A stretch of 64,000 nucleotides of DNA from Candidatus Methanophagales archaeon (lineage in GTDB: Archaea > Halobacteriota > Syntropharchaeia > Alkanophagales > Methanospirareceae): the NCBI GenBank assembly GCA_024699715.1, contig JANPRD010000005.1:1-64000 (forward strand), read 5' to 3'. Under the pieces are notes generated by a model, which did no database searches, was not told the DNA's origin, and saw only the letters and a program-made list of their open reading frames with translations. The position numbers were made by a program, and so were the translations under genes. Numbering within the stretch: the first letter of the stretch is position 1; each line of letters begins with the position of its first letter. Positions 1-64,000 of this stretch are shown in pieces.

Positions 1-37
1 ACTCCCTTGCATCCTCGTAAAGCTCTTCCGATTTCAT
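1..37 (-). CDS. hemL: N-terminus of probable glutamate-1-semialdehyde aminotransferase (partial, runs off window)
   Basis: Minus-strand ATG at 37 gives MKSEELYEDARE..., resembling HemL N-termini; lies next to hemB. Confidence 0.45.
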   Translation of the reverse strand, partial: MKSEELYEDARE

Positions 38-142
38 CTTCCTTCTTTCCTCGCTCAAAAAGAAATCTTCTCCGCTTGCTATCGCTTACTTCGTTGCTAT
101 TTCTTCTTTTCCTATTCTTTCTTCTTATTTTCCTTTTTCTAC

Positions 143-1123
143 CTATTTTAATATTTTCGCCACATCTTTCGCAAAATAGGTGATAATTAAGTCGGCACCT
201 GCCCTTTTTATCGCTGTCAAAGCCTCAATCATGACCTTTTCCTTTTCCAAAAATCCCCGCTCTGAAGCAGCACAAATCATTGAATACTCACCGCTGACAT
301 TGTAAGCTGCGAGAGGAACATCAAATCGCTCCCTGACCTTCGCAATAATATCCAAATAGAAGAGAGCGGGCTTCACCATTACAATGTCCGCACCCTCCTT
401 AATATCTAACTCAACTTCCCGCAAAGCCTCCCTCGCATTCGCAAAGTGCATTTGGTAAGTGCTTCTGTCGCCCATTTTCGGCGCCGACTCGGCAGCCTCT
501 CTGAAAGGAGCGTAAAGCGAGGAGTGGAATTTCGCCGCATAACTCATGATTGCGGTGTTCTTGAAGCCTGCGTCGTCCAACGCCTTTCTGATTGCTGCGA
601 CCATCCCATCCATCATGCCTGAAGGCGCAACAATATCTGCGCCAGATTCCGCTTGACTCACCGCTATTTTGCCTAAAATCTCAAGCGTCTCGTCATTCAG
701 TATTTCGCCTGTCTCCTCGTCAACTAAACCGCAGTGACCATGCGTCGTGTATTCGCACAAGCACAAATCCGTAATTACAATCGCATCTCCGCCAAACTCA
801 CCCTTTATTCGCTCAACAGCACGCTGAACAATCCCTTTTGGATTGAACGCCTCACTCCCGACAGCATCCTTCCTGCGAGGTATGCCGAAGAGCAGAAAGG
901 ATTTTATGCCGAGCTCAAGAGCAGATGCGACCTCTTCAACAACGGCATCCGTAGAAAAGCGGAACTGCGAGGGCATCGCACCTATTGATTTCCTGCCTTG
1001 CTCCCCTTTGCCTTCAAGCGTCTCGTCAACAAAAAGCGGCAGAATGAGGTCTTCCACAGAGAGCCGTGTCTCTCGCACTAAATTCAAACGGCGAAGCCTC
1101 CGCATTCGCACACTCGGAAACAT
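143..1123 (-). CDS. hemB: Delta-aminolevulinic acid dehydratase (porphobilinogen synthase)
   Basis: [14 protein letters not shown]..., [14 protein letters not shown] metal site, [12 protein letters not shown]. Confidence 0.95.
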
Positions 1124-1203
1124 TTGAAATCCCCCTCTCACCCTTCTCTTCCCTTTTCTTTCCTTTCCTTCACTTCATTTCACTTCACATCCATTCACTT
1201 CAT

Positions 1204-2109
1204 TCAAATCCGCTCAAATCCACGCCACAAGCCGAGCTTAACAGCAGTCTCAACCACTTTCCTGTATTCGCTTATCTTAACTGTGCGGTTTATTTCCTCA
1301 TATTCATGCGCCTTAAACATCGGTCTGTATTGAAACATGATATTAATGTATGTGTTTTTTGAGAGTTCAGCCACAAACCTCAGTATTTCTTCAGAACCTG
1401 CGACATCGTTAGGCATAACTAAATGACGAATTAGGAGACCACGAACCGCAATACCTCGCTCATCCGTCACCAAATCGCCGACTTGACGGTGCATTTCCCT
1501 GACCGCAGACTTGCACACTTCAAAATAATCCCTCGCTTTTGAGTATTTCTCAGCGCTTTCCGCCCTGCTGTATTTTATGTCGGGCATGTAAATGTCAATA
1601 ATGCCTTCTAAAAGGCGCAAAGTTTGCACTGATTCGTAGCCACCGCAGTTGTAAACGATTGGGACACGCAGTCCTCGCTCCGCCGCTATTTTTATTGCTG
1701 CGACGATTTGAGGAGTGAAGTGCGTGGGCGTCACGAAATTGATGTTGTGGCATCCCAAACGCTGCAGTTCAAGCATCATTTCCGCAAGTTCCGCCTCGCT
1801 CACCTCGTATCCGACGCCGAGATGACTTATGTCGTAGTTCTGGCAGAATACGCAACCTAAATTGCAGTTAGAGAGGAAAATCGTGCCTGAGCCGTGCGTG
1901 CCGACGAGAACATCTTCTTCGCCGAAATGCGGGTGTGCGGAAGCGACCTTCAACTTCGCAGAGGAACGGCAGAAGCCAACCTCGCCTTTCAAACGATTCA
2001 CACCGCAACGACGAGGACAAAGCTCGCAGTCGCTCAGCATCGCATACAATTCTTTAATGCGAGTTTCAATCTCACCGCTCTCGCAAAGCTCTAAATACGC
2101 AGGACGCAT
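1204..2109 (-). CDS. Radical SAM protein, PflA-like (COG1313 type)
   Basis: CELCPRRCGVNR...GFC and SNCNLGCVFCQNYDIS (CxxxCxxC) motifs. Confidence 0.85.
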   Translation of the reverse strand: MRPAYLELCESGEIETRIKELYAMLSDCELCPRRCGVNRLKGEVGFCRSSAKLKVASAHPHFGEEDVLVGTHGSGTIFLSNCNLGCVFCQNYDISHLGVGYEVSEAELAEMMLELQRLGCHNINFVTPTHFTPQIVAAIKIAAERGLRVPIVYNCGGYESVQTLRLLEGIIDIYMPDIKYSRAESAEKYSKARDYFEVCKSAVREMHRQVGDLVTDERGIAVRGLLIRHLVMPNDVAGSEEILRFVAELSKNTYINIMFQYRPMFKAHEYEEINRTVKISEYRKVVETAVKLGLWRGFERI

Positions 2110-2139
2110 TTGAATTAATTGGTGAATATGTAAAAAATA

Positions 2140-3466
2140 GGGTTCAGCTCACATAGACACAGATGTGAGCCTTGGGGCTCATCAAGCTCAGTCCTCCTCT
2201 TGGGTTCATCGGAGGCGTATCATCGCTCTTGCCCCCTTTCGTGGCAACCCCTCCCAGCGCCCTCATGTCGTATCTCATCCGCCTTTTCATCGACCTCATC
2301 ATAGGTCTCGCAACCGAGCGGAAGAATGATGCCCGGGCGCTGGGGAAAGCCACACATCCTAAGGTATATGTTTATTGCTCCGCATAGCTGCCTATCTAAA
2401 GTCAAACCACACTTCTTACACGCAACCTGTCCTTTTCGGAGCTTCATAGAACCTCCACACATAGGACAGGTTGACGTTGTCCCTTTAGCACTTACGAGAC
2501 TTCACATTGCTTTTATAGTTCATATATTGGACGATTGTTCTCCAGTTTTGCTTTGAGATGTCTCTGTTATGCTTTCTTCCTCTTGAGAACATCCCTTTCT
2601 TATCCAATTTCTCAAATGCGTGCGCACATTTGAACATCCTTGCGATTTGCGTGGTCAGCTTATGAACGAAGTCCTCGGCTCTATTTTTCTCCCTTCTGCC
2701 ATGCTTTGAAACTACAGAGCTTGAGAGAATGCTTCTTGGACGCTTTACTTTGTGCTTTCCTCCTTTTGATCTCATGAACCCTGTGTATGTGATAAAGATG
2801 ACTCAAATCCACTTTTATCCAACCGTATCTCGGAGAGAATCCGTCAAGACTAAATAAGTTCAAGTCCCATCCTATTGCAGTGTCTTTTATTTCTTCTTCC
2901 TTCTCCTTTTTGAATGTTATCACGATCTCATCTTCTTTCAGTATCAACTCACCCAATCTCCAACCTTCAACCCTTTTCTTGAACCATGCGTTTGAATAAT
3001 CAAACGCTAAATATTCTCTCGGTTTTATGGTCACTCTGATCCTACCGTCTTTGCAAACGAATAAAGTTCCTTTCACCCTTACAAACTTCCTTCTTACCGC
3101 CGGTTTCTTTCTTCTTCTCCTCCCTTGCATATAATTCTTCTTCCAAGATGATAATATTGAGTAGGCAACTCTGATAGCAGAATCAACATAATGGGCTGCA
3201 TAATCCCAATCTTTGAGAAGATTATTCCTTAACTCTCTTTTGAACGCTCTGCTCTTTGGAATTTCGGGCTTCAATCGCTTGACAAAATAATACCTCTTCT
3301 CCTTATTCACACGATAATATTTCCTCTGCTCTTTCTCAGTCCATTTGATACTATTCCAAATTATGTCAATCGCTATTTGGAGAAGACGCGTGTAATCATT
3401 CAAGAAATTCTTTATGTCGTAACTATGCTTCAACTTATAGCTGCGAACACAACAGTCTCTTTGCAC
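2140..3466 (-). pseudogene. tnpB: Degenerate IS200/IS605-family TnpB split over at least three frames
   Basis: ORF 2681..3466 has IGWDLN (RuvC-I-like); 2485..2775 has AFEKLDKKGMFSRGRKHNRDISKQNW (RuvC-II region); 2220..2462 has MCGGSMKLRKGQVACKKCGLTLDRQLCGAINIYLRM (zinc ribbon and RuvC-III region). The three ORFs are in different frames. Confidence 0.85.
2147..2170. repeat. Perfect 8-bp inverted repeat (GCTCACAT-8nt-ATGTGAGC) at the 3' end of the TnpB remnant
   Basis: gctcacat agacacag atgtgagc; position fits an IS605 right-end hairpin. Confidence 0.55.
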
Positions 3467-3568
3467 CTCTAACCACTTCCCTCGCCTTCTTCAGTGTATA
3501 CAACTTTCCTATCAATAACTTATTTATACTATGCCTATTCAAATATATTTGCGGTGAAGCTGCTTGAA

Positions 3569-4339
3569 ATGGCTCACATTATCGCCGTCGCTGGGAAGGG
3601 AGGCGTCGGAAAGACCGTAATTTCCGCACTCCTGTTGCGATTTCTTATTGAAGATGAGGATATTCGGCGGGATGGAGTGCTTGTGATAGATGCGGACCCT
3701 GCGGTTAGCCTGCCATTCGCACTCGGATTAGAGGTGAAAAAGACAATAGGGGATATAAGAGAGGAGATAGCGGAGCCAAGTGGCATAATTTTTGACGAAA
3801 GAATGCCGATAGATATGTTGTTAGAGTATAAGATTGATGAGATAATGGTCAAAAGACCTTATTTTTCGCTCATTGCGATGGGTCGTCCTGAGGGCGTTGG
3901 GTGTTACTGCCTCGTGAATGACATGCTACGACACTTCATCGGCAAGCTTTCCTCCCGCTTCGGCACGATTTTAATTGACTGCGAGGCGGGTTTGGAGCAT
4001 TTGAGCAGGAGAACGACGCAAGATGTGGACACGATGCTCGTCGTGAGCGACTTCACGAAGCGTGGCTTTAAAACGGCAGCAGCAATTAAAAGCCTCGCAG
4101 AAAGCCTTCACATAGAATTCAAGCGGATTTTCCTCGTGCTTAACAAAGTGCCTGCTTCCGCAAATGTTCATTTTGATGAAATTGAGCGCCTCACTGGCAT
4201 GCCTATCGCAGGCGTCGTGCCTGAAGACGAAATCGTGAGCAAGTTTGACTACGAGGGCAAGCCGATTCTCCTCCTTCCTGAAGACTCAAAAGCGGTTCTC
4301 GCCGTCCGCAAGATATTTGAGCGGATTTTTAGTGTTTAG
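3569..4339 (+). CDS. CooC-like MinD/ParA-family ATPase (CODH maturation type)
   Basis: IIAVAGKGGVGKTVISALLLRFL deviant Walker A; VLVIDADPAVSLPFALG. Confidence 0.85.
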   Translation: MAHIIAVAGKGGVGKTVISALLLRFLIEDEDIRRDGVLVIDADPAVSLPFALGLEVKKTIGDIREEIAEPSGIIFDERMPIDMLLEYKIDEIMVKRPYFSLIAMGRPEGVGCYCLVNDMLRHFIGKLSSRFGTILIDCEAGLEHLSRRTTQDVDTMLVVSDFTKRGFKTAAAIKSLAESLHIEFKRIFLVLNKVPASANVHFDEIERLTGMPIAGVVPEDEIVSKFDYEGKPILLLPEDSKAVLAVRKIFERIFSV

Positions 4340-4341
4340 GG

Positions 4342-5139
4342 GATTTTTGGGGTTTGGGGTTTGAGGACTTGAGGACACGCCACCGCAGGAGCACGCCATC
4401 GTCAAGCCTTTCAACACCAATAAGAGAGAGTTTCAGCATTTCTGATGCGAGAAAACCATCACCTTCCACGAGAGATGGGGCATCTTTACCACCAATAATC
4501 ATATTTCCAACGAAAGTGTATATCTCATCAACGAGACCTTCCGAGAGTAAGAGACCAATTCAGCGTTGCACCGCCCTCAACCATTAATTTTCTGACGCCT
4601 CTTCGCCACAATTCTCGCATTAATGAACGCAAATTCACCCGCTCAACGCCGCAGACAAGCACTTCCGCCTTCCGACGCAACCTCTCAACTCGCTCCGCAG
4701 GTGCATTTTCAGCGACGGCAATCAAACGCTTCCCCTCGCCTTTCACAAGAAAATCCGCATTCTCAGGCGTTCTTGCCTTGCTGTCAACGACAACTCGCAT
4801 CGGATTCTCATCCTTACCTTGCATTTTCCTCCACTTCCGCAACGCATCAGACTTCACCGTAAGTGAGGGGTTGTCCGCAAGAACCGTCCCGACGCCCACT
4901 AAAATCGCATCGCTCTCCGCTCGCAAAGCATCAACACGCTTGAAATCCTCTTCGCCACTTATTCTCGTCTGTCGTCGCTCTTTTGTCGCAATCTTACCGT
5001 CCGCACTCATCGCAACATTTATGAAAACAAAGGGTTTTTTCCACTCCTCTCCTCCCAAACTTCCACTTTCACGCCTCATTTTACCTTCCGCTGCTGTTTC
5101 TCTTCGTAGCATCGGCGCATTAAGCCTCACGCCAGACAA
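4342..5139 (-). pseudogene. 2,5-diamino-6-ribosylamino-pyrimidinone 5'-phosphate reductase (RibD C-terminal family), one apparent frameshift near 4548
   Basis: ORF 4528..5139: FVFINVAMSADGKIATKERRQTRISGEEDF...LMVEGGATLNWSL. Removing one base near 4548 continues as LSEGLVDEIYTFVGNMIIGGKDAPSLVEGDGFLASEMLKLSLIGVERLDDGVLLRW. Confidence 0.85.
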
Positions 5140-5211
5140 TTTAGACCGCTCCTCCTCACTTCACTAAAGATGGAAAAGGAAAAATAAGCATGAGCGAGAA
5201 AAGAGGAAATA

Positions 5212-6144
5212 ATGACTGTGCTCAGAATCACTTTCTTGGGGACAGGAGGCTCTGTTCCTTCGCCTCACAGGAATCCATCGGCAATCGCAGTTCGGCGGGA
5301 GAGCGAGCTTTTCCTCTTTGACTGCGGAGAAGGCACACAGCAGCAAATGATGCGAGCGAAGACAGGCATGAAAATCACAGCGATTTTCATCACGCACTTC
5401 CACGCCGACCATGTTCTCGGCATCCCGGGTCTGCTTCAGACGCTCTCTTTGCAGGGTCGCACAGAACCGCTTGAGATTTACGGTCCGAAGGGCGTGAGGC
5501 GCTTCCTATACCATTTGCTCTCTCTCGGCTACGCATCAAAGAACTTTGATGTCAAAGCAATTGAATTGCAGCACGGAGATGTCATTCGCCGTCAAAACTA
5601 CGAAATAAGGGCTTTCAAGACGGAGCATAACATTCGCAGCATCGGTTATGTGCTTGAAGAAGCGATGCGTCCCGGAAAGTTCAACAGGGAGCGTGCTATT
5701 GAGCTCGGTCTCAAGCCGGGACCGCTTTTCTCTAAATTGCAGCACGGCGAGAGCGTTTTCGTGAACGGTCGTGAGATTCGCCCTGAAGATGTCTTGGGAC
5801 CGCCACGCCCAGGTCGCAAAATCGTTTACACGGGCGACACGAGACCTTGCGAGAGCGTCATTCAGGCTGCTGAAAACGCAGACATTTTAATTCACGACGG
5901 CTCGCTTGCAGAGGCGGAGAAGGAGCTTGCAATTGAATACATGCACTCAACTGTTACGGAGGCTGCGGAGGTCGCTGCAAAAGCGAATGTCCGAAAACTC
6001 ATTCTAACGCACATAAGTGCGAGATATGACGAGGAAGATGCGAAGAAATTGGAAGAAGAAGCAAGAAAAATATTCCCAAACACGATTGTTGCGAGCGATT
6101 TGATGACTATTGATGTGAAATACAGAGATAAAGAGCAGGGGTGA
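5212..6144 (+). CDS. rnz: Ribonuclease Z
   Basis: LGTGGSVPSPHRNPSA, FITHFHADHVLGIPGLLQTLSLQGR, YTGDTRP. Confidence 0.95.
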   Translation: MTVLRITFLGTGGSVPSPHRNPSAIAVRRESELFLFDCGEGTQQQMMRAKTGMKITAIFITHFHADHVLGIPGLLQTLSLQGRTEPLEIYGPKGVRRFLYHLLSLGYASKNFDVKAIELQHGDVIRRQNYEIRAFKTEHNIRSIGYVLEEAMRPGKFNRERAIELGLKPGPLFSKLQHGESVFVNGREIRPEDVLGPPRPGRKIVYTGDTRPCESVIQAAENADILIHDGSLAEAEKELAIEYMHSTVTEAAEVAAKANVRKLILTHISARYDEEDAKKLEEEARKIFPNTIVASDLMTIDVKYRDKEQG

Positions 6145-6408
6145 CCTCCTCCCCTTGCTCATAAGGCTTCCAACATGAAAACTCCTTAGCGAAAGGTTGG
6201 GCGTTCATCCGTCACGCTTCGGACTCATGCACACCTCAGTCGCCCGCATCCCTCCCATTAAGGAATGGGCTACAAGAATTCAACAGAGTATTTAAATTAG
6301 CTGCTCACTCACATTCCCCTGCTCCACGCTTGCGCATGGGGTCTTATAAGCAGCGGGAAGATAAAAAAATAAAAAATATTTTTATTGTCTTACACTTATG
6401 CTCTTTGT

Positions 6409-6867
6409 TTATTTCTTCCCCCTCCGCCTTGAAATCATGAATGCCAGCGCAATCATGGATGAGGCGGCTATCAAAAATGAATATGCAGGAAACTCTGGTA
6501 TTGAAGGCGTTGGAGTTAGAGTCGGTGTTGGCGTCGGTGTTGGAGTAGGCGTCGGAGTTGGAGCGGGTGCAAAGTAATTCTCAAATCTCTCAATAAGCGG
6601 ATAATAGTCTTTGTCTGAATCTATGCTGTAAGGAGTATCCCCAATTCCATCTCCATCTGCATCATATCCATTGTAATCGTCCCCAGTAAGTTGCCCATGT
6701 AGTATTCGTGAATGTTTTTGAACCTCTTGTATGTGTATGTTATTCGGTTTTGAATTCGGATTCCATATGTTTGTTGAGTTAGTAAGAATAGGACGTTGTT
6801 GGATGTGTTGTTTATGAAGTTGATTAAGGTATATGTATGTTGATTGGATTTGAATGCCAGAGGTCAT
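6409..6867 (-). CDS. C-terminal part of beta-helix (NosD-like) surface protein with (PT)n linker and C-terminal sorting-type helix
   Basis: NDYNGYDADGDGIGDTPYSIDSDKDYYPLI, PTPTPTPTPTPTPTLTPTP, IPEFPAYSFLIAASSMIALAFMISRRR. Confidence 0.7.
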   Translation of the reverse strand: MTSGIQIQSTYIYLNQLHKQHIQQRPILTNSTNIWNPNSKPNNIHIQEVQKHSRILHGQLTGDDYNGYDADGDGIGDTPYSIDSDKDYYPLIERFENYFAPAPTPTPTPTPTPTPTLTPTPSIPEFPAYSFLIAASSMIALAFMISRRRGKK

Positions 6868-7540
6868 ATGCTATAGCCTTGTTGTTTGAGCTGATGTGTT
6901 ATTTGATATGCTGTTATTGTTTGAATCATGAAGGTATATGCCATACTATGCGTTGTTTGAGCTGATGTTGTTAGTCTTTGATGTTGTATTGAAATAAGCA
7001 ATTATCGCTCTGCCATAGTTCAATTCCTACATCTGTATTTGTAAGCTCTGAATTCATTACGGTGATATTCTTGCATTTAACGAGTATTACCTGTCCTGCG
7101 TTATCAATGAATTGTATCTGATTCATCCTCGAGATAAACAAGCGGCTTCCCGTTCACCGTATTATCCTCAACAATGTTGTTGTATGAATTATCAGACGAG
7201 AGATACCATCGTTCATGAATTCGTTTTTTCTTATCGTGTTTTTGTTTGAATACCAAGGTCTATGCCATCACGTTGTTTGAGCTGATGATGTTGTTTGATA
7301 TGCTGTTATTGTTTGAATATAAAGGGATATGCCATCATCGTTGTTTGAGCTGATGTTGTTGTATGATGTTTGGAATATGATGTCCATATTTTTGACTGAT
7401 GTTATTAATACTGTTTTGTGAACAGTATGCCATCAGTTTGACGTCGTTTGATAGCTGTTGTTGTTAAAGTCAGGTAGCGTGTTTGATGATTTGTTATGTT
7501 ATTTTTTGTTATTGTATTGAACGAGATGTATATGCCATCA

Positions 7541-7915
7541 TCAGCCTCCAGTGATTGTGAAACCTTCTATTCTTATTCCATCTGCTTCGAGCGTGAATAC
7601 ATCTGAACCACCGCCATTAACGATGCAATTATCAGAGCCGTTCTCTGATTTTATTGTCAGTTGCTTGCTCACGGTAATGCTCTCATAGTAAGTTCCATCC
7701 CTTACAATAATCGTATCTCCAGCGATTGCATTATCAACAGCCCACTGAATCTTTGCGTAGTCGTCAGGCACATATATCGTTGCTGCTTGAGCGCATCCGA
7801 TGGATGAAATGGCGATGAGTAGCACTGCAAAAAGCAAGTGCCCTCTCATCTTCCCTTCACCTCCATTGAGGATATGAGCAAATTCCTCATATATATGTGA
7901 CAGTGTGAGCAACAT
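7541..7915 (-). CDS. N-terminal part of the same NosD-like surface protein (signal peptide)
   Basis: MRGHLLFAVLLIAISSIGCAQAATIYVPDDYAKIQWAVDNAIAGDTIIVRDGTYYE. Confidence 0.7.
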   Translation of the reverse strand: MLLTLSHIYEEFAHILNGGEGKMRGHLLFAVLLIAISSIGCAQAATIYVPDDYAKIQWAVDNAIAGDTIIVRDGTYYESITVSKQLTIKSENGSDNCIVNGGGSDVFTLEADGIRIEGFTITGG

Positions 7916-7993
7916 ATGTTAAAAGCAGATGAGCGGTCATCCGCTACGCTTCCCCCATTCATTTCACAAAATAAGAATAAGGAGGGTGCGGGT

Positions 7994-8800
7994 ATGACGG
8001 GAAAAGGCAGAGGCAAGGTTTTCGGAACGGGAGCAACACACATTGAAGTAATCGGTGTGCGAGGGATTCCAGAAATAGAAAAGGGTGACGACCTTGCAGG
8101 GATTTTTCTCTCCGCCCTTGATGCGAATGGCATCTCGCTTGAAGACGGCGATGTTCTCGTCGTTGCTTCAAAAATCATTTCAAAGAGCGAAGGTCGCATC
8201 GTCAATCTCTCAACCGTTCAGCCATCTGAGGAGGCGCTGAAAATTGCGAAAGAGGCTGCAAATGAGCAAGAGAAAGACCCAAGAGTCGTTCAACTTGTGC
8301 TGAATGAGGCGAAAGAAATCGTAAGAATGGGGAGAGGTCATATTATTGTTGAGACAAAGCACGGATTTATATGTGCGAATGCGGGTGTTGACGAGTCAAA
8401 TATTGCGGAAGGTTACGCAATTTTACTGCCTGAAGACCCTCAGCGCTCTGCTGAAAGGCTTCGTGAAGAGTTAGAGCGGCGAACAGGTCGTAAAATTGCG
8501 GTTCTCGTTGCGGATTCTCAAGGTCGTGCATTCAGGGACGGCGTCGTAGGCACTTGCATCGGCGTCTCCGGCATTCCTGCGTTGCTTGACCGCAGGGGAG
8601 AGGAAGACCGCTTCGGAAAGATTTCAAGAATTACGAAGGTCGCCGTTGCTGACGAAATTTGTGCCGCTGCAAACTTGGTGATGGGAGAGTTCAGCGAAGG
8701 CATTCCCGTTGCGATTGTTCGTGGTCTCAAACTTGAGCGGAGATGCGACGCTCACATTAAAGAACTGCTTTTTGAGCGGGAGCGGGACTTGTTCAGGTAG
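7994..8800 (+). CDS. cofE: Coenzyme F420-0:L-glutamate ligase
   Basis: IEVIGVRGIPEIEKGDDLAGIF, CANAGVDESN, VLVADSQGRAFRDGVVGTCIGVSG. Confidence 0.93.
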   Translation: MTGKGRGKVFGTGATHIEVIGVRGIPEIEKGDDLAGIFLSALDANGISLEDGDVLVVASKIISKSEGRIVNLSTVQPSEEALKIAKEAANEQEKDPRVVQLVLNEAKEIVRMGRGHIIVETKHGFICANAGVDESNIAEGYAILLPEDPQRSAERLREELERRTGRKIAVLVADSQGRAFRDGVVGTCIGVSGIPALLDRRGEEDRFGKISRITKVAVADEICAAANLVMGEFSEGIPVAIVRGLKLERRCDAHIKELLFERERDLFR

Positions 8801-8829
8801 CATGCTTCCTCTTCGTCTGCCTGGTCGCC

Positions 8830-9030
8830 ACACCTTAACATGAGGTATGCAAAGGCGAACTCAAAGCTGCCCATGCAGCCCCCGGCTACCAGTGCCGAGT
8901 AGCCTCTCGGGTTCATCGCTGCTCAGAGCCTATTCAGCACTGAGAAGAGGCATTCTGACCGCTTATCCCTCTTTCGCCTTTCTCTCAGGCTCCCACCGCC
9001 CTCATCTGAGAGGACTTCTGAGGGTATGTA
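8830..9030. other. Structured intergenic region, candidate ncRNA or mobile-element end
   Basis: Inverted repeats: gctgc/gcagc 8866-8879, ggctac/gtagcc 8884-8904, ctcag/ctgag 8922-8944, ctctcag/ctgagag 8982-9012. Confidence 0.35.
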
Positions 9031-9147
9031 TTATTAGACGAAGAGAGGTTATATATATCGGTAGCTGTTGCGAACCTCCTTATTAATCTCTCCCGTTCCA
9101 ACCACCTACTCAAAACCTCTATTATTTTTTCATTCTTACTTAAAAAG

Positions 9148-10407
9148 ATGGACTGGAGCAAGCTAGCGGGGAAGCGAGTATTCATTGAGACATTTGGATG
9201 CACTGCGAATATAGGCGACGAGATGCGTATGCGAGCAATTCTTAAGGAGCGAGGCTGCGAGCTCGTGAAGCACGAGAGAGATGCGGATGTGCTTATCGTC
9301 AATACTTGCATCGTCACGAAGCGCACTGAACTGAATGTGTTGAAGCGCTTGCGTGAGTTGAAACGCTTTCAGGACGAGAGCAACGGGAAGAAGCGAATAA
9401 TTGTTGCGGGATGCATGCCCGCTGCGCTTCCAGAGCTTGTTCGTGAGGTTTTAGGAGATTCCGCTGAAATGCTCACGCCTTCAGAGCTCGGAGACGAACT
9501 CTCGCTTGATTTCTCAGGCGTGATAGGAATCGTCCCCATAGCGCAAGGATGCGTATGCAGATGCAAATACTGCATCGTGAAACTCGCAAGAGGAAATCTA
9601 CGCAGTTTCAACGCTGAGAAAATAAGAGAAGCGGTTGCCAGCCTCTTGAGAAGGGGAGCAAAAGAAATAAGAATAACCGCACAAGACTGCAGCGCTTACG
9701 GCTGGGACTTCAATGCTTCATCGGTGAGGCTACCTCAATTGCTGCGCATGCTCACCTCTCTGCGAGGAGATTTCAGAATAAGAGTGGGAATGATGAATCC
9801 TTTCACGATGCTTCCACTATTGGATGACATTTTAGATGCTTTTACGAGCGAGAAAGTGTTTAAATTTTTTCATGTTCCCGTGCAGTCAGGCTCAGACAAG
9901 GTTTTAAGAGACATGAACAGATGCTATAAAGTTGCAGATTTCGTTGAAATTGTTGATAAAATCCGTTCAATGTTTGAATATTGCACGATTTCCACAGATT
10001 TCATTATAGGTTATCCTACGGAGACATGGGAGGACTTCCTCGCATCGTTGAGGCTGCTTGAGCGAGTGCGTGCAGAGAAAGTGAATATAACGAGATTTTC
10101 GCCTCGCCCCGGGACGGATGCTGCAAAATTGAAAGATATGCTTGAGCGAGAGAAGAAGCGTCGCTCTCGCATTTTCTCAGAAGCATACAGAAGAATCGCA
10201 TACGAGCAGAACAAGGCTCTTGAGGGTCGCATTTTTGAAGTGCTTGTCACCGAGCGTGGAAAGAAAGGTGGCGTCGTCGCTCGTGACCCCGCCTACAGAA
10301 CGGTCATTCTCAAGGATGAAATACCTCTCGGCTCTTTCTGCGATGTTCGTGTGAGAGAGGCGAGAAGCACTTACCTGCTCGGCGAAGTCCTCGCAACAGG
10401 CGAGTGA
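9148..10407 (+). CDS. tRNA threonylcarbamoyladenosine methylthiotransferase (MtaB/CDKAL1 type)
   Basis: IETFGCTANIGDEMRM, NTCIVTKRTE, GCVCRCKYCIVKLARG (radical SAM), VPVQSGSDKVLRDMNR. Confidence 0.92.
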   Translation: MDWSKLAGKRVFIETFGCTANIGDEMRMRAILKERGCELVKHERDADVLIVNTCIVTKRTELNVLKRLRELKRFQDESNGKKRIIVAGCMPAALPELVREVLGDSAEMLTPSELGDELSLDFSGVIGIVPIAQGCVCRCKYCIVKLARGNLRSFNAEKIREAVASLLRRGAKEIRITAQDCSAYGWDFNASSVRLPQLLRMLTSLRGDFRIRVGMMNPFTMLPLLDDILDAFTSEKVFKFFHVPVQSGSDKVLRDMNRCYKVADFVEIVDKIRSMFEYCTISTDFIIGYPTETWEDFLASLRLLERVRAEKVNITRFSPRPGTDAAKLKDMLEREKKRRSRIFSEAYRRIAYEQNKALEGRIFEVLVTERGKKGGVVARDPAYRTVILKDEIPLGSFCDVRVREARSTYLLGEVLATGE

Positions 10408-10486
10408 TGTCGCTGCCTCCTCTGCCAACGCCAACCCTAACAAACGCAAACCCCAACATTTAACTTCCCTCGCTTCTCACTCCTTC

Positions 10487-10744
10487 TTGTTTGACATGGC
10501 TCGTTGCGTGATTTGCGGGAAGCGAGCGGTTCGCAGATGCGAGTTCTGTGGTGATGCGCTCTGTGAGGAGCATCTTCCGCCTGAAAAGCATTACTGCATC
10601 GCTTACAAACCCGCTTCCACCGCTGCTGAGGGGGGCTTTGAAAGCGTTGAAGGCGTTGAAGGCGTTGAAGGCTTGAAGGCGTCGGGGGTAGGAGGAGGGG
10701 GGCGAGGAGTCCAATCGCAAGTGCGAATCTTGGCATTTTCATAA
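10487..10744 (+). CDS. AN1-type zinc finger domain protein, probably the N-terminal part of the rhomboid protein (frameshifted)
   Basis: MARCVICGKRAVRRCEFCGDALCEEHLPPEKHYC. Confidence 0.65.
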   Translation: MFDMARCVICGKRAVRRCEFCGDALCEEHLPPEKHYCIAYKPASTAAEGGFESVEGVEGVEGLKASGVGGGGRGVQSQVRILAFS

Positions 10745-10791
10745 ATAATTTCTCCCTACTTCTGCTTATTCTCATCAGTATTTCATTCATA

Positions 10792-11313
10792 TTGCAACTT
10801 TTAATCCCAAATTACACTAACTTACTCATTTTAAATCCTTTGAATGTGCAGGAAAGACCATGGACTCTCGTAACTCACATATTTTTGCATGCAAGCTTTG
10901 AGCATTTCTTCATTAACATGCTTTTTCTTGCGTTTTTTGCACCTGTTTTGGAGCGAGCAGTCGGCAGTAGAAATTTTCTTGCGGTCTTCTTCCTTTCAGG
11001 CATCGCTGCAGGCGTCGGCTGGTGCTTGACATCGCAGAGTCCCGTTTTGGGAGCGAGCGGGGCGTTATGCGGCGTCTTCGGAGCACTTGCGGTGCTTATG
11101 CCTCGCATGCGTGTCTATTTCTTCTTCTTTCTGCCGATGGAGATGTGGCTCGCAGCCATTTTATTTGCACTCTACGACTTCTTCTTTGCATTCTCCGGTG
11201 ACCATATTGCGCACACCGCCCACCTCTCAGGTCTTTTCTTTGGCATGCTCGCAGGCGTCATGCTGCGGGAAAAGGCAAGAAGCGTCGGCGGAGGCTTCAG
11301 AAGAGGATTCTAA
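10792..11313 (+). CDS. Rhomboid-family intramembrane serine protease
   Basis: WTLVTHIFLHASFEHFFINMLFL, GASGALCGVFGAL (catalytic GxSG), HTAHLSGLFFG. Confidence 0.9.
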   Translation: MQLLIPNYTNLLILNPLNVQERPWTLVTHIFLHASFEHFFINMLFLAFFAPVLERAVGSRNFLAVFFLSGIAAGVGWCLTSQSPVLGASGALCGVFGALAVLMPRMRVYFFFFLPMEMWLAAILFALYDFFFAFSGDHIAHTAHLSGLFFGMLAGVMLREKARSVGGGFRRGF

Positions 11314-11513
11314 CTCTTCTTACGCTTGTGCCGCTCCCCTCCTCTTTCTCTGCACTCTCTCCACACTCTCCACTCTTCTCTCACTCTCCGCACGCTCCCC
11401 ACATATTAAAACCAAAAATGATTTTAATACTTATATCAGAAATAAGAAGCATCTCAAAATTGATAAGGATGCGAGAGCGTGGGAGTGCGTGAGCGTGTGC
11501 GTTTCTGGGGGGG

Positions 11514-12206
11514 ATGAGGGGGGATATGGATGCGGAGACGATATTTTCGTTGAGGAAGCTTGCATTGCTCGGTGCGATGGAGCAGCCGATAAAATTGTCA
11601 GCAGCATCTTTCTCGGAGACGCTGAAATCCTCTGTGCAGACGGCTGCGAGACGCCTTCAAGAGATGGAGCGAGAAGGTCTGATTTACCGAAGAATCATGG
11701 TGGACGGGCAGTGGGTGATGCTCACTCGTCGTGGAATAGATGTGCTTAAGGCGGAATGCCAAGAGTATCGTCAAATATTCTTCGCAAAGACGAACTTGGA
11801 GGTGGAGCTCGTAGGTAAAGTCATTACAGGTCTCGGCGAAGGCAAATACTACACGACGCTTGAAGGCTACAAAAGGCAGTTCAAGCGTAAGCTCGGCTTC
11901 TTTCCCTTTCCGGGCACGCTAAACATCAAGTTGGATGCCCGCAGTATTGAGGCGAGAAGAATGCTTGATTTCGCAAATGCAATCAGAATTGAAGGCTTCA
12001 AGACGCCTAAACGCACATTCGGCGGTGGTAGATGCTACCCCTGTGAAATACTACACGAGCGTGCAAAGGGCATACGCAGCTTCGTGATTATCCCAGAAAG
12101 GACGCACTACCCCGACGACATCATCGAAATCATCTCTCCGGTCTTCCTGCGTAAAGAACTGCAGTTGAATGACGGCGACTACCTCGCACTCCGAGTGAAA
12201 GTGTGA
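11514..12206 (+). CDS. ribK: CTP-dependent riboflavin kinase with N-terminal HTH domain
   Basis: VELVGKVITGLGEGKYYTTLEGYKRQFKRKLGFFPFPGTLNIKLD. Confidence 0.92.
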   Translation: MRGDMDAETIFSLRKLALLGAMEQPIKLSAASFSETLKSSVQTAARRLQEMEREGLIYRRIMVDGQWVMLTRRGIDVLKAECQEYRQIFFAKTNLEVELVGKVITGLGEGKYYTTLEGYKRQFKRKLGFFPFPGTLNIKLDARSIEARRMLDFANAIRIEGFKTPKRTFGGGRCYPCEILHERAKGIRSFVIIPERTHYPDDIIEIISPVFLRKELQLNDGDYLALRVKV

Positions 12207-12342
12207 GCGGTGCGTGCATGCAGACACCAGTGCGCAGAGTGCATGTGTGGAGTGTGTGGTATGAGATGTGCGGTGTGGCGGTGTAAGGTGTGAGATGTGC
12301 GGTGTGAGGTGTGAGATGAGAGTTCGTTGGGAGGGATGAGAA

Positions 12343-13092
12343 ATGTTGCCAGCATCGGTGAAGAAGGGAGCGGAGGATTTTCGTAAGGGAAGAGTGGTGT
12401 TAATCTACGATGCAGACGACAGGGAGGGCGAGACAGACCTTGCGATGCCGGCATTTTCAGTCTCGTGGAAGGATGTCGCCTTTTTTCGTAAGAGGGGCGG
12501 TGGGCTGATTTGTGTTGCGATTCATCCGTTAGCTGCGGAGAAGCTCGGTCTGCCGTTTGTGAGCGATGTGATGCGTTGCGCATCGGAGAAGTTTCCATCG
12601 TTGAGAGGTCTCGTGGAGGAAGAGGGCGACATTCCCTACGACAGACGCTCTTCTTTCTCGCTCTGGGTGAACCACCGTGAGACATTCACAGGCATCACGG
12701 ACAGAGACAGGGCACTGACAATAAACCGCATAGGCAGGGCGGTTGAGCGAGTTCTTGCGGGTCTGCCCTACGATTTCTGCGATGAATTCCGCACACCCGG
12801 GCATGTCGCAATACTTCGTGCTGCTGACGGTCTGCTTGAAGAGCGTTGCGGTCAGACGGAGCTTTCCGTTGCTCTGGCACTGCTCGCAGGCATTCCTCCA
12901 GCGGTGGCAATATGCGAGATGCTTGACGAAAAGACGGGAAGGGCGCTACCTAAAGAGGAGGCACGCTCTTTCGCAGAAGCAAACAACATCGCCTTCATTC
13001 AGGGCGAAGAAATAAAAATTGCGTTTGAAAAAATGTATCCTTCACACGCATATCTATACACACTTCTTAATGAAAATGTTCATTCTATATAA
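12343..13092 (+). CDS. ribB: 3,4-dihydroxy-2-butanone 4-phosphate synthase
   Basis: VVLIYDADDREGETDLAMPA, GITDRDRALTI, FRTPGHVAILRAADG. Confidence 0.93.
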   Translation: MLPASVKKGAEDFRKGRVVLIYDADDREGETDLAMPAFSVSWKDVAFFRKRGGGLICVAIHPLAAEKLGLPFVSDVMRCASEKFPSLRGLVEEEGDIPYDRRSSFSLWVNHRETFTGITDRDRALTINRIGRAVERVLAGLPYDFCDEFRTPGHVAILRAADGLLEERCGQTELSVALALLAGIPPAVAICEMLDEKTGRALPKEEARSFAEANNIAFIQGEEIKIAFEKMYPSHAYLYTLLNENVHSI

Positions 13093-13188
13093 TAGAATGT
13101 GTTAAAATACTAATTTTTTTTATTATTAAAAGGCGAGAAAGGTCAAATAGAGGAATCCATGCTGCTTTCTGCATTGCCTGCTGCGATT

Positions 13189-13431
13189 TTATTTCCGTAT
13201 GTTCTGTATTAGCTCAGGCAGTTGCGAATTCTTTCTCGTCATCGCAGATACTATTTCGGAGAGGAGGACGAATATCGCCTGCTTATGCTCTTCCTTGCTG
13301 CGATGCACTTGGAACGGCGAAATACCCAGCGACTCATAACGCACAAAGTCGCAAGCCAAGCCGTTCTGCTCGCAGAACTCCTTCAACTGCGCTAAAAGCA
13401 TGTGCAAGTGGATTATCTCCTCCTTTCTCAT
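13189..13431 (-). CDS. UPF0058 family protein
   Basis: MRKEEIIHLHMLLAQLKEFCE...YESLGISPFQVHRSKEEHKQAIFVL. Confidence 0.85.
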   Translation of the reverse strand: MRKEEIIHLHMLLAQLKEFCEQNGLACDFVRYESLGISPFQVHRSKEEHKQAIFVLLSEIVSAMTRKNSQLPELIQNIRK

Positions 13432-13564
13432 CGCTTTCGTGATGCGTTCTCATAATATTTAAATTTTGCCTACAATAATTATGTGCGGGCGAGGCGGTGT
13501 GGTGGTGCGGCGGGCGTGCGTGTGCGTAGTGACGATGTGTGTGCGTGTGTGTGCGATGTGTGGT

Positions 13565-13649
13565 GCCGCTGTAGCTCAGTGGAAGAGCGGCTGACTCGTA
13601 AGGTCGCCGGGAAATCAGCAGGTCGTGGGTTCAAATCCCACCAGCGGCT
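13565..13649 (+). tRNA. tRNA-Thr(CGT) with putative 13-nt intron after position 37
   Basis: Acceptor GCCGCTG/CAGCGGC; D-arm GCTC/GAGC; anticodon stem GCTGA/TCAGC, loop CTCGTA + intron aggtcgccgggaa + A; T-arm GTGGG TTCAAAT CCCAC. Confidence 0.8.
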
Positions 13650-13729
13650 TTATTTTTTTAATTAAAGGGCGAGGAAGTAGAGAGAAGGCGAGGCAGCAAA
13701 AGGCAAAAGCGGTGGTGGTGAGTTGAGAG

Positions 13730-15322
13730 GTGTCGTCGGTGTCTGCTAAAGAGGTCTCTTTTCCGAGGGATTTGCCCCGCAAGTCAGAATTTAGCGAGTG
13801 GTATTCGGAGGTCTTGTGGCGTGCTGAAATCGTGGACACGAGGTATCCCGTGAAGGGCGTTTGCGTTTGGTATCCATTCGGCTTCAAACTCCGAAACCTG
13901 ATTTACGGCATTCTCCGCTCACTGCTTGACGAAAGCGGGCATCAGGAGGCACTCTTCCCCCTCTTAATCCCAAGAAGCGAGTTATTGAAGGAGGAAAAGC
14001 ATATAAAAGGGTTTGAAGGCGAGGTTTTTTGGGTCACAAGAGGGGGATTTGAGGAATTAGAGATGCCTTTAGCGCTCCGTCCAACTTCAGAAACAGCAAT
14101 TTACCCCATGTTCAACCTCTGGATTCGCTCTCACAGAGATTTACCCATTCGCATTTACCAAATAGTGAATGTTTTTCGCTACGAGACGAAGCACACTCGC
14201 CCTTTAATCCGAGTTCGTGAGATTACTTCGTTCAAGGAGGCTCACACCGCACACGCAACTCGTGAGGACGCAGAGAGGCAAGTGAGAACCGCAGTAGAGA
14301 TTTACAAGCAATTTTTTGAGCGGCTTGCAGTGCCTTTTGTTGTTACGAAGCGACCTGATTGGGACAAATTTCCCGGTGCTGAATACACTATTGCGTTTGA
14401 CACGCTCATGCCTGACGGAAGAACGATGCAAATTGCGACCATTCACATGCTCGGAGAGAATTTCTCACGCACTTTTGACATCACTTTTGAGGATGCAGAC
14501 GGCACTCGCAAGTTCGTCCAGCAAACATGCTACGGCATCTCTGAAAGATGCGTCGCAGCAGTAATCGCAATTCACGGCGACGACCACGGATTAGTCCTAC
14601 CGCCTGAAGTCGCACCCGTTCAAGTCGTTGTCGTGCCTATTCTGTTCTCAAAGGCTTCAACAGCACAAACAACACAAACACACTCGCAGTCTTCACAAGG
14701 CTCTTCTTCTGAGCAGAGCATTTCTGCAAAGGAGCAAGAAGCTTCAGATGCGGAAAGCACGAACAAGAGGGTGCTTGAGGTGAGCCGTTCGGTGTGCGAG
14801 GCGCTGAAGAGTGCGGGGATTCGTGTTGTTTTAGACGATTCAGAAGAGCGACCGGGTGCGAAGTTCTACAAGTGGGAGATGAGGGGCGTCCCGCTGCGTA
14901 TTGAAATAGGACCGAGGGACTTGCAGGCGGAGCGGTGCGTGCTTGTCAAGCGGAACGACTTTCAAAGGATAGCAGTGAATATTGAGCGTGTTGTGCCTGT
15001 CGTAAGGGAAACGCTCTCGCAGATTCACGCAGAGATGCGGGAGAAGGCGTGGCGAAAATTCGCAGAAAGAATGCACATCGTAAGAGCTTCGGGAGCAGAG
15101 GAGGACGGCGAGACTGTGCTTCAGGAGATGAGTGCGAGGGTCTCTGAAGGAGGGGGCATATTCTCCGTTTTCATCTGCGATAGCGAGGACTGCGGACGGC
15201 GGGTGAAAGAGACAGCGGGCGTCAGTGTTCTCGGCGAGCCCTGCGAAGAGCAGAATGAAATTGCGAAATGTATTATTTGTTCAAAAGATTGTAGTAGGAA
15301 ATATGTTGCGAAGGCGTATTAA
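13730..15322 (+). CDS. proS: Prolyl-tRNA synthetase
   Basis: EALFPLLIPRSELLKEEKHIKGFEGEVFWVT, RPTSETAIYPMF, RETKHTRPLIRVREI-like core; carries a low-complexity insert. Confidence 0.95.
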   Translation: MSSVSAKEVSFPRDLPRKSEFSEWYSEVLWRAEIVDTRYPVKGVCVWYPFGFKLRNLIYGILRSLLDESGHQEALFPLLIPRSELLKEEKHIKGFEGEVFWVTRGGFEELEMPLALRPTSETAIYPMFNLWIRSHRDLPIRIYQIVNVFRYETKHTRPLIRVREITSFKEAHTAHATREDAERQVRTAVEIYKQFFERLAVPFVVTKRPDWDKFPGAEYTIAFDTLMPDGRTMQIATIHMLGENFSRTFDITFEDADGTRKFVQQTCYGISERCVAAVIAIHGDDHGLVLPPEVAPVQVVVVPILFSKASTAQTTQTHSQSSQGSSSEQSISAKEQEASDAESTNKRVLEVSRSVCEALKSAGIRVVLDDSEERPGAKFYKWEMRGVPLRIEIGPRDLQAERCVLVKRNDFQRIAVNIERVVPVVRETLSQIHAEMREKAWRKFAERMHIVRASGAEEDGETVLQEMSARVSEGGGIFSVFICDSEDCGRRVKETAGVSVLGEPCEEQNEIAKCIICSKDCSRKYVAKAY

Positions 15323-15424
15323 TGTTTTGTATTTCGCACTGCTCTTTTCCCTTCGCTTTTGAAAGCAGGCATGTGCGAAAAAAACCGAAAGATTTAAAGT
15401 AGGCTTGCTTGCAGCACAGATGCG

Positions 15425-16681
15425 ATGGGCGTAGGAAGGGGGGAGCGTCGGGGCTTCAGATACATAAGTCGTGTGGTAGAGAATGTGAAGCGTGTGCGAG
15501 AATCGGATTTGAGGGCGATTTACGAGGATTTAAGCGAAGCAGACTGCATTATTCTCGTGGGCGAAGGTCGCTCTCAAGGCGCTCTTTTCATCGGCATGGG
15601 TCAAATAAACAAAACGGTTCGCACCGTTGAGGATATTGACTTTCCCGGGAGGAACATCTTGGATGCTGCTCCGAAGTTGGAGCGAATGCACGGAAAAATC
15701 GTCGTTCTTGTGAATTCAGGTAGCGGAGAGACACCCATTCCTAAGATTGTGGCACAACAACTCGCAGAATACATAGAGAAGACGCACAGTGAGAAGTTCA
15801 AAATAGATGCAATCGTTTCAAATCCGAAATCTTCAGTCGGAGAAATTGCGAAGAGCTTCGGCTCCGTAGTCGTCCTCGCAGGTAGAGACGGCGAAAGCGG
15901 AAAGCGTAAGAGGAGCGGAAGCGGCGAAGACAGCACTCGCAACTCAACCGCAGATGCAGGCGTAGCGAGAGTGGCGAGGGAAAAGGGCGATGCCCGTGAG
16001 GATGGAAAGAAGGGGGAAGAAAAGGAAGACGAGGAAGAAGAGGAAGCGGACATCCTTGAGAGTGGCATAATGAACGACATTTACGAGCTCGGAAGCCTGC
16101 TGATTCTTCAGAAAATAAAGGAATGCATAAATGAAGGGGAGGGATTTGAGTGCTTGACGGCGGCGATAAATGAAGAGGCGAGAGCAATTAGAGAAGTTGT
16201 GAGCGATTTCATTCGTTGCGAGCTTTATGGCGACATCATTGACGAGCTTGAGCGGAGGAATCGCATAATTATCGGCGGTTTTGGACCTGCGAGGCATGTT
16301 GCGATGATGACTGCGATAAGACTTCAGCATGTGAAGCGTGCAATCGGCGACGATGCTTATCTCGCAGGACCCTTCGCACCGAGACCCCGTGCTGGAGACA
16401 TCCTATTCCTCATCTCTTGGAGCGGTGAGACGCTTCCTTTGCTTGAGTGGTGTAGAAAGCACAAAGAAATCGGCGGCTCCGTTTATTCAATCGTCGGAAA
16501 TTATTCAACGCTTGCCGAGCAATCAAAAAGCTTCAGACTGAATGCACCCGTGAGTGTCTTCTACGAGAGAGCCACTTTCGCCCTCTCACCACTGCCTCTA
16601 CACCTCGTTGAGCGCCTCAGAGAGCGGGGCTTCGAACTCCCTGAATACATCATGCGTTGGTTCCACTCTATTATGCAGTGA
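15425..16681 (+). CDS. SIS-domain (sugar isomerase) protein, two SIS-like halves with charged insert
   Basis: IILVGEGRSQGALFIGMG, VLVNSGSGETPIPKIVAQQL, LFLISWSGETLPLLEWC. Confidence 0.75.
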   Translation: MGVGRGERRGFRYISRVVENVKRVRESDLRAIYEDLSEADCIILVGEGRSQGALFIGMGQINKTVRTVEDIDFPGRNILDAAPKLERMHGKIVVLVNSGSGETPIPKIVAQQLAEYIEKTHSEKFKIDAIVSNPKSSVGEIAKSFGSVVVLAGRDGESGKRKRSGSGEDSTRNSTADAGVARVAREKGDAREDGKKGEEKEDEEEEEADILESGIMNDIYELGSLLILQKIKECINEGEGFECLTAAINEEARAIREVVSDFIRCELYGDIIDELERRNRIIIGGFGPARHVAMMTAIRLQHVKRAIGDDAYLAGPFAPRPRAGDILFLISWSGETLPLLEWCRKHKEIGGSVYSIVGNYSTLAEQSKSFRLNAPVSVFYERATFALSPLPLHLVERLRERGFELPEYIMRWFHSIMQ

Positions 16682-16826
16682 AAGACAATCATTTCGTAAT
16701 CACTGGAATTTCACGACCCTCTGCTCTTAAGATTCTTGTGTGGATTGCACATATAACTAAGGGGAAGTGAAATAGAAAAAGAAGCTCTGAGGAAAGAAAA
16801 ATGGACAGCTTTACCCAATTATCCAT

Positions 16827-17246
16827 TTGACATCATTTGACATAGTTCACATAAGAGTTCCTTTGGACAATAGGTCGCGTTCTGATGTTGAGCTGAAGGA
16901 GTTATTTCTCCGAGTATTTGTCAACTATGCTCCTCTCAAATACATTATATGGAGCAAGAAGGAAAAAGAGGCGGGGATTGAAACTGAGAAGGAAAGAGAA
17001 GTGGAGCTTGAGCTCTCCACTTGGAATACAGAAAATTTTGTTTTCCGTAAGAACTCTAAAGGAGAGCTAGATTTTTACATACATTTTCCTCCATATGTGG
17101 ATACAAGAAGCTCGGAGATTAAATTGAAATTGATCGGGTATGCTGTCTTTGATTCGCCATTCGGTGAATTCACCAAAAAAATAATTATTGAAACTAAAAT
17201 CGCCAAAGAAGATTGGAAGCCCAGAATAAAACATGTTGTCTTCTGA
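16827..17246 (+). CDS. Hypothetical protein
   Basis: 139-aa ORF without a recognised motif. Confidence 0.4.
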   Translation: MTSFDIVHIRVPLDNRSRSDVELKELFLRVFVNYAPLKYIIWSKKEKEAGIETEKEREVELELSTWNTENFVFRKNSKGELDFYIHFPPYVDTRSSEIKLKLIGYAVFDSPFGEFTKKIIIETKIAKEDWKPRIKHVVF

Positions 17247-17278
17247 AATATCACAGATGTTAAAAGCGAAGGAAAGCA

Positions 17279-17824
17279 TTAATATTTCAAAGCAATAGGG
17301 GTTTTTCCATGCTTCACACGCTCTCCTTCACGCACAATCACATTGAAATTCGGAGGAATGCACACATCCACTCTTGAACCGAAGCATATTTTGCCGATTA
17401 TTTCGCCCTTCTCAACGGATTGACCCTCATTCACATAGCAAATTATCTTTCTTGTGAAGAAGCCTGCGATTTGAATCACACGAATGTCGCCGAAATCTGT
17501 GCTTATTTCTATTGTATTCCGCCTGTTTGATGCACTTCTGCGTAGAAATGCGGGCTTGAAACCCCCTTCTTCGTATTTAATCTGCTTAATGATGCCACTT
17601 AGCGGTGCGACGGTGACATGCGGGCTGTGAAGAGGCATGAAAATAGAGATGCTTCTTTCGGTTGCGAGCATCACCTTCCCACTTGCGGGAGAGACCATGA
17701 CTTCATCTGAAGAGCTGCTGACGCTTTGAATGCTTCTTTTCCCTTTCATGTTCATGCTAAGCCTGATGCATTCAAGCATTTGAGACGATTCATGTTCATT
17801 TTGCTTAACGCTCACGGAAGCCAT
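17279..17824 (-). CDS. Phosphatidylserine/archaetidylserine decarboxylase family protein
   Basis: [63 protein letters not shown]. Confidence 0.85.
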
Positions 17825-18521
17825 ATTTACCGATGAGAGGGACAAAAGATACTGCGCATTTCCGCTCTTTTCGTATTCCGCCGCTGCGAGTTTTCTCAAT
17901 CAAATACAAATCTTGAAGGACGCTTCCGAGCGGAATCACCATTTTTCCGCCCTCTTTCAACTGCTCAACAAGAGGAGGAGGGACATCTGGCGAGGCACAA
18001 GTGACGCAAATCTTGTCAAAAGGAGCGAATTTTGGCAGACCGAGCGAGCCGTTGCCGAAGAAGACGGAGACACGATGCTCGTATCCTGCCTTTTTTAAGT
18101 TCTGCGATGCGAAATCAACGAGGCTGCGTATGCGTTCAATCGTGAAGACATGCCCCTCTTCGCCCACTAATTCCGCAAGAACGGCTGCATGGTAGCCAGA
18201 GCCTGCTCCGACCTCAAGCACCTTCTCGCCTTTACGCAGGTCTAAAAGGTGGCACATTATTGCGACCATGTGCGGTGCGCTGATTGTCTGACCCTCGCCG
18301 ATGTGAAGCGGGCAGTCCTCGTATGCATACGACCTCAAGTGCGGAGGCACGAAAAGATGACGCTTCACTCGCAACATCGCATCCAAAACACGCTCATCCG
18401 CAATTCTCTGCCTACGCAAACGCTCTACCATCCGAAGCCTCGCAGACGCAAACCTCGCCTCCTCCTCTTCCGTTACCTCATCCGCTGCTCCCTCACACCT
18501 CTCCTTCCTCTTCTCTTTCAT
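17805..18521 (-). CDS. pcm: Protein-L-isoaspartate O-methyltransferase
   Basis: [57 protein letters not shown]. Confidence 0.93.
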
Positions 18522-18629
18522 CCTCTTCCTCCACCGCCTTCCTCTCCCTCCTCACTCGCATCCCCTCAAATTCTTCTTCCTTTTACTTCTTCCGAGCGTT
18601 CTGTGCTGTGCTGCGCGTTGCTCATTCGC

Positions 18630-19199
18630 TCATTTCCTCTTCGCCGCCCCTCCTTCTTCACCTTCTCCAGATGCCTCAACGAAATCAAAAGCCATCTCCC
18701 TCCGCTTCCGCTCTAAAAATCGGTAGACGGTGCCGTGTGGCGCCCCGTTGACGAGCATTTCAACCGCCTCACGAGCAACCTTTATTTGATGCGAGTTGCC
18801 GATGAAAGCGACGGTTTTGCCGTAAACTGAAACATCCGCACCCGTTAATTCCTCAATTATTTGACGAGTTCTGCCGTTTTTACCTATAATGCGACCCTTA
18901 ATTCGCTTCAAAGCCTTCTCAGATAGGTGAGAAAGCGAGAGAATGTCAAAAATAAGAAGCTCGTCGTCAAGCAGTTTGAACGCCTTTTCGGGTGAGAAAC
19001 CCCTTCCGATTGCCTTAACGACCTCCGCAACCCTGAACACTTTCAACGCATCTTCACCCTCCACGAGAACCTCACCGCTCTCGCTGTCCACCTGAATGCT
19101 GCAAGACCCCTTCTCCTCAAGAAAAGCCTTAACAGAGCCGTTCTTGCCGATGAGAACGCCTATTCGCTCATGCGGAATCTTCAAAAATTGCGTCGGCAT
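18630..19199 (-). CDS. KH-domain RNA-processing protein (Dim2/Krr1-like archaeal)
   Basis: IPHERIGVLIGKNGSVK, RIKGRIIGKNGRTRQIIEELTGADVSVYGKTVAFIG. Confidence 0.88.
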   Translation of the reverse strand: MPTQFLKIPHERIGVLIGKNGSVKAFLEEKGSCSIQVDSESGEVLVEGEDALKVFRVAEVVKAIGRGFSPEKAFKLLDDELLIFDILSLSHLSEKALKRIKGRIIGKNGRTRQIIEELTGADVSVYGKTVAFIGNSHQIKVAREAVEMLVNGAPHGTVYRFLERKRREMAFDFVEASGEGEEGGAAKRK

Positions 19200-19262
19200 T
19201 TCTCCACCTCCTCCTTCGCTCTTCGCTCCCTATTTTGCATTCTTTCCCCTTCCACGCTTCAG

Positions 19263-19898
19263 TCAGGAGAGGATTTCCTTGCAGACATCTTCGTGAGAGA
19301 GATTCAAGCCGAGTTTTTGGAAGAAAGCAACGATATTTCTGAGGTCTCTTTGCAGGAAATCCATCGCTTTCGGATGGCTCGTCAGCACCGCCTGACCCAT
19401 GTCTATTAAAACAGGTCTCGCAGAAGAAAGAGCAGATGCGGTGATTCCCTCGCTCCCTCTCTCCTCCTCGCCCCCCTCCATTTTAAAATCCAGCAGAATG
19501 TTGAACTCGCTCAAGTCCGCATGGACGAGACCCGCTTTTTCATACAAAACCTTCACATTCGCAAGAATGCGTTCAAAGATGTGTTGAGCGTGAGGTCGCA
19601 AGATTTCCTCAGGAACATCCCTCAAGCGAGGGGCGGGGATGCCTTCTCTACCGATGAAATCCATCACAAGCACATTCTTCTCGTATGCAATCGGAGCAGG
19701 AACGCTCACGCCCGCCCGAAATGCACGCTTCAAGTTTTTGAACTCTTTCCGAGCCCAAGTGAAGACGACAGAACGCCTGTCCTTTTTAACATTCTCAAAT
19801 CTCGGGTCGCCAAGAATATACTCAAGCATCGCTTTGAAGTTTGAGGTGCTCACCTTATATATCTTAACCGCAACCTCCCTCTGCCGTTCTTCCCGCAC
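19263..19898 (-). CDS. rio1: RIO1-type serine protein kinase, C-terminal part (frameshifted from 19850..20146)
   Basis: EVAVKIYKVSTSNFK, GLVHADLSEFNILL, LIDMGQAV. Confidence 0.9.
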   Translation of the reverse strand: MREERQREVAVKIYKVSTSNFKAMLEYILGDPRFENVKKDRRSVVFTWARKEFKNLKRAFRAGVSVPAPIAYEKNVLVMDFIGREGIPAPRLRDVPEEILRPHAQHIFERILANVKVLYEKAGLVHADLSEFNILLDFKMEGGEEERGSEGITASALSSARPVLIDMGQAVLTSHPKAMDFLQRDLRNIVAFFQKLGLNLSHEDVCKEILS

Positions 19899-20146
19899 CT
19901 CCTCCCCATCACCTCACGCACTTCTCCGCTCCCTGCCGCTGAACCACCGATTGCGTGGAAAACGATGGACTCTTTGCCCGTGCTGATTGGACCGCCGATG
20001 CCTGCGATTATGCGTCGCTGTGCAAGTTTGTAGAGCGTTTGGAGCGTGAGGTCGTCAAAAACATAACGCTCTACTTTCATTAACTTGTAGTCCTTCTTCC
20101 GCTTCTTACCCTTCGGCTCCCTTTCCCAACGCTCAAACTCCTCCAA
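19850..20146 (-). CDS. rio1: RIO1-type kinase, N-terminal part
   Basis: VFDDLTLQTLYKLAQRRIIAGIGGPISTGKESIVFHA; frame offset from 19263..19898, join near 19905. Confidence 0.85.
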   Translation of the reverse strand: MEEFERWEREPKGKKRKKDYKLMKVERYVFDDLTLQTLYKLAQRRIIAGIGGPISTGKESIVFHAIGGSAAGSGEVREVMGRRCGKNGRGRLRLRYIR

Positions 20147-20354
20147 CGCACCATTACCTCCCTCTTCCCCCTCTACTCCCTCTGCTCCCCCCTGCTTCCT
20201 CTGCTTCCTCCGCCTCTTCTCTCCTCCCCTCCACTTCCTTTCCCTCCAGCCCTTCCTCCAGCCCTTCCTCTATTTCCTCTGTTACCCCTCCTCACTTCTT
20301 ACCTCCAGAAGGCATCTCAAAACTTTGAATTCCACTGCTTAATCCTTTCAAAAT

Positions 20355-20692
20355 TCATAATTGTTTCAAAAATCCTTTCTTGCGAAGCCATTCTTCTTGC
20401 GGTCTCGTATATTTATGTATGATGTCGCCCTTTTCGGGCTGAAATTCCCACGGAACTACAATAACAACATCCCCAACATTTATCCATTCACGCCTTTTCA
20501 GCCTTCCGGGAATGCGAGCCATCCTCAAAACGCCGTCCTCGCACTGAACCATCGCCCTCCTACCGCCGAGCATCTTCTCAACAACGCCCAAAATCTCGCC
20601 CTTCTCTCGTCTCGGAATCCTCACACGAATGACCTCTCCTTCTTCTCCGCCTCTTACTCCGCCTTCTTCGCCTCCTTCGCCTCTCAATCCGT
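20355..20692 (-). CDS. Translation initiation factor aIF-1A (start uncertain)
   Basis: [77 protein letters not shown]. Confidence 0.92.
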
Positions 20693-20805
20693 CTGCACCA
20701 CCCTTGAAGAAAGATTTATTTAAAAAAAGAAATAGTAGCGAGAAGGAGCGAGGGGAGGGGAGAGCGGAGTTGAGCGTGGTAAGAGGTGCGATTTTCTCTT
20801 TTTTC

Positions 20806-21411
20806 ATGCGGCTTTTCCGCAAGCGTAGGGCGAGAATCGGCATTTACGGCCCGCCGAATGCTGGAAAGACGACACTCGCAAACAGAATCATTCAAACTTT
20901 TGCGGATGGAGGCGAAATTGGTGAAGTAACGGAAATTCCTCACGAAACAAGGCGAGCAATACGCAGAGAAGGTATTACAATTGAGGCAAAAAGTGGTAAA
21001 AAGAGGGCGAAGTTGCGAATAGATATTGTAGATACGCCCGGTTTAGCGACAAAAATAGACTTTAAGGACTTCATTCCTTTCGGATTAAGCGAGGAAGAGG
21101 CGAAAAGGAGGGCGAAAGAGGCAACTCAAGGCGTAATTGAGGCGATAAAGTGGCTTGACGACATAGATGGCGTCGTTCTCGTTTTTGATGCAACTGAAAA
21201 CCCTTACACTCAAACGAATATTGTGATTGTAGGCAACATGGAGGCTCGTGGTATTCCCATAATCATCGCAGCAAACAAGATTGATTTGCCAGAAGCGTCG
21301 CCTCAACGCATAAAAAATGCTTTCCCACAGCACACTGTCGTCCCAATTTCTGCTTTAAAAGGCGAAAACATGGACGCATTATATGAGGAGATGGCACGAA
21401 AATTCAGGTGA
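20806..21411 (+). CDS. Era-like GTP-binding protein
   Basis: [19 protein letters not shown] (G1), VDTPG (G3), [10 protein letters not shown] (G4). Confidence 0.9.
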
Positions 21412-21426
21412 AAGCGTGCTAAGAGG

Positions 21427-21771
21427 GTGAAGAGCATGAAAATAGAAGTTGATTTGATTTCAGAGGATAAAGTGAAGAGCATGGGTGTCGCAGAGAAGCT
21501 GCGATTCATTTTAGATGCGGTGAAAATGGGCAAGATTGTCGTCTTAGAGGGCGGTTTAACAGCGGAAGAGCAGATGAAACTGATAGAATTCACGATGCAA
21601 CAGATAGATGAGGACTTCACTGGAATTGAAATCAGCGGTTATCCCTCAAAAAGAGGAATCTTCAGAAGGAAAACTCGCCTCACTATCGTCGGTCCTGCGA
21701 GCATGATGAAGACAATAAAGAAGGATAAGGACTGGATTAGTGCTGTTATTTCCGCATCTTCTTCCGCTTGA
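21427..21771 (+). CDS. DUF2073 family protein
   Basis: MKIEVDLISEDKVKSMGVAEKLRFILDAVKMGKIVVLEGGLTAEEQMKLIE; follows the Era-like GTPase. Confidence 0.85.
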   Translation: MKSMKIEVDLISEDKVKSMGVAEKLRFILDAVKMGKIVVLEGGLTAEEQMKLIEFTMQQIDEDFTGIEISGYPSKRGIFRRKTRLTIVGPASMMKTIKKDKDWISAVISASSSA

Positions 21772-21902
21772 ACGCCATTCACTTGCTCCTCTCGCTCCTC
21801 TTGCTCCACCCGCTCCACCCGCTTCACCCGCTCCACTTGCTTCGTTTGCTCTGTTGCCTGCTTGCCCTGCTTGCCCTGCTTGCTCCGCCTGCTCAGCCAC
21901 GA

Positions 21903-22292
21903 TTAAATCAGCCCGCATTCTGAGAGCGCACGCATCTTCTTATCGCAAGCGGTAGTTGCTCTTGAGAGAGCCTCGCCGAGCTTTGCGCTCGCAACATTGA
22001 ACAAGCCTTCTTCAACGCTCTTCCGAATTTCCGCAATCTTTTCGCTGACCTGCGAGAACTCAACGAGGCGAGTTGCGTTCAGAGCGATGCCCGTCTCTGC
22101 GGAGAGAGCGTCAAGATATGCGAGGATTGCCCTTTTTGCACCCTTTAATTCATCGCCTTCAAGCCCTTCCGCAGCGGAAATGACTTTAAAGCCGATAATT
22201 AGCCCTGATTTTATCCGCTCTGCGAGCTGGTAGCCGATAATGTCCGCACGAACTCCCGAAAGTTTCCTGTCCATTCCCATTCCCCCTTTCAA
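21903..22292 (-). CDS. Conserved hypothetical alpha-helical protein
   Basis: 129-aa ORF, no family assigned by eye. Confidence 0.55.
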   Translation of the reverse strand: MKGGMGMDRKLSGVRADIIGYQLAERIKSGLIIGFKVISAAEGLEGDELKGAKRAILAYLDALSAETGIALNATRLVEFSQVSEKIAEIRKSVEEGLFNVASAKLGEALSRATTACDKKMRALSECGLI

Positions 22293-22403
22293 TGCAGGTC
22301 TTAAAAAGATTTGCTCAACGCCCCGTCTGAGATAGAGTGGAATAGAGTGGAAAAGGTGAAAATGTCGGAAGAAGGAGGAAATGGGTGAGTAATTGAAGGA
22401 ATG

Positions 22404-23121
22404 CTAAAAACGGAGATATTTCAGAGGAATGGAGCCGTCATGAATCGCAGTTGCGACCAAAGCACCAGAGACGCCAACATCCTTTAATTTAATCAAATCT
22501 TCACAACCTCGCACACCGCCACCGCAGAGGATATTATGTGAGGACTTCGCCACCGCAGAGCCATAAAAATCCGCATTCACACCCTCCTTTCGTGCCTACT
22601 TTGTCAAGATTCAGCAGAATTACATCCTTTAATGCATATTCATTTAGCATTTTTACAAGCTGAAGAGGCTCAAACTCCCTCAATTTTCTGTCTCTCGCAA
22701 GCACTTTCCCTCTTAAAATGTCAATACTGACGCTGACATGCACTCCACTTGGGACAGAACCGACGACAGCATCAATCAATTCAAGAGATGCGGTCTCAGT
22801 GCCAAGAACGATATTGTCTGCGAATTCCGCCGCTTCAAACGCATCCTCAACGCTTCTGACACCAAAATCAAGCATTATTTCACGCACAAACGCACGAATT
22901 TCCCTTATTTTCACCTTATTATCCCCTTTTCCCATAATTTTGTCCAAATCTGCAATATAAACTTCCGCAGGATTCACCTTTTTGACAACATAAGCAGGCT
23001 CTGAAGCATCAACAACGGAACTGAAGCGATGAATAGGCTCGTATTTCTCCCTTTCTCCCTTTCGTGCATGCACAACAACACCATCCTTCAAGTCCATCAC
23101 GAAAATAATGCGAAACTTCAT
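22404..23121 (-). pseudogene. HisA/HisF-family TIM-barrel protein with one apparent frameshift near 22583
   Basis: ORF 22534..23121 FVMDLKDGVVVHARKGEREKYEPI...IADLDKI; after removing one base in aaaggaggg continues EGVNADFYGSAVAKSSHNILCGGGVRGCEDLIKLKDVGVSGALVATAIHDGSIPLKYLRF-stop. Confidence 0.85.
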
Positions 23122-23126
23122 GCGTC

Positions 23127-23786
23127 CTATCGCTCCCTCACGCCGAAAATCTTCTTTTTAATGCTAATATACGCATCATAACTATATTTTCGCTTGTATT
23201 CTCTAAATAATTCAATAAAACTCGTTAAATTTTCCCGCAAATTCAGGAATTCCACCCTATTCGCTATATAAACTGCGAATTGAGTCACATTTTTCGGATG
23301 TTTCGTGTCGTAAGCACGCTCAAAATCTATGAAAATCGGTCTCAATTCAGAGCGAGAATGAGAGACAATAATATGCTTGTCTGGATGGTTCATTTCGCAT
23401 TTTTGTATGCCCATTTTATCAAGTTTGAAGCATATATCCATGCATTTCTCAAGAACTTCCAGCACTTCTTCACGACTTCCTACCTCTAATAACTCCGCTA
23501 TGCTCACTCCCTTTATGATTTCCATCTCTATTTCCAAATTTTCGGGGTCAAACCTGTAAATTTTAGGGACGAAACCGAAAGGTTGAAGTGTCAGAAGATA
23601 TTTGACTTCCTTCCAGAAATTCAGCGTCAGCGAGGGAGGGAACACTTTGACAACTTTTCCGTTCTGAACTCTCACGACGGAGTGCCTGCCTCTCAACACA
23701 CGCTCGCATGCGCATTCCTCCTCTCTCCGCCTCTGCATTTCTCCATGCTTCTCCGTCTGGTTCTCTGCTTTTGGATGCATTGACAT
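23127..23786 (-). CDS. Predicted serine/threonine protein kinase (COG2112-like)
   Basis: GRHSVVRVQNGKVVKVFPPS..., MNHPDKHIIV, PIFIDFERAYDTKHPKNVTQF. Confidence 0.8.
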   Translation of the reverse strand: MSMHPKAENQTEKHGEMQRRREEECACERVLRGRHSVVRVQNGKVVKVFPPSLTLNFWKEVKYLLTLQPFGFVPKIYRFDPENLEIEMEIIKGVSIAELLEVGSREEVLEVLEKCMDICFKLDKMGIQKCEMNHPDKHIIVSHSRSELRPIFIDFERAYDTKHPKNVTQFAVYIANRVEFLNLRENLTSFIELFREYKRKYSYDAYISIKKKIFGVRER

Positions 23787-23881
23787 TATTCTCCCGCCCC
23801 CTCACCTCCTCGCTTAAGGTTTTCTTTGAGAAATGAATAAATGAGACGAAAAAGAGACGAGCAGGAGGAGCGGAGAAAGGA

Positions 23882-26557
23882 ATGCAGAAAGCCCGTGAAT
23901 ACAGCGAGGAAGAGATTTACGGCATGCTTGAGCCTTACATAGCGGAGTGGTTCAGGCGAAAATATGGGCATTTCACGCCTCCCCAGCGTTATGCGATTGT
24001 TGAGATAGCGAAGAAGAGGAACATTTTGATATGCGCACCGACGGGAAGTGGAAAAACTTTCGCATGCTTCTTGGGCATTTTGAACTATTTATGCAGGCTA
24101 AATGCATCAGGAAAACTTGAAGACAGGGTTTATTGCCTCTACATTAGTCCTTTGAAGGCGTTGGGTAACGACATTCGCAGGAATTTAGAAGAGCCTTTGA
24201 GGGAGATTTCGGAGGTGCTGCGAGAGCGTCAGGGCGTAGAACTCGGCATTAGAATAGCGGTGAGAACAGGCGACACGACGCAAGCGGAGCGACAAAAAAT
24301 GCTGAAGAAGCCACCGCACATCCTAATTACGACGCCTGAGACGGCTGCGATTGTGCTGAATGCGCCGAAGTTCAGGGAGCATTTGCGCAAATTGGAGTTC
24401 GTCGTTGTGGATGAGATTCACGAGCTTGCGGATTCTAAGCGAGGGGCGCACTTGAGCATCACGCTTGAACGCTTGCAGCATTTCTGCGAGAATGAGTTCG
24501 TTCGCATCGGAATGAGTGCGACGATTTCTCCGCTTGAGGAAGTTGCGAAGTTCCTCGTTGGCTGCGAGAACGACGAAAAAGGTGAGTTGAAGCCTCGTCC
24601 TTGTTTGATTGCGGATGTCTCATTTGCAAAAAAGTTGGATGTGCGAGTGGTCTCGCCGGGTTCTTTCTCATTCTCACCACAAGAAACGGCAGAGGCGGAG
24701 GATGCGTGGGACTTGACATCTGCACTATATGAGCGGGTGCGGGAATTTGTTGAGAGGCATCGCTCAACGCTCGTATTCACGAACACTCGTTCTGGTGCGG
24801 AGCGGGTCTCATACAAGTTGAAGCGATTGCTTGACTGCGGTGAAGATGTCGGAACGCACCACAGCTCGCTCTCAAGAGAAGTCAGGCTCGCAGTTGAAGA
24901 AGGCTTGAAAGCAGGCAGGATGAAGGCGGTTGTCTGCTCTTCTTCGCTTGAACTCGGCATAGACATAGGTGCTTTGGACTTCTGCGTCCTTATTGGCTCG
25001 CCGAAGAGCTCAACTCGCCTCATTCAGCGTGTGGGTCGCTCCGGACACAGCCTCAAGCGGACAGCGAAAGGATGCCTTGTTGTCACTGACTTGGACGACC
25101 TCGTTGAGTGTGCGGTTCTTGCGAAGCGGGCATCTGAACGGAAACTTGACCGTGTTCAGATTGTCGGTTGCGCCCTTGATGTGCTTGCTCAGCACCTCGT
25201 CGGCTTCGCTCTTGAGCGTAAATGGAGCGTTGAAGAGGTGTTCAACATCGTGAGGAAAGCTTACCCCTACCGAAACTTAAGAAAAGAGCAATTAATCTCG
25301 GTTCTACGCTACCTCTCTGGCAAGTATTCAGAATTAGAGAGCGTTAAGGTTTATCCGAAGATATGGTTTGACGAGAAAGAGGGGGTTTTTGGTCGCAAAA
25401 AGAATGTTCGTGGCATTTACATGGCACATATTGGCACTATTCCCTCCGAAAGTTCCGTTCAAGTATATCAGAAATCGCCTCGTAAGTGGATAGGAGAGAT
25501 TGACGAGCCGTTTTTGGAGCGACTTGAGCGTGGCGACATTTTCGTCTTGGGCGGAAAGACATACAAGTTCCTGCATGCTGACGGCTTAAGGGCATTCGTT
25601 GAGCCTTGCGAGGGATTACCGCCAACGATTCCCTCTTGGGTCGGCGAGATGCTTCCGCTTGAATACGACTCCGCTTTGGATGTCGGAAGGTTCAGGGCTG
25701 AAATGGAGCGGAGAATGGAGGATGCCGCAAATAAGCACGGTAAAAACTGGAGAAATGCGGTTAAATCTTGGCTGAAGCGGGAATATCGCCTTGAAGACGA
25801 AGCAGCGGAAGACATAATCGCATATTTTGAGCGTCAGAAGATGTTTCTCGGCGTGATTCCAACACATAAACGCATCGTTGTTGAGCATTTCACCGATGAT
25901 TTGCATCGCAAGAACATCATTTTCCATGCTTTGTTCGGCAGGAGAACGCTTGACGCCCTCTCTCGTGCCTTCGCTTTCGCCCTCTCTCGCAAGTTCAATA
26001 TGAATGTCTCTGTGACGCTGAACGACAACGGCTTCATTTTGCGAGTCCCTCGTGAGATTTCCGTGCGAGATGCGGTTGAGATGCTGAAAAAGGAAGTGAG
26101 GAGCGAAAATGTTGAGGAATTACTGCGGAAGAGTGTGCAAAACACGGAGCTTTTCAAGCGAAGATTCAGGCATTGTGCTGTTCGTGGTCTCATGGTTCTC
26201 AAACAATACAAGGGTTTTGATATTGGTGTCGGGAAACAACAGCGAAGCTCCTCCTCAATACTCGAAATTGTGCGTAAGATTGATGGTTTTCCGATAGTTG
26301 AGGAGACATTTAGGGAGATTTTGGAGGAAGTTTTTGATATTGAGCATGTGAAAGAAGTTTTGCGAGGGATTGAGCGAGGTGAGATTGAAATTAAGGTGGT
26401 GGAGACGCCATTTCCTTCGCCTTTCGCACATAATCTCGTTGCTTTGCAGGCTTCAGATGTGATTTTAATGGAATCCCGCCGTGAATTGCTCCTTCAATTG
26501 CATCGCAAAGTCCTTGAATATATCAAAGGAGGGGCGGAATCATCACCGAAAATTTAA
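23882..26557 (+). CDS. Lhr-family ATP-dependent helicase
   Basis: ICAPTGSGKTFACFL, VVDEIHELADSKRGAHLSITLERL, LIQRVGRSGHS. Confidence 0.92.
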   Translation: MQKAREYSEEEIYGMLEPYIAEWFRRKYGHFTPPQRYAIVEIAKKRNILICAPTGSGKTFACFLGILNYLCRLNASGKLEDRVYCLYISPLKALGNDIRRNLEEPLREISEVLRERQGVELGIRIAVRTGDTTQAERQKMLKKPPHILITTPETAAIVLNAPKFREHLRKLEFVVVDEIHELADSKRGAHLSITLERLQHFCENEFVRIGMSATISPLEEVAKFLVGCENDEKGELKPRPCLIADVSFAKKLDVRVVSPGSFSFSPQETAEAEDAWDLTSALYERVREFVERHRSTLVFTNTRSGAERVSYKLKRLLDCGEDVGTHHSSLSREVRLAVEEGLKAGRMKAVVCSSSLELGIDIGALDFCVLIGSPKSSTRLIQRVGRSGHSLKRTAKGCLVVTDLDDLVECAVLAKRASERKLDRVQIVGCALDVLAQHLVGFALERKWSVEEVFNIVRKAYPYRNLRKEQLISVLRYLSGKYSELESVKVYPKIWFDEKEGVFGRKKNVRGIYMAHIGTIPSESSVQVYQKSPRKWIGEIDEPFLERLERGDIFVLGGKTYKFLHADGLRAFVEPCEGLPPTIPSWVGEMLPLEYDSALDVGRFRAEMERRMEDAANKHGKNWRNAVKSWLKREYRLEDEAAEDIIAYFERQKMFLGVIPTHKRIVVEHFTDDLHRKNIIFHALFGRRTLDALSRAFAFALSRKFNMNVSVTLNDNGFILRVPREISVRDAVEMLKKEVRSENVEELLRKSVQNTELFKRRFRHCAVRGLMVLKQYKGFDIGVGKQQRSSSSILEIVRKIDGFPIVEETFREILEEVFDIEHVKEVLRGIERGEIEIKVVETPFPSPFAHNLVALQASDVILMESRRELLLQLHRKVLEYIKGGAESSPKI

Positions 26558-26577
26558 ATATTCGGAGGGCGAAAGGA

Positions 26578-26778
26578 TTGAAGGAGATGAAGCCTTCGCT
26601 GCTTGAAATCTTGTGCTGTCCGAAGTGCAAGGGGGATTTGGAGTTGCATGTGTTTGAGAGCGACGAGGAGAGCGGAGAAATCATCTCTGGCGACCTCTAC
26701 TGCAAGAACTGCGACATACATTTCCCGATTGAAGACGGCATCCCAAACATGCTCCTGCCAGAGCAGCGAGAGGAGTAG
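26578..26778 (+). CDS. Trm112-family protein
   Basis: LLEILCCPKCKGDLELHVF...DLYCKNCDIHFPIEDGIPNMLLPE. Confidence 0.9.
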   Translation: MKEMKPSLLEILCCPKCKGDLELHVFESDEESGEIISGDLYCKNCDIHFPIEDGIPNMLLPEQREE

Positions 26779-26963
26779 AAGAGGACGGAGAGAAAAAGGG
26801 AAGGATACGCAGAGCCTCCCTTACTTGGCTCTTTCCTCTGTGCTGGCATGATGTTTTACATTTCCTTCTGCCCTATTTCTTCCCTACTCCCACAGACACA
26901 CCCACTAAATTAATTAATGAATAACAAGAAGAAGTGAAGGAAGCGTGAGAGGGCTTCGGAAAA

Positions 26964-28646
26964 ATGAAGTATATAGTGGTAACGGGGGGAGTAATAAGCG
27001 GATTGGGGAAGGGAATAACGACAGCATCAATAGGAAGAATACTGAAAGACAGGGGTTATAATGTCGTTCCTATCAAAATTGACCCTTATATTAACATAGA
27101 TGCGGGAACAATGAACCCATTTCAGCACGGAGAGGTCTATGTTCTTGCGGATGGCACTGAAGTAGACCTTGATTTCGGTCATTATGAGCGATTCATGGAT
27201 ATTGAACTGCGGAGAGAGCATAACATCACAACAGGCGTTATTTACCTCGCTGTGATTGAGCGTGAGCGTCGTGGTGAATACCTGGGGCAAACAGTCCAAA
27301 TCATCCCGCATGTCACGAATGAAATAAAGGATAGGGTGAGGAGCGTCGCAGCTCGTTCCAAAGCAGATATATGTCTTGTGGAGATTGGCGGGACAGTCGG
27401 CGACATAGAGAGCATGCCTTTCCTTGAGGCAGTTCGTCAGATGCGCAGAGAGGAGCGTCGTGAGGATTTCCTGCTCGTTCATGTGACTTTAGTTCCGCTG
27501 ACGACGCATGGCGAGCAGAAGACGAAGCCGACGCAACACTCCGTGAAGGCGCTCCGTGAGCTCGGTTTGCAGCCTGATATTATCGTTGCGAGGTGCAAGG
27601 AGCCACTCTCCGCTTCTGTGAAGGAGAAGATTGCGATGTTCTGCGATGTTCAAAAGCGGGATGTGATAAGTGCGCCTGACACTGAGGAGATATATGAAGT
27701 GCCTGCTCTTCTTGAAAATGAGGGTATTTTTGAGCGTATTCGTGAGAAAATGCATCTGAACAGGACAAGAAAGAATAAAGAATGGGAGCGTTTGGTTGAA
27801 AGATGCAGGATTTTGCGTTCAAACGACGCACCGAAGGTGAAAATTGCGATTGTCGGCAAATATACGGGTTTAGAAGACTCTTATTTGAGCATTAAAGAGG
27901 CGATTAAGCATGCTGCGATGCATTTGGGATGCTCTTACGAGAACATCTGGATTGAAGCGGAGGATTTAGAAAATGGGCATCGTGTGAAAGAGATTCTTCG
28001 TGCAGACGGCATTCTAGTGCCTGGTGGCTTCGGAGAGCGAGGAGCGGAGGGTAAAATTAAAGCGATTGAGATTGCTCGTGAGCATAAGATTCCATTCCTC
28101 GGTCTCTGCTTCGGCTTCCAGCTCGCAGTCGTGGAGTTTGCGAGGAATGTCGTTGGTCTGAAAAATGCGAACTCAACGGAATTGTGCGAGGACACGCCTT
28201 TTCCTGTCGTTGATTTGCTTGAGGAGCAGCGCTCAGTTGATAAAAAGGGCGGAACGATGCGACTCGGAAACAGCACTGTCGTCTTGCGTGAGAACTCGTT
28301 GGCGGCGAGCATTTACAACGCAACGAGAATCGTTGAGAGGCATCGCCACCGCTACGAAGTGAATCCCGCATTCGTTGACGCTCTGACAGACGCAGGATTG
28401 ATTTTCTCAGGCACGGATTTGAGCGGAAAACGCATGGAAGTCCTTGAGATGCCCGTGGAGAAGCACCCTTTCTTCTTCGCCGTTCAGTTCCACCCCGAAT
28501 TCCGCTCAAGACCTAACAGACCTTCCCCGCCTTTCAAAGCGTTCATCCTCGCTTGCATGCGCTACCACAACAACACAACAAAACAGAAAAACACTCCCCT
28601 ACAATGCACTCGCTTTAGAAAAATAAAGAAATGTAAGCATGCGTAA
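26964..28646 (+). CDS. pyrG: CTP synthase
   Basis: [62 protein letters not shown]. Confidence 0.96.
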
Positions 28647-28682
28647 TATTTATATTGGTTTTGGAACAGTAAAAGAGGTGGA

Positions 28683-29297
28683 ATGGTAACATTAAGCGAA
28701 TTAAAAGAAAAATGCAGGAAATTTGAAGAAAGAGAAGGAAGAGCAAGCTTCTACAAGTTAGCATCTGAAATTAAAGATGACCATCCTTTGCAAGCTGCGG
28801 TAATCATTCTTGCTACTTGGAATCGGGAGATTCCCCAAACGGATAGAAGGTTACAAGGAATTTCTCATTAACTTAAAAGATGCATTAAACTCGTGCAAAC
28901 CATTATTTGACAAGCTTAAAGACAAGGAGTTTAGGACATCAAATTTTGACGAGTTAGCAAATGAAATAAAGGAAATTTACTCAAAATTGTCAAAAATAGA
29001 AGGCGTTAAACATACTGGAGCTTCAAAGATTTTTCATTTGTTTTGTCCAAATTTGATTGTAATGTGGGATGATTGCATAAGAAGAATGTATGGAAAGAAA
29101 AAATGTAGGGAGAATATGGTATTAAAATTGAAGGAAATAATCCGACTTGGCAAGACTTTTTGAACTTTCAGAAACTTATGCAAAAAATATTCGGACACAT
29201 TGACTGGGATGAAAAAGAGAAAACACTACCAAAGGCTATAGATGAGTATAATTATGTAGAATGCCATTTTGAAAGTGAGAAAAGGTTTTGCGAATGA
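28683..29297 (+). pseudogene. Frameshifted conserved hypothetical protein
   Basis: 28683..28871 ends ...AVIILATWN; continues in another frame as GRFPKRIEGYKEFLINLKDALNSC (28810..29163) and again as GNNPTWQDFLNFQKLMQKIFGHIDWDEKEKTLPKAIDEYNYVECHFESEKRFCE. Confidence 0.65.
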
Positions 29298-29306
29298 GTT
29301 AAAGAT

Positions 29307-29918
29307 ATGAGGCAGTTCGTGTTGTATGCACGGAAGGCGGTGACAAGCCCGGATTTCTCTTTGGACGACCTTCCTGGGAGCGGGGGGCGCATGGATTTAG
29401 TTGCTCGCTGTGTTTGCAGCGCCCTTTGGATAAGTCACGGCTTGCGTAGAGATGCTTGCATTCACATCGCTGCATACGGCAGACCGAATCCGCCTGTTGT
29501 CATATCTTTTTACGGCGATAAATTGAGGAATGTCTCGCCTGATGAGCGAAATATCGCATCATGGATAAAAATAGCGCTTGCTTCAAAGCGTAAAAATCCG
29601 GGTATTGCAGTCAGAAGAGGCTTGAGCTTTCAGAAATTGATAGAAGAACTCGCATCTTCAGGTAATTTCTTCTATATTTTGCATGAAGATGGCGTTCCTG
29701 TTGATGATGTTGATTTGAAAGCGGATGCGGTTTTTGTCTTGGGCGACCATCTCGGCATTCCACGCAAGGAAGAAAAATTCGTTGAGCGATTTCCGCATGA
29801 GAAAATCTCTCTCGGCAACATCTCATACTTGGCGTCGCAGTGCATCACAATCATCCACTACGAACTCGACAGACGCTCTCAAAACTCCATTCAGATGAGC
29901 GCTGATTCTTCTCTTTAA
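29307..29918 (+). CDS. trmY: tRNA (pseudouridine(54)-N(1))-methyltransferase
   Basis: LPGSGGRMDLVARCVCSALWISHGLRRDACIHI, VFVLGDHLGI, ISLGNISYLASQCITIIHYELDR. Confidence 0.92.
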   Translation: MRQFVLYARKAVTSPDFSLDDLPGSGGRMDLVARCVCSALWISHGLRRDACIHIAAYGRPNPPVVISFYGDKLRNVSPDERNIASWIKIALASKRKNPGIAVRRGLSFQKLIEELASSGNFFYILHEDGVPVDDVDLKADAVFVLGDHLGIPRKEEKFVERFPHEKISLGNISYLASQCITIIHYELDRRSQNSIQMSADSSL

Positions 29919-30050
29919 CTTTATTCAGCCTCGCACAATGCAAACTCTTGCGTCTCCTCAACTTAAAGCTCATCTAAGGTTACTTGGCAAGATTCGGATT
30001 CTTCGTCACTTCTTGTGCCTCTTGATTTACTTCTTGAAATTTTAACGGAG

Positions 30051-30740
30051 CTAAGAATCTCTAAACTCTCTTGTAAGAACATCGTAAAGTTTGTTTAAAT
30101 CAAAGTCAATCTTGAGCATTTTCATAGATATACTGTCAATTTTCCTTTGAATTTCGTCCCTCTCTTTTATTCTTTGGTATAGTGTCTTTGCCTCTAATTT
30201 ACCAATTTCCTCAAATATTTTAACCGCTTTTTTAATTATTGAACTTTTAAGATTATTAAAATCTGGAATGTGAACTAATGACCATATAGGTTTATCGTGT
30301 AGAGTAACCCATGCTCCTCCCACTTCAGATAGTAAAGCCAGTAACTGAACCAGTGTAAAGGAGCTGTTAAGGTATAATACTAAAGCTTTTTTAATTTCAT
30401 CTGAGATGTTTGCATCTAAATTTAACAAAGCAGAGGTCGTTCCTATTACTCTATTTTCACTATAATATGCTAAGTAGCGTATTGTTGCCGTTAAATTGAC
30501 TTTCCTACCAAGCAAAATATTCCCAGCATGATCTCTGTAAGCCTCTCTTATATCTTTGCAAGCCTCATTAAGTTTTTTGGAATTTATTAGTCCTGTGATT
30601 TCTCTGATTTCTTTGGGAATCGCATTCGGCTCAATTATGGCGTATTCTTCTTTATTAGTTAAGTCCATATATTTTACTCCCGCATAAGTTCTAAGAGAGC
30701 AAACTGCCTTATCTTTTTTGACTTTAAAATTTCCTACCAT
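30051..30740 (-). CDS. Type IIG-like RM protein, C-terminal (specificity-like) part
   Basis: Directly follows and slightly overlaps the MTase ORF in another frame; ends in a coiled-coil-like segment. Confidence 0.65.
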   Translation of the reverse strand: MVGNFKVKKDKAVCSLRTYAGVKYMDLTNKEEYAIIEPNAIPKEIREITGLINSKKLNEACKDIREAYRDHAGNILLGRKVNLTATIRYLAYYSENRVIGTTSALLNLDANISDEIKKALVLYLNSSFTLVQLLALLSEVGGAWVTLHDKPIWSLVHIPDFNNLKSSIIKKAVKIFEEIGKLEAKTLYQRIKERDEIQRKIDSISMKMLKIDFDLNKLYDVLTREFRDS

Positions 30741-32871
30741 CTCTCGTTCTTAGGATAATTTCATTATCTTTAACATCGTCAATCCAAAAGACTAAACTTG
30801 GAGCTCTTGCTTCATATCTTGAAGTGAACAATTTTCTTGCATACTTCGCAGTTTCCCTATCTCCAATATAAAATCCGGGATTATACTGAAAGATTGAAAC
30901 TCCTAATTTTTCTAAAGTCGGTAAGTGTTTAATTTTCTTAATAAGTTCAAAAAATAATTCAAACCCTTCTATCGTATTAAAAGCTACCAAAGGTTTTAGA
31001 TTTCTTAAGTATCCTGAAATCAAATCTTTAGGCTGCTTTAAAGCTAAGAAGCAATCGTTTTCTTCTTTATCGGTGATGGAACTTCTGAACCTCCCAACAT
31101 CTTTAACAATTTCTTCAATTTCCACATCTTTCAACGATTTCTTGAGAACTATTATTGCTGGATCATATTCTTCCCCCTTTTCCAAGACAACGAGATAATC
31201 TCTAAAAGCTGCCTGCTCACTGAAAAACTCTAAATGACTTTTAACGATATATTTAATTCCGTAACCTTTATTGAGTAAGAAAGACCTTACACTCTCCCCT
31301 TCCCAGTTAAAGAATCCCTCTGGAGCGACAAAAGCTATTTTACCATTTTTCTTCAATATTTTATCGCTTGCAACTACAAAATAAGCCCAATATCCCACTC
31401 TTCCTCTCACATCTTGCATTTTTCTAAGCAATTCTTTCTCTTCATCTCTCAACAGGTTAATAAATCTCTCTCTTCTTGTAAATGGAGGATTCATAATTAC
31501 TAAATCAAAATCTTTCGGAACTTTTCCCTTGCTGACTTCTTTTAACCATTCTTCTAAGGTGAGTTGAGGATTAGTCAATACCATCTTGGAAACTCCATCT
31601 CCCACAATTATGTTAGGCTCAATTGGAATTTCCAAATCTTGCGAGGCTAAATTAATTGAAGCCATGTGAAAGGCAAAATGCATTATATCTATTCCATAAA
31701 TTTGCTTAAGTAATTTCTTATGTAACTTGTGTTTATCCATTCTTGGTGCTAACTTCTTCTTTCTTAAGTATGATTCAACTAACAAAGTTCCAGAACCGCA
31801 AGCTGGGTCTAAAACCTTAACATCCCATTTATCAATTGCCAAGTTAGCAAGTAACTTTGCAGCTTCTGGTTTTGTATAGAATGCACCGAGATTTTTCCTC
31901 GTATTTGGGGGAATAGTTTCACTGTATAATCTTCCAAGCAAGTCTTCTTCAATATGCTGTGGCTTTAAAAATTTTAATGCTTCAATCAATTTGGCAATAC
32001 ATAAGTTTATCCTGTCTTTCTCTGTTTTATACAGAATTGGAATCAAATTCAAGCCAAAAATCTTACTGTATTTCCCACCGACATTTTCAAACAATTTTTC
32101 TAATCTATCAAGTAAATCTTTGGGAGGATTTGAGGGGTCCACTTCTGGTAACCATGGATAATCAAGCTTCTCGGAAATTATGTGATAGAAGAGAATTTGA
32201 TTGGCAAAAATGTAAGAAGCAATGTCAGCTACCAGAAGCTTTGATTCCTCTTCTATTTCCTTTTCAACTCTCTCCCCTCCTAACTCTTCAATAAATAGCT
32301 TGAATAAATCAAATCTACCGATTATTGCCAACGCACTATCGTAAATTGGCTTCTTTGTGATGTGTCTTCTCAGGATTGAAGCCAATTCTCCTATAGATTC
32401 TCTTACTACTCTTACAACAAAATCATAATCAACTTTCGGAATCCTCTCAACTAACCATTCTTCATATCCCCTGTTGAAAACTTCAATAGATTCCACCAAA
32501 GTCATTTCCACATCATCGGATAACCAATCCGTTAAAATTAAGCATTTAACTATGAGATTTTGATAAACACTTTCCAACTCATCTGGATGAACTTGTCTGA
32601 CTTCTCTTGGGAAAAGTATAGCTACAACATTAGACACATTTATTTTCTTAGCCTTTTCATGAGCTTCAGTAATGGCGTCAATTAATTTCCTATCTGAATC
32701 TATCTTTACCTCCGCTAAAACTTTGACTCCGTTTTTCCTTAAAATTAAATCTGGAAATTCTCCCTCTATGGATACCTCCGTCTCGCATTTCCAATTATAA
32801 TTTTCAAATATCTTGCAAAGATGCGGATAAAGTGTTCTCTCGGTTATCCTATTCATAGTTCTCAATAACAT
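30724..32871 (-). CDS. Type IIG-like restriction enzyme/N6-adenine DNA methyltransferase
   Basis: N-terminal FPDLILRKNGVKVLAEVKID (PD-(D/E)XK-like), LGAFYTKPEAAKLLANLAI, VLDPACGSGTLLVESYLRK, VIMNPPFTRRERF. Confidence 0.88.
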   Translation of the reverse strand: MLLRTMNRITERTLYPHLCKIFENYNWKCETEVSIEGEFPDLILRKNGVKVLAEVKIDSDRKLIDAITEAHEKAKKINVSNVVAILFPREVRQVHPDELESVYQNLIVKCLILTDWLSDDVEMTLVESIEVFNRGYEEWLVERIPKVDYDFVVRVVRESIGELASILRRHITKKPIYDSALAIIGRFDLFKLFIEELGGERVEKEIEEESKLLVADIASYIFANQILFYHIISEKLDYPWLPEVDPSNPPKDLLDRLEKLFENVGGKYSKIFGLNLIPILYKTEKDRINLCIAKLIEALKFLKPQHIEEDLLGRLYSETIPPNTRKNLGAFYTKPEAAKLLANLAIDKWDVKVLDPACGSGTLLVESYLRKKKLAPRMDKHKLHKKLLKQIYGIDIMHFAFHMASINLASQDLEIPIEPNIIVGDGVSKMVLTNPQLTLEEWLKEVSKGKVPKDFDLVIMNPPFTRRERFINLLRDEEKELLRKMQDVRGRVGYWAYFVVASDKILKKNGKIAFVAPEGFFNWEGESVRSFLLNKGYGIKYIVKSHLEFFSEQAAFRDYLVVLEKGEEYDPAIIVLKKSLKDVEIEEIVKDVGRFRSSITDKEENDCFLALKQPKDLISGYLRNLKPLVAFNTIEGFELFFELIKKIKHLPTLEKLGVSIFQYNPGFYIGDRETAKYARKLFTSRYEARAPSLVFWIDDVKDNEIILRTRDGRKF

Positions 32872-32889
32872 GACTGGATTTAAAAAATA

Positions 32890-32923
32890 TGCTCCGGCCG
32901 GGATTTGAACTCGGTTTTTCGGC
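32890..32923 (-). other. tRNA-Glu 3'-end fragment (T-arm plus 3' acceptor); no 5' half present
   Basis: Minus strand GCCGAAAAACCGAGTTCAAATCCCGGCCGGAGCA; no GCTCCGG 5' acceptor found upstream. Confidence 0.65.
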
Positions 32924-33081
32924 TTGTAGGCACTCCTCCGCCCACTTCCTCATATCCCCTTATTTCACATTTATTAAGCAACAATATTTGAATGCCCAAC
33001 TTCAAACAGCATCGGAAGCGACCTGAACTTTCACCTGCATAGGAGTTAAGAAAGAGAAAGAAAAGAGGGGGGAAGGAAAAG

Positions 33082-33873
33082 TCAGCTCTTCACGAGAAGC
33101 GTTCCTTTCGCCTTTTTCTCGCCGAGGGCGAAGTCTCCCATGTATTTCTTGAATCTTTCGCCGTCAACAGTGACTTCTTCAATGAACTTGAATGTGGGCA
33201 TCATGTCAATCACTTTTCCCTTCACCACAATTTCGCCACCTGTCATGTTTGCTCCGACCATGACTGCGTCGCCTTCAATCACGATTTTACCGCCTTTCAT
33301 GTCAAGACCTGCGAGGATGTCCGCATTTCCGCCGATTTTGATTTCGCCACCCGCCATGTATTGACCGACGCACTCGCCTGCGTTACCATTGACGATGACT
33401 TTGCCACCGGTCATTCCAGTCGTCTCGCCACGGTAGCATGCGCAGAGGTTGTCGCCCGCATTCCCTTCAATTACAAGCGTCCCGCCGTGCATCTCGCAAC
33501 CCGCCCAGCAGTCAGCGTCCCCTCGCACCGTGATTGAACCCCCGCTCATTCTCGCACCGCAGTGCATTCCCACCGAACCCTCTGCAAGAATCTCGCCAGC
33601 GCTCATCTCGTAGCCTATCCGCTTCACCTTCCGCAAGTCGCCCTCAAACACCACTCTCACTTCTTCCGCCTTTGACGCCTCGCCTGAAATGCTCACTTCA
33701 AACAGGCGTTGAACTTCCTCCTGCCGATTCCCCCACCAGAGTTTCGTCGTTTTGACCTCTGACTCACTCTTACCGAAGAGCTTGTCGGGCGTGAGCGGAC
33801 TCACATCCACAGGCACTTCCGCAGCACCACTCCTTAACGCTCCTTCCTTCAACTTGAACCTTATTTCTTGCAT
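33082..33873 (-). CDS. fwdC: Formylmethanofuran dehydrogenase subunit C
   Basis: GEILAEGSVGMHCGARMSGGSITVRGDADCWAGCEMHGGTLVIEGNAGDNLCACYRGETTGMTGG repeats. Confidence 0.95.
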   Translation of the reverse strand: MQEIRFKLKEGALRSGAAEVPVDVSPLTPDKLFGKSESEVKTTKLWWGNRQEEVQRLFEVSISGEASKAEEVRVVFEGDLRKVKRIGYEMSAGEILAEGSVGMHCGARMSGGSITVRGDADCWAGCEMHGGTLVIEGNAGDNLCACYRGETTGMTGGKVIVNGNAGECVGQYMAGGEIKIGGNADILAGLDMKGGKIVIEGDAVMVGANMTGGEIVVKGKVIDMMPTFKFIEEVTVDGERFKKYMGDFALGEKKAKGTLLVKS

Positions 33874-33930
33874 TTTTCATTCACCTGTTTCTCACACGCC
33901 TACTCACTCTGCTGCCCCTAATTTGACAAC

Positions 33931-35629
33931 TCAACCTCGCATAGGCGCCTTAATCACATACGGATGCGGTGTGTAAGCATCTTGAACGGGGTAGTTTGCG
34001 AGCGAAACGGAGTAGTATTCCTTGAACATACGCTCAAGGTCTGGCATCATTTCATTCATGAGCTCTTCGGGACACTCAGGCTCAACATAAATCGTCCTGC
34101 CCTCTGGTGTTGCAACGATTTCTCCATCTTTGACGACGATTTCACCGCCTTTTATCGTGTATTTTGCATTTAAGAACGCCTTCTGAATGCGAGAAGCATC
34201 CCGCTCTTCTGGCGAAATATCGTAAATTGCGACATCTGCATCCGCACCTGCGCCGAGATGACCCTTTCCATGCTCATGCAATCCCAATATTTTCGCAGAT
34301 GATGCCCTCGTTATGATTGCAATCTCGTAGAAGTCAAGCTCTCTGTCAATTGAAGCGAGAGTAGAGCGCTCAAAAACCGCAGGATGAATCTCATTCAGCA
34401 CCTCATCCCTACGCTTCTTGCTCATCAGCGTTGAAATCAGTATCGGGTAGCCTATGAAAGGACCTGCATTCGGATGGTCAGTCGTAAGCACAACCTTCCA
34501 AGGGTCCTTCACGAGCAAAGCGAGCTCCTGCCCGATTGTCCACTGAATACTGTGAACAGCGTTCTTACCAGAGTAGAGGAAAGGCACAATTCCCGCACCC
34601 GTCTCCAACTCAACATCATGATTCGTCCATTTCCTGCCTGTTAGCTTGTGAAGTGTGTATTCCATAGGACCATCCGCCGTCATTGTTGTAGTATCTCCGA
34701 GAATTACAGAGCCTAAATCTATCGTTATATGCTCATTCTTGTTCACATAATCGGCAATTTCACTCGCCTTAGACTCAAAATCTCGCCAAGTAGTGCCACC
34801 GTAGCAGAAGAATTGTACATGCGTTGCGTGCATCACTTGCCTTTCCTTGCTCGGTTTTATGCCTTTGACGACATCAAAAGTTTTGAGCGTTGTCTCAAAG
34901 TTACCGGGGTGTCCGAGCATGTTACCATGCACATGTATGCTGTGAGGCATCTCAAATCTCTCATTCGCCTCTGCAAGCGCCCTTATTATTTCTGCGGGTG
35001 TGACATCCCAGTGAGGCACCGCATCTTCCAAACCGCAGTTCTTCGCCCAGCCCCACGCCTCTGTTCCTCCGGGATTGACAATTTTAACACCGTAGCCCCT
35101 CGTCGCCTTAATCATCCAAGCGATGTAAGCAGCAAGCATGTCTATGTTCTTCTCTTTCACATATTGCAGCGTCATCCAGTTGTTGTCAAGGAGAGGCATC
35201 GCAGCATTGTCAAGTATGGGCGTATCCACAAGCTCCTCATGTGTGTGTCTCGCCGTGAGAGGAGGCATCGCAGGCTCCATCACGAATGTGTAGCCCATCC
35301 TCGCATATCTGTAGCCAGTGGCGTATGTGTTCGGCACTGAATATCCACTGCAGGGCTTGCAAACGCCTCGCTTCGGCTCTAAACCCCTGCGACCGTCTTC
35401 CGGTCTGAAGAGGCGACCCGCATTCACCTTTCCGCCTGCGATATGCGCATGAACATCCACGCCACCGGGCATCACAACGCAGCCAGATGCGTCTATTACC
35501 TTCGCACTCCTCTCATCCTCGCAAGGATTCCACGATTTTACCGTCACGAATGCAAATATCCATCCTTTCGCCACGCACACCATTTATAGGGTCAAAAACA
35601 ACCCCATTCTTTATTAATAACTCCGCCAT
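33931..35629 (-). CDS. fwdA: Formylmethanofuran dehydrogenase subunit A; apparent frameshift near 35535 separates the first ~30 codons
   Basis: ORF 33931..35583 GGVDVHAHIAGGKVNAGRLFRPEDGRRG...; true start at 35629 reads MAELLIKNGVVFDPINGVRGERMDICIRDGKIVES in another frame. Confidence 0.93.
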
Positions 35630-35668
35630 CTCCTCACTCACCTCATCCACTCTCCACAACACGCCAAT

Positions 35669-36970
35669 TTATTCCCCCTCTTTCGCCTTTATTGCACGCA
35701 CTTCTTCCAAAATCCGCCTTATTATCTCCTCGTCCGTCATGAATTTTGAATCAATAATCTTACGCAAACGCAGCGGGACATTGTCCATGCGATATACGCT
35801 TCCTTCAGCCTCAACACCGCATATCGCCGATGGTATGACGACATCCGCAAACTCCGTCGTGGGATTCGCATACGGGTCTATTTGAATCACAGGTATTTTT
35901 GCGAGGTGCTTCACCGCATCTGCTGGAAAGTGAGATGCCGGGTCAGAAGCAATAATCAGCGCAGCATCGCATTCTTTCCTCACGAGAGCGTCTACTGCTC
36001 CTGTCTCACCGGGATTATACCACGGGTATCCTTGCGACAGGTCCACTGCGAATGGATAGCCGAGCAACCATGTGCATATTTGATTGAATCCATTCACATT
36101 GTAATGACCTCGCATCGGCATAATCGTGCTTTTCGTGTGCAAGTGTGCTGCTCTCGTGAATTCTATCGCATTCACAACATTATTGTGTCTCGCTCCAGAA
36201 TGAGTTACGCCCATTCCGAAGAAAGTGATGACGAACTTCGCATTTTTCACCATTTCTGCAAGCGAAAGCAAATCCTTCTTCGGAACGCCTCCTACTTCCT
36301 CAGGCACGACATCCTCGTGACCTCGCAAGATTGCTCGCAGTGCGGAGAACACCAAATAATCCTTCGTAGGATGCACTCTGATGAACAAATCAGCCATCTT
36401 CGCAGATTTCGTCTCACGAACATCCACAACGACCATCTTCTTGTCCTTCCTTCCGCCCGGCAAGAAGAAGCCTTTCGCAAGGTATGAGTAGCGTTTCATG
36501 TGGTTAGCATGCGCAAAAACGGGATTGGAACCCCAATATATGACCAAATCCGCCCTGTTTTTTATCTGTCCGAGCGTGCAAGAGGGCAATCCGACATCCT
36601 GAATAGCGAGAACTGATGGACCATGGCACACAGAAGCGGTGTTATCTATGATTGCTCCTATCTCAATTGCGAGTTCCACACCCAAACGGACAGCCTCGCA
36701 CACCGTTGAACTCCACCCATACAACAAAGGTCGCCTCGCACTCGCCAAAATCTCCGCCGCCTTCCTTATCGCTTCCTCATAAGAGCATTCTTTAAGAGCG
36801 CCATCCTCCCTTATCGCTGGCTTCTCCATGCGGTGATGTCCCATTATCTTGCTCTTTCCCATCGCACATGCGCCCTTCACTTTCGTTATTTTCCCATCCT
36901 CCACTTCCACTACAATGTCATCGCATACACAACCGCAAAATGGACACAAAACATCCCTGTATTCTACCAT
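35669..36970 (-). CDS. fwdB: Formylmethanofuran dehydrogenase subunit B
   Basis: DVLCPFCGCVCDDIVVEVEDGKI, DNTASVCHGPSVLAIQDVGLPSCTLGQIKNRADLVIYWGSNP. Confidence 0.95.
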   Translation of the reverse strand: MVEYRDVLCPFCGCVCDDIVVEVEDGKITKVKGACAMGKSKIMGHHRMEKPAIREDGALKECSYEEAIRKAAEILASARRPLLYGWSSTVCEAVRLGVELAIEIGAIIDNTASVCHGPSVLAIQDVGLPSCTLGQIKNRADLVIYWGSNPVFAHANHMKRYSYLAKGFFLPGGRKDKKMVVVDVRETKSAKMADLFIRVHPTKDYLVFSALRAILRGHEDVVPEEVGGVPKKDLLSLAEMVKNAKFVITFFGMGVTHSGARHNNVVNAIEFTRAAHLHTKSTIMPMRGHYNVNGFNQICTWLLGYPFAVDLSQGYPWYNPGETGAVDALVRKECDAALIIASDPASHFPADAVKHLAKIPVIQIDPYANPTTEFADVVIPSAICGVEAEGSVYRMDNVPLRLRKIIDSKFMTDEEIIRRILEEVRAIKAKEGE

Positions 36971-37066
36971 TCCCTCTCACCTCTTTACCCGCTATCCCTT
37001 CTCCGCTTCTCCCTTTCATCAACCATCCACTCGCTTCACTCGCTTCTTTCCCCTTGTTCCGTCAAT

Positions 37067-37456
37067 TTACTCCGCATATCTACGCATTAATTCATGAACG
37101 GAAGGCACTTCCTCATCTGTTTCCTCTATTTCCGCCTCTATTCCCTTGAAAAATGGCATTCCCGCACCTTTCGTTTCACCACTCACGACCGCATTCGCCC
37201 AAGGTCCCATCGGAATGAACGCAATTCCTTCGGGGTAGCCCGCTCCTTTCTTCGCAGTCACTACTACCTCGCCAGCAGCAGTCCGCACTCGCACACGCTC
37301 CGAGCCGTCTCCCTTCAAGCCGAGCTTCTTCAAATCTTCTTCGCTTAACTCGCAGACCGCAACCGCATTTTTGTATGCTTCAGAAAGCTTGTTCTCCAAG
37401 TTCGTGCCTTGCTCAATCGTCCTCCCACTTATTAAAATCACACGCACACCTCCCAT
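37067..37456 (-). CDS. fwdD: Formylmethanofuran dehydrogenase subunit D (molybdopterin dinucleotide-binding)
   Basis: VILISGRTIEQGTNLENKLSEAYKNAVAVCELSEEDLKKLGL...GIAFIPMGPWANAVV. Confidence 0.93.
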   Translation of the reverse strand: MGGVRVILISGRTIEQGTNLENKLSEAYKNAVAVCELSEEDLKKLGLKGDGSERVRVRTAAGEVVVTAKKGAGYPEGIAFIPMGPWANAVVSGETKGAGMPFFKGIEAEIEETDEEVPSVHELMRRYAE

Positions 37457-37499
37457 CGCCTCTCAATTCCCACTGAACGCTCTCGCATTTAAATCTTTC

Positions 37500-37858
37500 G
37501 GATTTTTCCGCTCCCCAGTCACCATAGCCCGACCTTCATGTGAAGGCATAGTAAGCCCGCTCTCAACCTGTCCGGGAAGGACATGCACCGGCTACCATTC
37601 GGGTAGCCGCTTGCGACGCCCTAGGCGTGGGGTCTGCCCGCTTTCCTCTTCTTCGTCTTCCTCTCTGGCTTCCATCGCCCCAAGGAGACTACGGAGAGAA
37701 GCATGAGCTTCTTGAAGAATAACTTTTATGTAGAAAGCGATTGCTGAACATTTGTGAGCATCTAAGCCTTTCTCAATCACTTTTATTCCTTTCCTCTCTA
37801 ACTTCTTGAGTGTTCGCCTGAATTTGTGCTGAGGCATGTTTTTAACTTTACGATTCAC
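37500..37858 (-). mobile_element. Possible transposase remnant with structured right end
   Basis: ORF 37592..37858 (short basic protein ending SLLGAMEAREEDEEEESGQTPRLGRRKRLPEW) followed by hairpins ggctacc/ggtagcc, tgtcc/ggaca, ccttca/tgaagg. Confidence 0.35.
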
Positions 37859-37865
37859 CTTTATT

Positions 37866-38105
37866 TTAATAATTTATATCCGCACTTATCTGAACGGATT
37901 TTCTAAAGTTCGCAGTATAATTCTTTTTCTTGCCGTAAATCTCGACGAATTCAAATCCCTGCTTTTCAACCAACGAACGGACAACAGGCAAAGGTAAAAA
38001 GTCAGGGTCTCCCGGCTGTTCTGTGATGGATAATAAACCGGAGGGTTTTAAGACTTTATAGATAGCACTTAAACACTTTTCTTTATTTGAATCCTCTCTC
38101 CTCAT
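37866..38105 (-). pseudogene. C-terminal fragment of a class I SAM-dependent methyltransferase
   Basis: NKEKCLSAIYKVLKPSGLLSITEQPGDPDFLPLPVVRSLVEKQGFEFVEIYGKKKNYTANFRK. Confidence 0.65.
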
Positions 38106-38538
38106 TCTTCACGAACTTCCCACTCGTGAGCTCAAAGTATGCAGCGCCTCCTTTCCTGCGGTAAGGCTCGTAGATTGAGGCGAAGTGCCTCGCAACAAAA
38201 TTCGCCATCTTCAGCGTTTCTCCCGCAGGATTAATCGTTACATGCCCGTAGTTCGGCGGAATCACAACTTTATCCCCTTCTCTTGCGGAAATCTTGACAT
38301 CTCTAACTATTCTATCCCTATAAACAGCATTAAATGGATGTCTTCCTGCGCCTTTATTAAAGTATTCCAAAAATCTGCTTTTTAACTCATCATCTGAAAG
38401 GGTATCTAATTTGTTAGGGTCTATCCATTCTTTCTAGCGTTTGTGGTCTTCCCTTCTCTGCTTTATCCATGCTTGTGCTTCTTCTGACGCTACGAATTTA
38501 TCAAGCAACAATTTTATTTGCTTATCACTTAATTTCAT
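38083..38538 (-). pseudogene. Chimeric remnant: N-terminus of a putative AAA/McrB-like protein fused to the C-terminus of a cupin-type glucose-6-phosphate isomerase; in-frame TAG at 38434-38436
   Basis: MKLSDKQIKLLLDKFVASEEAQAWIKQRREDHKR*KEWIDPNKLDTLSDDELKSRFLEYFNKGAGRHPFNAVYRDRIVRD then VKISAREGDKVVIPPNYGHVTINPAGETLKMANFVARHFASIYEPYRRKGGAAYFELTSGKFVKN. Confidence 0.6.
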
Positions 38539-38580
38539 ATCTTACCCACCTCCTTAAATTTAAGGCACCTCGGCTGATTT

Positions 38581-38664
38581 CGGACAACGGCTTGCGGACA
38601 TGCGAAGTTTCGGCTTTGCCGAATTTTTGCGGAGCGAAGCGTAGCCGTATGTCCGCTGTTATCG
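38581..38664 (-). repeat. attC-like recombination-site element E1
   Basis: Minus: CGATAAC-A-GCGGACAT...ATGTCCGC-AAGCC-GTTGTCC; perfect 8-bp arms 38594-38601/38649-38656; inner hairpin ttcggc-ttt-gccgaa 38609-38623. Confidence 0.6.
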
Positions 38665-40071
38665 GAAGTGCTTTCTGTTAAAAACATACCTGTACCTCCT
38701 GTTTTTTGCTAATAAATTTTTAATTTCTTTAAAATTAAAACCTAACTCTGAAAGTAAGCAAATCACTATAACAATTTTTAACTGTTGAGTTACATAATAG
38801 AGCTGTTCTCCATCAACAGCCTTTTCCCTCAAATTTTTGTCATAATGCGTTAAGTAATTTCTTGTATCTACAACTCTGTTAATAAAAATATCTTTATTTT
38901 CAATAAAATCATCTACAACTTCTTTATACTTTTCAAATAAATCTTTTAATCTTTTTCGTAAAGAATATTCGTTACCATACTTTAATTTACTCTTCAGCTG
39001 CTTTCCTTAAAAGAAGGTTCTATAGCTAACTCATTAATGAATTCTTTAAATTTTTCATATATTGGCTCATAATCATCATCTGATAGATATTTCCCTTCGA
39101 ATTTGCGTCTATGGTAAGCTTCTATGGCTTGGATTAAACTTAAAAATTGATGTTGTAAATACATCCGAGGATTATATAGTGTTCCAAAATATAAATCATA
39201 AACCGGACCTAATGTATCGGCCTTTTCAAACCAATTCTTCAGGAAGTATCTCAAACCTATCAGAAATATCTTTAAAGGTAAAAAGCATATCTTGTGGATA
39301 TAATGTCTTAGGTGTTTTAGAAACCTCTAGCGAATGGCGATATATTTCAACCTCAACTGGTAGATTATAGGGCATATCCTTTATTGATTCAGTTATTCCT
39401 TTGACAGTCAATGGACAAACTGGTTCTGTAACTCCAAGGCTCAAAAAATTTTGAATGTGACGCATGATATTCCAGTATTCCTCCAAAGATTTTTCTACCG
39501 AATGTTCTATTCTTATATACGTTCTCTGTTTGATACTCGCTTCCTTTTGCACAATAGAATGTGTCGGACGAGTAACTTGAATTTCTATGAATATTTTACA
39601 ATCTTCACCAATACTCGCCTGAATAGGTTCAGGTTCCTTGTATTTTATAACTATTTCTTTCTCATCAGGGTATTGTATGTTAAACCCTGAAATATTAACC
39701 CACTCATCCAAATACGAGTAACGAATAGACAGTTCTCTAAATTTAATATCTTCGCTTTTCTGGAAGTGAGCTCCTACGAAAATTTCATTAGCGTAGAACG
39801 AAGAAGTTAGCAATCCTGGGAAGCTTACATTTGATTTAGTTTTAGTTTCAAAACATTTAGTTTCAAAACATTTATGCAAAGTAATTTTCTTTCCATTGGA
39901 GGAAATGCCCAGTATAATCTCAGGCTTCAAAATATCCTTGGTATCCTTAAAAGAACCTATCAATTTCAAAATGGCTCCTTCATTAGGCGTAAACCTAAGT
40001 GTACCTGGAACCTGTTTTTCTGGTTTATCAGGAAGCCACCATATTCCTTCATATTCAAATTTGTCCATCAT
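38659..40071 (-). pseudogene. ApeA-like HEPN anti-phage defence protein, reading frame interrupted by two apparent frameshifts
   Basis: N-terminal YEGIWWLPDKPEKQVPGTLRFTPNEGAILKLIGSF...SYLDEWVNISGF (ApeA NTD-like); downstream frame gives VVDTRNYLTHYDKNLREKAVDGEQLYYVTQQL, a HEPN RNxxxH motif; stop TAA at 38659-38661. Confidence 0.75.
39226..40071 (-). CDS. ApeA-like protein, N-terminal ORF
   Basis: MMDKFEYEGIWWLPDKPEKQVPGTLRF... longest open segment of the above. Confidence 0.75.
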   Translation of the reverse strand: MMDKFEYEGIWWLPDKPEKQVPGTLRFTPNEGAILKLIGSFKDTKDILKPEIILGISSNGKKITLHKCFETKCFETKTKSNVSFPGLLTSSFYANEIFVGAHFQKSEDIKFRELSIRYSYLDEWVNISGFNIQYPDEKEIVIKYKEPEPIQASIGEDCKIFIEIQVTRPTHSIVQKEASIKQRTYIRIEHSVEKSLEEYWNIMRHIQNFLSLGVTEPVCPLTVKGITESIKDMPYNLPVEVEIYRHSLEVSKTPKTLYPQDMLFTFKDISDRFEILPEELV

Positions 40072-40091
40072 ATCTTATCCCATAGCATTTA

Positions 40092-40179
40092 CGATAACGG
40101 TTTCGGTATATGTGAAGTTCCAAGCGGAGCGAGGAATTTGGATGATGCGTTAGCGAAGTTGGATATGCACCTGTTATAC
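40092..40179 (-). repeat. attC-like recombination-site element E2
   Basis: Minus: GTATAAC-A-GGTGCATATCCAA...GGAACTTCACATATACC-GAAACC-GTTATCG; 3' half matches E1 (AACTTCRCATRT..CCGTTRTC). Confidence 0.6.
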
Positions 40180-40343
40180 GCAGCCAGACGCATTTTATAA
40201 CACCTAAGATAGAGCGAGTGTTCATCTATATTACAAAATCCCATGTTAAAGTTCCATGTGCGCACTTTAGACCGCAGTAATAGTTAAGGCTCTCTCAAAC
40301 ATCTTCTTTCTTTTTGTTCATCGCTTCCAATGCTTTTGCAGCA

Positions 40344-40688
40344 CTACCGAGAGCAAGCACCCAACCAGAAGATGAATTCGGGGTCTTTTAGCCATTCCCT
40401 CAACGGATTTTTCACGCCTTCACTCAAAATTTTAAGAGCCTTCTCAAAGCCCCGTTTGAAAATTCTTGATGCTGGCGTCTCGTAAAGCATTTCAACGATT
40501 GCGAGAATTTTTTCAACGATGTTCGCATTTATTATGCTGCGAATCCTCGCATAACACAGCGATGCCATGTAAAATGCACGCTCAATCCCGCTCAATCGCC
40601 TCCAATTCCCGTTCCTGAGACCCTTCCTCATCGCCTCTCGCAGAAATCCGTATGTTATCTGCATTGTTCTGCAAAATCCTCCACACAC
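40344..40688 (-). CDS. Hypothetical protein
   Basis: 114-aa ORF in the gap upstream of E2. Confidence 0.4.
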   Translation of the reverse strand: MCGGFCRTMQITYGFLREAMRKGLRNGNWRRLSGIERAFYMASLCYARIRSIINANIVEKILAIVEMLYETPASRIFKRGFEKALKILSEGVKNPLREWLKDPEFIFWLGACSR

Positions 40689-40718
40689 ATATATAAATAT
40701 TCCGCCATGCTGCTTCGG

Positions 40719-41159
40719 TTATTTTTTGTATTTCACGCCTTTTATCGTGAGTGCTTGCCTGTAAATCTGCTCAAGAAGCATCACCCTGAAGAGCTCATGC
40801 GTGAATGTGAGCTTTGAGAATGAGATACGAGTGCCTTTTACATCAGAAGAAACGCCAAAAGGACCGCCTACAACAATAGAAATGTCCTCGTAAATCGCAT
40901 CTCTCACGATATTCAGCATGATTTCATCACTTACGAGCATTCCCTTCGGGTCTGTCACGAAAATTTTCCCTTTAAGCACATTTTTTATGCGAAATGCCTC
41001 TTCTTTTAGCCTTTTTTCCACAGATTCCGCCTTTGATGCGGGAATTTCATGAATTTCAGAGTGGAGAACGCCTCTCATACCGCTTAACCTCTTTAAAAAA
41101 TATCTCTCAACTTCCCGAAAAGGCTCCGAAGAGCTCCCTACAAAAATGATGTGCAGCAT
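40719..41159 (-). CDS. rlmH: Ribosomal RNA large subunit methyltransferase H
   Basis: ILKGKIFVTDPKGMLVSDE, SIVVGGPFGVSSDVKG, SFSKLTFTHELFRVMLLEQIYRQALTI. Confidence 0.9.
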   Translation of the reverse strand: MLHIIFVGSSSEPFREVERYFLKRLSGMRGVLHSEIHEIPASKAESVEKRLKEEAFRIKNVLKGKIFVTDPKGMLVSDEIMLNIVRDAIYEDISIVVGGPFGVSSDVKGTRISFSKLTFTHELFRVMLLEQIYRQALTIKGVKYKK

Positions 41160-41160
41160 T

Positions 41161-41973
41161 TTAACGCAGGAACTTACGCAGGAATTTCAGGCTCTCAACG
41201 CCGTCCTCAAAGCTTTGCATCTCCGTGACGACGATGCCTGCGAAGTTTTTCAACACTGCGAGGACATCGCTCCAATTCACGCCACCACGACCCAATGCGA
41301 GATGCTCATCGTTGCGACCGAAATTGTCGCTCACATGCACATGCACAACCCTCGCACCGCTTCTCTCGCCTTCGCCGCCAATTAATTTGAGGAATTCTTG
41401 GAGTGTGCCTGTTGCGAATGCATGACCAATATCGAGGCAGATGCCTATGTTTTCAGCATCCACCTCTTCAACGAGCCTCACAAGCTCTTCAGGTTTTCTG
41501 CAAAGCAACATTTCTTCAGGCGTCATGTTTTCAACCGCAACGCAAAGCCCGAAGTCAGATGCGAATTTGCAGATTTCTCGCAAAGCGGCTTTCTGCCTCT
41601 CCAAAACGGCATCTTCAGGCATCTGAACGCTCAACGGTGAGAGGCTTCCGGGATGAACAACACAAATTTCAGAGACGAAATCGTGGGCGAGTGCGATGCT
41701 CTGCTTCACCTGTCTCACGCTCTCTCGCCATATACCATCGTTCACAGATGCAATATTTATGTCGGAGAGCGGTGCGTGTAGCGAGATTTCAAGCGATGTC
41801 GTCTCGTGAATCTCCCTCAATTTCTCCTTGAACTCGCTTTCTTCGTCCTCACTGCCGAGACTTTGACTGCCTTCCGCAATCACTTCCAAGCCGTCAAACC
41901 CAGCCTCTTCTACTTTGAACAGCCACTCCAGCGGGTCGCTCACACAATCTATGCAGGAAAAACTTATTTTCAT
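41161..41973 (-). CDS. Sugar phosphate isomerase/epimerase (xylose isomerase-like TIM barrel)
   Basis: VAVENMTPEEMLLCRKPEELVRLVEEVDAENIGICLDIGHAFATG, VVHVHVSDNFGRNDEHLALGRGGVNW. Confidence 0.85.
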   Translation of the reverse strand: MKISFSCIDCVSDPLEWLFKVEEAGFDGLEVIAEGSQSLGSEDEESEFKEKLREIHETTSLEISLHAPLSDINIASVNDGIWRESVRQVKQSIALAHDFVSEICVVHPGSLSPLSVQMPEDAVLERQKAALREICKFASDFGLCVAVENMTPEEMLLCRKPEELVRLVEEVDAENIGICLDIGHAFATGTLQEFLKLIGGEGERSGARVVHVHVSDNFGRNDEHLALGRGGVNWSDVLAVLKNFAGIVVTEMQSFEDGVESLKFLRKFLR

Positions 41974-42509
41974 TTCACTCGCACCTTGAAATCTTCAAGC
42001 GAGAGAATGAAATTGACAATCTCGTCCAATTCTTCTTCGCTCACTTCTGAATGTTGCATTCGCAACGCCACTCGCTCTTTTGCCTCGCCTTTTATCCCTT
42101 TAAGCACAATTTTTGGCAGTTCACTGCTCTTAAATCCCTCAACAATCAGGAAATCAACACCTTCCCGCTCCATCTCCTTCAATAATTCATCCAACTCTTT
42201 TCGTTGCCTGCAAATTTTCATCGTAAAATCTTCAGAAACGCCGAGAACGACATCCGCACCCGCAGAAAACATCCTCTCCGTGTCTTTCAACCGCACCGCA
42301 GCGCCTCGCAGAGGAACAAAAGCAGGAAAATCTAAACGCTCCGCATGCTTCACGCAACCCACTTTCCCGTGCTTCTTCAAGCGTGGAATCAGTCGCTCAA
42401 TCAAAGCCGTCTTTCCCGCATCCTTCGCTCCAACTACCGCAATTACTTTCATTTCTTCACCCTTCTTTCTCCTTCCTTTGCCTTCTCCTTCTCTCCCCTT
42501 TTCCCCCAC
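41970..42509 (-). CDS. mobB: Molybdopterin-guanine dinucleotide biosynthesis protein B
   Basis: IAVVGAKDAGKTALIERLIPRLKKHGKVGCVKHA, FLIVEGFKSSELPKIV. Confidence 0.88.
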   Translation of the reverse strand: MGEKGREGEGKGRRKKGEEMKVIAVVGAKDAGKTALIERLIPRLKKHGKVGCVKHAERLDFPAFVPLRGAAVRLKDTERMFSAGADVVLGVSEDFTMKICRQRKELDELLKEMEREGVDFLIVEGFKSSELPKIVLKGIKGEAKERVALRMQHSEVSEEELDEIVNFILSLEDFKVRVK

Positions 42510-42593
42510 TCCCGCTTTCTCGCCTTCTCCCGTTTTCTTTCGCTCTCGCTTTGTTCTCTTGTTCTGCTCTTTTCCCTTTCTTCTTTTTTAAGA

Positions 42594-42938
42594 ATGACGA
42601 AATTAAGGAAAATGGCTTCGGAGGTTGCGGAAGCACTCAAGCAAATAAGAGCGGGTGAGGAAGAAGCCCGCAGGATTGTGAGCGAAGCCAGAGAGCGTGC
42701 AGCGAAAATTCTTGCAGAGGCGGAGGAAGAGGCGAAAAGGATGAGTGAGCGGGCTCGTGAGGAAGAGCGGAGGCTCGCAGAGGAGATTTTTCAGCGTTTC
42801 GTGAAGGAGGGTGAGGCGGAGAAGGAGAAAATCATCGCAGATGCGGAAAAGGAGGCGAGAGCGTTGAAGGAGCAGGCGAGGAAGAACGAGGAGAAGGCGA
42901 TTGAGGCGGTTCTTGAGGTGCTTCTCGGCTTTAGGTGA
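42594..42938 (+). CDS. A-type ATP synthase subunit H
   Basis: Coiled-coil ALKQIRAGEEEARRIVSEARERAAKILAEAEEEAKR, directly upstream of subunit E. Confidence 0.8.
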   Translation: MTKLRKMASEVAEALKQIRAGEEEARRIVSEARERAAKILAEAEEEAKRMSERAREEERRLAEEIFQRFVKEGEAEKEKIIADAEKEARALKEQARKNEEKAIEAVLEVLLGFR

Positions 42939-42942
42939 GGAG

Positions 42943-43656
42943 GTGGTCTTCTTGGGCGTCGGCGAGATTTTGGAGCGAATAAAGGAGGAGGCTTCTGCGG
43001 AGCGTGAGCGAATTTTAAGAGAGGCGGAGGAGCAGGCGAAGGAAATATTGGAGGAGGCGAAGACTTCGTTGGAGAAGCGGAGGCTCGCCGTGAAGATGCG
43101 TGAAGAAAAGAGAGGCGAAGAGGAGAAGATGCGGATTATTCGCTCCGCAAGGCTGGAAGCACGCCGCATAAAATGGTCTGCGGAGCAAGAAATCACGAAT
43201 GAGGTATTTGAAAACGCAAAAAAGAGGATAAAAGAGGTGAAGGAGGAAGGCTTTAAGGGCAAATCTTACAGGGAAATCCTCGCAGGTCTCGTCAAAGAGG
43301 CTGCAATTAGCATCTCTTCACCGCTCACTGCGGGAGAAACTGCGACGGGAGAAACTGCGGAGAATGCGGTAAAAGAGAGAGAAAGCGAAGAGAGCGAAGA
43401 GTTAGAAGTGCTTGTCAGCGAGGAGGATGCGAATTTCGTCAGCCAATCGCTACTTGACAAAATTTCAGCGGAAATCTCAAAAGAGGAGGGGATAAAAATC
43501 CACTTATCGCTCTCTACAGAGCGGATAAAAGCATCAGGAGGCGTTATAGTGAGGAGGAAAGATGGGAAAGTGGAAGTAAACAACACTTTTGAGAAGCGAA
43601 TGGAGCGTTTTATGCCCATATTAAGGGAGAATGTTGCTCGTATTTTGTGGAAATGA
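42943..43656 (+). CDS. A-type ATP synthase subunit E (with acidic insert)
   Basis: ILERIKEEASAERERILREAEEQAKEILEEA...SGGVIVRRKDGKVEVNNTFEKRMERFMPILRENVARILW. Confidence 0.85.
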   Translation: MVFLGVGEILERIKEEASAERERILREAEEQAKEILEEAKTSLEKRRLAVKMREEKRGEEEKMRIIRSARLEARRIKWSAEQEITNEVFENAKKRIKEVKEEGFKGKSYREILAGLVKEAAISISSPLTAGETATGETAENAVKERESEESEELEVLVSEEDANFVSQSLLDKISAEISKEEGIKIHLSLSTERIKASGGVIVRRKDGKVEVNNTFEKRMERFMPILRENVARILWK

Positions 43657-43988
43657 TAGCGATAATCGCAGATAAGGACACCGCAACAGGCTTCAGACTC
43701 GCAGGAATCTCCCGCATTTACGAATTCAGCGAGAAAGAAGGCGAGAACGCTGCAACGCATGAAAATCTCTCACGAACACTTGAAAAACTCGCAAATGAAT
43801 GCTCAATAATCATTATAACGGAGCGACTTGCGGAGAAAGTAAGGGGTAAAATAAGGGAAATTAACGCAAACAAGCGAGGAGTTGCGCCAATTATTGTTGA
43901 AATTCCCGACAAAAGAGGGGCAATAGAGAAGGAGATGGATGAAATAAGCAGGCTAATAAAGCGTGCTGTCGGCATCGCCATAAAGTAA
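43647..43988 (+). CDS. A-type ATP synthase subunit F
   Basis: MIAIIADKDTATGFRLAGISRIYEF...IIITERLAEKVRGKI...PIIVEIPDKRGA. Confidence 0.9.
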   Translation: MEMIAIIADKDTATGFRLAGISRIYEFSEKEGENAATHENLSRTLEKLANECSIIIITERLAEKVRGKIREINANKRGVAPIIVEIPDKRGAIEKEMDEISRLIKRAVGIAIK

Positions 43989-44001
43989 GCCATAAAGTAA
44001 T

Positions 44002-45060
44002 TCACATCAAGAAGAAGCCTCTCTTCCGCCTACGCAGCAGGTAAATGAAAAAAGGGACGCCGAAGAAAGCGGTAATAATGCCGACGGGCATCTCACCTAC
44101 GGAGAGTGTCATGTCAAGGAATCGGACAAGCGTGTCAGCCCAAACAAGCAGGATGCCTCCTGAGAGTGCAGAAGCAGGTAGAAGGATGCGGTGGTCTGCT
44201 CCCACGAGAATTCTTGTGATATGCGGGATGACCAATCCAACGAATCCAATCAGACCGCTGAAAGAGACCGCTGCTGCGGTGACGAATGCGGAGAGGACGA
44301 GAAGCGTCGCTTTCGCTCGCTCAACATTCACGCCGAGTGTCTTTGCGGTCTCTTCGCCGAGCAGCATTGCGTTCAAATCACGAGCATAAAATAAGAAAAG
44401 CGGGAATATTCCGAGAACGAGCGGAAATACTATTTTTACCGCTTCCCAATCCGCAAGTGGAAGCCTTCCTCCGAAGAGCCAACTCATAATACGATGCACA
44501 TCTCTCCCCATCATATACATGAAAAAGCTCAAAACGGCATTTAAAAGGAAAGAAACTGCTATTCCAGTGAGCAGTAAAGTTTCCAAATGTATTCTACCGC
44601 CCACTCTTGAGAGCGAATAAACGAAAAATGTTGAGAGAATTGCACATACAAAAGCAAAAAATGGGGTAGAATATACGCCAAGGAAGTGAGGTATGAATGC
44701 GATTGAGAGTGCTGCTCCCACTGCTGCACCAGAAGCGGTGCCGATGATGTAAGGGTCAGCCATCGGATTCTTGAACAATCCCTGCATCGCCACTCCCGCA
44801 ACAGAGAGAGCGAAGCCCACAAGAAATCCCAAAAATATGCGAGGCATCCTAAATTCAAATATTATTTTCTCGTATTTTGATTGTATCGGCGCATCGCAAA
44901 TACCCATCTTACTGCAAAATATCTTCACTATTTGCATCGGTGGTATATAAACATTCCCTACCGCAGTCGCAAGTAAGATTGTTAAAAATGAAAATACGAC
45001 CAAATAAACGATAATCATCTTCCAATGTAAGAATTTCCTGATAATTATGTTGTTGTTCAT
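44002..45060 (-). CDS. BtuC/FecCD-family ABC transporter permease
   Basis: FEFRMPRIFLGFLVGFALSVAGVAMQGLFKNPMADPYIIGTASGAAVGAALSI, LIGFVGLVIPHITRILVGADHR. Confidence 0.93.
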   Translation of the reverse strand: MNNNIIIRKFLHWKMIIVYLVVFSFLTILLATAVGNVYIPPMQIVKIFCSKMGICDAPIQSKYEKIIFEFRMPRIFLGFLVGFALSVAGVAMQGLFKNPMADPYIIGTASGAAVGAALSIAFIPHFLGVYSTPFFAFVCAILSTFFVYSLSRVGGRIHLETLLLTGIAVSFLLNAVLSFFMYMMGRDVHRIMSWLFGGRLPLADWEAVKIVFPLVLGIFPLFLFYARDLNAMLLGEETAKTLGVNVERAKATLLVLSAFVTAAAVSFSGLIGFVGLVIPHITRILVGADHRILLPASALSGGILLVWADTLVRFLDMTLSVGEMPVGIITAFFGVPFFIYLLRRRKRGFFLM

Positions 45061-45116
45061 TTTTAATCCTCTGCTTTGCGTTCTCTTTGCTCTTTCCTGT
45101 GGCACATTCAAGTGAC

Positions 45117-45917
45117 TTACACAAGCAGAGTTCTTCCCTGCTCTTTCTCGTTTCCGAAGAGGCATGAAACATTTCTCAGATGCTCTTTCGCAATTTTCAA
45201 CGCTTTCTCCATTTCTTCGCAGCGAGGAGAACGCCAAATCGCACCATGAACGGGAACATAAGCGTCTATTCTGTATGGAATTTCATCATCTATTTCGGAA
45301 ATGAAGCGTGCTATCCGCCTTATTTCATCGCAGTCAATATATGAAGGTATGAAAATGCTCTCCGCTCTCAAACTTAATCCATAATTTTTGCAGAAGTTAT
45401 ATGCAATAATGAAATTTTTCAGCACCCTCCTGTTCGGGAAACCTGTGAAATCCCTGTGAATTTCATCAGATATTGCCTTCAGAGATATGCAAACATCGTC
45501 AAAATGAAATAGATGCTCCTCAGTCAGCGAATAAGCATTCGTGAGCAATACATTTCGCATGCCTAATTCTTCCTTGCAGAACTCCGCAATTTCAGGCATT
45601 TCATCATGCACCGTAGGCTCTCCTCCCATGAAAATCGCAAGCGATGCATCTAAAATGCTCAATTTTCGCAGAACTTCGCCCATTAGCATCGTCCTGCTCG
45701 GAATTCTCTCATTCTTTCGTATGCATCCTTTGCATTTGAAGTTGCAATTCCTGAAGAATATGCATACTGACTTCAATTCTGGGTTGAATGTGATGCGATA
45801 TACGCCTGTCCTTTCGCAACAATGCTGAAAATGAAGCGGTAGGCGAAAATTTTCAACGACATGACTGCTTGCCTCTCTGCCCTCTCCGCTGTGGAGTTCA
45901 TTCATTTTTTGTCGCAC
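45117..45917 (-). CDS. Radical SAM protein
   Basis: FFRNCNFKCKGCIRKNERIPSRTM (CxxxCxxC), IFMGGEPTVHDEM, VLLTNAYSL. Confidence 0.88.
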   Translation of the reverse strand: MRQKMNELHSGEGREASSHVVENFRLPLHFQHCCERTGVYRITFNPELKSVCIFFRNCNFKCKGCIRKNERIPSRTMLMGEVLRKLSILDASLAIFMGGEPTVHDEMPEIAEFCKEELGMRNVLLTNAYSLTEEHLFHFDDVCISLKAISDEIHRDFTGFPNRRVLKNFIIAYNFCKNYGLSLRAESIFIPSYIDCDEIRRIARFISEIDDEIPYRIDAYVPVHGAIWRSPRCEEMEKALKIAKEHLRNVSCLFGNEKEQGRTLLV

Positions 45918-47218
45918 CTCTTGCGCATTCTTCGCAGAATGAAAACAAAAGAAATGGCGAAAACGCCTACGAATAGTTCAAAGCCCGCTGTGCTGACCTC
46001 CTCTTTCTTCTCTGTTCTATTACCGCATACACCTTTCAAATATTCATGAACAATCTCTATTGCATCAACTATTCTCGGTCCCGGTCGTGATACAATGTCC
46101 GCATCAATCTTGTAAACCCTGCCTTCTCGCACAGCATCAACACTTTTGAACCTCTCATCGCTCATTATTCGGTCATAATCAGGACACATATTACCCATTT
46201 CATTACATATTATCACTTGTGGGTTCAGCTCTATGATTTTCTCGGCGCTTATTTGGAAATATCCTTCCTTATAATCGGCAATATTATCACCTCCCGCAAT
46301 CTCAATTATCTCATCAGGAAATGTCCCTTCTCCCGCCGTCCAAAATTCGCCACATGTCTGAAATACTCGCGGTTTATTCCCCTCTTTCTCGCATAATACA
46401 TCCTCTTTCACTCTCTCTATGCGGCTTTTCATGCTTTTAACAAGCGAACTCGCATTATCTCTGTTCCCTGTAATCTCTCCAATCACTTCTATATACTTAT
46501 ATATATCATCAATATGCCTCGCATGCGTCCCATAAACTTTATAACCTGCTTCTACCAACCTTTTTATCACATCTTCGGGATTTCCATACGCAGAAACTAT
46601 TAAATCAGGCTCTAAAGCGACGATTTTCTCAAAACTCGGCGTTGAGAATCCTCCTATTACCCCTATTTTCCCCTCTTTCTTCAGCTCTTCAACCTCAGGT
46701 GGATAATTGCAGTATTCAGTTACACCAACAACATTTTCTCCTGCTCCTACTGCAAACAGAATCTCAGTGCAGGATGGGGCTAAAGAGACGATTCTTCTGG
46801 GCTTATCCGCAATACGAAGCGTGTAATTCTCAAGACCTCCGAACTCACGAACAGCATTCTCATCGCCTACCACCAAATAAGCGGTCAAATTCCACCGAAA
46901 TTGTGTCGTGTTCGCACCGCAAGAACCCACAACAGAAATGTTATATCTGCCATATTCTCCGAAATAATGAGAGAAATTTGAGGATTTTCCCTCACTCTCT
47001 TCTTTAAGTTCTCCATTTAAGAACCATGACCATGTGCAAACCTTATCAGAAGAGATGCCAAATTCCACTTCCTTACCTTCTCCGATGGAAATATCCACTG
47101 AAATATTTTTTGAAGCGTTTCCTGTTATGCTGTTCCAAGCCGAGAATTCCGCTGAAGCGGCGGGAAAAAGGAGAAGGACTGAGAATAGAAGGAGAAGCAG
47201 CGAGAAAATCGCTCGCAT
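45902..47218 (-). CDS. BtuF-like periplasmic-binding protein with signal peptide and C-terminal membrane/sorting helix
   Basis: RIVSLAPSCTEILFAVGAGENVVGVTEYCNYPPEV, ALEPDLIVSAYGNPEDVI, C-term STAGFELFVGVFAISFVFILRRMRKR. Confidence 0.9.
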   Translation of the reverse strand: MRAIFSLLLLLFSVLLLFPAASAEFSAWNSITGNASKNISVDISIGEGKEVEFGISSDKVCTWSWFLNGELKEESEGKSSNFSHYFGEYGRYNISVVGSCGANTTQFRWNLTAYLVVGDENAVREFGGLENYTLRIADKPRRIVSLAPSCTEILFAVGAGENVVGVTEYCNYPPEVEELKKEGKIGVIGGFSTPSFEKIVALEPDLIVSAYGNPEDVIKRLVEAGYKVYGTHARHIDDIYKYIEVIGEITGNRDNASSLVKSMKSRIERVKEDVLCEKEGNKPRVFQTCGEFWTAGEGTFPDEIIEIAGGDNIADYKEGYFQISAEKIIELNPQVIICNEMGNMCPDYDRIMSDERFKSVDAVREGRVYKIDADIVSRPGPRIVDAIEIVHEYLKGVCGNRTEKKEEVSTAGFELFVGVFAISFVFILRRMRKRCDKK

Positions 47219-47517
47219 TCCGGCTCAACCTCCTTTTGTGTTGTTTCACAATTCCCGTCCTTTGAGCGCAGGTCTCGCATTCTTGCTGAGCCTTAATTCG
47301 CCGTTCCTCACATGTGAAGTCGCAGCCACTCGCCGTGAATGCAAATCAAAGCGAACACTCGCAACGCATTCTTCAGTCGCTGGAGGACAATGCGGTTTCA
47401 GAGAGGGGATTTCGCCGCCACTCGCCCCCTGATGAAGTCGGTAATTCTCGTTGATTTCCATGCTTTTCCCTCCGAAAATTCTCACTTAAATCTTTTCGTA
47501 TTGATTCCAATTATAAT

Positions 47518-48825
47518 TCAAAAGGATAAGATGAGGGGTCTTGCGGCGGGGACATGAGAAACGCAGTCAGCAGCAGAATCCACTCTCGCATTAATTTTGC
47601 CTTTTTGATTTTTATATTTGTTTATTCTTTTCTTATTTTTCTTCCAGTCTGAGAGTAGTTTTGCGTGAGACCTTTTTTCTTTGTAATATCCGAGGTAGAA
47701 AAGAGCGATGAAGAGCACCGCAAGCAGTATCAAAAATAATGGAAGCGCCCCGCCACCGCCGCCACCTGACGCACCGGGAGAGATGTTTCCAAGTGGGAAG
47801 CCAAAAACTCTCTTCTCTCTTTCCGCAGTATAACTAGCATTCGTCGGAATTTGCATACCGCCGCCCACTTCACTTCCCTTGTCAGCTTTTCCGAAGCCTT
47901 CACCACCTCCGATGCCTCTGCCCGAGCCTATACCGCCTCCGATGCCACCTCCTATTCCTCCTCCCTGACCGGGACCGATGCCGAAGCTTACTGGTGATGT
48001 TACTGTCGGTGTCGGCGTCACCATCTCCACAAGAATGAACGCCTCTTTCTCGTTGTTCGTCTCGTTGTATTCTTCAATACCGTTATTCGGGTCAGCAACC
48101 GCTCTCAAAGTGTAGTTTCCTGGCGATTGTGGCGTCCATGAAGTTTCATCTGTCCATGTTTCTTCATTTCGTCTCAGAGACGGAATTATCCAATTTCCAA
48201 TCTCCTCACCAAGTTCCTCCACCTTAAGGATAACGCTTATGTTCTTTGCATCTGCGCCGTTGTTCCGCACCTTCACCCTTATACTGCAGGATTCGCCAAC
48301 CTCAGCATGAGCAGGTGCATCTATCTTCACTAATTCTATGTCGGGCATCATCGGATAAACGGTCACACTCTCGTTGAGCATGTTGTTTTTCAGATCCGAT
48401 TCGTATGCTTTTCTATCCGCATTTGCCACCGCCTGCAGCCAGCATATTGTCGGTTCTGTGACTTCAGGAGGAATCCACTGGAATTCTTCCACTGGTTTAC
48501 GCTCTCCCGGCTCAAGCGGCGCATCCACTGTTTTTTCTCCTATTGGTCCTCCGCCGTAACCCCCACCGCAGCTGTATGAGAGCGAAACATTGAACGATTC
48601 ATTCACAGGCGCTTCTCCTATGTTCTTCACCCATACTTTAACGGGCGTTTCAATGCCACCATATATTTTCTTCCCTTCCTCCCCAGCATCAATTTCATCA
48701 ACAACAATATCCGGCTTCTTCAGCAAGCCGATTGCCCACACTTTACCCCCGCCTGTTGTGTAAATCATGCCTTTCACGATAGCCACTGTTGAGCCACCGT
48801 AATCACGTGCGCCATTTAAGCTCAC
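47518..48825 (-). CDS. CARDB-domain surface protein, C-terminal segment with TM anchor
   Basis: VWVKNIGEAPVNESFNVSL, TLRAVADPNNGIEEYNETNNEKEAF (CARDB), Gly-rich linker, LPLFLILLAVLFIALFYLGYYKEKR. Confidence 0.8.
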   Translation of the reverse strand: MSLNGARDYGGSTVAIVKGMIYTTGGGKVWAIGLLKKPDIVVDEIDAGEEGKKIYGGIETPVKVWVKNIGEAPVNESFNVSLSYSCGGGYGGGPIGEKTVDAPLEPGERKPVEEFQWIPPEVTEPTICWLQAVANADRKAYESDLKNNMLNESVTVYPMMPDIELVKIDAPAHAEVGESCSIRVKVRNNGADAKNISVILKVEELGEEIGNWIIPSLRRNEETWTDETSWTPQSPGNYTLRAVADPNNGIEEYNETNNEKEAFILVEMVTPTPTVTSPVSFGIGPGQGGGIGGGIGGGIGSGRGIGGGEGFGKADKGSEVGGGMQIPTNASYTAEREKRVFGFPLGNISPGASGGGGGGALPLFLILLAVLFIALFYLGYYKEKRSHAKLLSDWKKNKKRINKYKNQKGKINARVDSAADCVSHVPAARPLILSF

Positions 48826-48888
48826 CTGTCAATGCATCCAAACACCATAAACCCACATAATCAGGCACCATACCATCCGCCCTCCGGC

Positions 48889-51800
48889 TCACCAACAAAC
48901 ACCTTTCTTATCTATTGATACGACGGGAGAGTTCGTCCAATGACCGATGCGATGCCAATTCCCTTCTTCATCCCTTATGTTGCCTTCTTTACCTTCCGAT
49001 GAAAGGTCCCATTTTATCACTCCTCTTCCATAAGAACGGCTCTCTTCCACATCAAAACATGTCACATAATTGTCATTAAGATAGCCGGCACCCGCAATAT
49101 AAACGAAAGAGCCTTCATCAAAAGACGCATATGCGGGTGTTGAATCCGTCGGTCTTTCATTATCTTGCCATTCTTTCTTCCATATCAATGAACCATCATG
49201 TGCATCCACACAATATATGCCTGATGTGGATTCGTAGAAGCCGTAAGTTGTCAGGTAAACTTCGCCTCCCACAGTCGTGATTGACGAAAAGACCCCTGAC
49301 GGAAACTCATGCTTCCATTTCACCTCGCCCGTCTCGGGATTCACACAATACAGAGCTCCTCCTCCTGAGGACCCCATGTAATTGGCGGAGCCGAGATAGA
49401 GGTTGCCAAGTGCAGCTCCCGGTGTTGACATCGCAGCCCCCTCGCTCCCCTCGCTCACCTTCAACGACCACGCATGCTCTCCCGATTTCCATGATGAAAC
49501 TCCGCCTGAATATTTCCAGCCAAGCACACTGTCAGGGTCCTCTACCGCCACAAAATCAACATCTTCTTGAGATACATTTGCAACCCTGCATGCATATTCA
49601 CCCGTGAAATTGTATCTGTTAGTGCCGTCAACACGATAGCAGTAATAAGTGCCGTTCTTGTATGTGCCAAAAAACACACTGTTGTAAGCGGCGAGAGCAC
49701 CTCCGTTCACTCCTGCTATATCCTCCTTTACGCTGCCAGCAAGGTAGTATTGCACTTGTGAATTGCCGGAATCCGCATCTATCTCGTGCAGTGCAACCGC
49801 AGGAACACTCCCTATCGGCTCTGCAGAGCGTCCTTCCGTCTTCATGAGGAAAACGGTGCCTCCCATCGGCACATATATTTTACCGTTGTAATATGCGGGT
49901 GTGAGCCATGAACCGTATTCCCACAGACCCTTCGGAGTGGATTTCCATATTACTGAACCATCCTCCGCATCCAGGCATGTCACCCATCCGCTCGTGCCGT
50001 CTGTGCAGAACACATATATCCTGTTGTTCACGACAATAAGCGATGATGAGGGGACTGCACCCACATCCGCACTGCACCACAGGAGCGTTGGAGCGTTAGG
50101 TGTTGTTGTCAGTGCGAATCCTGCGTTCGTATGGAATCCCGACCACGACTTCTCAGCACCTGAATTCAGTATCATGAATGTGTTTGACACTGCTTCTCCG
50201 TATGCATACTCCCCGTATGCTTCCACTTTTATCTTGTAGTCAAAACCATCAGCGACATTCCGGGTGTCCCATGAATATTCGCCTCTGTTCTCAATTGCAT
50301 GAGCAATCTCAAACCATCTCCTGCCCCTGTCAGGGCTATACCAGAGATTTATGTAAAGTGTTCTGTTGAAAGGAGCGCTCCACCTTATCTTCCTCACGCC
50401 TTTCCATCTCTCTCCGCCCTTCGGCGCTATGATTTCTACAGGAACCCTCTCAACAACATCCACTTTAACCGTCAGATTATTGTTTGTCTCATTTGATTCA
50501 TACATTGAATCGTTGCAATCAACAAAAAACGATACATTTAGCGTGCCTATTCGCCCGGGAATCCAGTTGAACTCAACAGTAGTGTTCCCGTAAAATGTAT
50601 CAACATGCCGCACAATCTCCTCGCTCTCGTTCTTAATACTTCCATTAATTATCATAGATACATTGAAATTGTCGCCCGCACCGCTTATGTTCAGTTTTAT
50701 CCTGTTTGATTCGTTGAAGAATATGTGAGGTGGCAGCACCACATTCACAGGCTTGAGGTCCGGAAGCACGACATTTACAAACGCTGTTTCGTTGTTGTTC
50801 GTTTCATCTCTTTCTATCACTTCATCATCGGAATCAACAAACACTCTCACTTTGTATTCGCCCGTTCTGTTGGGTTTCCAGTGCAGCACAATATCAAAAC
50901 GCTCATCAGCCCGCTCAGCTCGCAGATTCAGCTTGTCCACGAGATGCCATTCCTCACCGTTGCCGATGCCAGTGCCGTTTCCACCACTGATATTGCAGAT
51001 GAGAAGCGAGACATTGAAGCACCTCGCAACACCACCTATCTCAACATATATGGGATTTGTGGCATTCGCATATATTGTGGGAACCCGCATCCCCTTGACA
51101 TTGAGGTCCGGAGAGCTCACCCACACCATCTTCGTGAGGTTGTTATTGTTCTCATTTGATTCCTGCACGGCGTCATTGCAGTCAACGAAGACGGTGAGAT
51201 TGTGAACACCGACATGAGAAGGCGTCCAGTTGAGGGATACTTCAACAATTTCTTCCCTGTTCTCGCTCCCTATCCCATTTATCTCCTTCATATCCTGCAG
51301 CTCTTTTTCATCGTATAGCGCAACACTGAACCTTTCGTCCGTTCTTCCTCTTATTTTCACGACAACCTCATTCGTCAGGTTCACGATGCTCGTCTCTGCA
51401 TGCATCTCCAGAGGCATCAGGTCAGGATGTTTCACAAGAACGCTGATTGAGAATGCGTTGTTGCTCTCATCTCGCTCTTCCACTTCGTTAAAATAGTCAG
51501 CGAACACCGTTATGTTATGCGAACCTGCGCTTTCAGGGCGCCATTTGAATGACACCGTCTTCATGCCTTCCGCCCACACGTCTCCTGTTTGCATCGTGCT
51601 CACTGCCTTTCCGCTGTCAATCAGCGTAACGGGGATTACGCCGCCGTTGTTCTTCACGAACGCTGATATTGTGCAGTTTGCCCCTTCTATCGCATATGCG
51701 GGCGCATCCACACGCTCAACGCTCAGATCCGGAAGCGGTCTCTCCCTCAGTATCTCTATTGCCACTGGATATGGCTCACCGTTCAACGCAGTTATCCGCA

Positions 51801-51927
51801 TGTTGTATTCATCCACAGGCAGCTCCTCCCATCCGCTCAGAACTTCATATATGTGTATTACACGACCAAACTCCTCCATTTCACCTGCACGGAACATGTA
51901 AATATGCCTGTTCTCCTCATCCTTCAC
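48889..51927 (-). CDS. CARDB repeats plus PQQ-like beta-propeller segment of giant surface protein
   Basis: NDAVQESNENNNNLTK, DSDDEVIERDETNNNETAF; VTCLDAEDGSVIWKS, LYCVNPETGEVKWKHEF, IYCVDAHDGSLIWKKEW. Confidence 0.85.
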   Translation of the reverse strand: MKDEENRHIYMFRAGEMEEFGRVIHIYEVLSGWEELPVDEYNMRITALNGEPYPVAIEILRERPLPDLSVERVDAPAYAIEGANCTISAFVKNNGGVIPVTLIDSGKAVSTMQTGDVWAEGMKTVSFKWRPESAGSHNITVFADYFNEVEERDESNNAFSISVLVKHPDLMPLEMHAETSIVNLTNEVVVKIRGRTDERFSVALYDEKELQDMKEINGIGSENREEIVEVSLNWTPSHVGVHNLTVFVDCNDAVQESNENNNNLTKMVWVSSPDLNVKGMRVPTIYANATNPIYVEIGGVARCFNVSLLICNISGGNGTGIGNGEEWHLVDKLNLRAERADERFDIVLHWKPNRTGEYKVRVFVDSDDEVIERDETNNNETAFVNVVLPDLKPVNVVLPPHIFFNESNRIKLNISGAGDNFNVSMIINGSIKNESEEIVRHVDTFYGNTTVEFNWIPGRIGTLNVSFFVDCNDSMYESNETNNNLTVKVDVVERVPVEIIAPKGGERWKGVRKIRWSAPFNRTLYINLWYSPDRGRRWFEIAHAIENRGEYSWDTRNVADGFDYKIKVEAYGEYAYGEAVSNTFMILNSGAEKSWSGFHTNAGFALTTTPNAPTLLWCSADVGAVPSSSLIVVNNRIYVFCTDGTSGWVTCLDAEDGSVIWKSTPKGLWEYGSWLTPAYYNGKIYVPMGGTVFLMKTEGRSAEPIGSVPAVALHEIDADSGNSQVQYYLAGSVKEDIAGVNGGALAAYNSVFFGTYKNGTYYCYRVDGTNRYNFTGEYACRVANVSQEDVDFVAVEDPDSVLGWKYSGGVSSWKSGEHAWSLKVSEGSEGAAMSTPGAALGNLYLGSANYMGSSGGGALYCVNPETGEVKWKHEFPSGVFSSITTVGGEVYLTTYGFYESTSGIYCVDAHDGSLIWKKEWQDNERPTDSTPAYASFDEGSFVYIAGAGYLNDNYVTCFDVEESRSYGRGVIKWDLSSEGKEGNIRDEEGNWHRIGHWTNSPVVSIDKKGVCW

Positions 51928-54566
51928 TTTCCATGTGCTGCTCGCATTATGACCTCCACGCTCACTTCAGAGCTGTTTTCCGTGAATTCCAGATGATAAT
52001 CCTCAAATTCACTGTGCAGCTCCGGCAATGTTTTGTTCAGTGTCCCATTGTTCAGCTCTTCAATAAAAATTGAAGCATTCACAAAGAACAGATAACGCTC
52101 TATATTCTGCTTGCTGCTATTCAGATATTCAGCTGCATTGAGAGCGCTACTGTCATTGCCGTAGCCGGCGGCGATGAACGCCTGCAAAACTCTCGCAGTC
52201 GCAATCGCAGAAGAATCATCACCGAATCTTGAGAAGCTTCCATTAATTCTATCCTGCACCTTACGCAGATAACTTAATCCCTTCTCAATGCTCTCATCAA
52301 CAGCATCTCTCAGCGTTTCATTCAGTTCATTCAGGAATGGGCGGACTGCGCACAACGCCTGCACCGCGACTGCTGTATCGCTCGCCTTTCCTTCCATATA
52401 CGCACCGACGAACTCCCAGTGTCCGTCCTCATGCTGCTTGCTTATGAGGTCTTTTGTGACATTCTCCACAATCTCCCTTTTGAATGTTCTCGTGGATGCA
52501 AGCGCCATTAGCGTGTATGCATCGTTCCACGCAACATCGTATCCGCTCATGTTAGCTCCGTTGTAGAAGCGCTCCGTAGCACCGATGAAGTTTATGCCTG
52601 CGAAATCGTGAGGTCTTTCCCCTGAAGCCACAACGGACATCGTTCTCGCAGCCCATTCTCCAGCGCTTCGCAGCGATATCTGCGCTCCGTATTTGAGTGA
52701 ATCTTTCACCCACTGCTCACATCTGTCATCAAACCAGTCATAACTCTGAGGATCACTGCCACGAGCAAAAGCAGCCATCACCGCAATCGCAGGTGATATT
52801 GCGTTCCTTCGTGGCTCCTTCACATCAGGCGGACGCCACTGCTCCCTCCAGCTTCTGACAAATGAAGGGGCATCAACCACTTTCACTTTCACTGCGAACT
52901 CGTTATTCGTCTCGTTTATGTCCTCAATATCAGATGTAATTATCGCTTTTAACTCATATTCTCCATCATCATCGGGCTTCCACGAGAATACCGAACGCTT
53001 CTCCACATCAAATCCTTCAAATATGCCTCCTATATGTAGTGTGGTGTTGCTTATTTCGTGCCATGTCCCATCCTTTCTCACGAGCAGCGTGATGTTGAAT
53101 TCGCTTTCATTAATCAGACCGATTCCCGCCTTTCGCCTTATAAGCACATATACCGAATTGTTCACTCCCCTGTATATTCTGTTGGGAACGACAAAACCCT
53201 CAATGCTCGCATCAAGTTCTGTGTTGAACGGTTCAATCGCAGGATAACGGTCAGTCACAGGCTCCCCTTTCCACGGCTCAGGACTCGCATACCATTCATC
53301 GTATATGCCATCACTGTTGTTGTCAGTGCGGGGATAGCATCTCTCCCATGCATAGATGCCTTTTCCCCAGTCAACAATATGGAATCTGCCCCAGTAGTTG
53401 TGGTCCCATGAGTTGTCATATCCGCCATCCGAAGCTATTGGCGCAATCCTGTGGGCACCCATGCGGAACCCATAAGTATCATAGAGATTATTGTGGAATA
53501 TTTTGTTGTGTTTTCCTTCAACACGAATGCCTCCAAGCAACTTGCACAGTGTGTTATCCCTGATTATGTTGTCGTGAGAACGCTCATCAATATAAATCGC
53601 AGGACTTAAAACTCTCGGTCCCATTTCAAACATTGTTTTATCGGTCAGATATAGTATGGAATTTGAAATTATGCAATGTGATGAATTTATTATGTTTATA
53701 TTGGGCTGACCGTCAGCATATATCCTGCAATTGTCTATCGTTATCCTCTCACTGTTGGTAATTGAAAGCAATTTGTCAACTTCATCACAATTATAGCTTC
53801 CAGGTGAAGTGAACCTGATTGTGAAATTTTTTATTGTAATATCGCTTGAGTTTTTGATGTTTATACCCTTCAAAATATACCCTTCAATCTTATTAATATA
53901 TACTTCTCCTACGAAAACATTCCATCCCTCACCTATGATTGTGATGTTATGTTTGTTTTCAACAGTGAATCCCAAATAATCGCCATCATGCACATATATA
54001 ACGGTGCCGGGTGCGGCATCTTCCACCGCTTCCTCTATTGTTGAGAAATCACGAGGCACATCTATCACACGACCACGCACAACCTCTCGCTCTTCACTCA
54101 AATTATTGTTTGTCTCATCAAGCTCATCAACGAAATTTCCATCATCAACGGACACAAGTATTTCATACAATCCGTAATCTGCGGCGAGCCATTTGAGTGT
54201 CAGTGAGGCATTGCCGCCAGACGGCACATAAACAGTGCCGAAATCTTGAAGGCTGAAGTTTTCTCCCGCCCCTCCTTCACTCAATCGGCGAACATAAAGC
54301 GACACATTTGCATTGATTCCAACATATCCACGATTCTCAATCGTTACATTGACGGGGATTTGCCTTCCGAGATATAAAGTGCGAGGCATTTCCATGCGAG
54401 AAGGCACAAAATCCGGCTTCGGATATACACCGAGCAAATTCAAATCCAGAGGAGACCAGCCGTATGTCTTCCTGAGAGACAATAAGAGATGCATTCGCCT
54501 CCTCAGGTATCCATGTGCCATTCCGCTCGTCATAAATCCACAACTTCGGTTCTGAAAAGCCCGCAA
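51924..54566 (-). CDS. Beta-helix (NosD-like), CARDB and prenyltransferase/squalene-cyclase-like alpha/alpha repeat segment of giant surface protein
   Basis: VIDVPRDFSTIEEAVEDAAPGTVIYVHDGDY; DINETNNEFAVKV; HEDGHWEFVGAYMEGKASDTAVAVQALCAVRPFL, SSAIATARVLQAFIAAGYG. Confidence 0.8.
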   Translation of the reverse strand: MRAFQNRSCGFMTSGMAHGYLRRRMHLLLSLRKTYGWSPLDLNLLGVYPKPDFVPSRMEMPRTLYLGRQIPVNVTIENRGYVGINANVSLYVRRLSEGGAGENFSLQDFGTVYVPSGGNASLTLKWLAADYGLYEILVSVDDGNFVDELDETNNNLSEEREVVRGRVIDVPRDFSTIEEAVEDAAPGTVIYVHDGDYLGFTVENKHNITIIGEGWNVFVGEVYINKIEGYILKGINIKNSSDITIKNFTIRFTSPGSYNCDEVDKLLSITNSERITIDNCRIYADGQPNINIINSSHCIISNSILYLTDKTMFEMGPRVLSPAIYIDERSHDNIIRDNTLCKLLGGIRVEGKHNKIFHNNLYDTYGFRMGAHRIAPIASDGGYDNSWDHNYWGRFHIVDWGKGIYAWERCYPRTDNNSDGIYDEWYASPEPWKGEPVTDRYPAIEPFNTELDASIEGFVVPNRIYRGVNNSVYVLIRRKAGIGLINESEFNITLLVRKDGTWHEISNTTLHIGGIFEGFDVEKRSVFSWKPDDDGEYELKAIITSDIEDINETNNEFAVKVKVVDAPSFVRSWREQWRPPDVKEPRRNAISPAIAVMAAFARGSDPQSYDWFDDRCEQWVKDSLKYGAQISLRSAGEWAARTMSVVASGERPHDFAGINFIGATERFYNGANMSGYDVAWNDAYTLMALASTRTFKREIVENVTKDLISKQHEDGHWEFVGAYMEGKASDTAVAVQALCAVRPFLNELNETLRDAVDESIEKGLSYLRKVQDRINGSFSRFGDDSSAIATARVLQAFIAAGYGNDSSALNAAEYLNSSKQNIERYLFFVNASIFIEELNNGTLNKTLPELHSEFEDYHLEFTENSSEVSVEVIMRAAHGK

Positions 54567-57500
54567 CTTCCGTTATGATATTATCCTCGCACTTGGGCGC
54601 TTCAAGCCCGTGCTTCTCGCAGAACTTACAAGTTGCCTCAAATATCGTCGCATTCCTCACAACATACAAACTGTCATAGATGACTGCTCCTCCTCCAGTA
54701 TACATAAGCATGTTTATTTTTGTCGCTTCTTTCACCTCCACACAGGTGGAATTAACATTATTGCTCTCATTTGTCTCCACAATATTATCTGAACTGTCAA
54801 CTTTAACGCTCAGTGTGTAGTTGCCAGTTGCGGTAGGTGTCCAGTTGAATCTCAAAACCTTTCGCTCGCTTCTGTTTATCTCGCTCAGTGTTCTGTAATC
54901 TCTGTCTATGACAGAGCCATTTCTGAGCACTTCAAACATCACAGATACAGCATCAAAACCATAACGCCACGAAATATCATAGTCGCCTATGTTCGCAATC
55001 GTCACATTTATGTCATTTGAGACATTCACAAAAACATCATTGAAGACATCACATGGCTCCACACGCTCAACTATGAGGTCTGCGGATGTGAAATAGAATT
55101 CAGCACAGCGCTCATTGTTCTCTTCATTCCTCTCTTTTATCTCGTTTGATGCATCCGCATGCACGCACACATGGAATTTCCCTGGAACATCTGACTTAAA
55201 TTCAAATGAAATGTCTCTGCTCTCTCCGTATTTCAGCCCGTTTATTGTTCTGTTTGTTATGTTAACAACGAACTCTTTGCCGAGAGCAGTTTCATTCTTC
55301 ACAATGAACGAGACATTGAATGTGTCGTTGAAGCTCTTTCCCTGATTTGAAATCGTAACATTCACGGGGCATTTCTCCTTTACAAGAGTTTTCTTTCTCA
55401 CTTTGAGCGTTTCGAGAACAATGTCAGGCATATCAAGCGGCAGTGTGATGTTGAAATTGAGATAACCATACCCAAAGTTGGAACGGTTCAGACATATTGA
55501 CGATGTGTTTGTGCTGCCTCCCTGGTCTGATGCGGTCACATCAAAACATAACACATCAAAACATAAGCTCGCAGGCATGAAAATCCAGTAAGACGAGTTC
55601 TCGCTCATGTTCTTGTAATAATTCGCACTCACGCTCACATTTGCGGCGGCGCAAGCCCTGCCATCCTCATAAGTTATGTTTCCGGAAAGCAGGAAAGGTG
55701 TGTCAGGCGGACTGAGCGGTGCTTCACTCACATTTATTGAGAAGGAATATGTGTTATTGCTCTCATTCGTCTCTGGTATCTCATCGTTCGCATCCACAAA
55801 CACAGAAATATTATATGTGCCCGTGTATTTCGGGACAAATTTGAATTCCACCTTCCTCACTTCATCGGGAGAAATCTCCACCCGTTTCGTTATTGATGTG
55901 GAATTGTCAGCGGCGTCAGTGGCGTTGGTGGCGTTAGTAGCAGTGGCGATGAAAGTCACATTCAGCGGCACTTTGATGTCGCCACGATTCATGACAAATA
56001 CCCACACTGGAACCGTGAAATTACGATAAGGTATGCCGTTTACACTCACTCTCTCTATGTATAAATCACTCTTGCCTATCACCTCCACACTTGTGTTATA
56101 AGTGTTGTTGCTCTCGTCTCTCTCAGCAATCTCATCAGAGGAGTCCAATATGAATGTGAGGTTATACTTTCCTTTGCTGCGGGGCGTCCAGTTGAGCTGT
56201 AATTTGCCTATGTAATACGAAAAAATTGCGGTATCAGTGGGAGAATATCCTGTGTAATATCTTTCCTTTATCTCTTCCATTTTTACACTAACACGCTTGG
56301 TTACAATATCGGGCACATCATCCTCTGTATCCTCTTTGCGTGCTATGAGTGTTATATTGAAGCTCTCGTTATCAAGTGGTGCACCGTCATTTTTCACGGT
56401 TACCTCAATTGTGTTTGAGGCATTGACGAAGCAGTATTTAAGCTCGCTGCCGAGCATGCTCACATTTATGATGAAAAGTTCAGGTGCGGTTATGCTGACA
56501 TCAGCGATTGCTTTGTTATCGTTCTCATTCGCCTCCTCTATTTCATTTGCTGAGTCAACAGTGGCAATGAGCGTTGTGGAAGGAATATCATCACGAGAAG
56601 GCGTCCAGTTGAACTGAACTGTGAGATTTGACATGCTTTCAATGCCCGGAATGCGTTTTGTCATCGTGTATCCGCTTTTTGAGGATGTGAGAGAGATGTT
56701 GAATGCGCTCGCATTTGAGCCAGGGTTTGTCACATCCAGAACAACAGGCACTGTGCGGTTCAGCCTCGCCTCTTCAGGTGCAGATACGAAATAAACTCTG
56801 AGATTTGGTCGCTCCATGCTGCCCACTACGATAGAATGGTGGGAGTTGAGAATCGCTATATCATCAAACATAACCTCGCCTCTTATGTTGTTGCTTCTGC
56901 TCTTGTGTTCATCACCGCAAATGCACAGACTTATGGATTCCACTTTTATCGCATCATCGCCCACCACAACACCTCTTGATTCAAGGTCATCTCGCAGATT
57001 TCTGTATATGTGATGCCATTTGCCGTCTGGAGGTGTGATGTTGAAATCATATCCTCCGCTTTCAACAGGAATATAGCCGTATCTGAGTGCATAAGAATGT
57101 CCTGAAACCTTAACACGAACCTCCAGATATGCATTCGTGATACTTGATGTGCTATTCATCACTTTCATACGCGCTGATAAAATCGGAGCATACGATGAAA
57201 TGTTTGTCTCATGCGACATACAAACAGATTTAACCCTTGAACCTGACAGATCGTAAGGACATGATTTGGTTATGTTCATGACCAATGAGCCGTTTCGCTC
57301 CTTGACGAACCCATCAGCCGAGCATAATCTCGGATTTGACCAACCGTAAAAATGTATATGCTCTCCATATTCTATATAATTGCTCCAGTCCTCGTAGAAT
57401 GATGCCACGGCAGATGCATTGCTCGGTGATAAGACATCAGCGCACGCAGGACACCCGTAAAAAATGCGGAGCGTGCACGGCACGGATACATTCGTGAATA

Positions 57501-57762
57501 ACACACTCCCGTTTGGTGAGAACCACGCAACCCAGAAAGGCACTTCTTCCTCCCCTCTGAACACACGGATGTCTGAACCATCCTTCAAAGAGCTGTTGTA
57601 AACATCCGACGACAGCTCTATCGGCACCGCAACATCGCTTAAATTGTCGCCTCTCACATTTATCTTGACGGTTGTGTTGTATCGCCACTTGAGGTCGGGA
57701 TTCACATGAATGCGCTTACTGAATGCGCTCACTCTCATTTTGAAGCTGGAAGAGGGAGACAT
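54337..57762 (-). CDS. DUF2341 and multiple CARDB domain segment of giant surface protein
   Basis: WRYNTTVKINVRGDNLSDVAVPIELSSDVYNSSLKDGSDIRVFRGEEEVPFWV (DUF2341); repeated DSSDEIAERDESNNTYN, DANDEIPETNESNNTYSF. Confidence 0.85.
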   Translation of the reverse strand: MSPSSSFKMRVSAFSKRIHVNPDLKWRYNTTVKINVRGDNLSDVAVPIELSSDVYNSSLKDGSDIRVFRGEEEVPFWVAWFSPNGSVLFTNVSVPCTLRIFYGCPACADVLSPSNASAVASFYEDWSNYIEYGEHIHFYGWSNPRLCSADGFVKERNGSLVMNITKSCPYDLSGSRVKSVCMSHETNISSYAPILSARMKVMNSTSSITNAYLEVRVKVSGHSYALRYGYIPVESGGYDFNITPPDGKWHHIYRNLRDDLESRGVVVGDDAIKVESISLCICGDEHKSRSNNIRGEVMFDDIAILNSHHSIVVGSMERPNLRVYFVSAPEEARLNRTVPVVLDVTNPGSNASAFNISLTSSKSGYTMTKRIPGIESMSNLTVQFNWTPSRDDIPSTTLIATVDSANEIEEANENDNKAIADVSITAPELFIINVSMLGSELKYCFVNASNTIEVTVKNDGAPLDNESFNITLIARKEDTEDDVPDIVTKRVSVKMEEIKERYYTGYSPTDTAIFSYYIGKLQLNWTPRSKGKYNLTFILDSSDEIAERDESNNTYNTSVEVIGKSDLYIERVSVNGIPYRNFTVPVWVFVMNRGDIKVPLNVTFIATATNATNATDAADNSTSITKRVEISPDEVRKVEFKFVPKYTGTYNISVFVDANDEIPETNESNNTYSFSINVSEAPLSPPDTPFLLSGNITYEDGRACAAANVSVSANYYKNMSENSSYWIFMPASLCFDVLCFDVTASDQGGSTNTSSICLNRSNFGYGYLNFNITLPLDMPDIVLETLKVRKKTLVKEKCPVNVTISNQGKSFNDTFNVSFIVKNETALGKEFVVNITNRTINGLKYGESRDISFEFKSDVPGKFHVCVHADASNEIKERNEENNERCAEFYFTSADLIVERVEPCDVFNDVFVNVSNDINVTIANIGDYDISWRYGFDAVSVMFEVLRNGSVIDRDYRTLSEINRSERKVLRFNWTPTATGNYTLSVKVDSSDNIVETNESNNVNSTCVEVKEATKINMLMYTGGGAVIYDSLYVVRNATIFEATCKFCEKHGLEAPKCEDNIITEVAGFSEPKLWIYDERNGTWIPEEANASLIVSQEDIRLVSSGFEFARCISEAGFCAFSHGNASHFISRKANPRQCND

Positions 57763-57872
57763 TCAACGAATAATTGCCTGCGTGTGTCGGCGTCCACCTG
57801 AACGAGAATGTGCGAGATGACTTGTGAGGCACTTCTCCTCTCCGCACATCGTCAAATACAACAGAAGCATCC

Positions 57873-60389
57873 TCATCCCATATTGTCATGCGAACAGTCA
57901 CATTTGCATCCGCCTTCACCTCTGTTTTCAACAAGCACACGCATATCAGAAGTCGCATTCGCATAAAAGGTGGCATTCTCAACGCTGACATTCAGCTCAG
58001 GCTCCCCTATGTTCGCACAAATAACCGAGTGATTCATGCCAAATATCGCAATATTGTCAAAATAGCCCGTTGATTTCTCCGAATAGCGTGATGATTTGCA
58101 CTCAACACGGAGAGCAATCCTCGTAATATTGAAGAATTCTGGGACTTCAATGCCCTTACTGCGCAAATCTTCTCGCAAATTGCGGTGTATATGCCACACA
58201 TGCCCCTCTGGCTTCGGGTAGAAAGCGAAATAAAGCGTGTCATCAGTGTCCTCAGGAAGATGATTTGATAAACTATACCACAAATGATAAATTTTGCCTG
58301 AAACATTCACATCTATTATGTAAGATAATGATTCACCGAGCATGTATGATACTGAATCGGCACGAGCATCAGCACAGAAGAATGCATTGCTCACATTCAT
58401 GGAAAGCTCCCGATACAGTTCAGCACTCTCCGCACCTGATGCCGACAATTTCAGCGAATAGTTGCCTTCTATCGGTTCATCCCTGCATCTGCTTCTGTGG
58501 AGTCTCAGGTCCTCCCACCAGTCCAACGGCGGATTGCCCAACCACTTGTCAAGACTTGGAGACTCCCAATCCTCAAAGAATGAAGCGATAATTGTCTCAT
58601 TGCGACGATTGACAGTGCAATTTCCGTAGCACAGATGCACGACACTTGAATTTGAATCCGTTTTGAACCATATTCTGCTTATTCCTGATGTGTTCCACTC
58701 CTCTATCCAGTATGGCAGGTCCTCTCCTTTGTCGTTTTTTATCCGCAAATCAGAGCCATCTGGATTAACTTTCGCATAGTCAAAGATTGAAGGGTCAAGA
58801 GTGAGCAGCACAGTCGCATTTTTTATTGCAGGCTTCAAACTCACATTTTTCATGAATGCGAAGCCCCAGTATTTCAGAGAATTCACACACACATCCCAGC
58901 TCATATTGTTGTTCGTTTCATTCAATTCATCCACAATGTTTCTTTCATCAGCCTTCACGATGAGCGTGTAATTCCCTTCTTTTGGGGGATTCCAGATGAA
59001 TTCAACAATTCTTGAGCTTTTGTGAGGCACCGTTATCGTTTCATTCGCAATTTCTTGAGGCTCACTCACACCACTCACATTATCATTATCACGAACATAA
59101 AGGGCGACTGTGAAGTTGCGGGCGTCAGCAGTGCCTTCATTCGTGACATTCACAAGTATCTGATTTGGGAAATTTGCGTAACAGAAACGATATCTTGATG
59201 AAATATTTGAGATTGTGATGTCAGCAAGCCCGAAATCAACGAATGGTTCTCGTTCCGCACACTTCCTTAGCCGAACATTGTCCACGAGGATGCTCACATT
59301 GTAGTTCCACCAGTTGTTCGCTGCGAAGAAGCCCAAATCTGTGTTCGTGCCCACGAACTTTGAAAGGTTTACTGAGACGAGACGCCAATCCGTCACATTC
59401 TCAGTCTCAAATACACACTCAAAATCGCCTGCGGAGACATTGCCAACGATAGCGCCAGCCCGCAGCCTCTCGTTCTGCTCGCATTCGGTTCGCATCCAGA
59501 ACTCCAAGCGATGCTGAATGCTTAAATTTTTATAGAGGATTCCCATGCAGTTTGAGTGAGTATAAGCGGTGATTTTTGCGGAACACGATGAATTATCCGG
59601 CGTGTCGTCAGATAGTGAGAAGTTACATGGCATCTCCACGCTATAATGCACACACTTTTTCTTCCAGTCAAAGCACTCTTTGCATTCGAAATCCTCAAAA
59701 TAAGGAAATACGAGTGCGCCTGAGCTCCTTGAAGGTATGTCTGAGGCATTCCAATACATCTTCACAACTTGCTTTCCCGGCTGAATCTCAGGAAGGAGAA
59801 GCCATATCCTGCTCTCTCCAGAGGTGTTCCATAATTCAACCCAGTATGGAATCGGCTCGCCACCGACTTTGAACGAGATGTCCTCACCATTATGACGCAC
59901 CTCCGAGTAATTGAATATAGAGGGGTCAAGCCTCAACAGGACAGGATAGTCGTGAAGCGTGCAATTTAATGGGTTTTCCACTGTGATGTTCTGCTCATAA
60001 TGCCAAGACAGTGCGGAATGAACATGCACACACTCCTCCTTGCAGTTGTTCGTCTCGTTGGATTCAGTTATTTCGTTATTTGCGTCAACAGTAACATTTA
60101 AGGTATAATCTCCCGCTTTATCAGGCACCCAACAGAATGTCACAAGTGCAACCGTATCAGGTTCAAGCGATATTAACTTTGAGTCCTCTGTATGTCCGTT
60201 CACATTGAACGATACAGAGAGGTTGCGAACAACTGACGCACCATTATTCTTTATCCACGCCCTCACCAGACTCAACTCATTCACGAAAGGTTTCGTAACC
60301 TCAAACTTAACTACCTCAAGGTCTTCCGTCGTTGATAAGTCAGTAACATTACTACTCATCGTTTTGTTGCTCGTCTCGTTAAAGCTCAT
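57873..60389 (-). CDS. CARDB and DUF2341 repeats, N-terminal segment of giant surface protein
   Basis: DANNEITESNETNNCKEECVHVHSALSWHYEQNITVENPLNCTLHDYPVLLRLDPSIFNYSEVRHNGEDISF; ADERNIVDELNETNNNMSW. Confidence 0.85.
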   Translation of the reverse strand: MSFNETSNKTMSSNVTDLSTTEDLEVVKFEVTKPFVNELSLVRAWIKNNGASVVRNLSVSFNVNGHTEDSKLISLEPDTVALVTFCWVPDKAGDYTLNVTVDANNEITESNETNNCKEECVHVHSALSWHYEQNITVENPLNCTLHDYPVLLRLDPSIFNYSEVRHNGEDISFKVGGEPIPYWVELWNTSGESRIWLLLPEIQPGKQVVKMYWNASDIPSRSSGALVFPYFEDFECKECFDWKKKCVHYSVEMPCNFSLSDDTPDNSSCSAKITAYTHSNCMGILYKNLSIQHRLEFWMRTECEQNERLRAGAIVGNVSAGDFECVFETENVTDWRLVSVNLSKFVGTNTDLGFFAANNWWNYNVSILVDNVRLRKCAEREPFVDFGLADITISNISSRYRFCYANFPNQILVNVTNEGTADARNFTVALYVRDNDNVSGVSEPQEIANETITVPHKSSRIVEFIWNPPKEGNYTLIVKADERNIVDELNETNNNMSWDVCVNSLKYWGFAFMKNVSLKPAIKNATVLLTLDPSIFDYAKVNPDGSDLRIKNDKGEDLPYWIEEWNTSGISRIWFKTDSNSSVVHLCYGNCTVNRRNETIIASFFEDWESPSLDKWLGNPPLDWWEDLRLHRSRCRDEPIEGNYSLKLSASGAESAELYRELSMNVSNAFFCADARADSVSYMLGESLSYIIDVNVSGKIYHLWYSLSNHLPEDTDDTLYFAFYPKPEGHVWHIHRNLREDLRSKGIEVPEFFNITRIALRVECKSSRYSEKSTGYFDNIAIFGMNHSVICANIGEPELNVSVENATFYANATSDMRVLVENRGEGGCKCDCSHDNMG

Positions 60390-60565
60390 CTCGTTGTTAA
60401 TTGTATTATTACTGGTGTTATCAATATTTTCTGCATCCGTGCATGAAACATTATTGTATTATTAGTAGTTGCATTGGTTGCATTTGATGAATTACCTATA
60501 TAAGCTGATGTCAGGGAGACACAAATCAAAGCAATAATGCTCACAGCCACAAGTTTCCTGAGCAT
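60386..60565 (-). CDS. Signal-peptide start of the giant surface protein
   Basis: MLRKLVAVSIIALICVSLTSAYIGNSSNATNATTNNT; frame offset from 57873..60389. Confidence 0.65.
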   Translation of the reverse strand: MLRKLVAVSIIALICVSLTSAYIGNSSNATNATTNNTIMFHARMQKILITPVIIQLTTR

Positions 60566-60603
60566 TATCCCTCCCCCTCCCGAAAAATAAAAAAATGAAA
60601 GGT

Positions 60604-60942
60604 TCAGGCTGCAGGCGCATACCACAGCCTGAATGCGGGTATCCAATCGTCATACTCTTTTCCATTTGCGTCCCTGAACAGCGTGCAGGTGATGTTCCCG
60701 CCATTCACTTGCTTATAATGTGCGTGTATTATCTGCGGATAAGAGCCCGTTTTTATGATGTAATTGTAGATTACACCCTTCTCAAGTGTGAGCGTTGTGT
60801 TGAATGAGAGATTGTGGTAGTCAGCGACGTGGTAGCCGTTCCACTCTGCAACAGCACATTCTCCAGTGGTTTCATTCCATATTTTCACATATTCAATATG
60901 ACCGCCAGTGCCAGCGCACGGATATGAGTATATTCTGTTCAC
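60604..60942 (-). CDS. C-terminal domain continuing the DUF4430 protein (frameshifted)
   Basis: YSYPCAGTGGHIEYVKIWNETTGECAVAEWNGYHVADYHNLSFNTTLTLEKGVIYNYIIKTGSYPQIIH. Confidence 0.6.
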   Translation of the reverse strand: MNRIYSYPCAGTGGHIEYVKIWNETTGECAVAEWNGYHVADYHNLSFNTTLTLEKGVIYNYIIKTGSYPQIIHAHYKQVNGGNITCTLFRDANGKEYDDWIPAFRLWYAPAA

Positions 60943-61778
60943 CGTGATGTTTCGGCTGGGGATGATAGTGCCGTAATGCGTGCCTGAGATGCTGGGGTAT
61001 GTTCCTCTGCCCGTGTCAAATTCATTTGAGCCACCGTAACATTGATTATCAATACTTTGGGCGAATTCTCAGGCGTCATGTCCATACTACTGCTCCAATA
61101 CCATGTGACGACATCGCCATCTTCCACCACATATTCAGCCGCACCGACCATGGGCATCGGTTCATCAGGATAATTCACCCAATACATCCACCCGCTCCAA
61201 CCTTCATTTGGTATATCTGCGATGGAATCAACGAAAAGAATGCCCCATTCATCCGAAACAGTGTAATTGAACCCGCCGGCATGTGCTGCTGCATCCAAAG
61301 CTCCGAGTGCGGTCGTGCAGTTCACAACATATTCTTTTCCGCTATTGTGTGCAGTTACATTGAATGTAGTTCCATTTATCAATGTTACATCGCCTTGCCA
61401 GATGATTTCTTGTGGCGCTTCAAGTGAAATGTTAAGAAGTATTCCCCCATTATCAATATCCGATTGCGTTACTTCATGCTCTATTGTCTTTAACTGGTCG
61501 CAACATGAGGCGTTGAACCTGAGTATGTCGCCTGCATTCACATCATTACTGTCAAGAATGAGCTGATAATAGTTAATTGCATTCGTCTCCGCCTGCCACT
61601 CCGCACCTGTGTTCAGATTTGATATGCTCACTGCAGGATTATCGCACGGCTCGCCACCGCTTGTGCTGACCCAGCCGCAAATCACGAACGGCGAAGGCTG
61701 TGCTATCACATGTGCCACCACCGCTGCCAAGCACACCACCACAATAACGAGCAATGCTGCGGATATTCTCCCTCTCAT
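60939..61778 (-). CDS. Secreted DUF4430 (transcobalamin-like C-terminal) domain protein
   Basis: Signal peptide; TTALGALDAAAHAGGFNYTVSDEWGILFVDSIADIPNEGWSGWMYWVNYPDEPMPMVGAAEYVVEDGDVVTWYW. Confidence 0.8.
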   Translation of the reverse strand: MRGRISAALLVIVVVCLAAVVAHVIAQPSPFVICGWVSTSGGEPCDNPAVSISNLNTGAEWQAETNAINYYQLILDSNDVNAGDILRFNASCCDQLKTIEHEVTQSDIDNGGILLNISLEAPQEIIWQGDVTLINGTTFNVTAHNSGKEYVVNCTTALGALDAAAHAGGFNYTVSDEWGILFVDSIADIPNEGWSGWMYWVNYPDEPMPMVGAAEYVVEDGDVVTWYWSSSMDMTPENSPKVLIINVTVAQMNLTRAEEHTPASQARITALSSPAETSR

Positions 61779-62140
61779 TTTTTGTCACCTCCTTTTCATC
61801 GTTTGTTCCTATGTATCAAATTAAATTTTTTCTTCTTATTTCGATTCTAATCCAAAAGGGTAAAAAGGATGAACGCAGCGAATACAAAAAGCATACACCG
61901 ATCGCTCTAATCTATGACCGTGAACACCGAGAAGCGGATGCACAAATCTCCCCCTCTTTTCTGATCTTATGCTTTCGCTGGAAAGCCAGGTGTGAAGCGT
62001 ATCGCCTTGAGGCACTGCGCACTGCAAATGCACACATGACTATAATAGCTAATCGCTTGTTTTCCAGTTTTTCGCTCGTTTTCGCTCTTTTCCTTCACAG
62101 TTCTTACTCTCTACGGTTCTTACTTGACCCTTTTTAACCA

Positions 62141-63580
62141 CTATGATTGCACTGCCGTTAAGGTTATTGTTCCGCTATAGTCTCCTTGAGGCGTTCCATA
62201 AGGCACGAACAGCTTGAAATCCACATTTTCAAGGCTGAGTTCTCCCGCAGGCATGTTCACATCGAAGAACCGTTCCACGCTCATGTCATAGTAGTTTTGT
62301 TCTCCCGGTATATTATCAATTCTGACCCCGATATTATTATTTGCGATTACATTACCGTTGGAAGTCATATTTGTCCCGCTTACATACACATCAATTATCA
62401 CATTACCGATGTTCCGAATGGTAGCATTGTTCAGCGTTGACATGTTTTCATCGCCGAGCACTTCACGCATCTCGCCGGGGTTGATCGGTCCATTACTTGA
62501 AAAGTTAATTATATTTGTATCAAGTTCAAGAGCGATTGCAGTTTGGTAATCAAAAGTGGTGGAGTTACTGCCTGTTAAGTTGCTCATATCAGTTGCGGTG
62601 ACATTCACCGTGTAAGTTCCATTAGCGTAATAGAAGCTCATGTTGAACGTTCCATTGAAAATTGCTGTTTTCGTGTCGTGAGAAACCAAGTTTAATGTGA
62701 CTGGACTGTCGGCTACGGTATATGGACCTGTTATCACAGCCACTACTGTATTTATATCATCCCAGCCGTTGGGGTCGCTAACCACCGCAGATATGTTAAC
62801 AGTCTTATTTGCACCTGGAATCGGGTTTATCTGCACTCCTTCTTCCGCAGCAGATTCGTCAGGCGTTACCGTTATGCTCTCCACTACTGGTGCCTCCGCT
62901 GGTGTCGGCAGTGTGAGATTGAAGTTGAACAGCCCGCCGTTGTTTATTTCGCTCTGCGTTACCGAGTGGTTCGTGGTGTTAGATTGAGTTCCATCCGAGA
63001 CATTGAATTCAAGCACATCCCCAGCACTCACATTTGTCGCATCAAGAATGAGCTGATAGTAATTATAACTTGCATTTGTCTCTGCATGCCAATGCATGCT
63101 CGTGTTCTTATTCGTGATGTTCACTGTTGAACCATTACAAGCAATACCGTTATTGTAATTGACCCAGCCGTAGATAATGAAAGGCGTTCCCGGCGGCGCT
63201 TCAAGCGTAATATTAAAGTTAAACAGCCCACCGTTATTCACCTCCGTTTCGGTTACGGCATGATTGAGCACTTTAGACTGCTCTCCATCAGGGCTCGTGA
63301 CATAGAACTGCAAAACTTCGCTGACATTCAGGTCAGTTCCGTTAGCGAGCGTGAGCTCGTAGTAATTATAACTTGCGCTTGTTTTAGCAGTCCATTCATT
63401 GCTGTTGTTCACATTTGTAATGCTCACTGTGGGATTCTTGCATGCCGTTCCGTTCTTGTAGAACACATTGCCGTGAATTATGTATGGTGTTGAAGGCGGT
63501 GGTGTCGCAGTAACAACTAATACAGCTGCAAGCAGTATTGCTAACACTAATAATGCGGACAATAATCCTTCCGTCCTCAT
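62141..63580 (-). CDS. Secreted surface protein with repeated carboxypeptidase-regulatory-like modules
   Basis: Signal peptide LLSALLVLAILLAAVLVVTATPPPSTPYIIHGNVFYKNGTACKNPTVSITNVNN and second copy FIIYGWVNYNNGIACNGSTVNITNKN. Confidence 0.75.
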   Translation of the reverse strand: MRTEGLLSALLVLAILLAAVLVVTATPPPSTPYIIHGNVFYKNGTACKNPTVSITNVNNSNEWTAKTSASYNYYELTLANGTDLNVSEVLQFYVTSPDGEQSKVLNHAVTETEVNNGGLFNFNITLEAPPGTPFIIYGWVNYNNGIACNGSTVNITNKNTSMHWHAETNASYNYYQLILDATNVSAGDVLEFNVSDGTQSNTTNHSVTQSEINNGGLFNFNLTLPTPAEAPVVESITVTPDESAAEEGVQINPIPGANKTVNISAVVSDPNGWDDINTVVAVITGPYTVADSPVTLNLVSHDTKTAIFNGTFNMSFYYANGTYTVNVTATDMSNLTGSNSTTFDYQTAIALELDTNIINFSSNGPINPGEMREVLGDENMSTLNNATIRNIGNVIIDVYVSGTNMTSNGNVIANNNIGVRIDNIPGEQNYYDMSVERFFDVNMPAGELSLENVDFKLFVPYGTPQGDYSGTITLTAVQS

Positions 63581-63586
63581 CTTATC

Positions 63587-64000
63587 TCACCACCTCAAAT
63601 TTCCATTCTTCACACCTGTCCCGCTCACCCTCCTTACCATTCCAGCAGCAGTCCCATGTTTTGGAGCGTATGTAACATTCACTCTGACATAATCTGTGCC
63701 GATATATGAGCGAAATGTCAACCACCAGAAGCTCCATTGCGGGCTGTTTTGCTCCACTATTATGATAAGTGAGCCGTTATCATCAATGTAGTCACCGATA
63801 TTTTCCGTTATGCTCCCCTCAAGTGTCATGAAAACATCTGTTTTCCTATCTAACTGCTCATACTCACCGGTTTTAAAGTTCCAGATGTAAAGTGTTGCAC
63901 CACAAGTTCCCCATATAGCTCCCATGCCTTTCCACAGGACATCAAGCTTTTTTATGCTCGTCTCAGGTTCTGCAATATCAAATTTGAACCTGTGTATTGC
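63587..64000 (-). CDS. C-terminal part of a surface protein gene extending beyond the window
   Basis: Open frame continues to 64000: AIHRFKFDIAEPETSIKKLDVLWKGMGAIWGTCGATLYIWNFKTGEYEQLD. Confidence 0.6.
   Translation of the reverse strand, partial: AIHRFKFDIAEPETSIKKLDVLWKGMGAIWGTCGATLYIWNFKTGEYEQLDRKTDVFMTLEGSITENIGDYIDDNGSLIIIVEQNSPQWSFWWLTFRSYIGTDYVRVNVTYAPKHGTAAGMVRRVSGTGVKNGNLRW

Follow-up and report, generated by a model that had tools for sequence, protein, structure and literature searches.

The B12 carriers of animals, intrinsic factor, transcobalamin and haptocorrin, are built from two blocks, an alpha/alpha toroid and a DUF4430-type beta-grasp domain, and in the intrinsic factor family the toroid lies N-terminal to the beta-grasp within one chain. 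The pairing of DUF4430 with a toroid was described by Burroughs et al. 2007 (PMC1796856), who predicted that the bacterial form, coupled to CbiO/CbiQ, is a B12 scavenger; they also listed some archaeal DUF4430 members, and suspected a distinct metabolite for the archaea. Capture of B12 at the cell surface for an importer is also known from the Bacteroides lipoproteins BtuG and BtuH (PMC6143338, PMC10404256), which are described as partners of the outer-membrane transporter BtuB. Here we analyse a stretch of 64,000 nucleotides (the window) from contig C15 of a Candidatus Methanophagales (ANME-1) genome (G000; 1.49 Mb, 80% complete). Judging from the sequence and its genomic context, we think it probable (roughly 0.75) that a locus on the minus strand of the window encodes a system that scavenges corrinoids (the B12 family) at the cell surface and imports them.

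Read from 61.8 to 44.0 kb, the locus runs DUF4430 protein, giant CARDB protein, BtuF-type binding protein, radical SAM enzyme and BtuC-type permease (Table 1). These five co-directional parts had been named in a first-pass annotation of the DNA, and all of them are present with Pfam support. The two pieces of the DUF4430 gene are orthologous to one 667-aa protein of G034, with 64% and 78% identity. The BtuC reading frame is open to 45237, and alignment with relatives places its start probably near 45057. No NCBIfam model reaches its cut-off in a scan of the radical SAM enzyme, and the window itself holds no corrinoid-specific gene. A stretch of the giant near 54.4 kb resembles DUF4430 by eye, but a profile search finds nothing there. 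Positions 62141-63580 and 63587-64000 of the window belong to a conserved surface-protein cluster common to G016 (L069), the copy in G016 being without toroid and without BtuF.

Table 1. Features of the minus-strand locus, with positions in the window, and domain fusions found in related loci
Feature	Position or loci	Strand	Remarks
Secreted DUF4430 protein (transcobalamin C-terminal-like, beta-grasp)	60604..61778	-	Two frames: 60939-61778 and 60604-60942
DUF4430 domain	61092-61313	-	Pfam PF14478 6e-10, above cut-off, in ORF 60939-61778
Giant CARDB/DUF2341 surface protein	47518..60646	-	Signal-peptide start near 60565; C-terminal TM
Pieces of the giant	57873-60389, 57716-57991, 54337-57762, 51924-54566, 48889-51927, 47518-48825		
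Right-handed beta-helix/NosD-like domain in giant	53451..53873	-	Pfam Beta_helix 5e-7, NosD 0.008
Alpha/alpha-toroid domain (prenyltransferase/terpene-cyclase-like repeat) in giant	51927..52829	-	94% to G010, 33% to G001
PQQ-like beta-propeller domain in giant	49132..49689	-	Pfam PQQ_2 2e-16
Membrane-anchored BtuF-type substrate-binding protein	45902..47218	-	Pfam PF01497 (Peripla_BP_2) 3e-36; TIGR04281 4e-52; BtuF 6e-28
Radical SAM enzyme, between BtuF and BtuC	45117..45917	-	Pfam PF04055 (Radical_SAM) 3e-14
BtuC-type permease	44002..45057	-	PF01032 (FecCD) 1e-92; PRK09535 BtuC 3e-97
Toroid-BtuF fusion	L101, L102, L106, L108, L119, L045		In Methanomicrobiales
DUF4430-BtuF fusion	L051, L052, L056		In Methanophagales
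DUF4430-toroid in one chain	e.g. L091-L097, L113		In Archaeoglobaceae
Toroid then DUF4430 fusion			In Methanothrix and Patescibacteria

A compact version of the locus occupies the same position in G006 (L046), a genome of the same family. Its flanks match those of the window (TIM barrel 50%, ATP-synthase E 47% and F 55%; MobB in both), and its BtuC and BtuF are 65% and 47% identical to the window proteins. Between the common flanks G006 has DUF4430, a compact toroid protein, BtuF and BtuC, and the window has DUF4430, the giant with its toroid, BtuF, the radical SAM enzyme and BtuC; the giant therefore stands where G006 has its compact toroid protein. In G034 (L057), which belongs to another genus, the order is DUF4430, giant, ExbB, DUF2149, BtuF and radical SAM. 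The position of the radical SAM gene between BtuF and BtuC recurs in other Methanophagales (L051-L054, L057-L059). In G023, the gene directly after BtuC encodes a subtilase of 1,992 aa that carries BNR repeats (L047:7082-13060).

Linkage of these domains recurs well above chance. Of the 19 toroid places in relatives, 13 have a BtuF-type protein no more than 10 kb away, where 0.4 were expected, and the same holds for 15 of the 30 loci with a long DUF4430 gene (1.1 expected). The DUF4430 gene of the window counts as a miss in this tally, since the giant intervenes and BtuF is ~14 kb away. A short DUF4430 paralogue of about 180 aa served as internal control and was near a BtuF-type protein in 1 of 41 cases (1.2 expected). 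When archaeal toroid loci with record titles were counted by eye, 27 of 30 had a BtuF-type gene. The association of DUF4430, toroid and BtuF is seen in three archaeal groups, Methanophagales, Archaeoglobaceae and Methanomicrobiales, and co-occurrence in other archaea, which the first-pass annotation had proposed as a check, is thus borne out. There are counter-cases: the giant of the close relative G010 stands alone, not beside BtuF, and the DUF4430 orthologs of G016 and G026 have neither toroid nor BtuF nearby. In three loci (L050:8274-10166, L181:8619-9791 and L183:3055-4200) BtuF carries a toroid-profile match on its C-terminal side, the reverse fusion order. The short DUF4430 protein is single-copy, is found in the source genome at G000:C14:32932-33108, and has one copy in most relatives. 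One locus titled Candidatus Nitrosotalea (L098, DYFG01000055.1) shows the same gene calls and the same 9,747 size as a contig of G025, of the Methanophagales family, and its title is probably the result of mis-binning.

As in the BtuCDF B12 importer, BtuF and BtuC types are present together and matched. PRK09535, the archaeal BtuC model, is the closest to the window BtuC, albeit below its curated cut-off, and Fec/Fhu models score lower. In a tree, this protein groups with the BtuC proteins of CbiB/CbiZ/CobS operons (placement support 94/90, not starred). The best solved relative of the window BtuF is the B12-binding protein 5ysc (4e-32), with the 'iron-binding protein' 4m7o almost level. A grouping of BtuF and BtuC with iron-siderophore transporters would have counted against the first-pass annotation, and it was not found: the nearest relatives are not those of a FecBCD importer. 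The locus does differ from BtuCDF systems in that the BtuD ATPase is not adjacent, its candidate ortholog lying on contig C10; there is no outer-membrane BtuB, and the archaeal locus adds surface capture modules and the radical SAM enzyme.

The toroid of the giant is weak by Pfam alone (SQHop_cyclase_C, 0.0025). Its compact archaeal relatives pass the Pfam cut-offs themselves, and a profile built from them matches the toroid of G010 at 54.5 bits and those of other giants at up to 183 bits. An AF2 model of the window domain is an alpha/alpha toroid at moderate confidence (pTM 0.68). Because the compact-toroid profile matches the G010 copy and the model is a toroid, we regard the domain as firm by transitivity, and the prenyltransferase-like alpha/alpha domain of the first-pass annotation holds. 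In the structural comparison that the annotation called for, the fold is that of a toroid, but the AF2 models, which are ligand-free, do not resolve a corrinoid pocket and so offer no structural proof of one, and their similarity to cyclases and prenyltransferases equals or exceeds that to B12 carriers. With foldseek, haptocorrin ranks 5 and transcobalamin 7 among cyclases for the window toroid, all at E >0.001, and the top matches of a modelled Archaeoglobaceae DUF4430-toroid chain are cyclases and prenyltransferases; on these models, foldseek does not separate carrier from cyclase. The toroid profile run against PDB sequences returns cyclases and prenyltransferases, and no B12 carrier, intrinsic factor included.

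The DUF4430 half does match the animal proteins. The best PDB matches of the archaeal DUF4430 profile are haptocorrin (8e-6), intrinsic factor (3e-4) and transcobalamin-2 (8e-4), and a WGPxxxCIxGxC stretch is common to haptocorrin and the Archaeoglobaceae DUF4430. Both halves of the B12-carrier fold do stand beside the importer, as the first-pass annotation maintained, although on separate neighbouring proteins and not in one chain. We do not file the window proteins in the intrinsic factor family, because the toroid is on the neighbouring giant and the giant has no DUF4430; the pair may nevertheless work, by analogy, like a member of that family. Further differences are that the Archaeoglobaceae single chain runs DUF4430 then toroid, the reverse of the animal order, and that the archaeal system is surface-anchored and coupled to BtuF/BtuC, with a toroid nearer to cyclases by sequence. 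The bacterial transcobalamin-like SLBB proteins resemble the locus in having a secreted DUF4430 with a toroid, fused or in the same operon, whereas their operons hold CbiO/CbiQ, which the window locus does not, and the archaeal ones hold BtuF/BtuC and BtuF fusions. The likeness to BtuG and BtuH, compared by description only, is that of an extra surface protein capturing B12 for an importer, as is proposed here; the pairing with BtuB sets them apart.

Genes of corrinoid metabolism are linked to the system in relatives. One Pfam-confirmed operon (L061) runs CobS, CbiZ, aminotransferase, CbiB, BtuC, DUF71, BtuF, ExbB and giant toroid protein, and the L062 operon resembles it. CbiB adjoins DUF4430 genes in L048; in L092 CbiZ is flanked by BtuD and DUF4430, and in L099 it is next to BtuD. 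The signatures of DUF71 proteins are ENGEF/YH in the B12 subgroup versus EGGE/DxE in the diphthamide type (PMC3541065); the DUF71 of these loci carries ESGEYH, which fits the former and not the latter, and is therefore taken to be of the B12 type. In bacteria, a cobalamin/AdoCbl riboswitch is located upstream in 20 of 28 loci with a homologous toroid, mostly directly before the toroid or DUF4430 gene, while none was found in the window or in any archaeal locus searched. In the source genome CbiZ adjoins CobS, and CbiB is present too; CbiC was not found in it, and there are only two TP-methylases. Since the genome is 80% complete and ring genes are clustered, these absences are weak, suggestive evidence. 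The presence of a toroid is not a mark of B12 auxotrophy, as it shows no correlation with loss of CbiC (8/15 versus 9/23 without CbiC, p=0.5). Taken with the linkage and the fusions, the operons with CbiZ, CbiB, CobS and DUF71 and the bacterial riboswitches support the corrinoid-scavenging reading of the first-pass annotation.

We propose that the DUF4430 protein and the toroid of the giant, assembled with each other or with partner copies, would bind corrinoids outside the cell, as the paired domains of intrinsic factor and transcobalamin do. The CARDB repeats and C-terminal membrane helix of the giant would anchor the toroid so that it sits at the S-layer or reaches through it. From there the ligand would be handed to the membrane-anchored BtuF and pass through BtuC with the remotely encoded ATPase BtuD, and the radical SAM enzyme may have a part in the process. 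Inside the cell, CbiZ, CbiB and CobS would rebuild a cobamide from the salvaged corrinoid.

ExbB and DUF2149 are paired in the Hmu-type modules of Bacteroidota. L057 and L064 have the same pair next to their giant toroid protein, and ExbB is present in L061 and L062; their location beside related giants suggests energised movement. It is conceivable, though doubtful, that in Methanophagales the giant acts as the moving component of an energised corrinoid receptor at the surface, with its C-terminal membrane helix coupling to an ExbB-like channel and DUF2149, as an archaeal counterpart of TonB-driven uptake acting across the S-layer and not an outer membrane. Unlike in the Hmu-type modules, no CobN/HmuS-like protein or TonB-dependent receptor was noticed beside the giants. 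The window copy of the giant is without the ExbB/DUF2149 pair, which occurs elsewhere in the genome. On contig C10 (L175:3-7071; G000:C10:50-57 kb), ExbB and DUF2149 follow another CARDB surface gene, which is spread over several frames; a small toroid-like protein is encoded there on the other strand. DUF2149 matches in relatives form score classes, those at ~85 bits often being beside BtuF-type genes (G001, G017, G018, G029, G030, G032, G034) and those at 115-120 bits apparently not.

Could the locus be one that no longer works, or one that works in something else? In this assembly the giant is divided into six pieces in different frames. We treat them as one gene with about five frame breaks because they are collinear with a single 4,428-aa ORF of G010, at 82-93% identity over the aligned length. 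There is one further break in the DUF4430 gene, and the BtuD ortholog is also frame-broken (G000:C10:69237-70534, 66% identity), so that the breaks might be real mutations in a locus decaying in this genome, of which only BtuF, the radical SAM enzyme and BtuC still work. This is a minority view that we think deserves some weight; against it, the identity to G010 is maintained along the whole length of the giant pieces, and breaks scattered over unrelated genes resemble assembly indels, which are the simplest reading. It is less likely still that the giant and its DUF4430 neighbour serve general surface or attachment roles and stand beside BtuF and BtuC by chance. CARDB, beta-helix and propeller domains are frequent in surface proteins, the solitary giant of G010 would fit, and in G016 (L069) the DUF4430 gene is part of the surface-protein cluster without BtuF that has several genes in common with 60-64 kb of the window. 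Against this, toroid and BtuF are repeatedly linked or fused in three archaeal groups, the locus matches the compact G006 operon in position, and the short DUF4430 paralogue shows no linkage to BtuF.

If the locus is an importer with capture modules, its ligand could be another large metal-tetrapyrrole or metallophore, such as heme, coenzyme F430 or a siderophore. The 'distinct metabolite' of Burroughs et al. was suggested for archaea in general terms, archaea often make B12, toroid presence is independent of the loss of ring synthesis, and BtuF-type proteins also bind heme and siderophores, such proteins ranking close in the PDB list. The B12-type DUF71 and the CbiZ, CbiB and CobS genes of the operons, with the bacterial cobalamin riboswitches, point instead to corrinoids, and we give another ligand only about one chance in ten's worth of credence. 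That the toroid is a secreted terpene-cyclase-like enzyme and not a carrier seems very improbable to us. Cyclases are the top PDB sequence matches of the toroid profile, and 38 of 101 toroid domains, the compact relatives among them, have the D-x-D-D-T stretch of class II cyclases; yet this motif is missing from the window and G010 copies, the window toroid reading KASDTA at the place of the DxDD acid motif. Moreover, the compact toroid proteins carry signal sequences, no terpene genes were noticed in the neighbourhood, and the riboswitches found with the bacterial homologs indicate B12.

Surface scavenging of corrinoids thus remains our preferred reading. The general type was already predicted in 2007; what this analysis adds is a variant in archaea that is coupled to BtuFC, includes BtuF fusions and has a giant surface scaffold. 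A search by term of two ANME genome papers (PMC9012536, PMC9894754) found nothing on cobalamin or Btu proteins, and PMC10553843 discusses cobalamin dependence for the bacterial partners; the search covered open-licence literature, so the variant may have been noticed before in other work.

With this locus, the 2007 question of whether the archaeal transcobalamin-like proteins serve B12 or another ligand becomes testable, and three lines favour a corrinoid: the fusions to BtuF, the operons with CbiZ, CbiB and CobS, and the riboswitches at the loci of bacterial homologs. The locus is also relevant to how the animal B12 carriers arose: archaea have both of their halves, encoded separately or fused in several different orders. 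In methane-oxidising consortia, several Methanophagales genomes without detectable ring-synthesis genes may get their corrinoids from neighbours.
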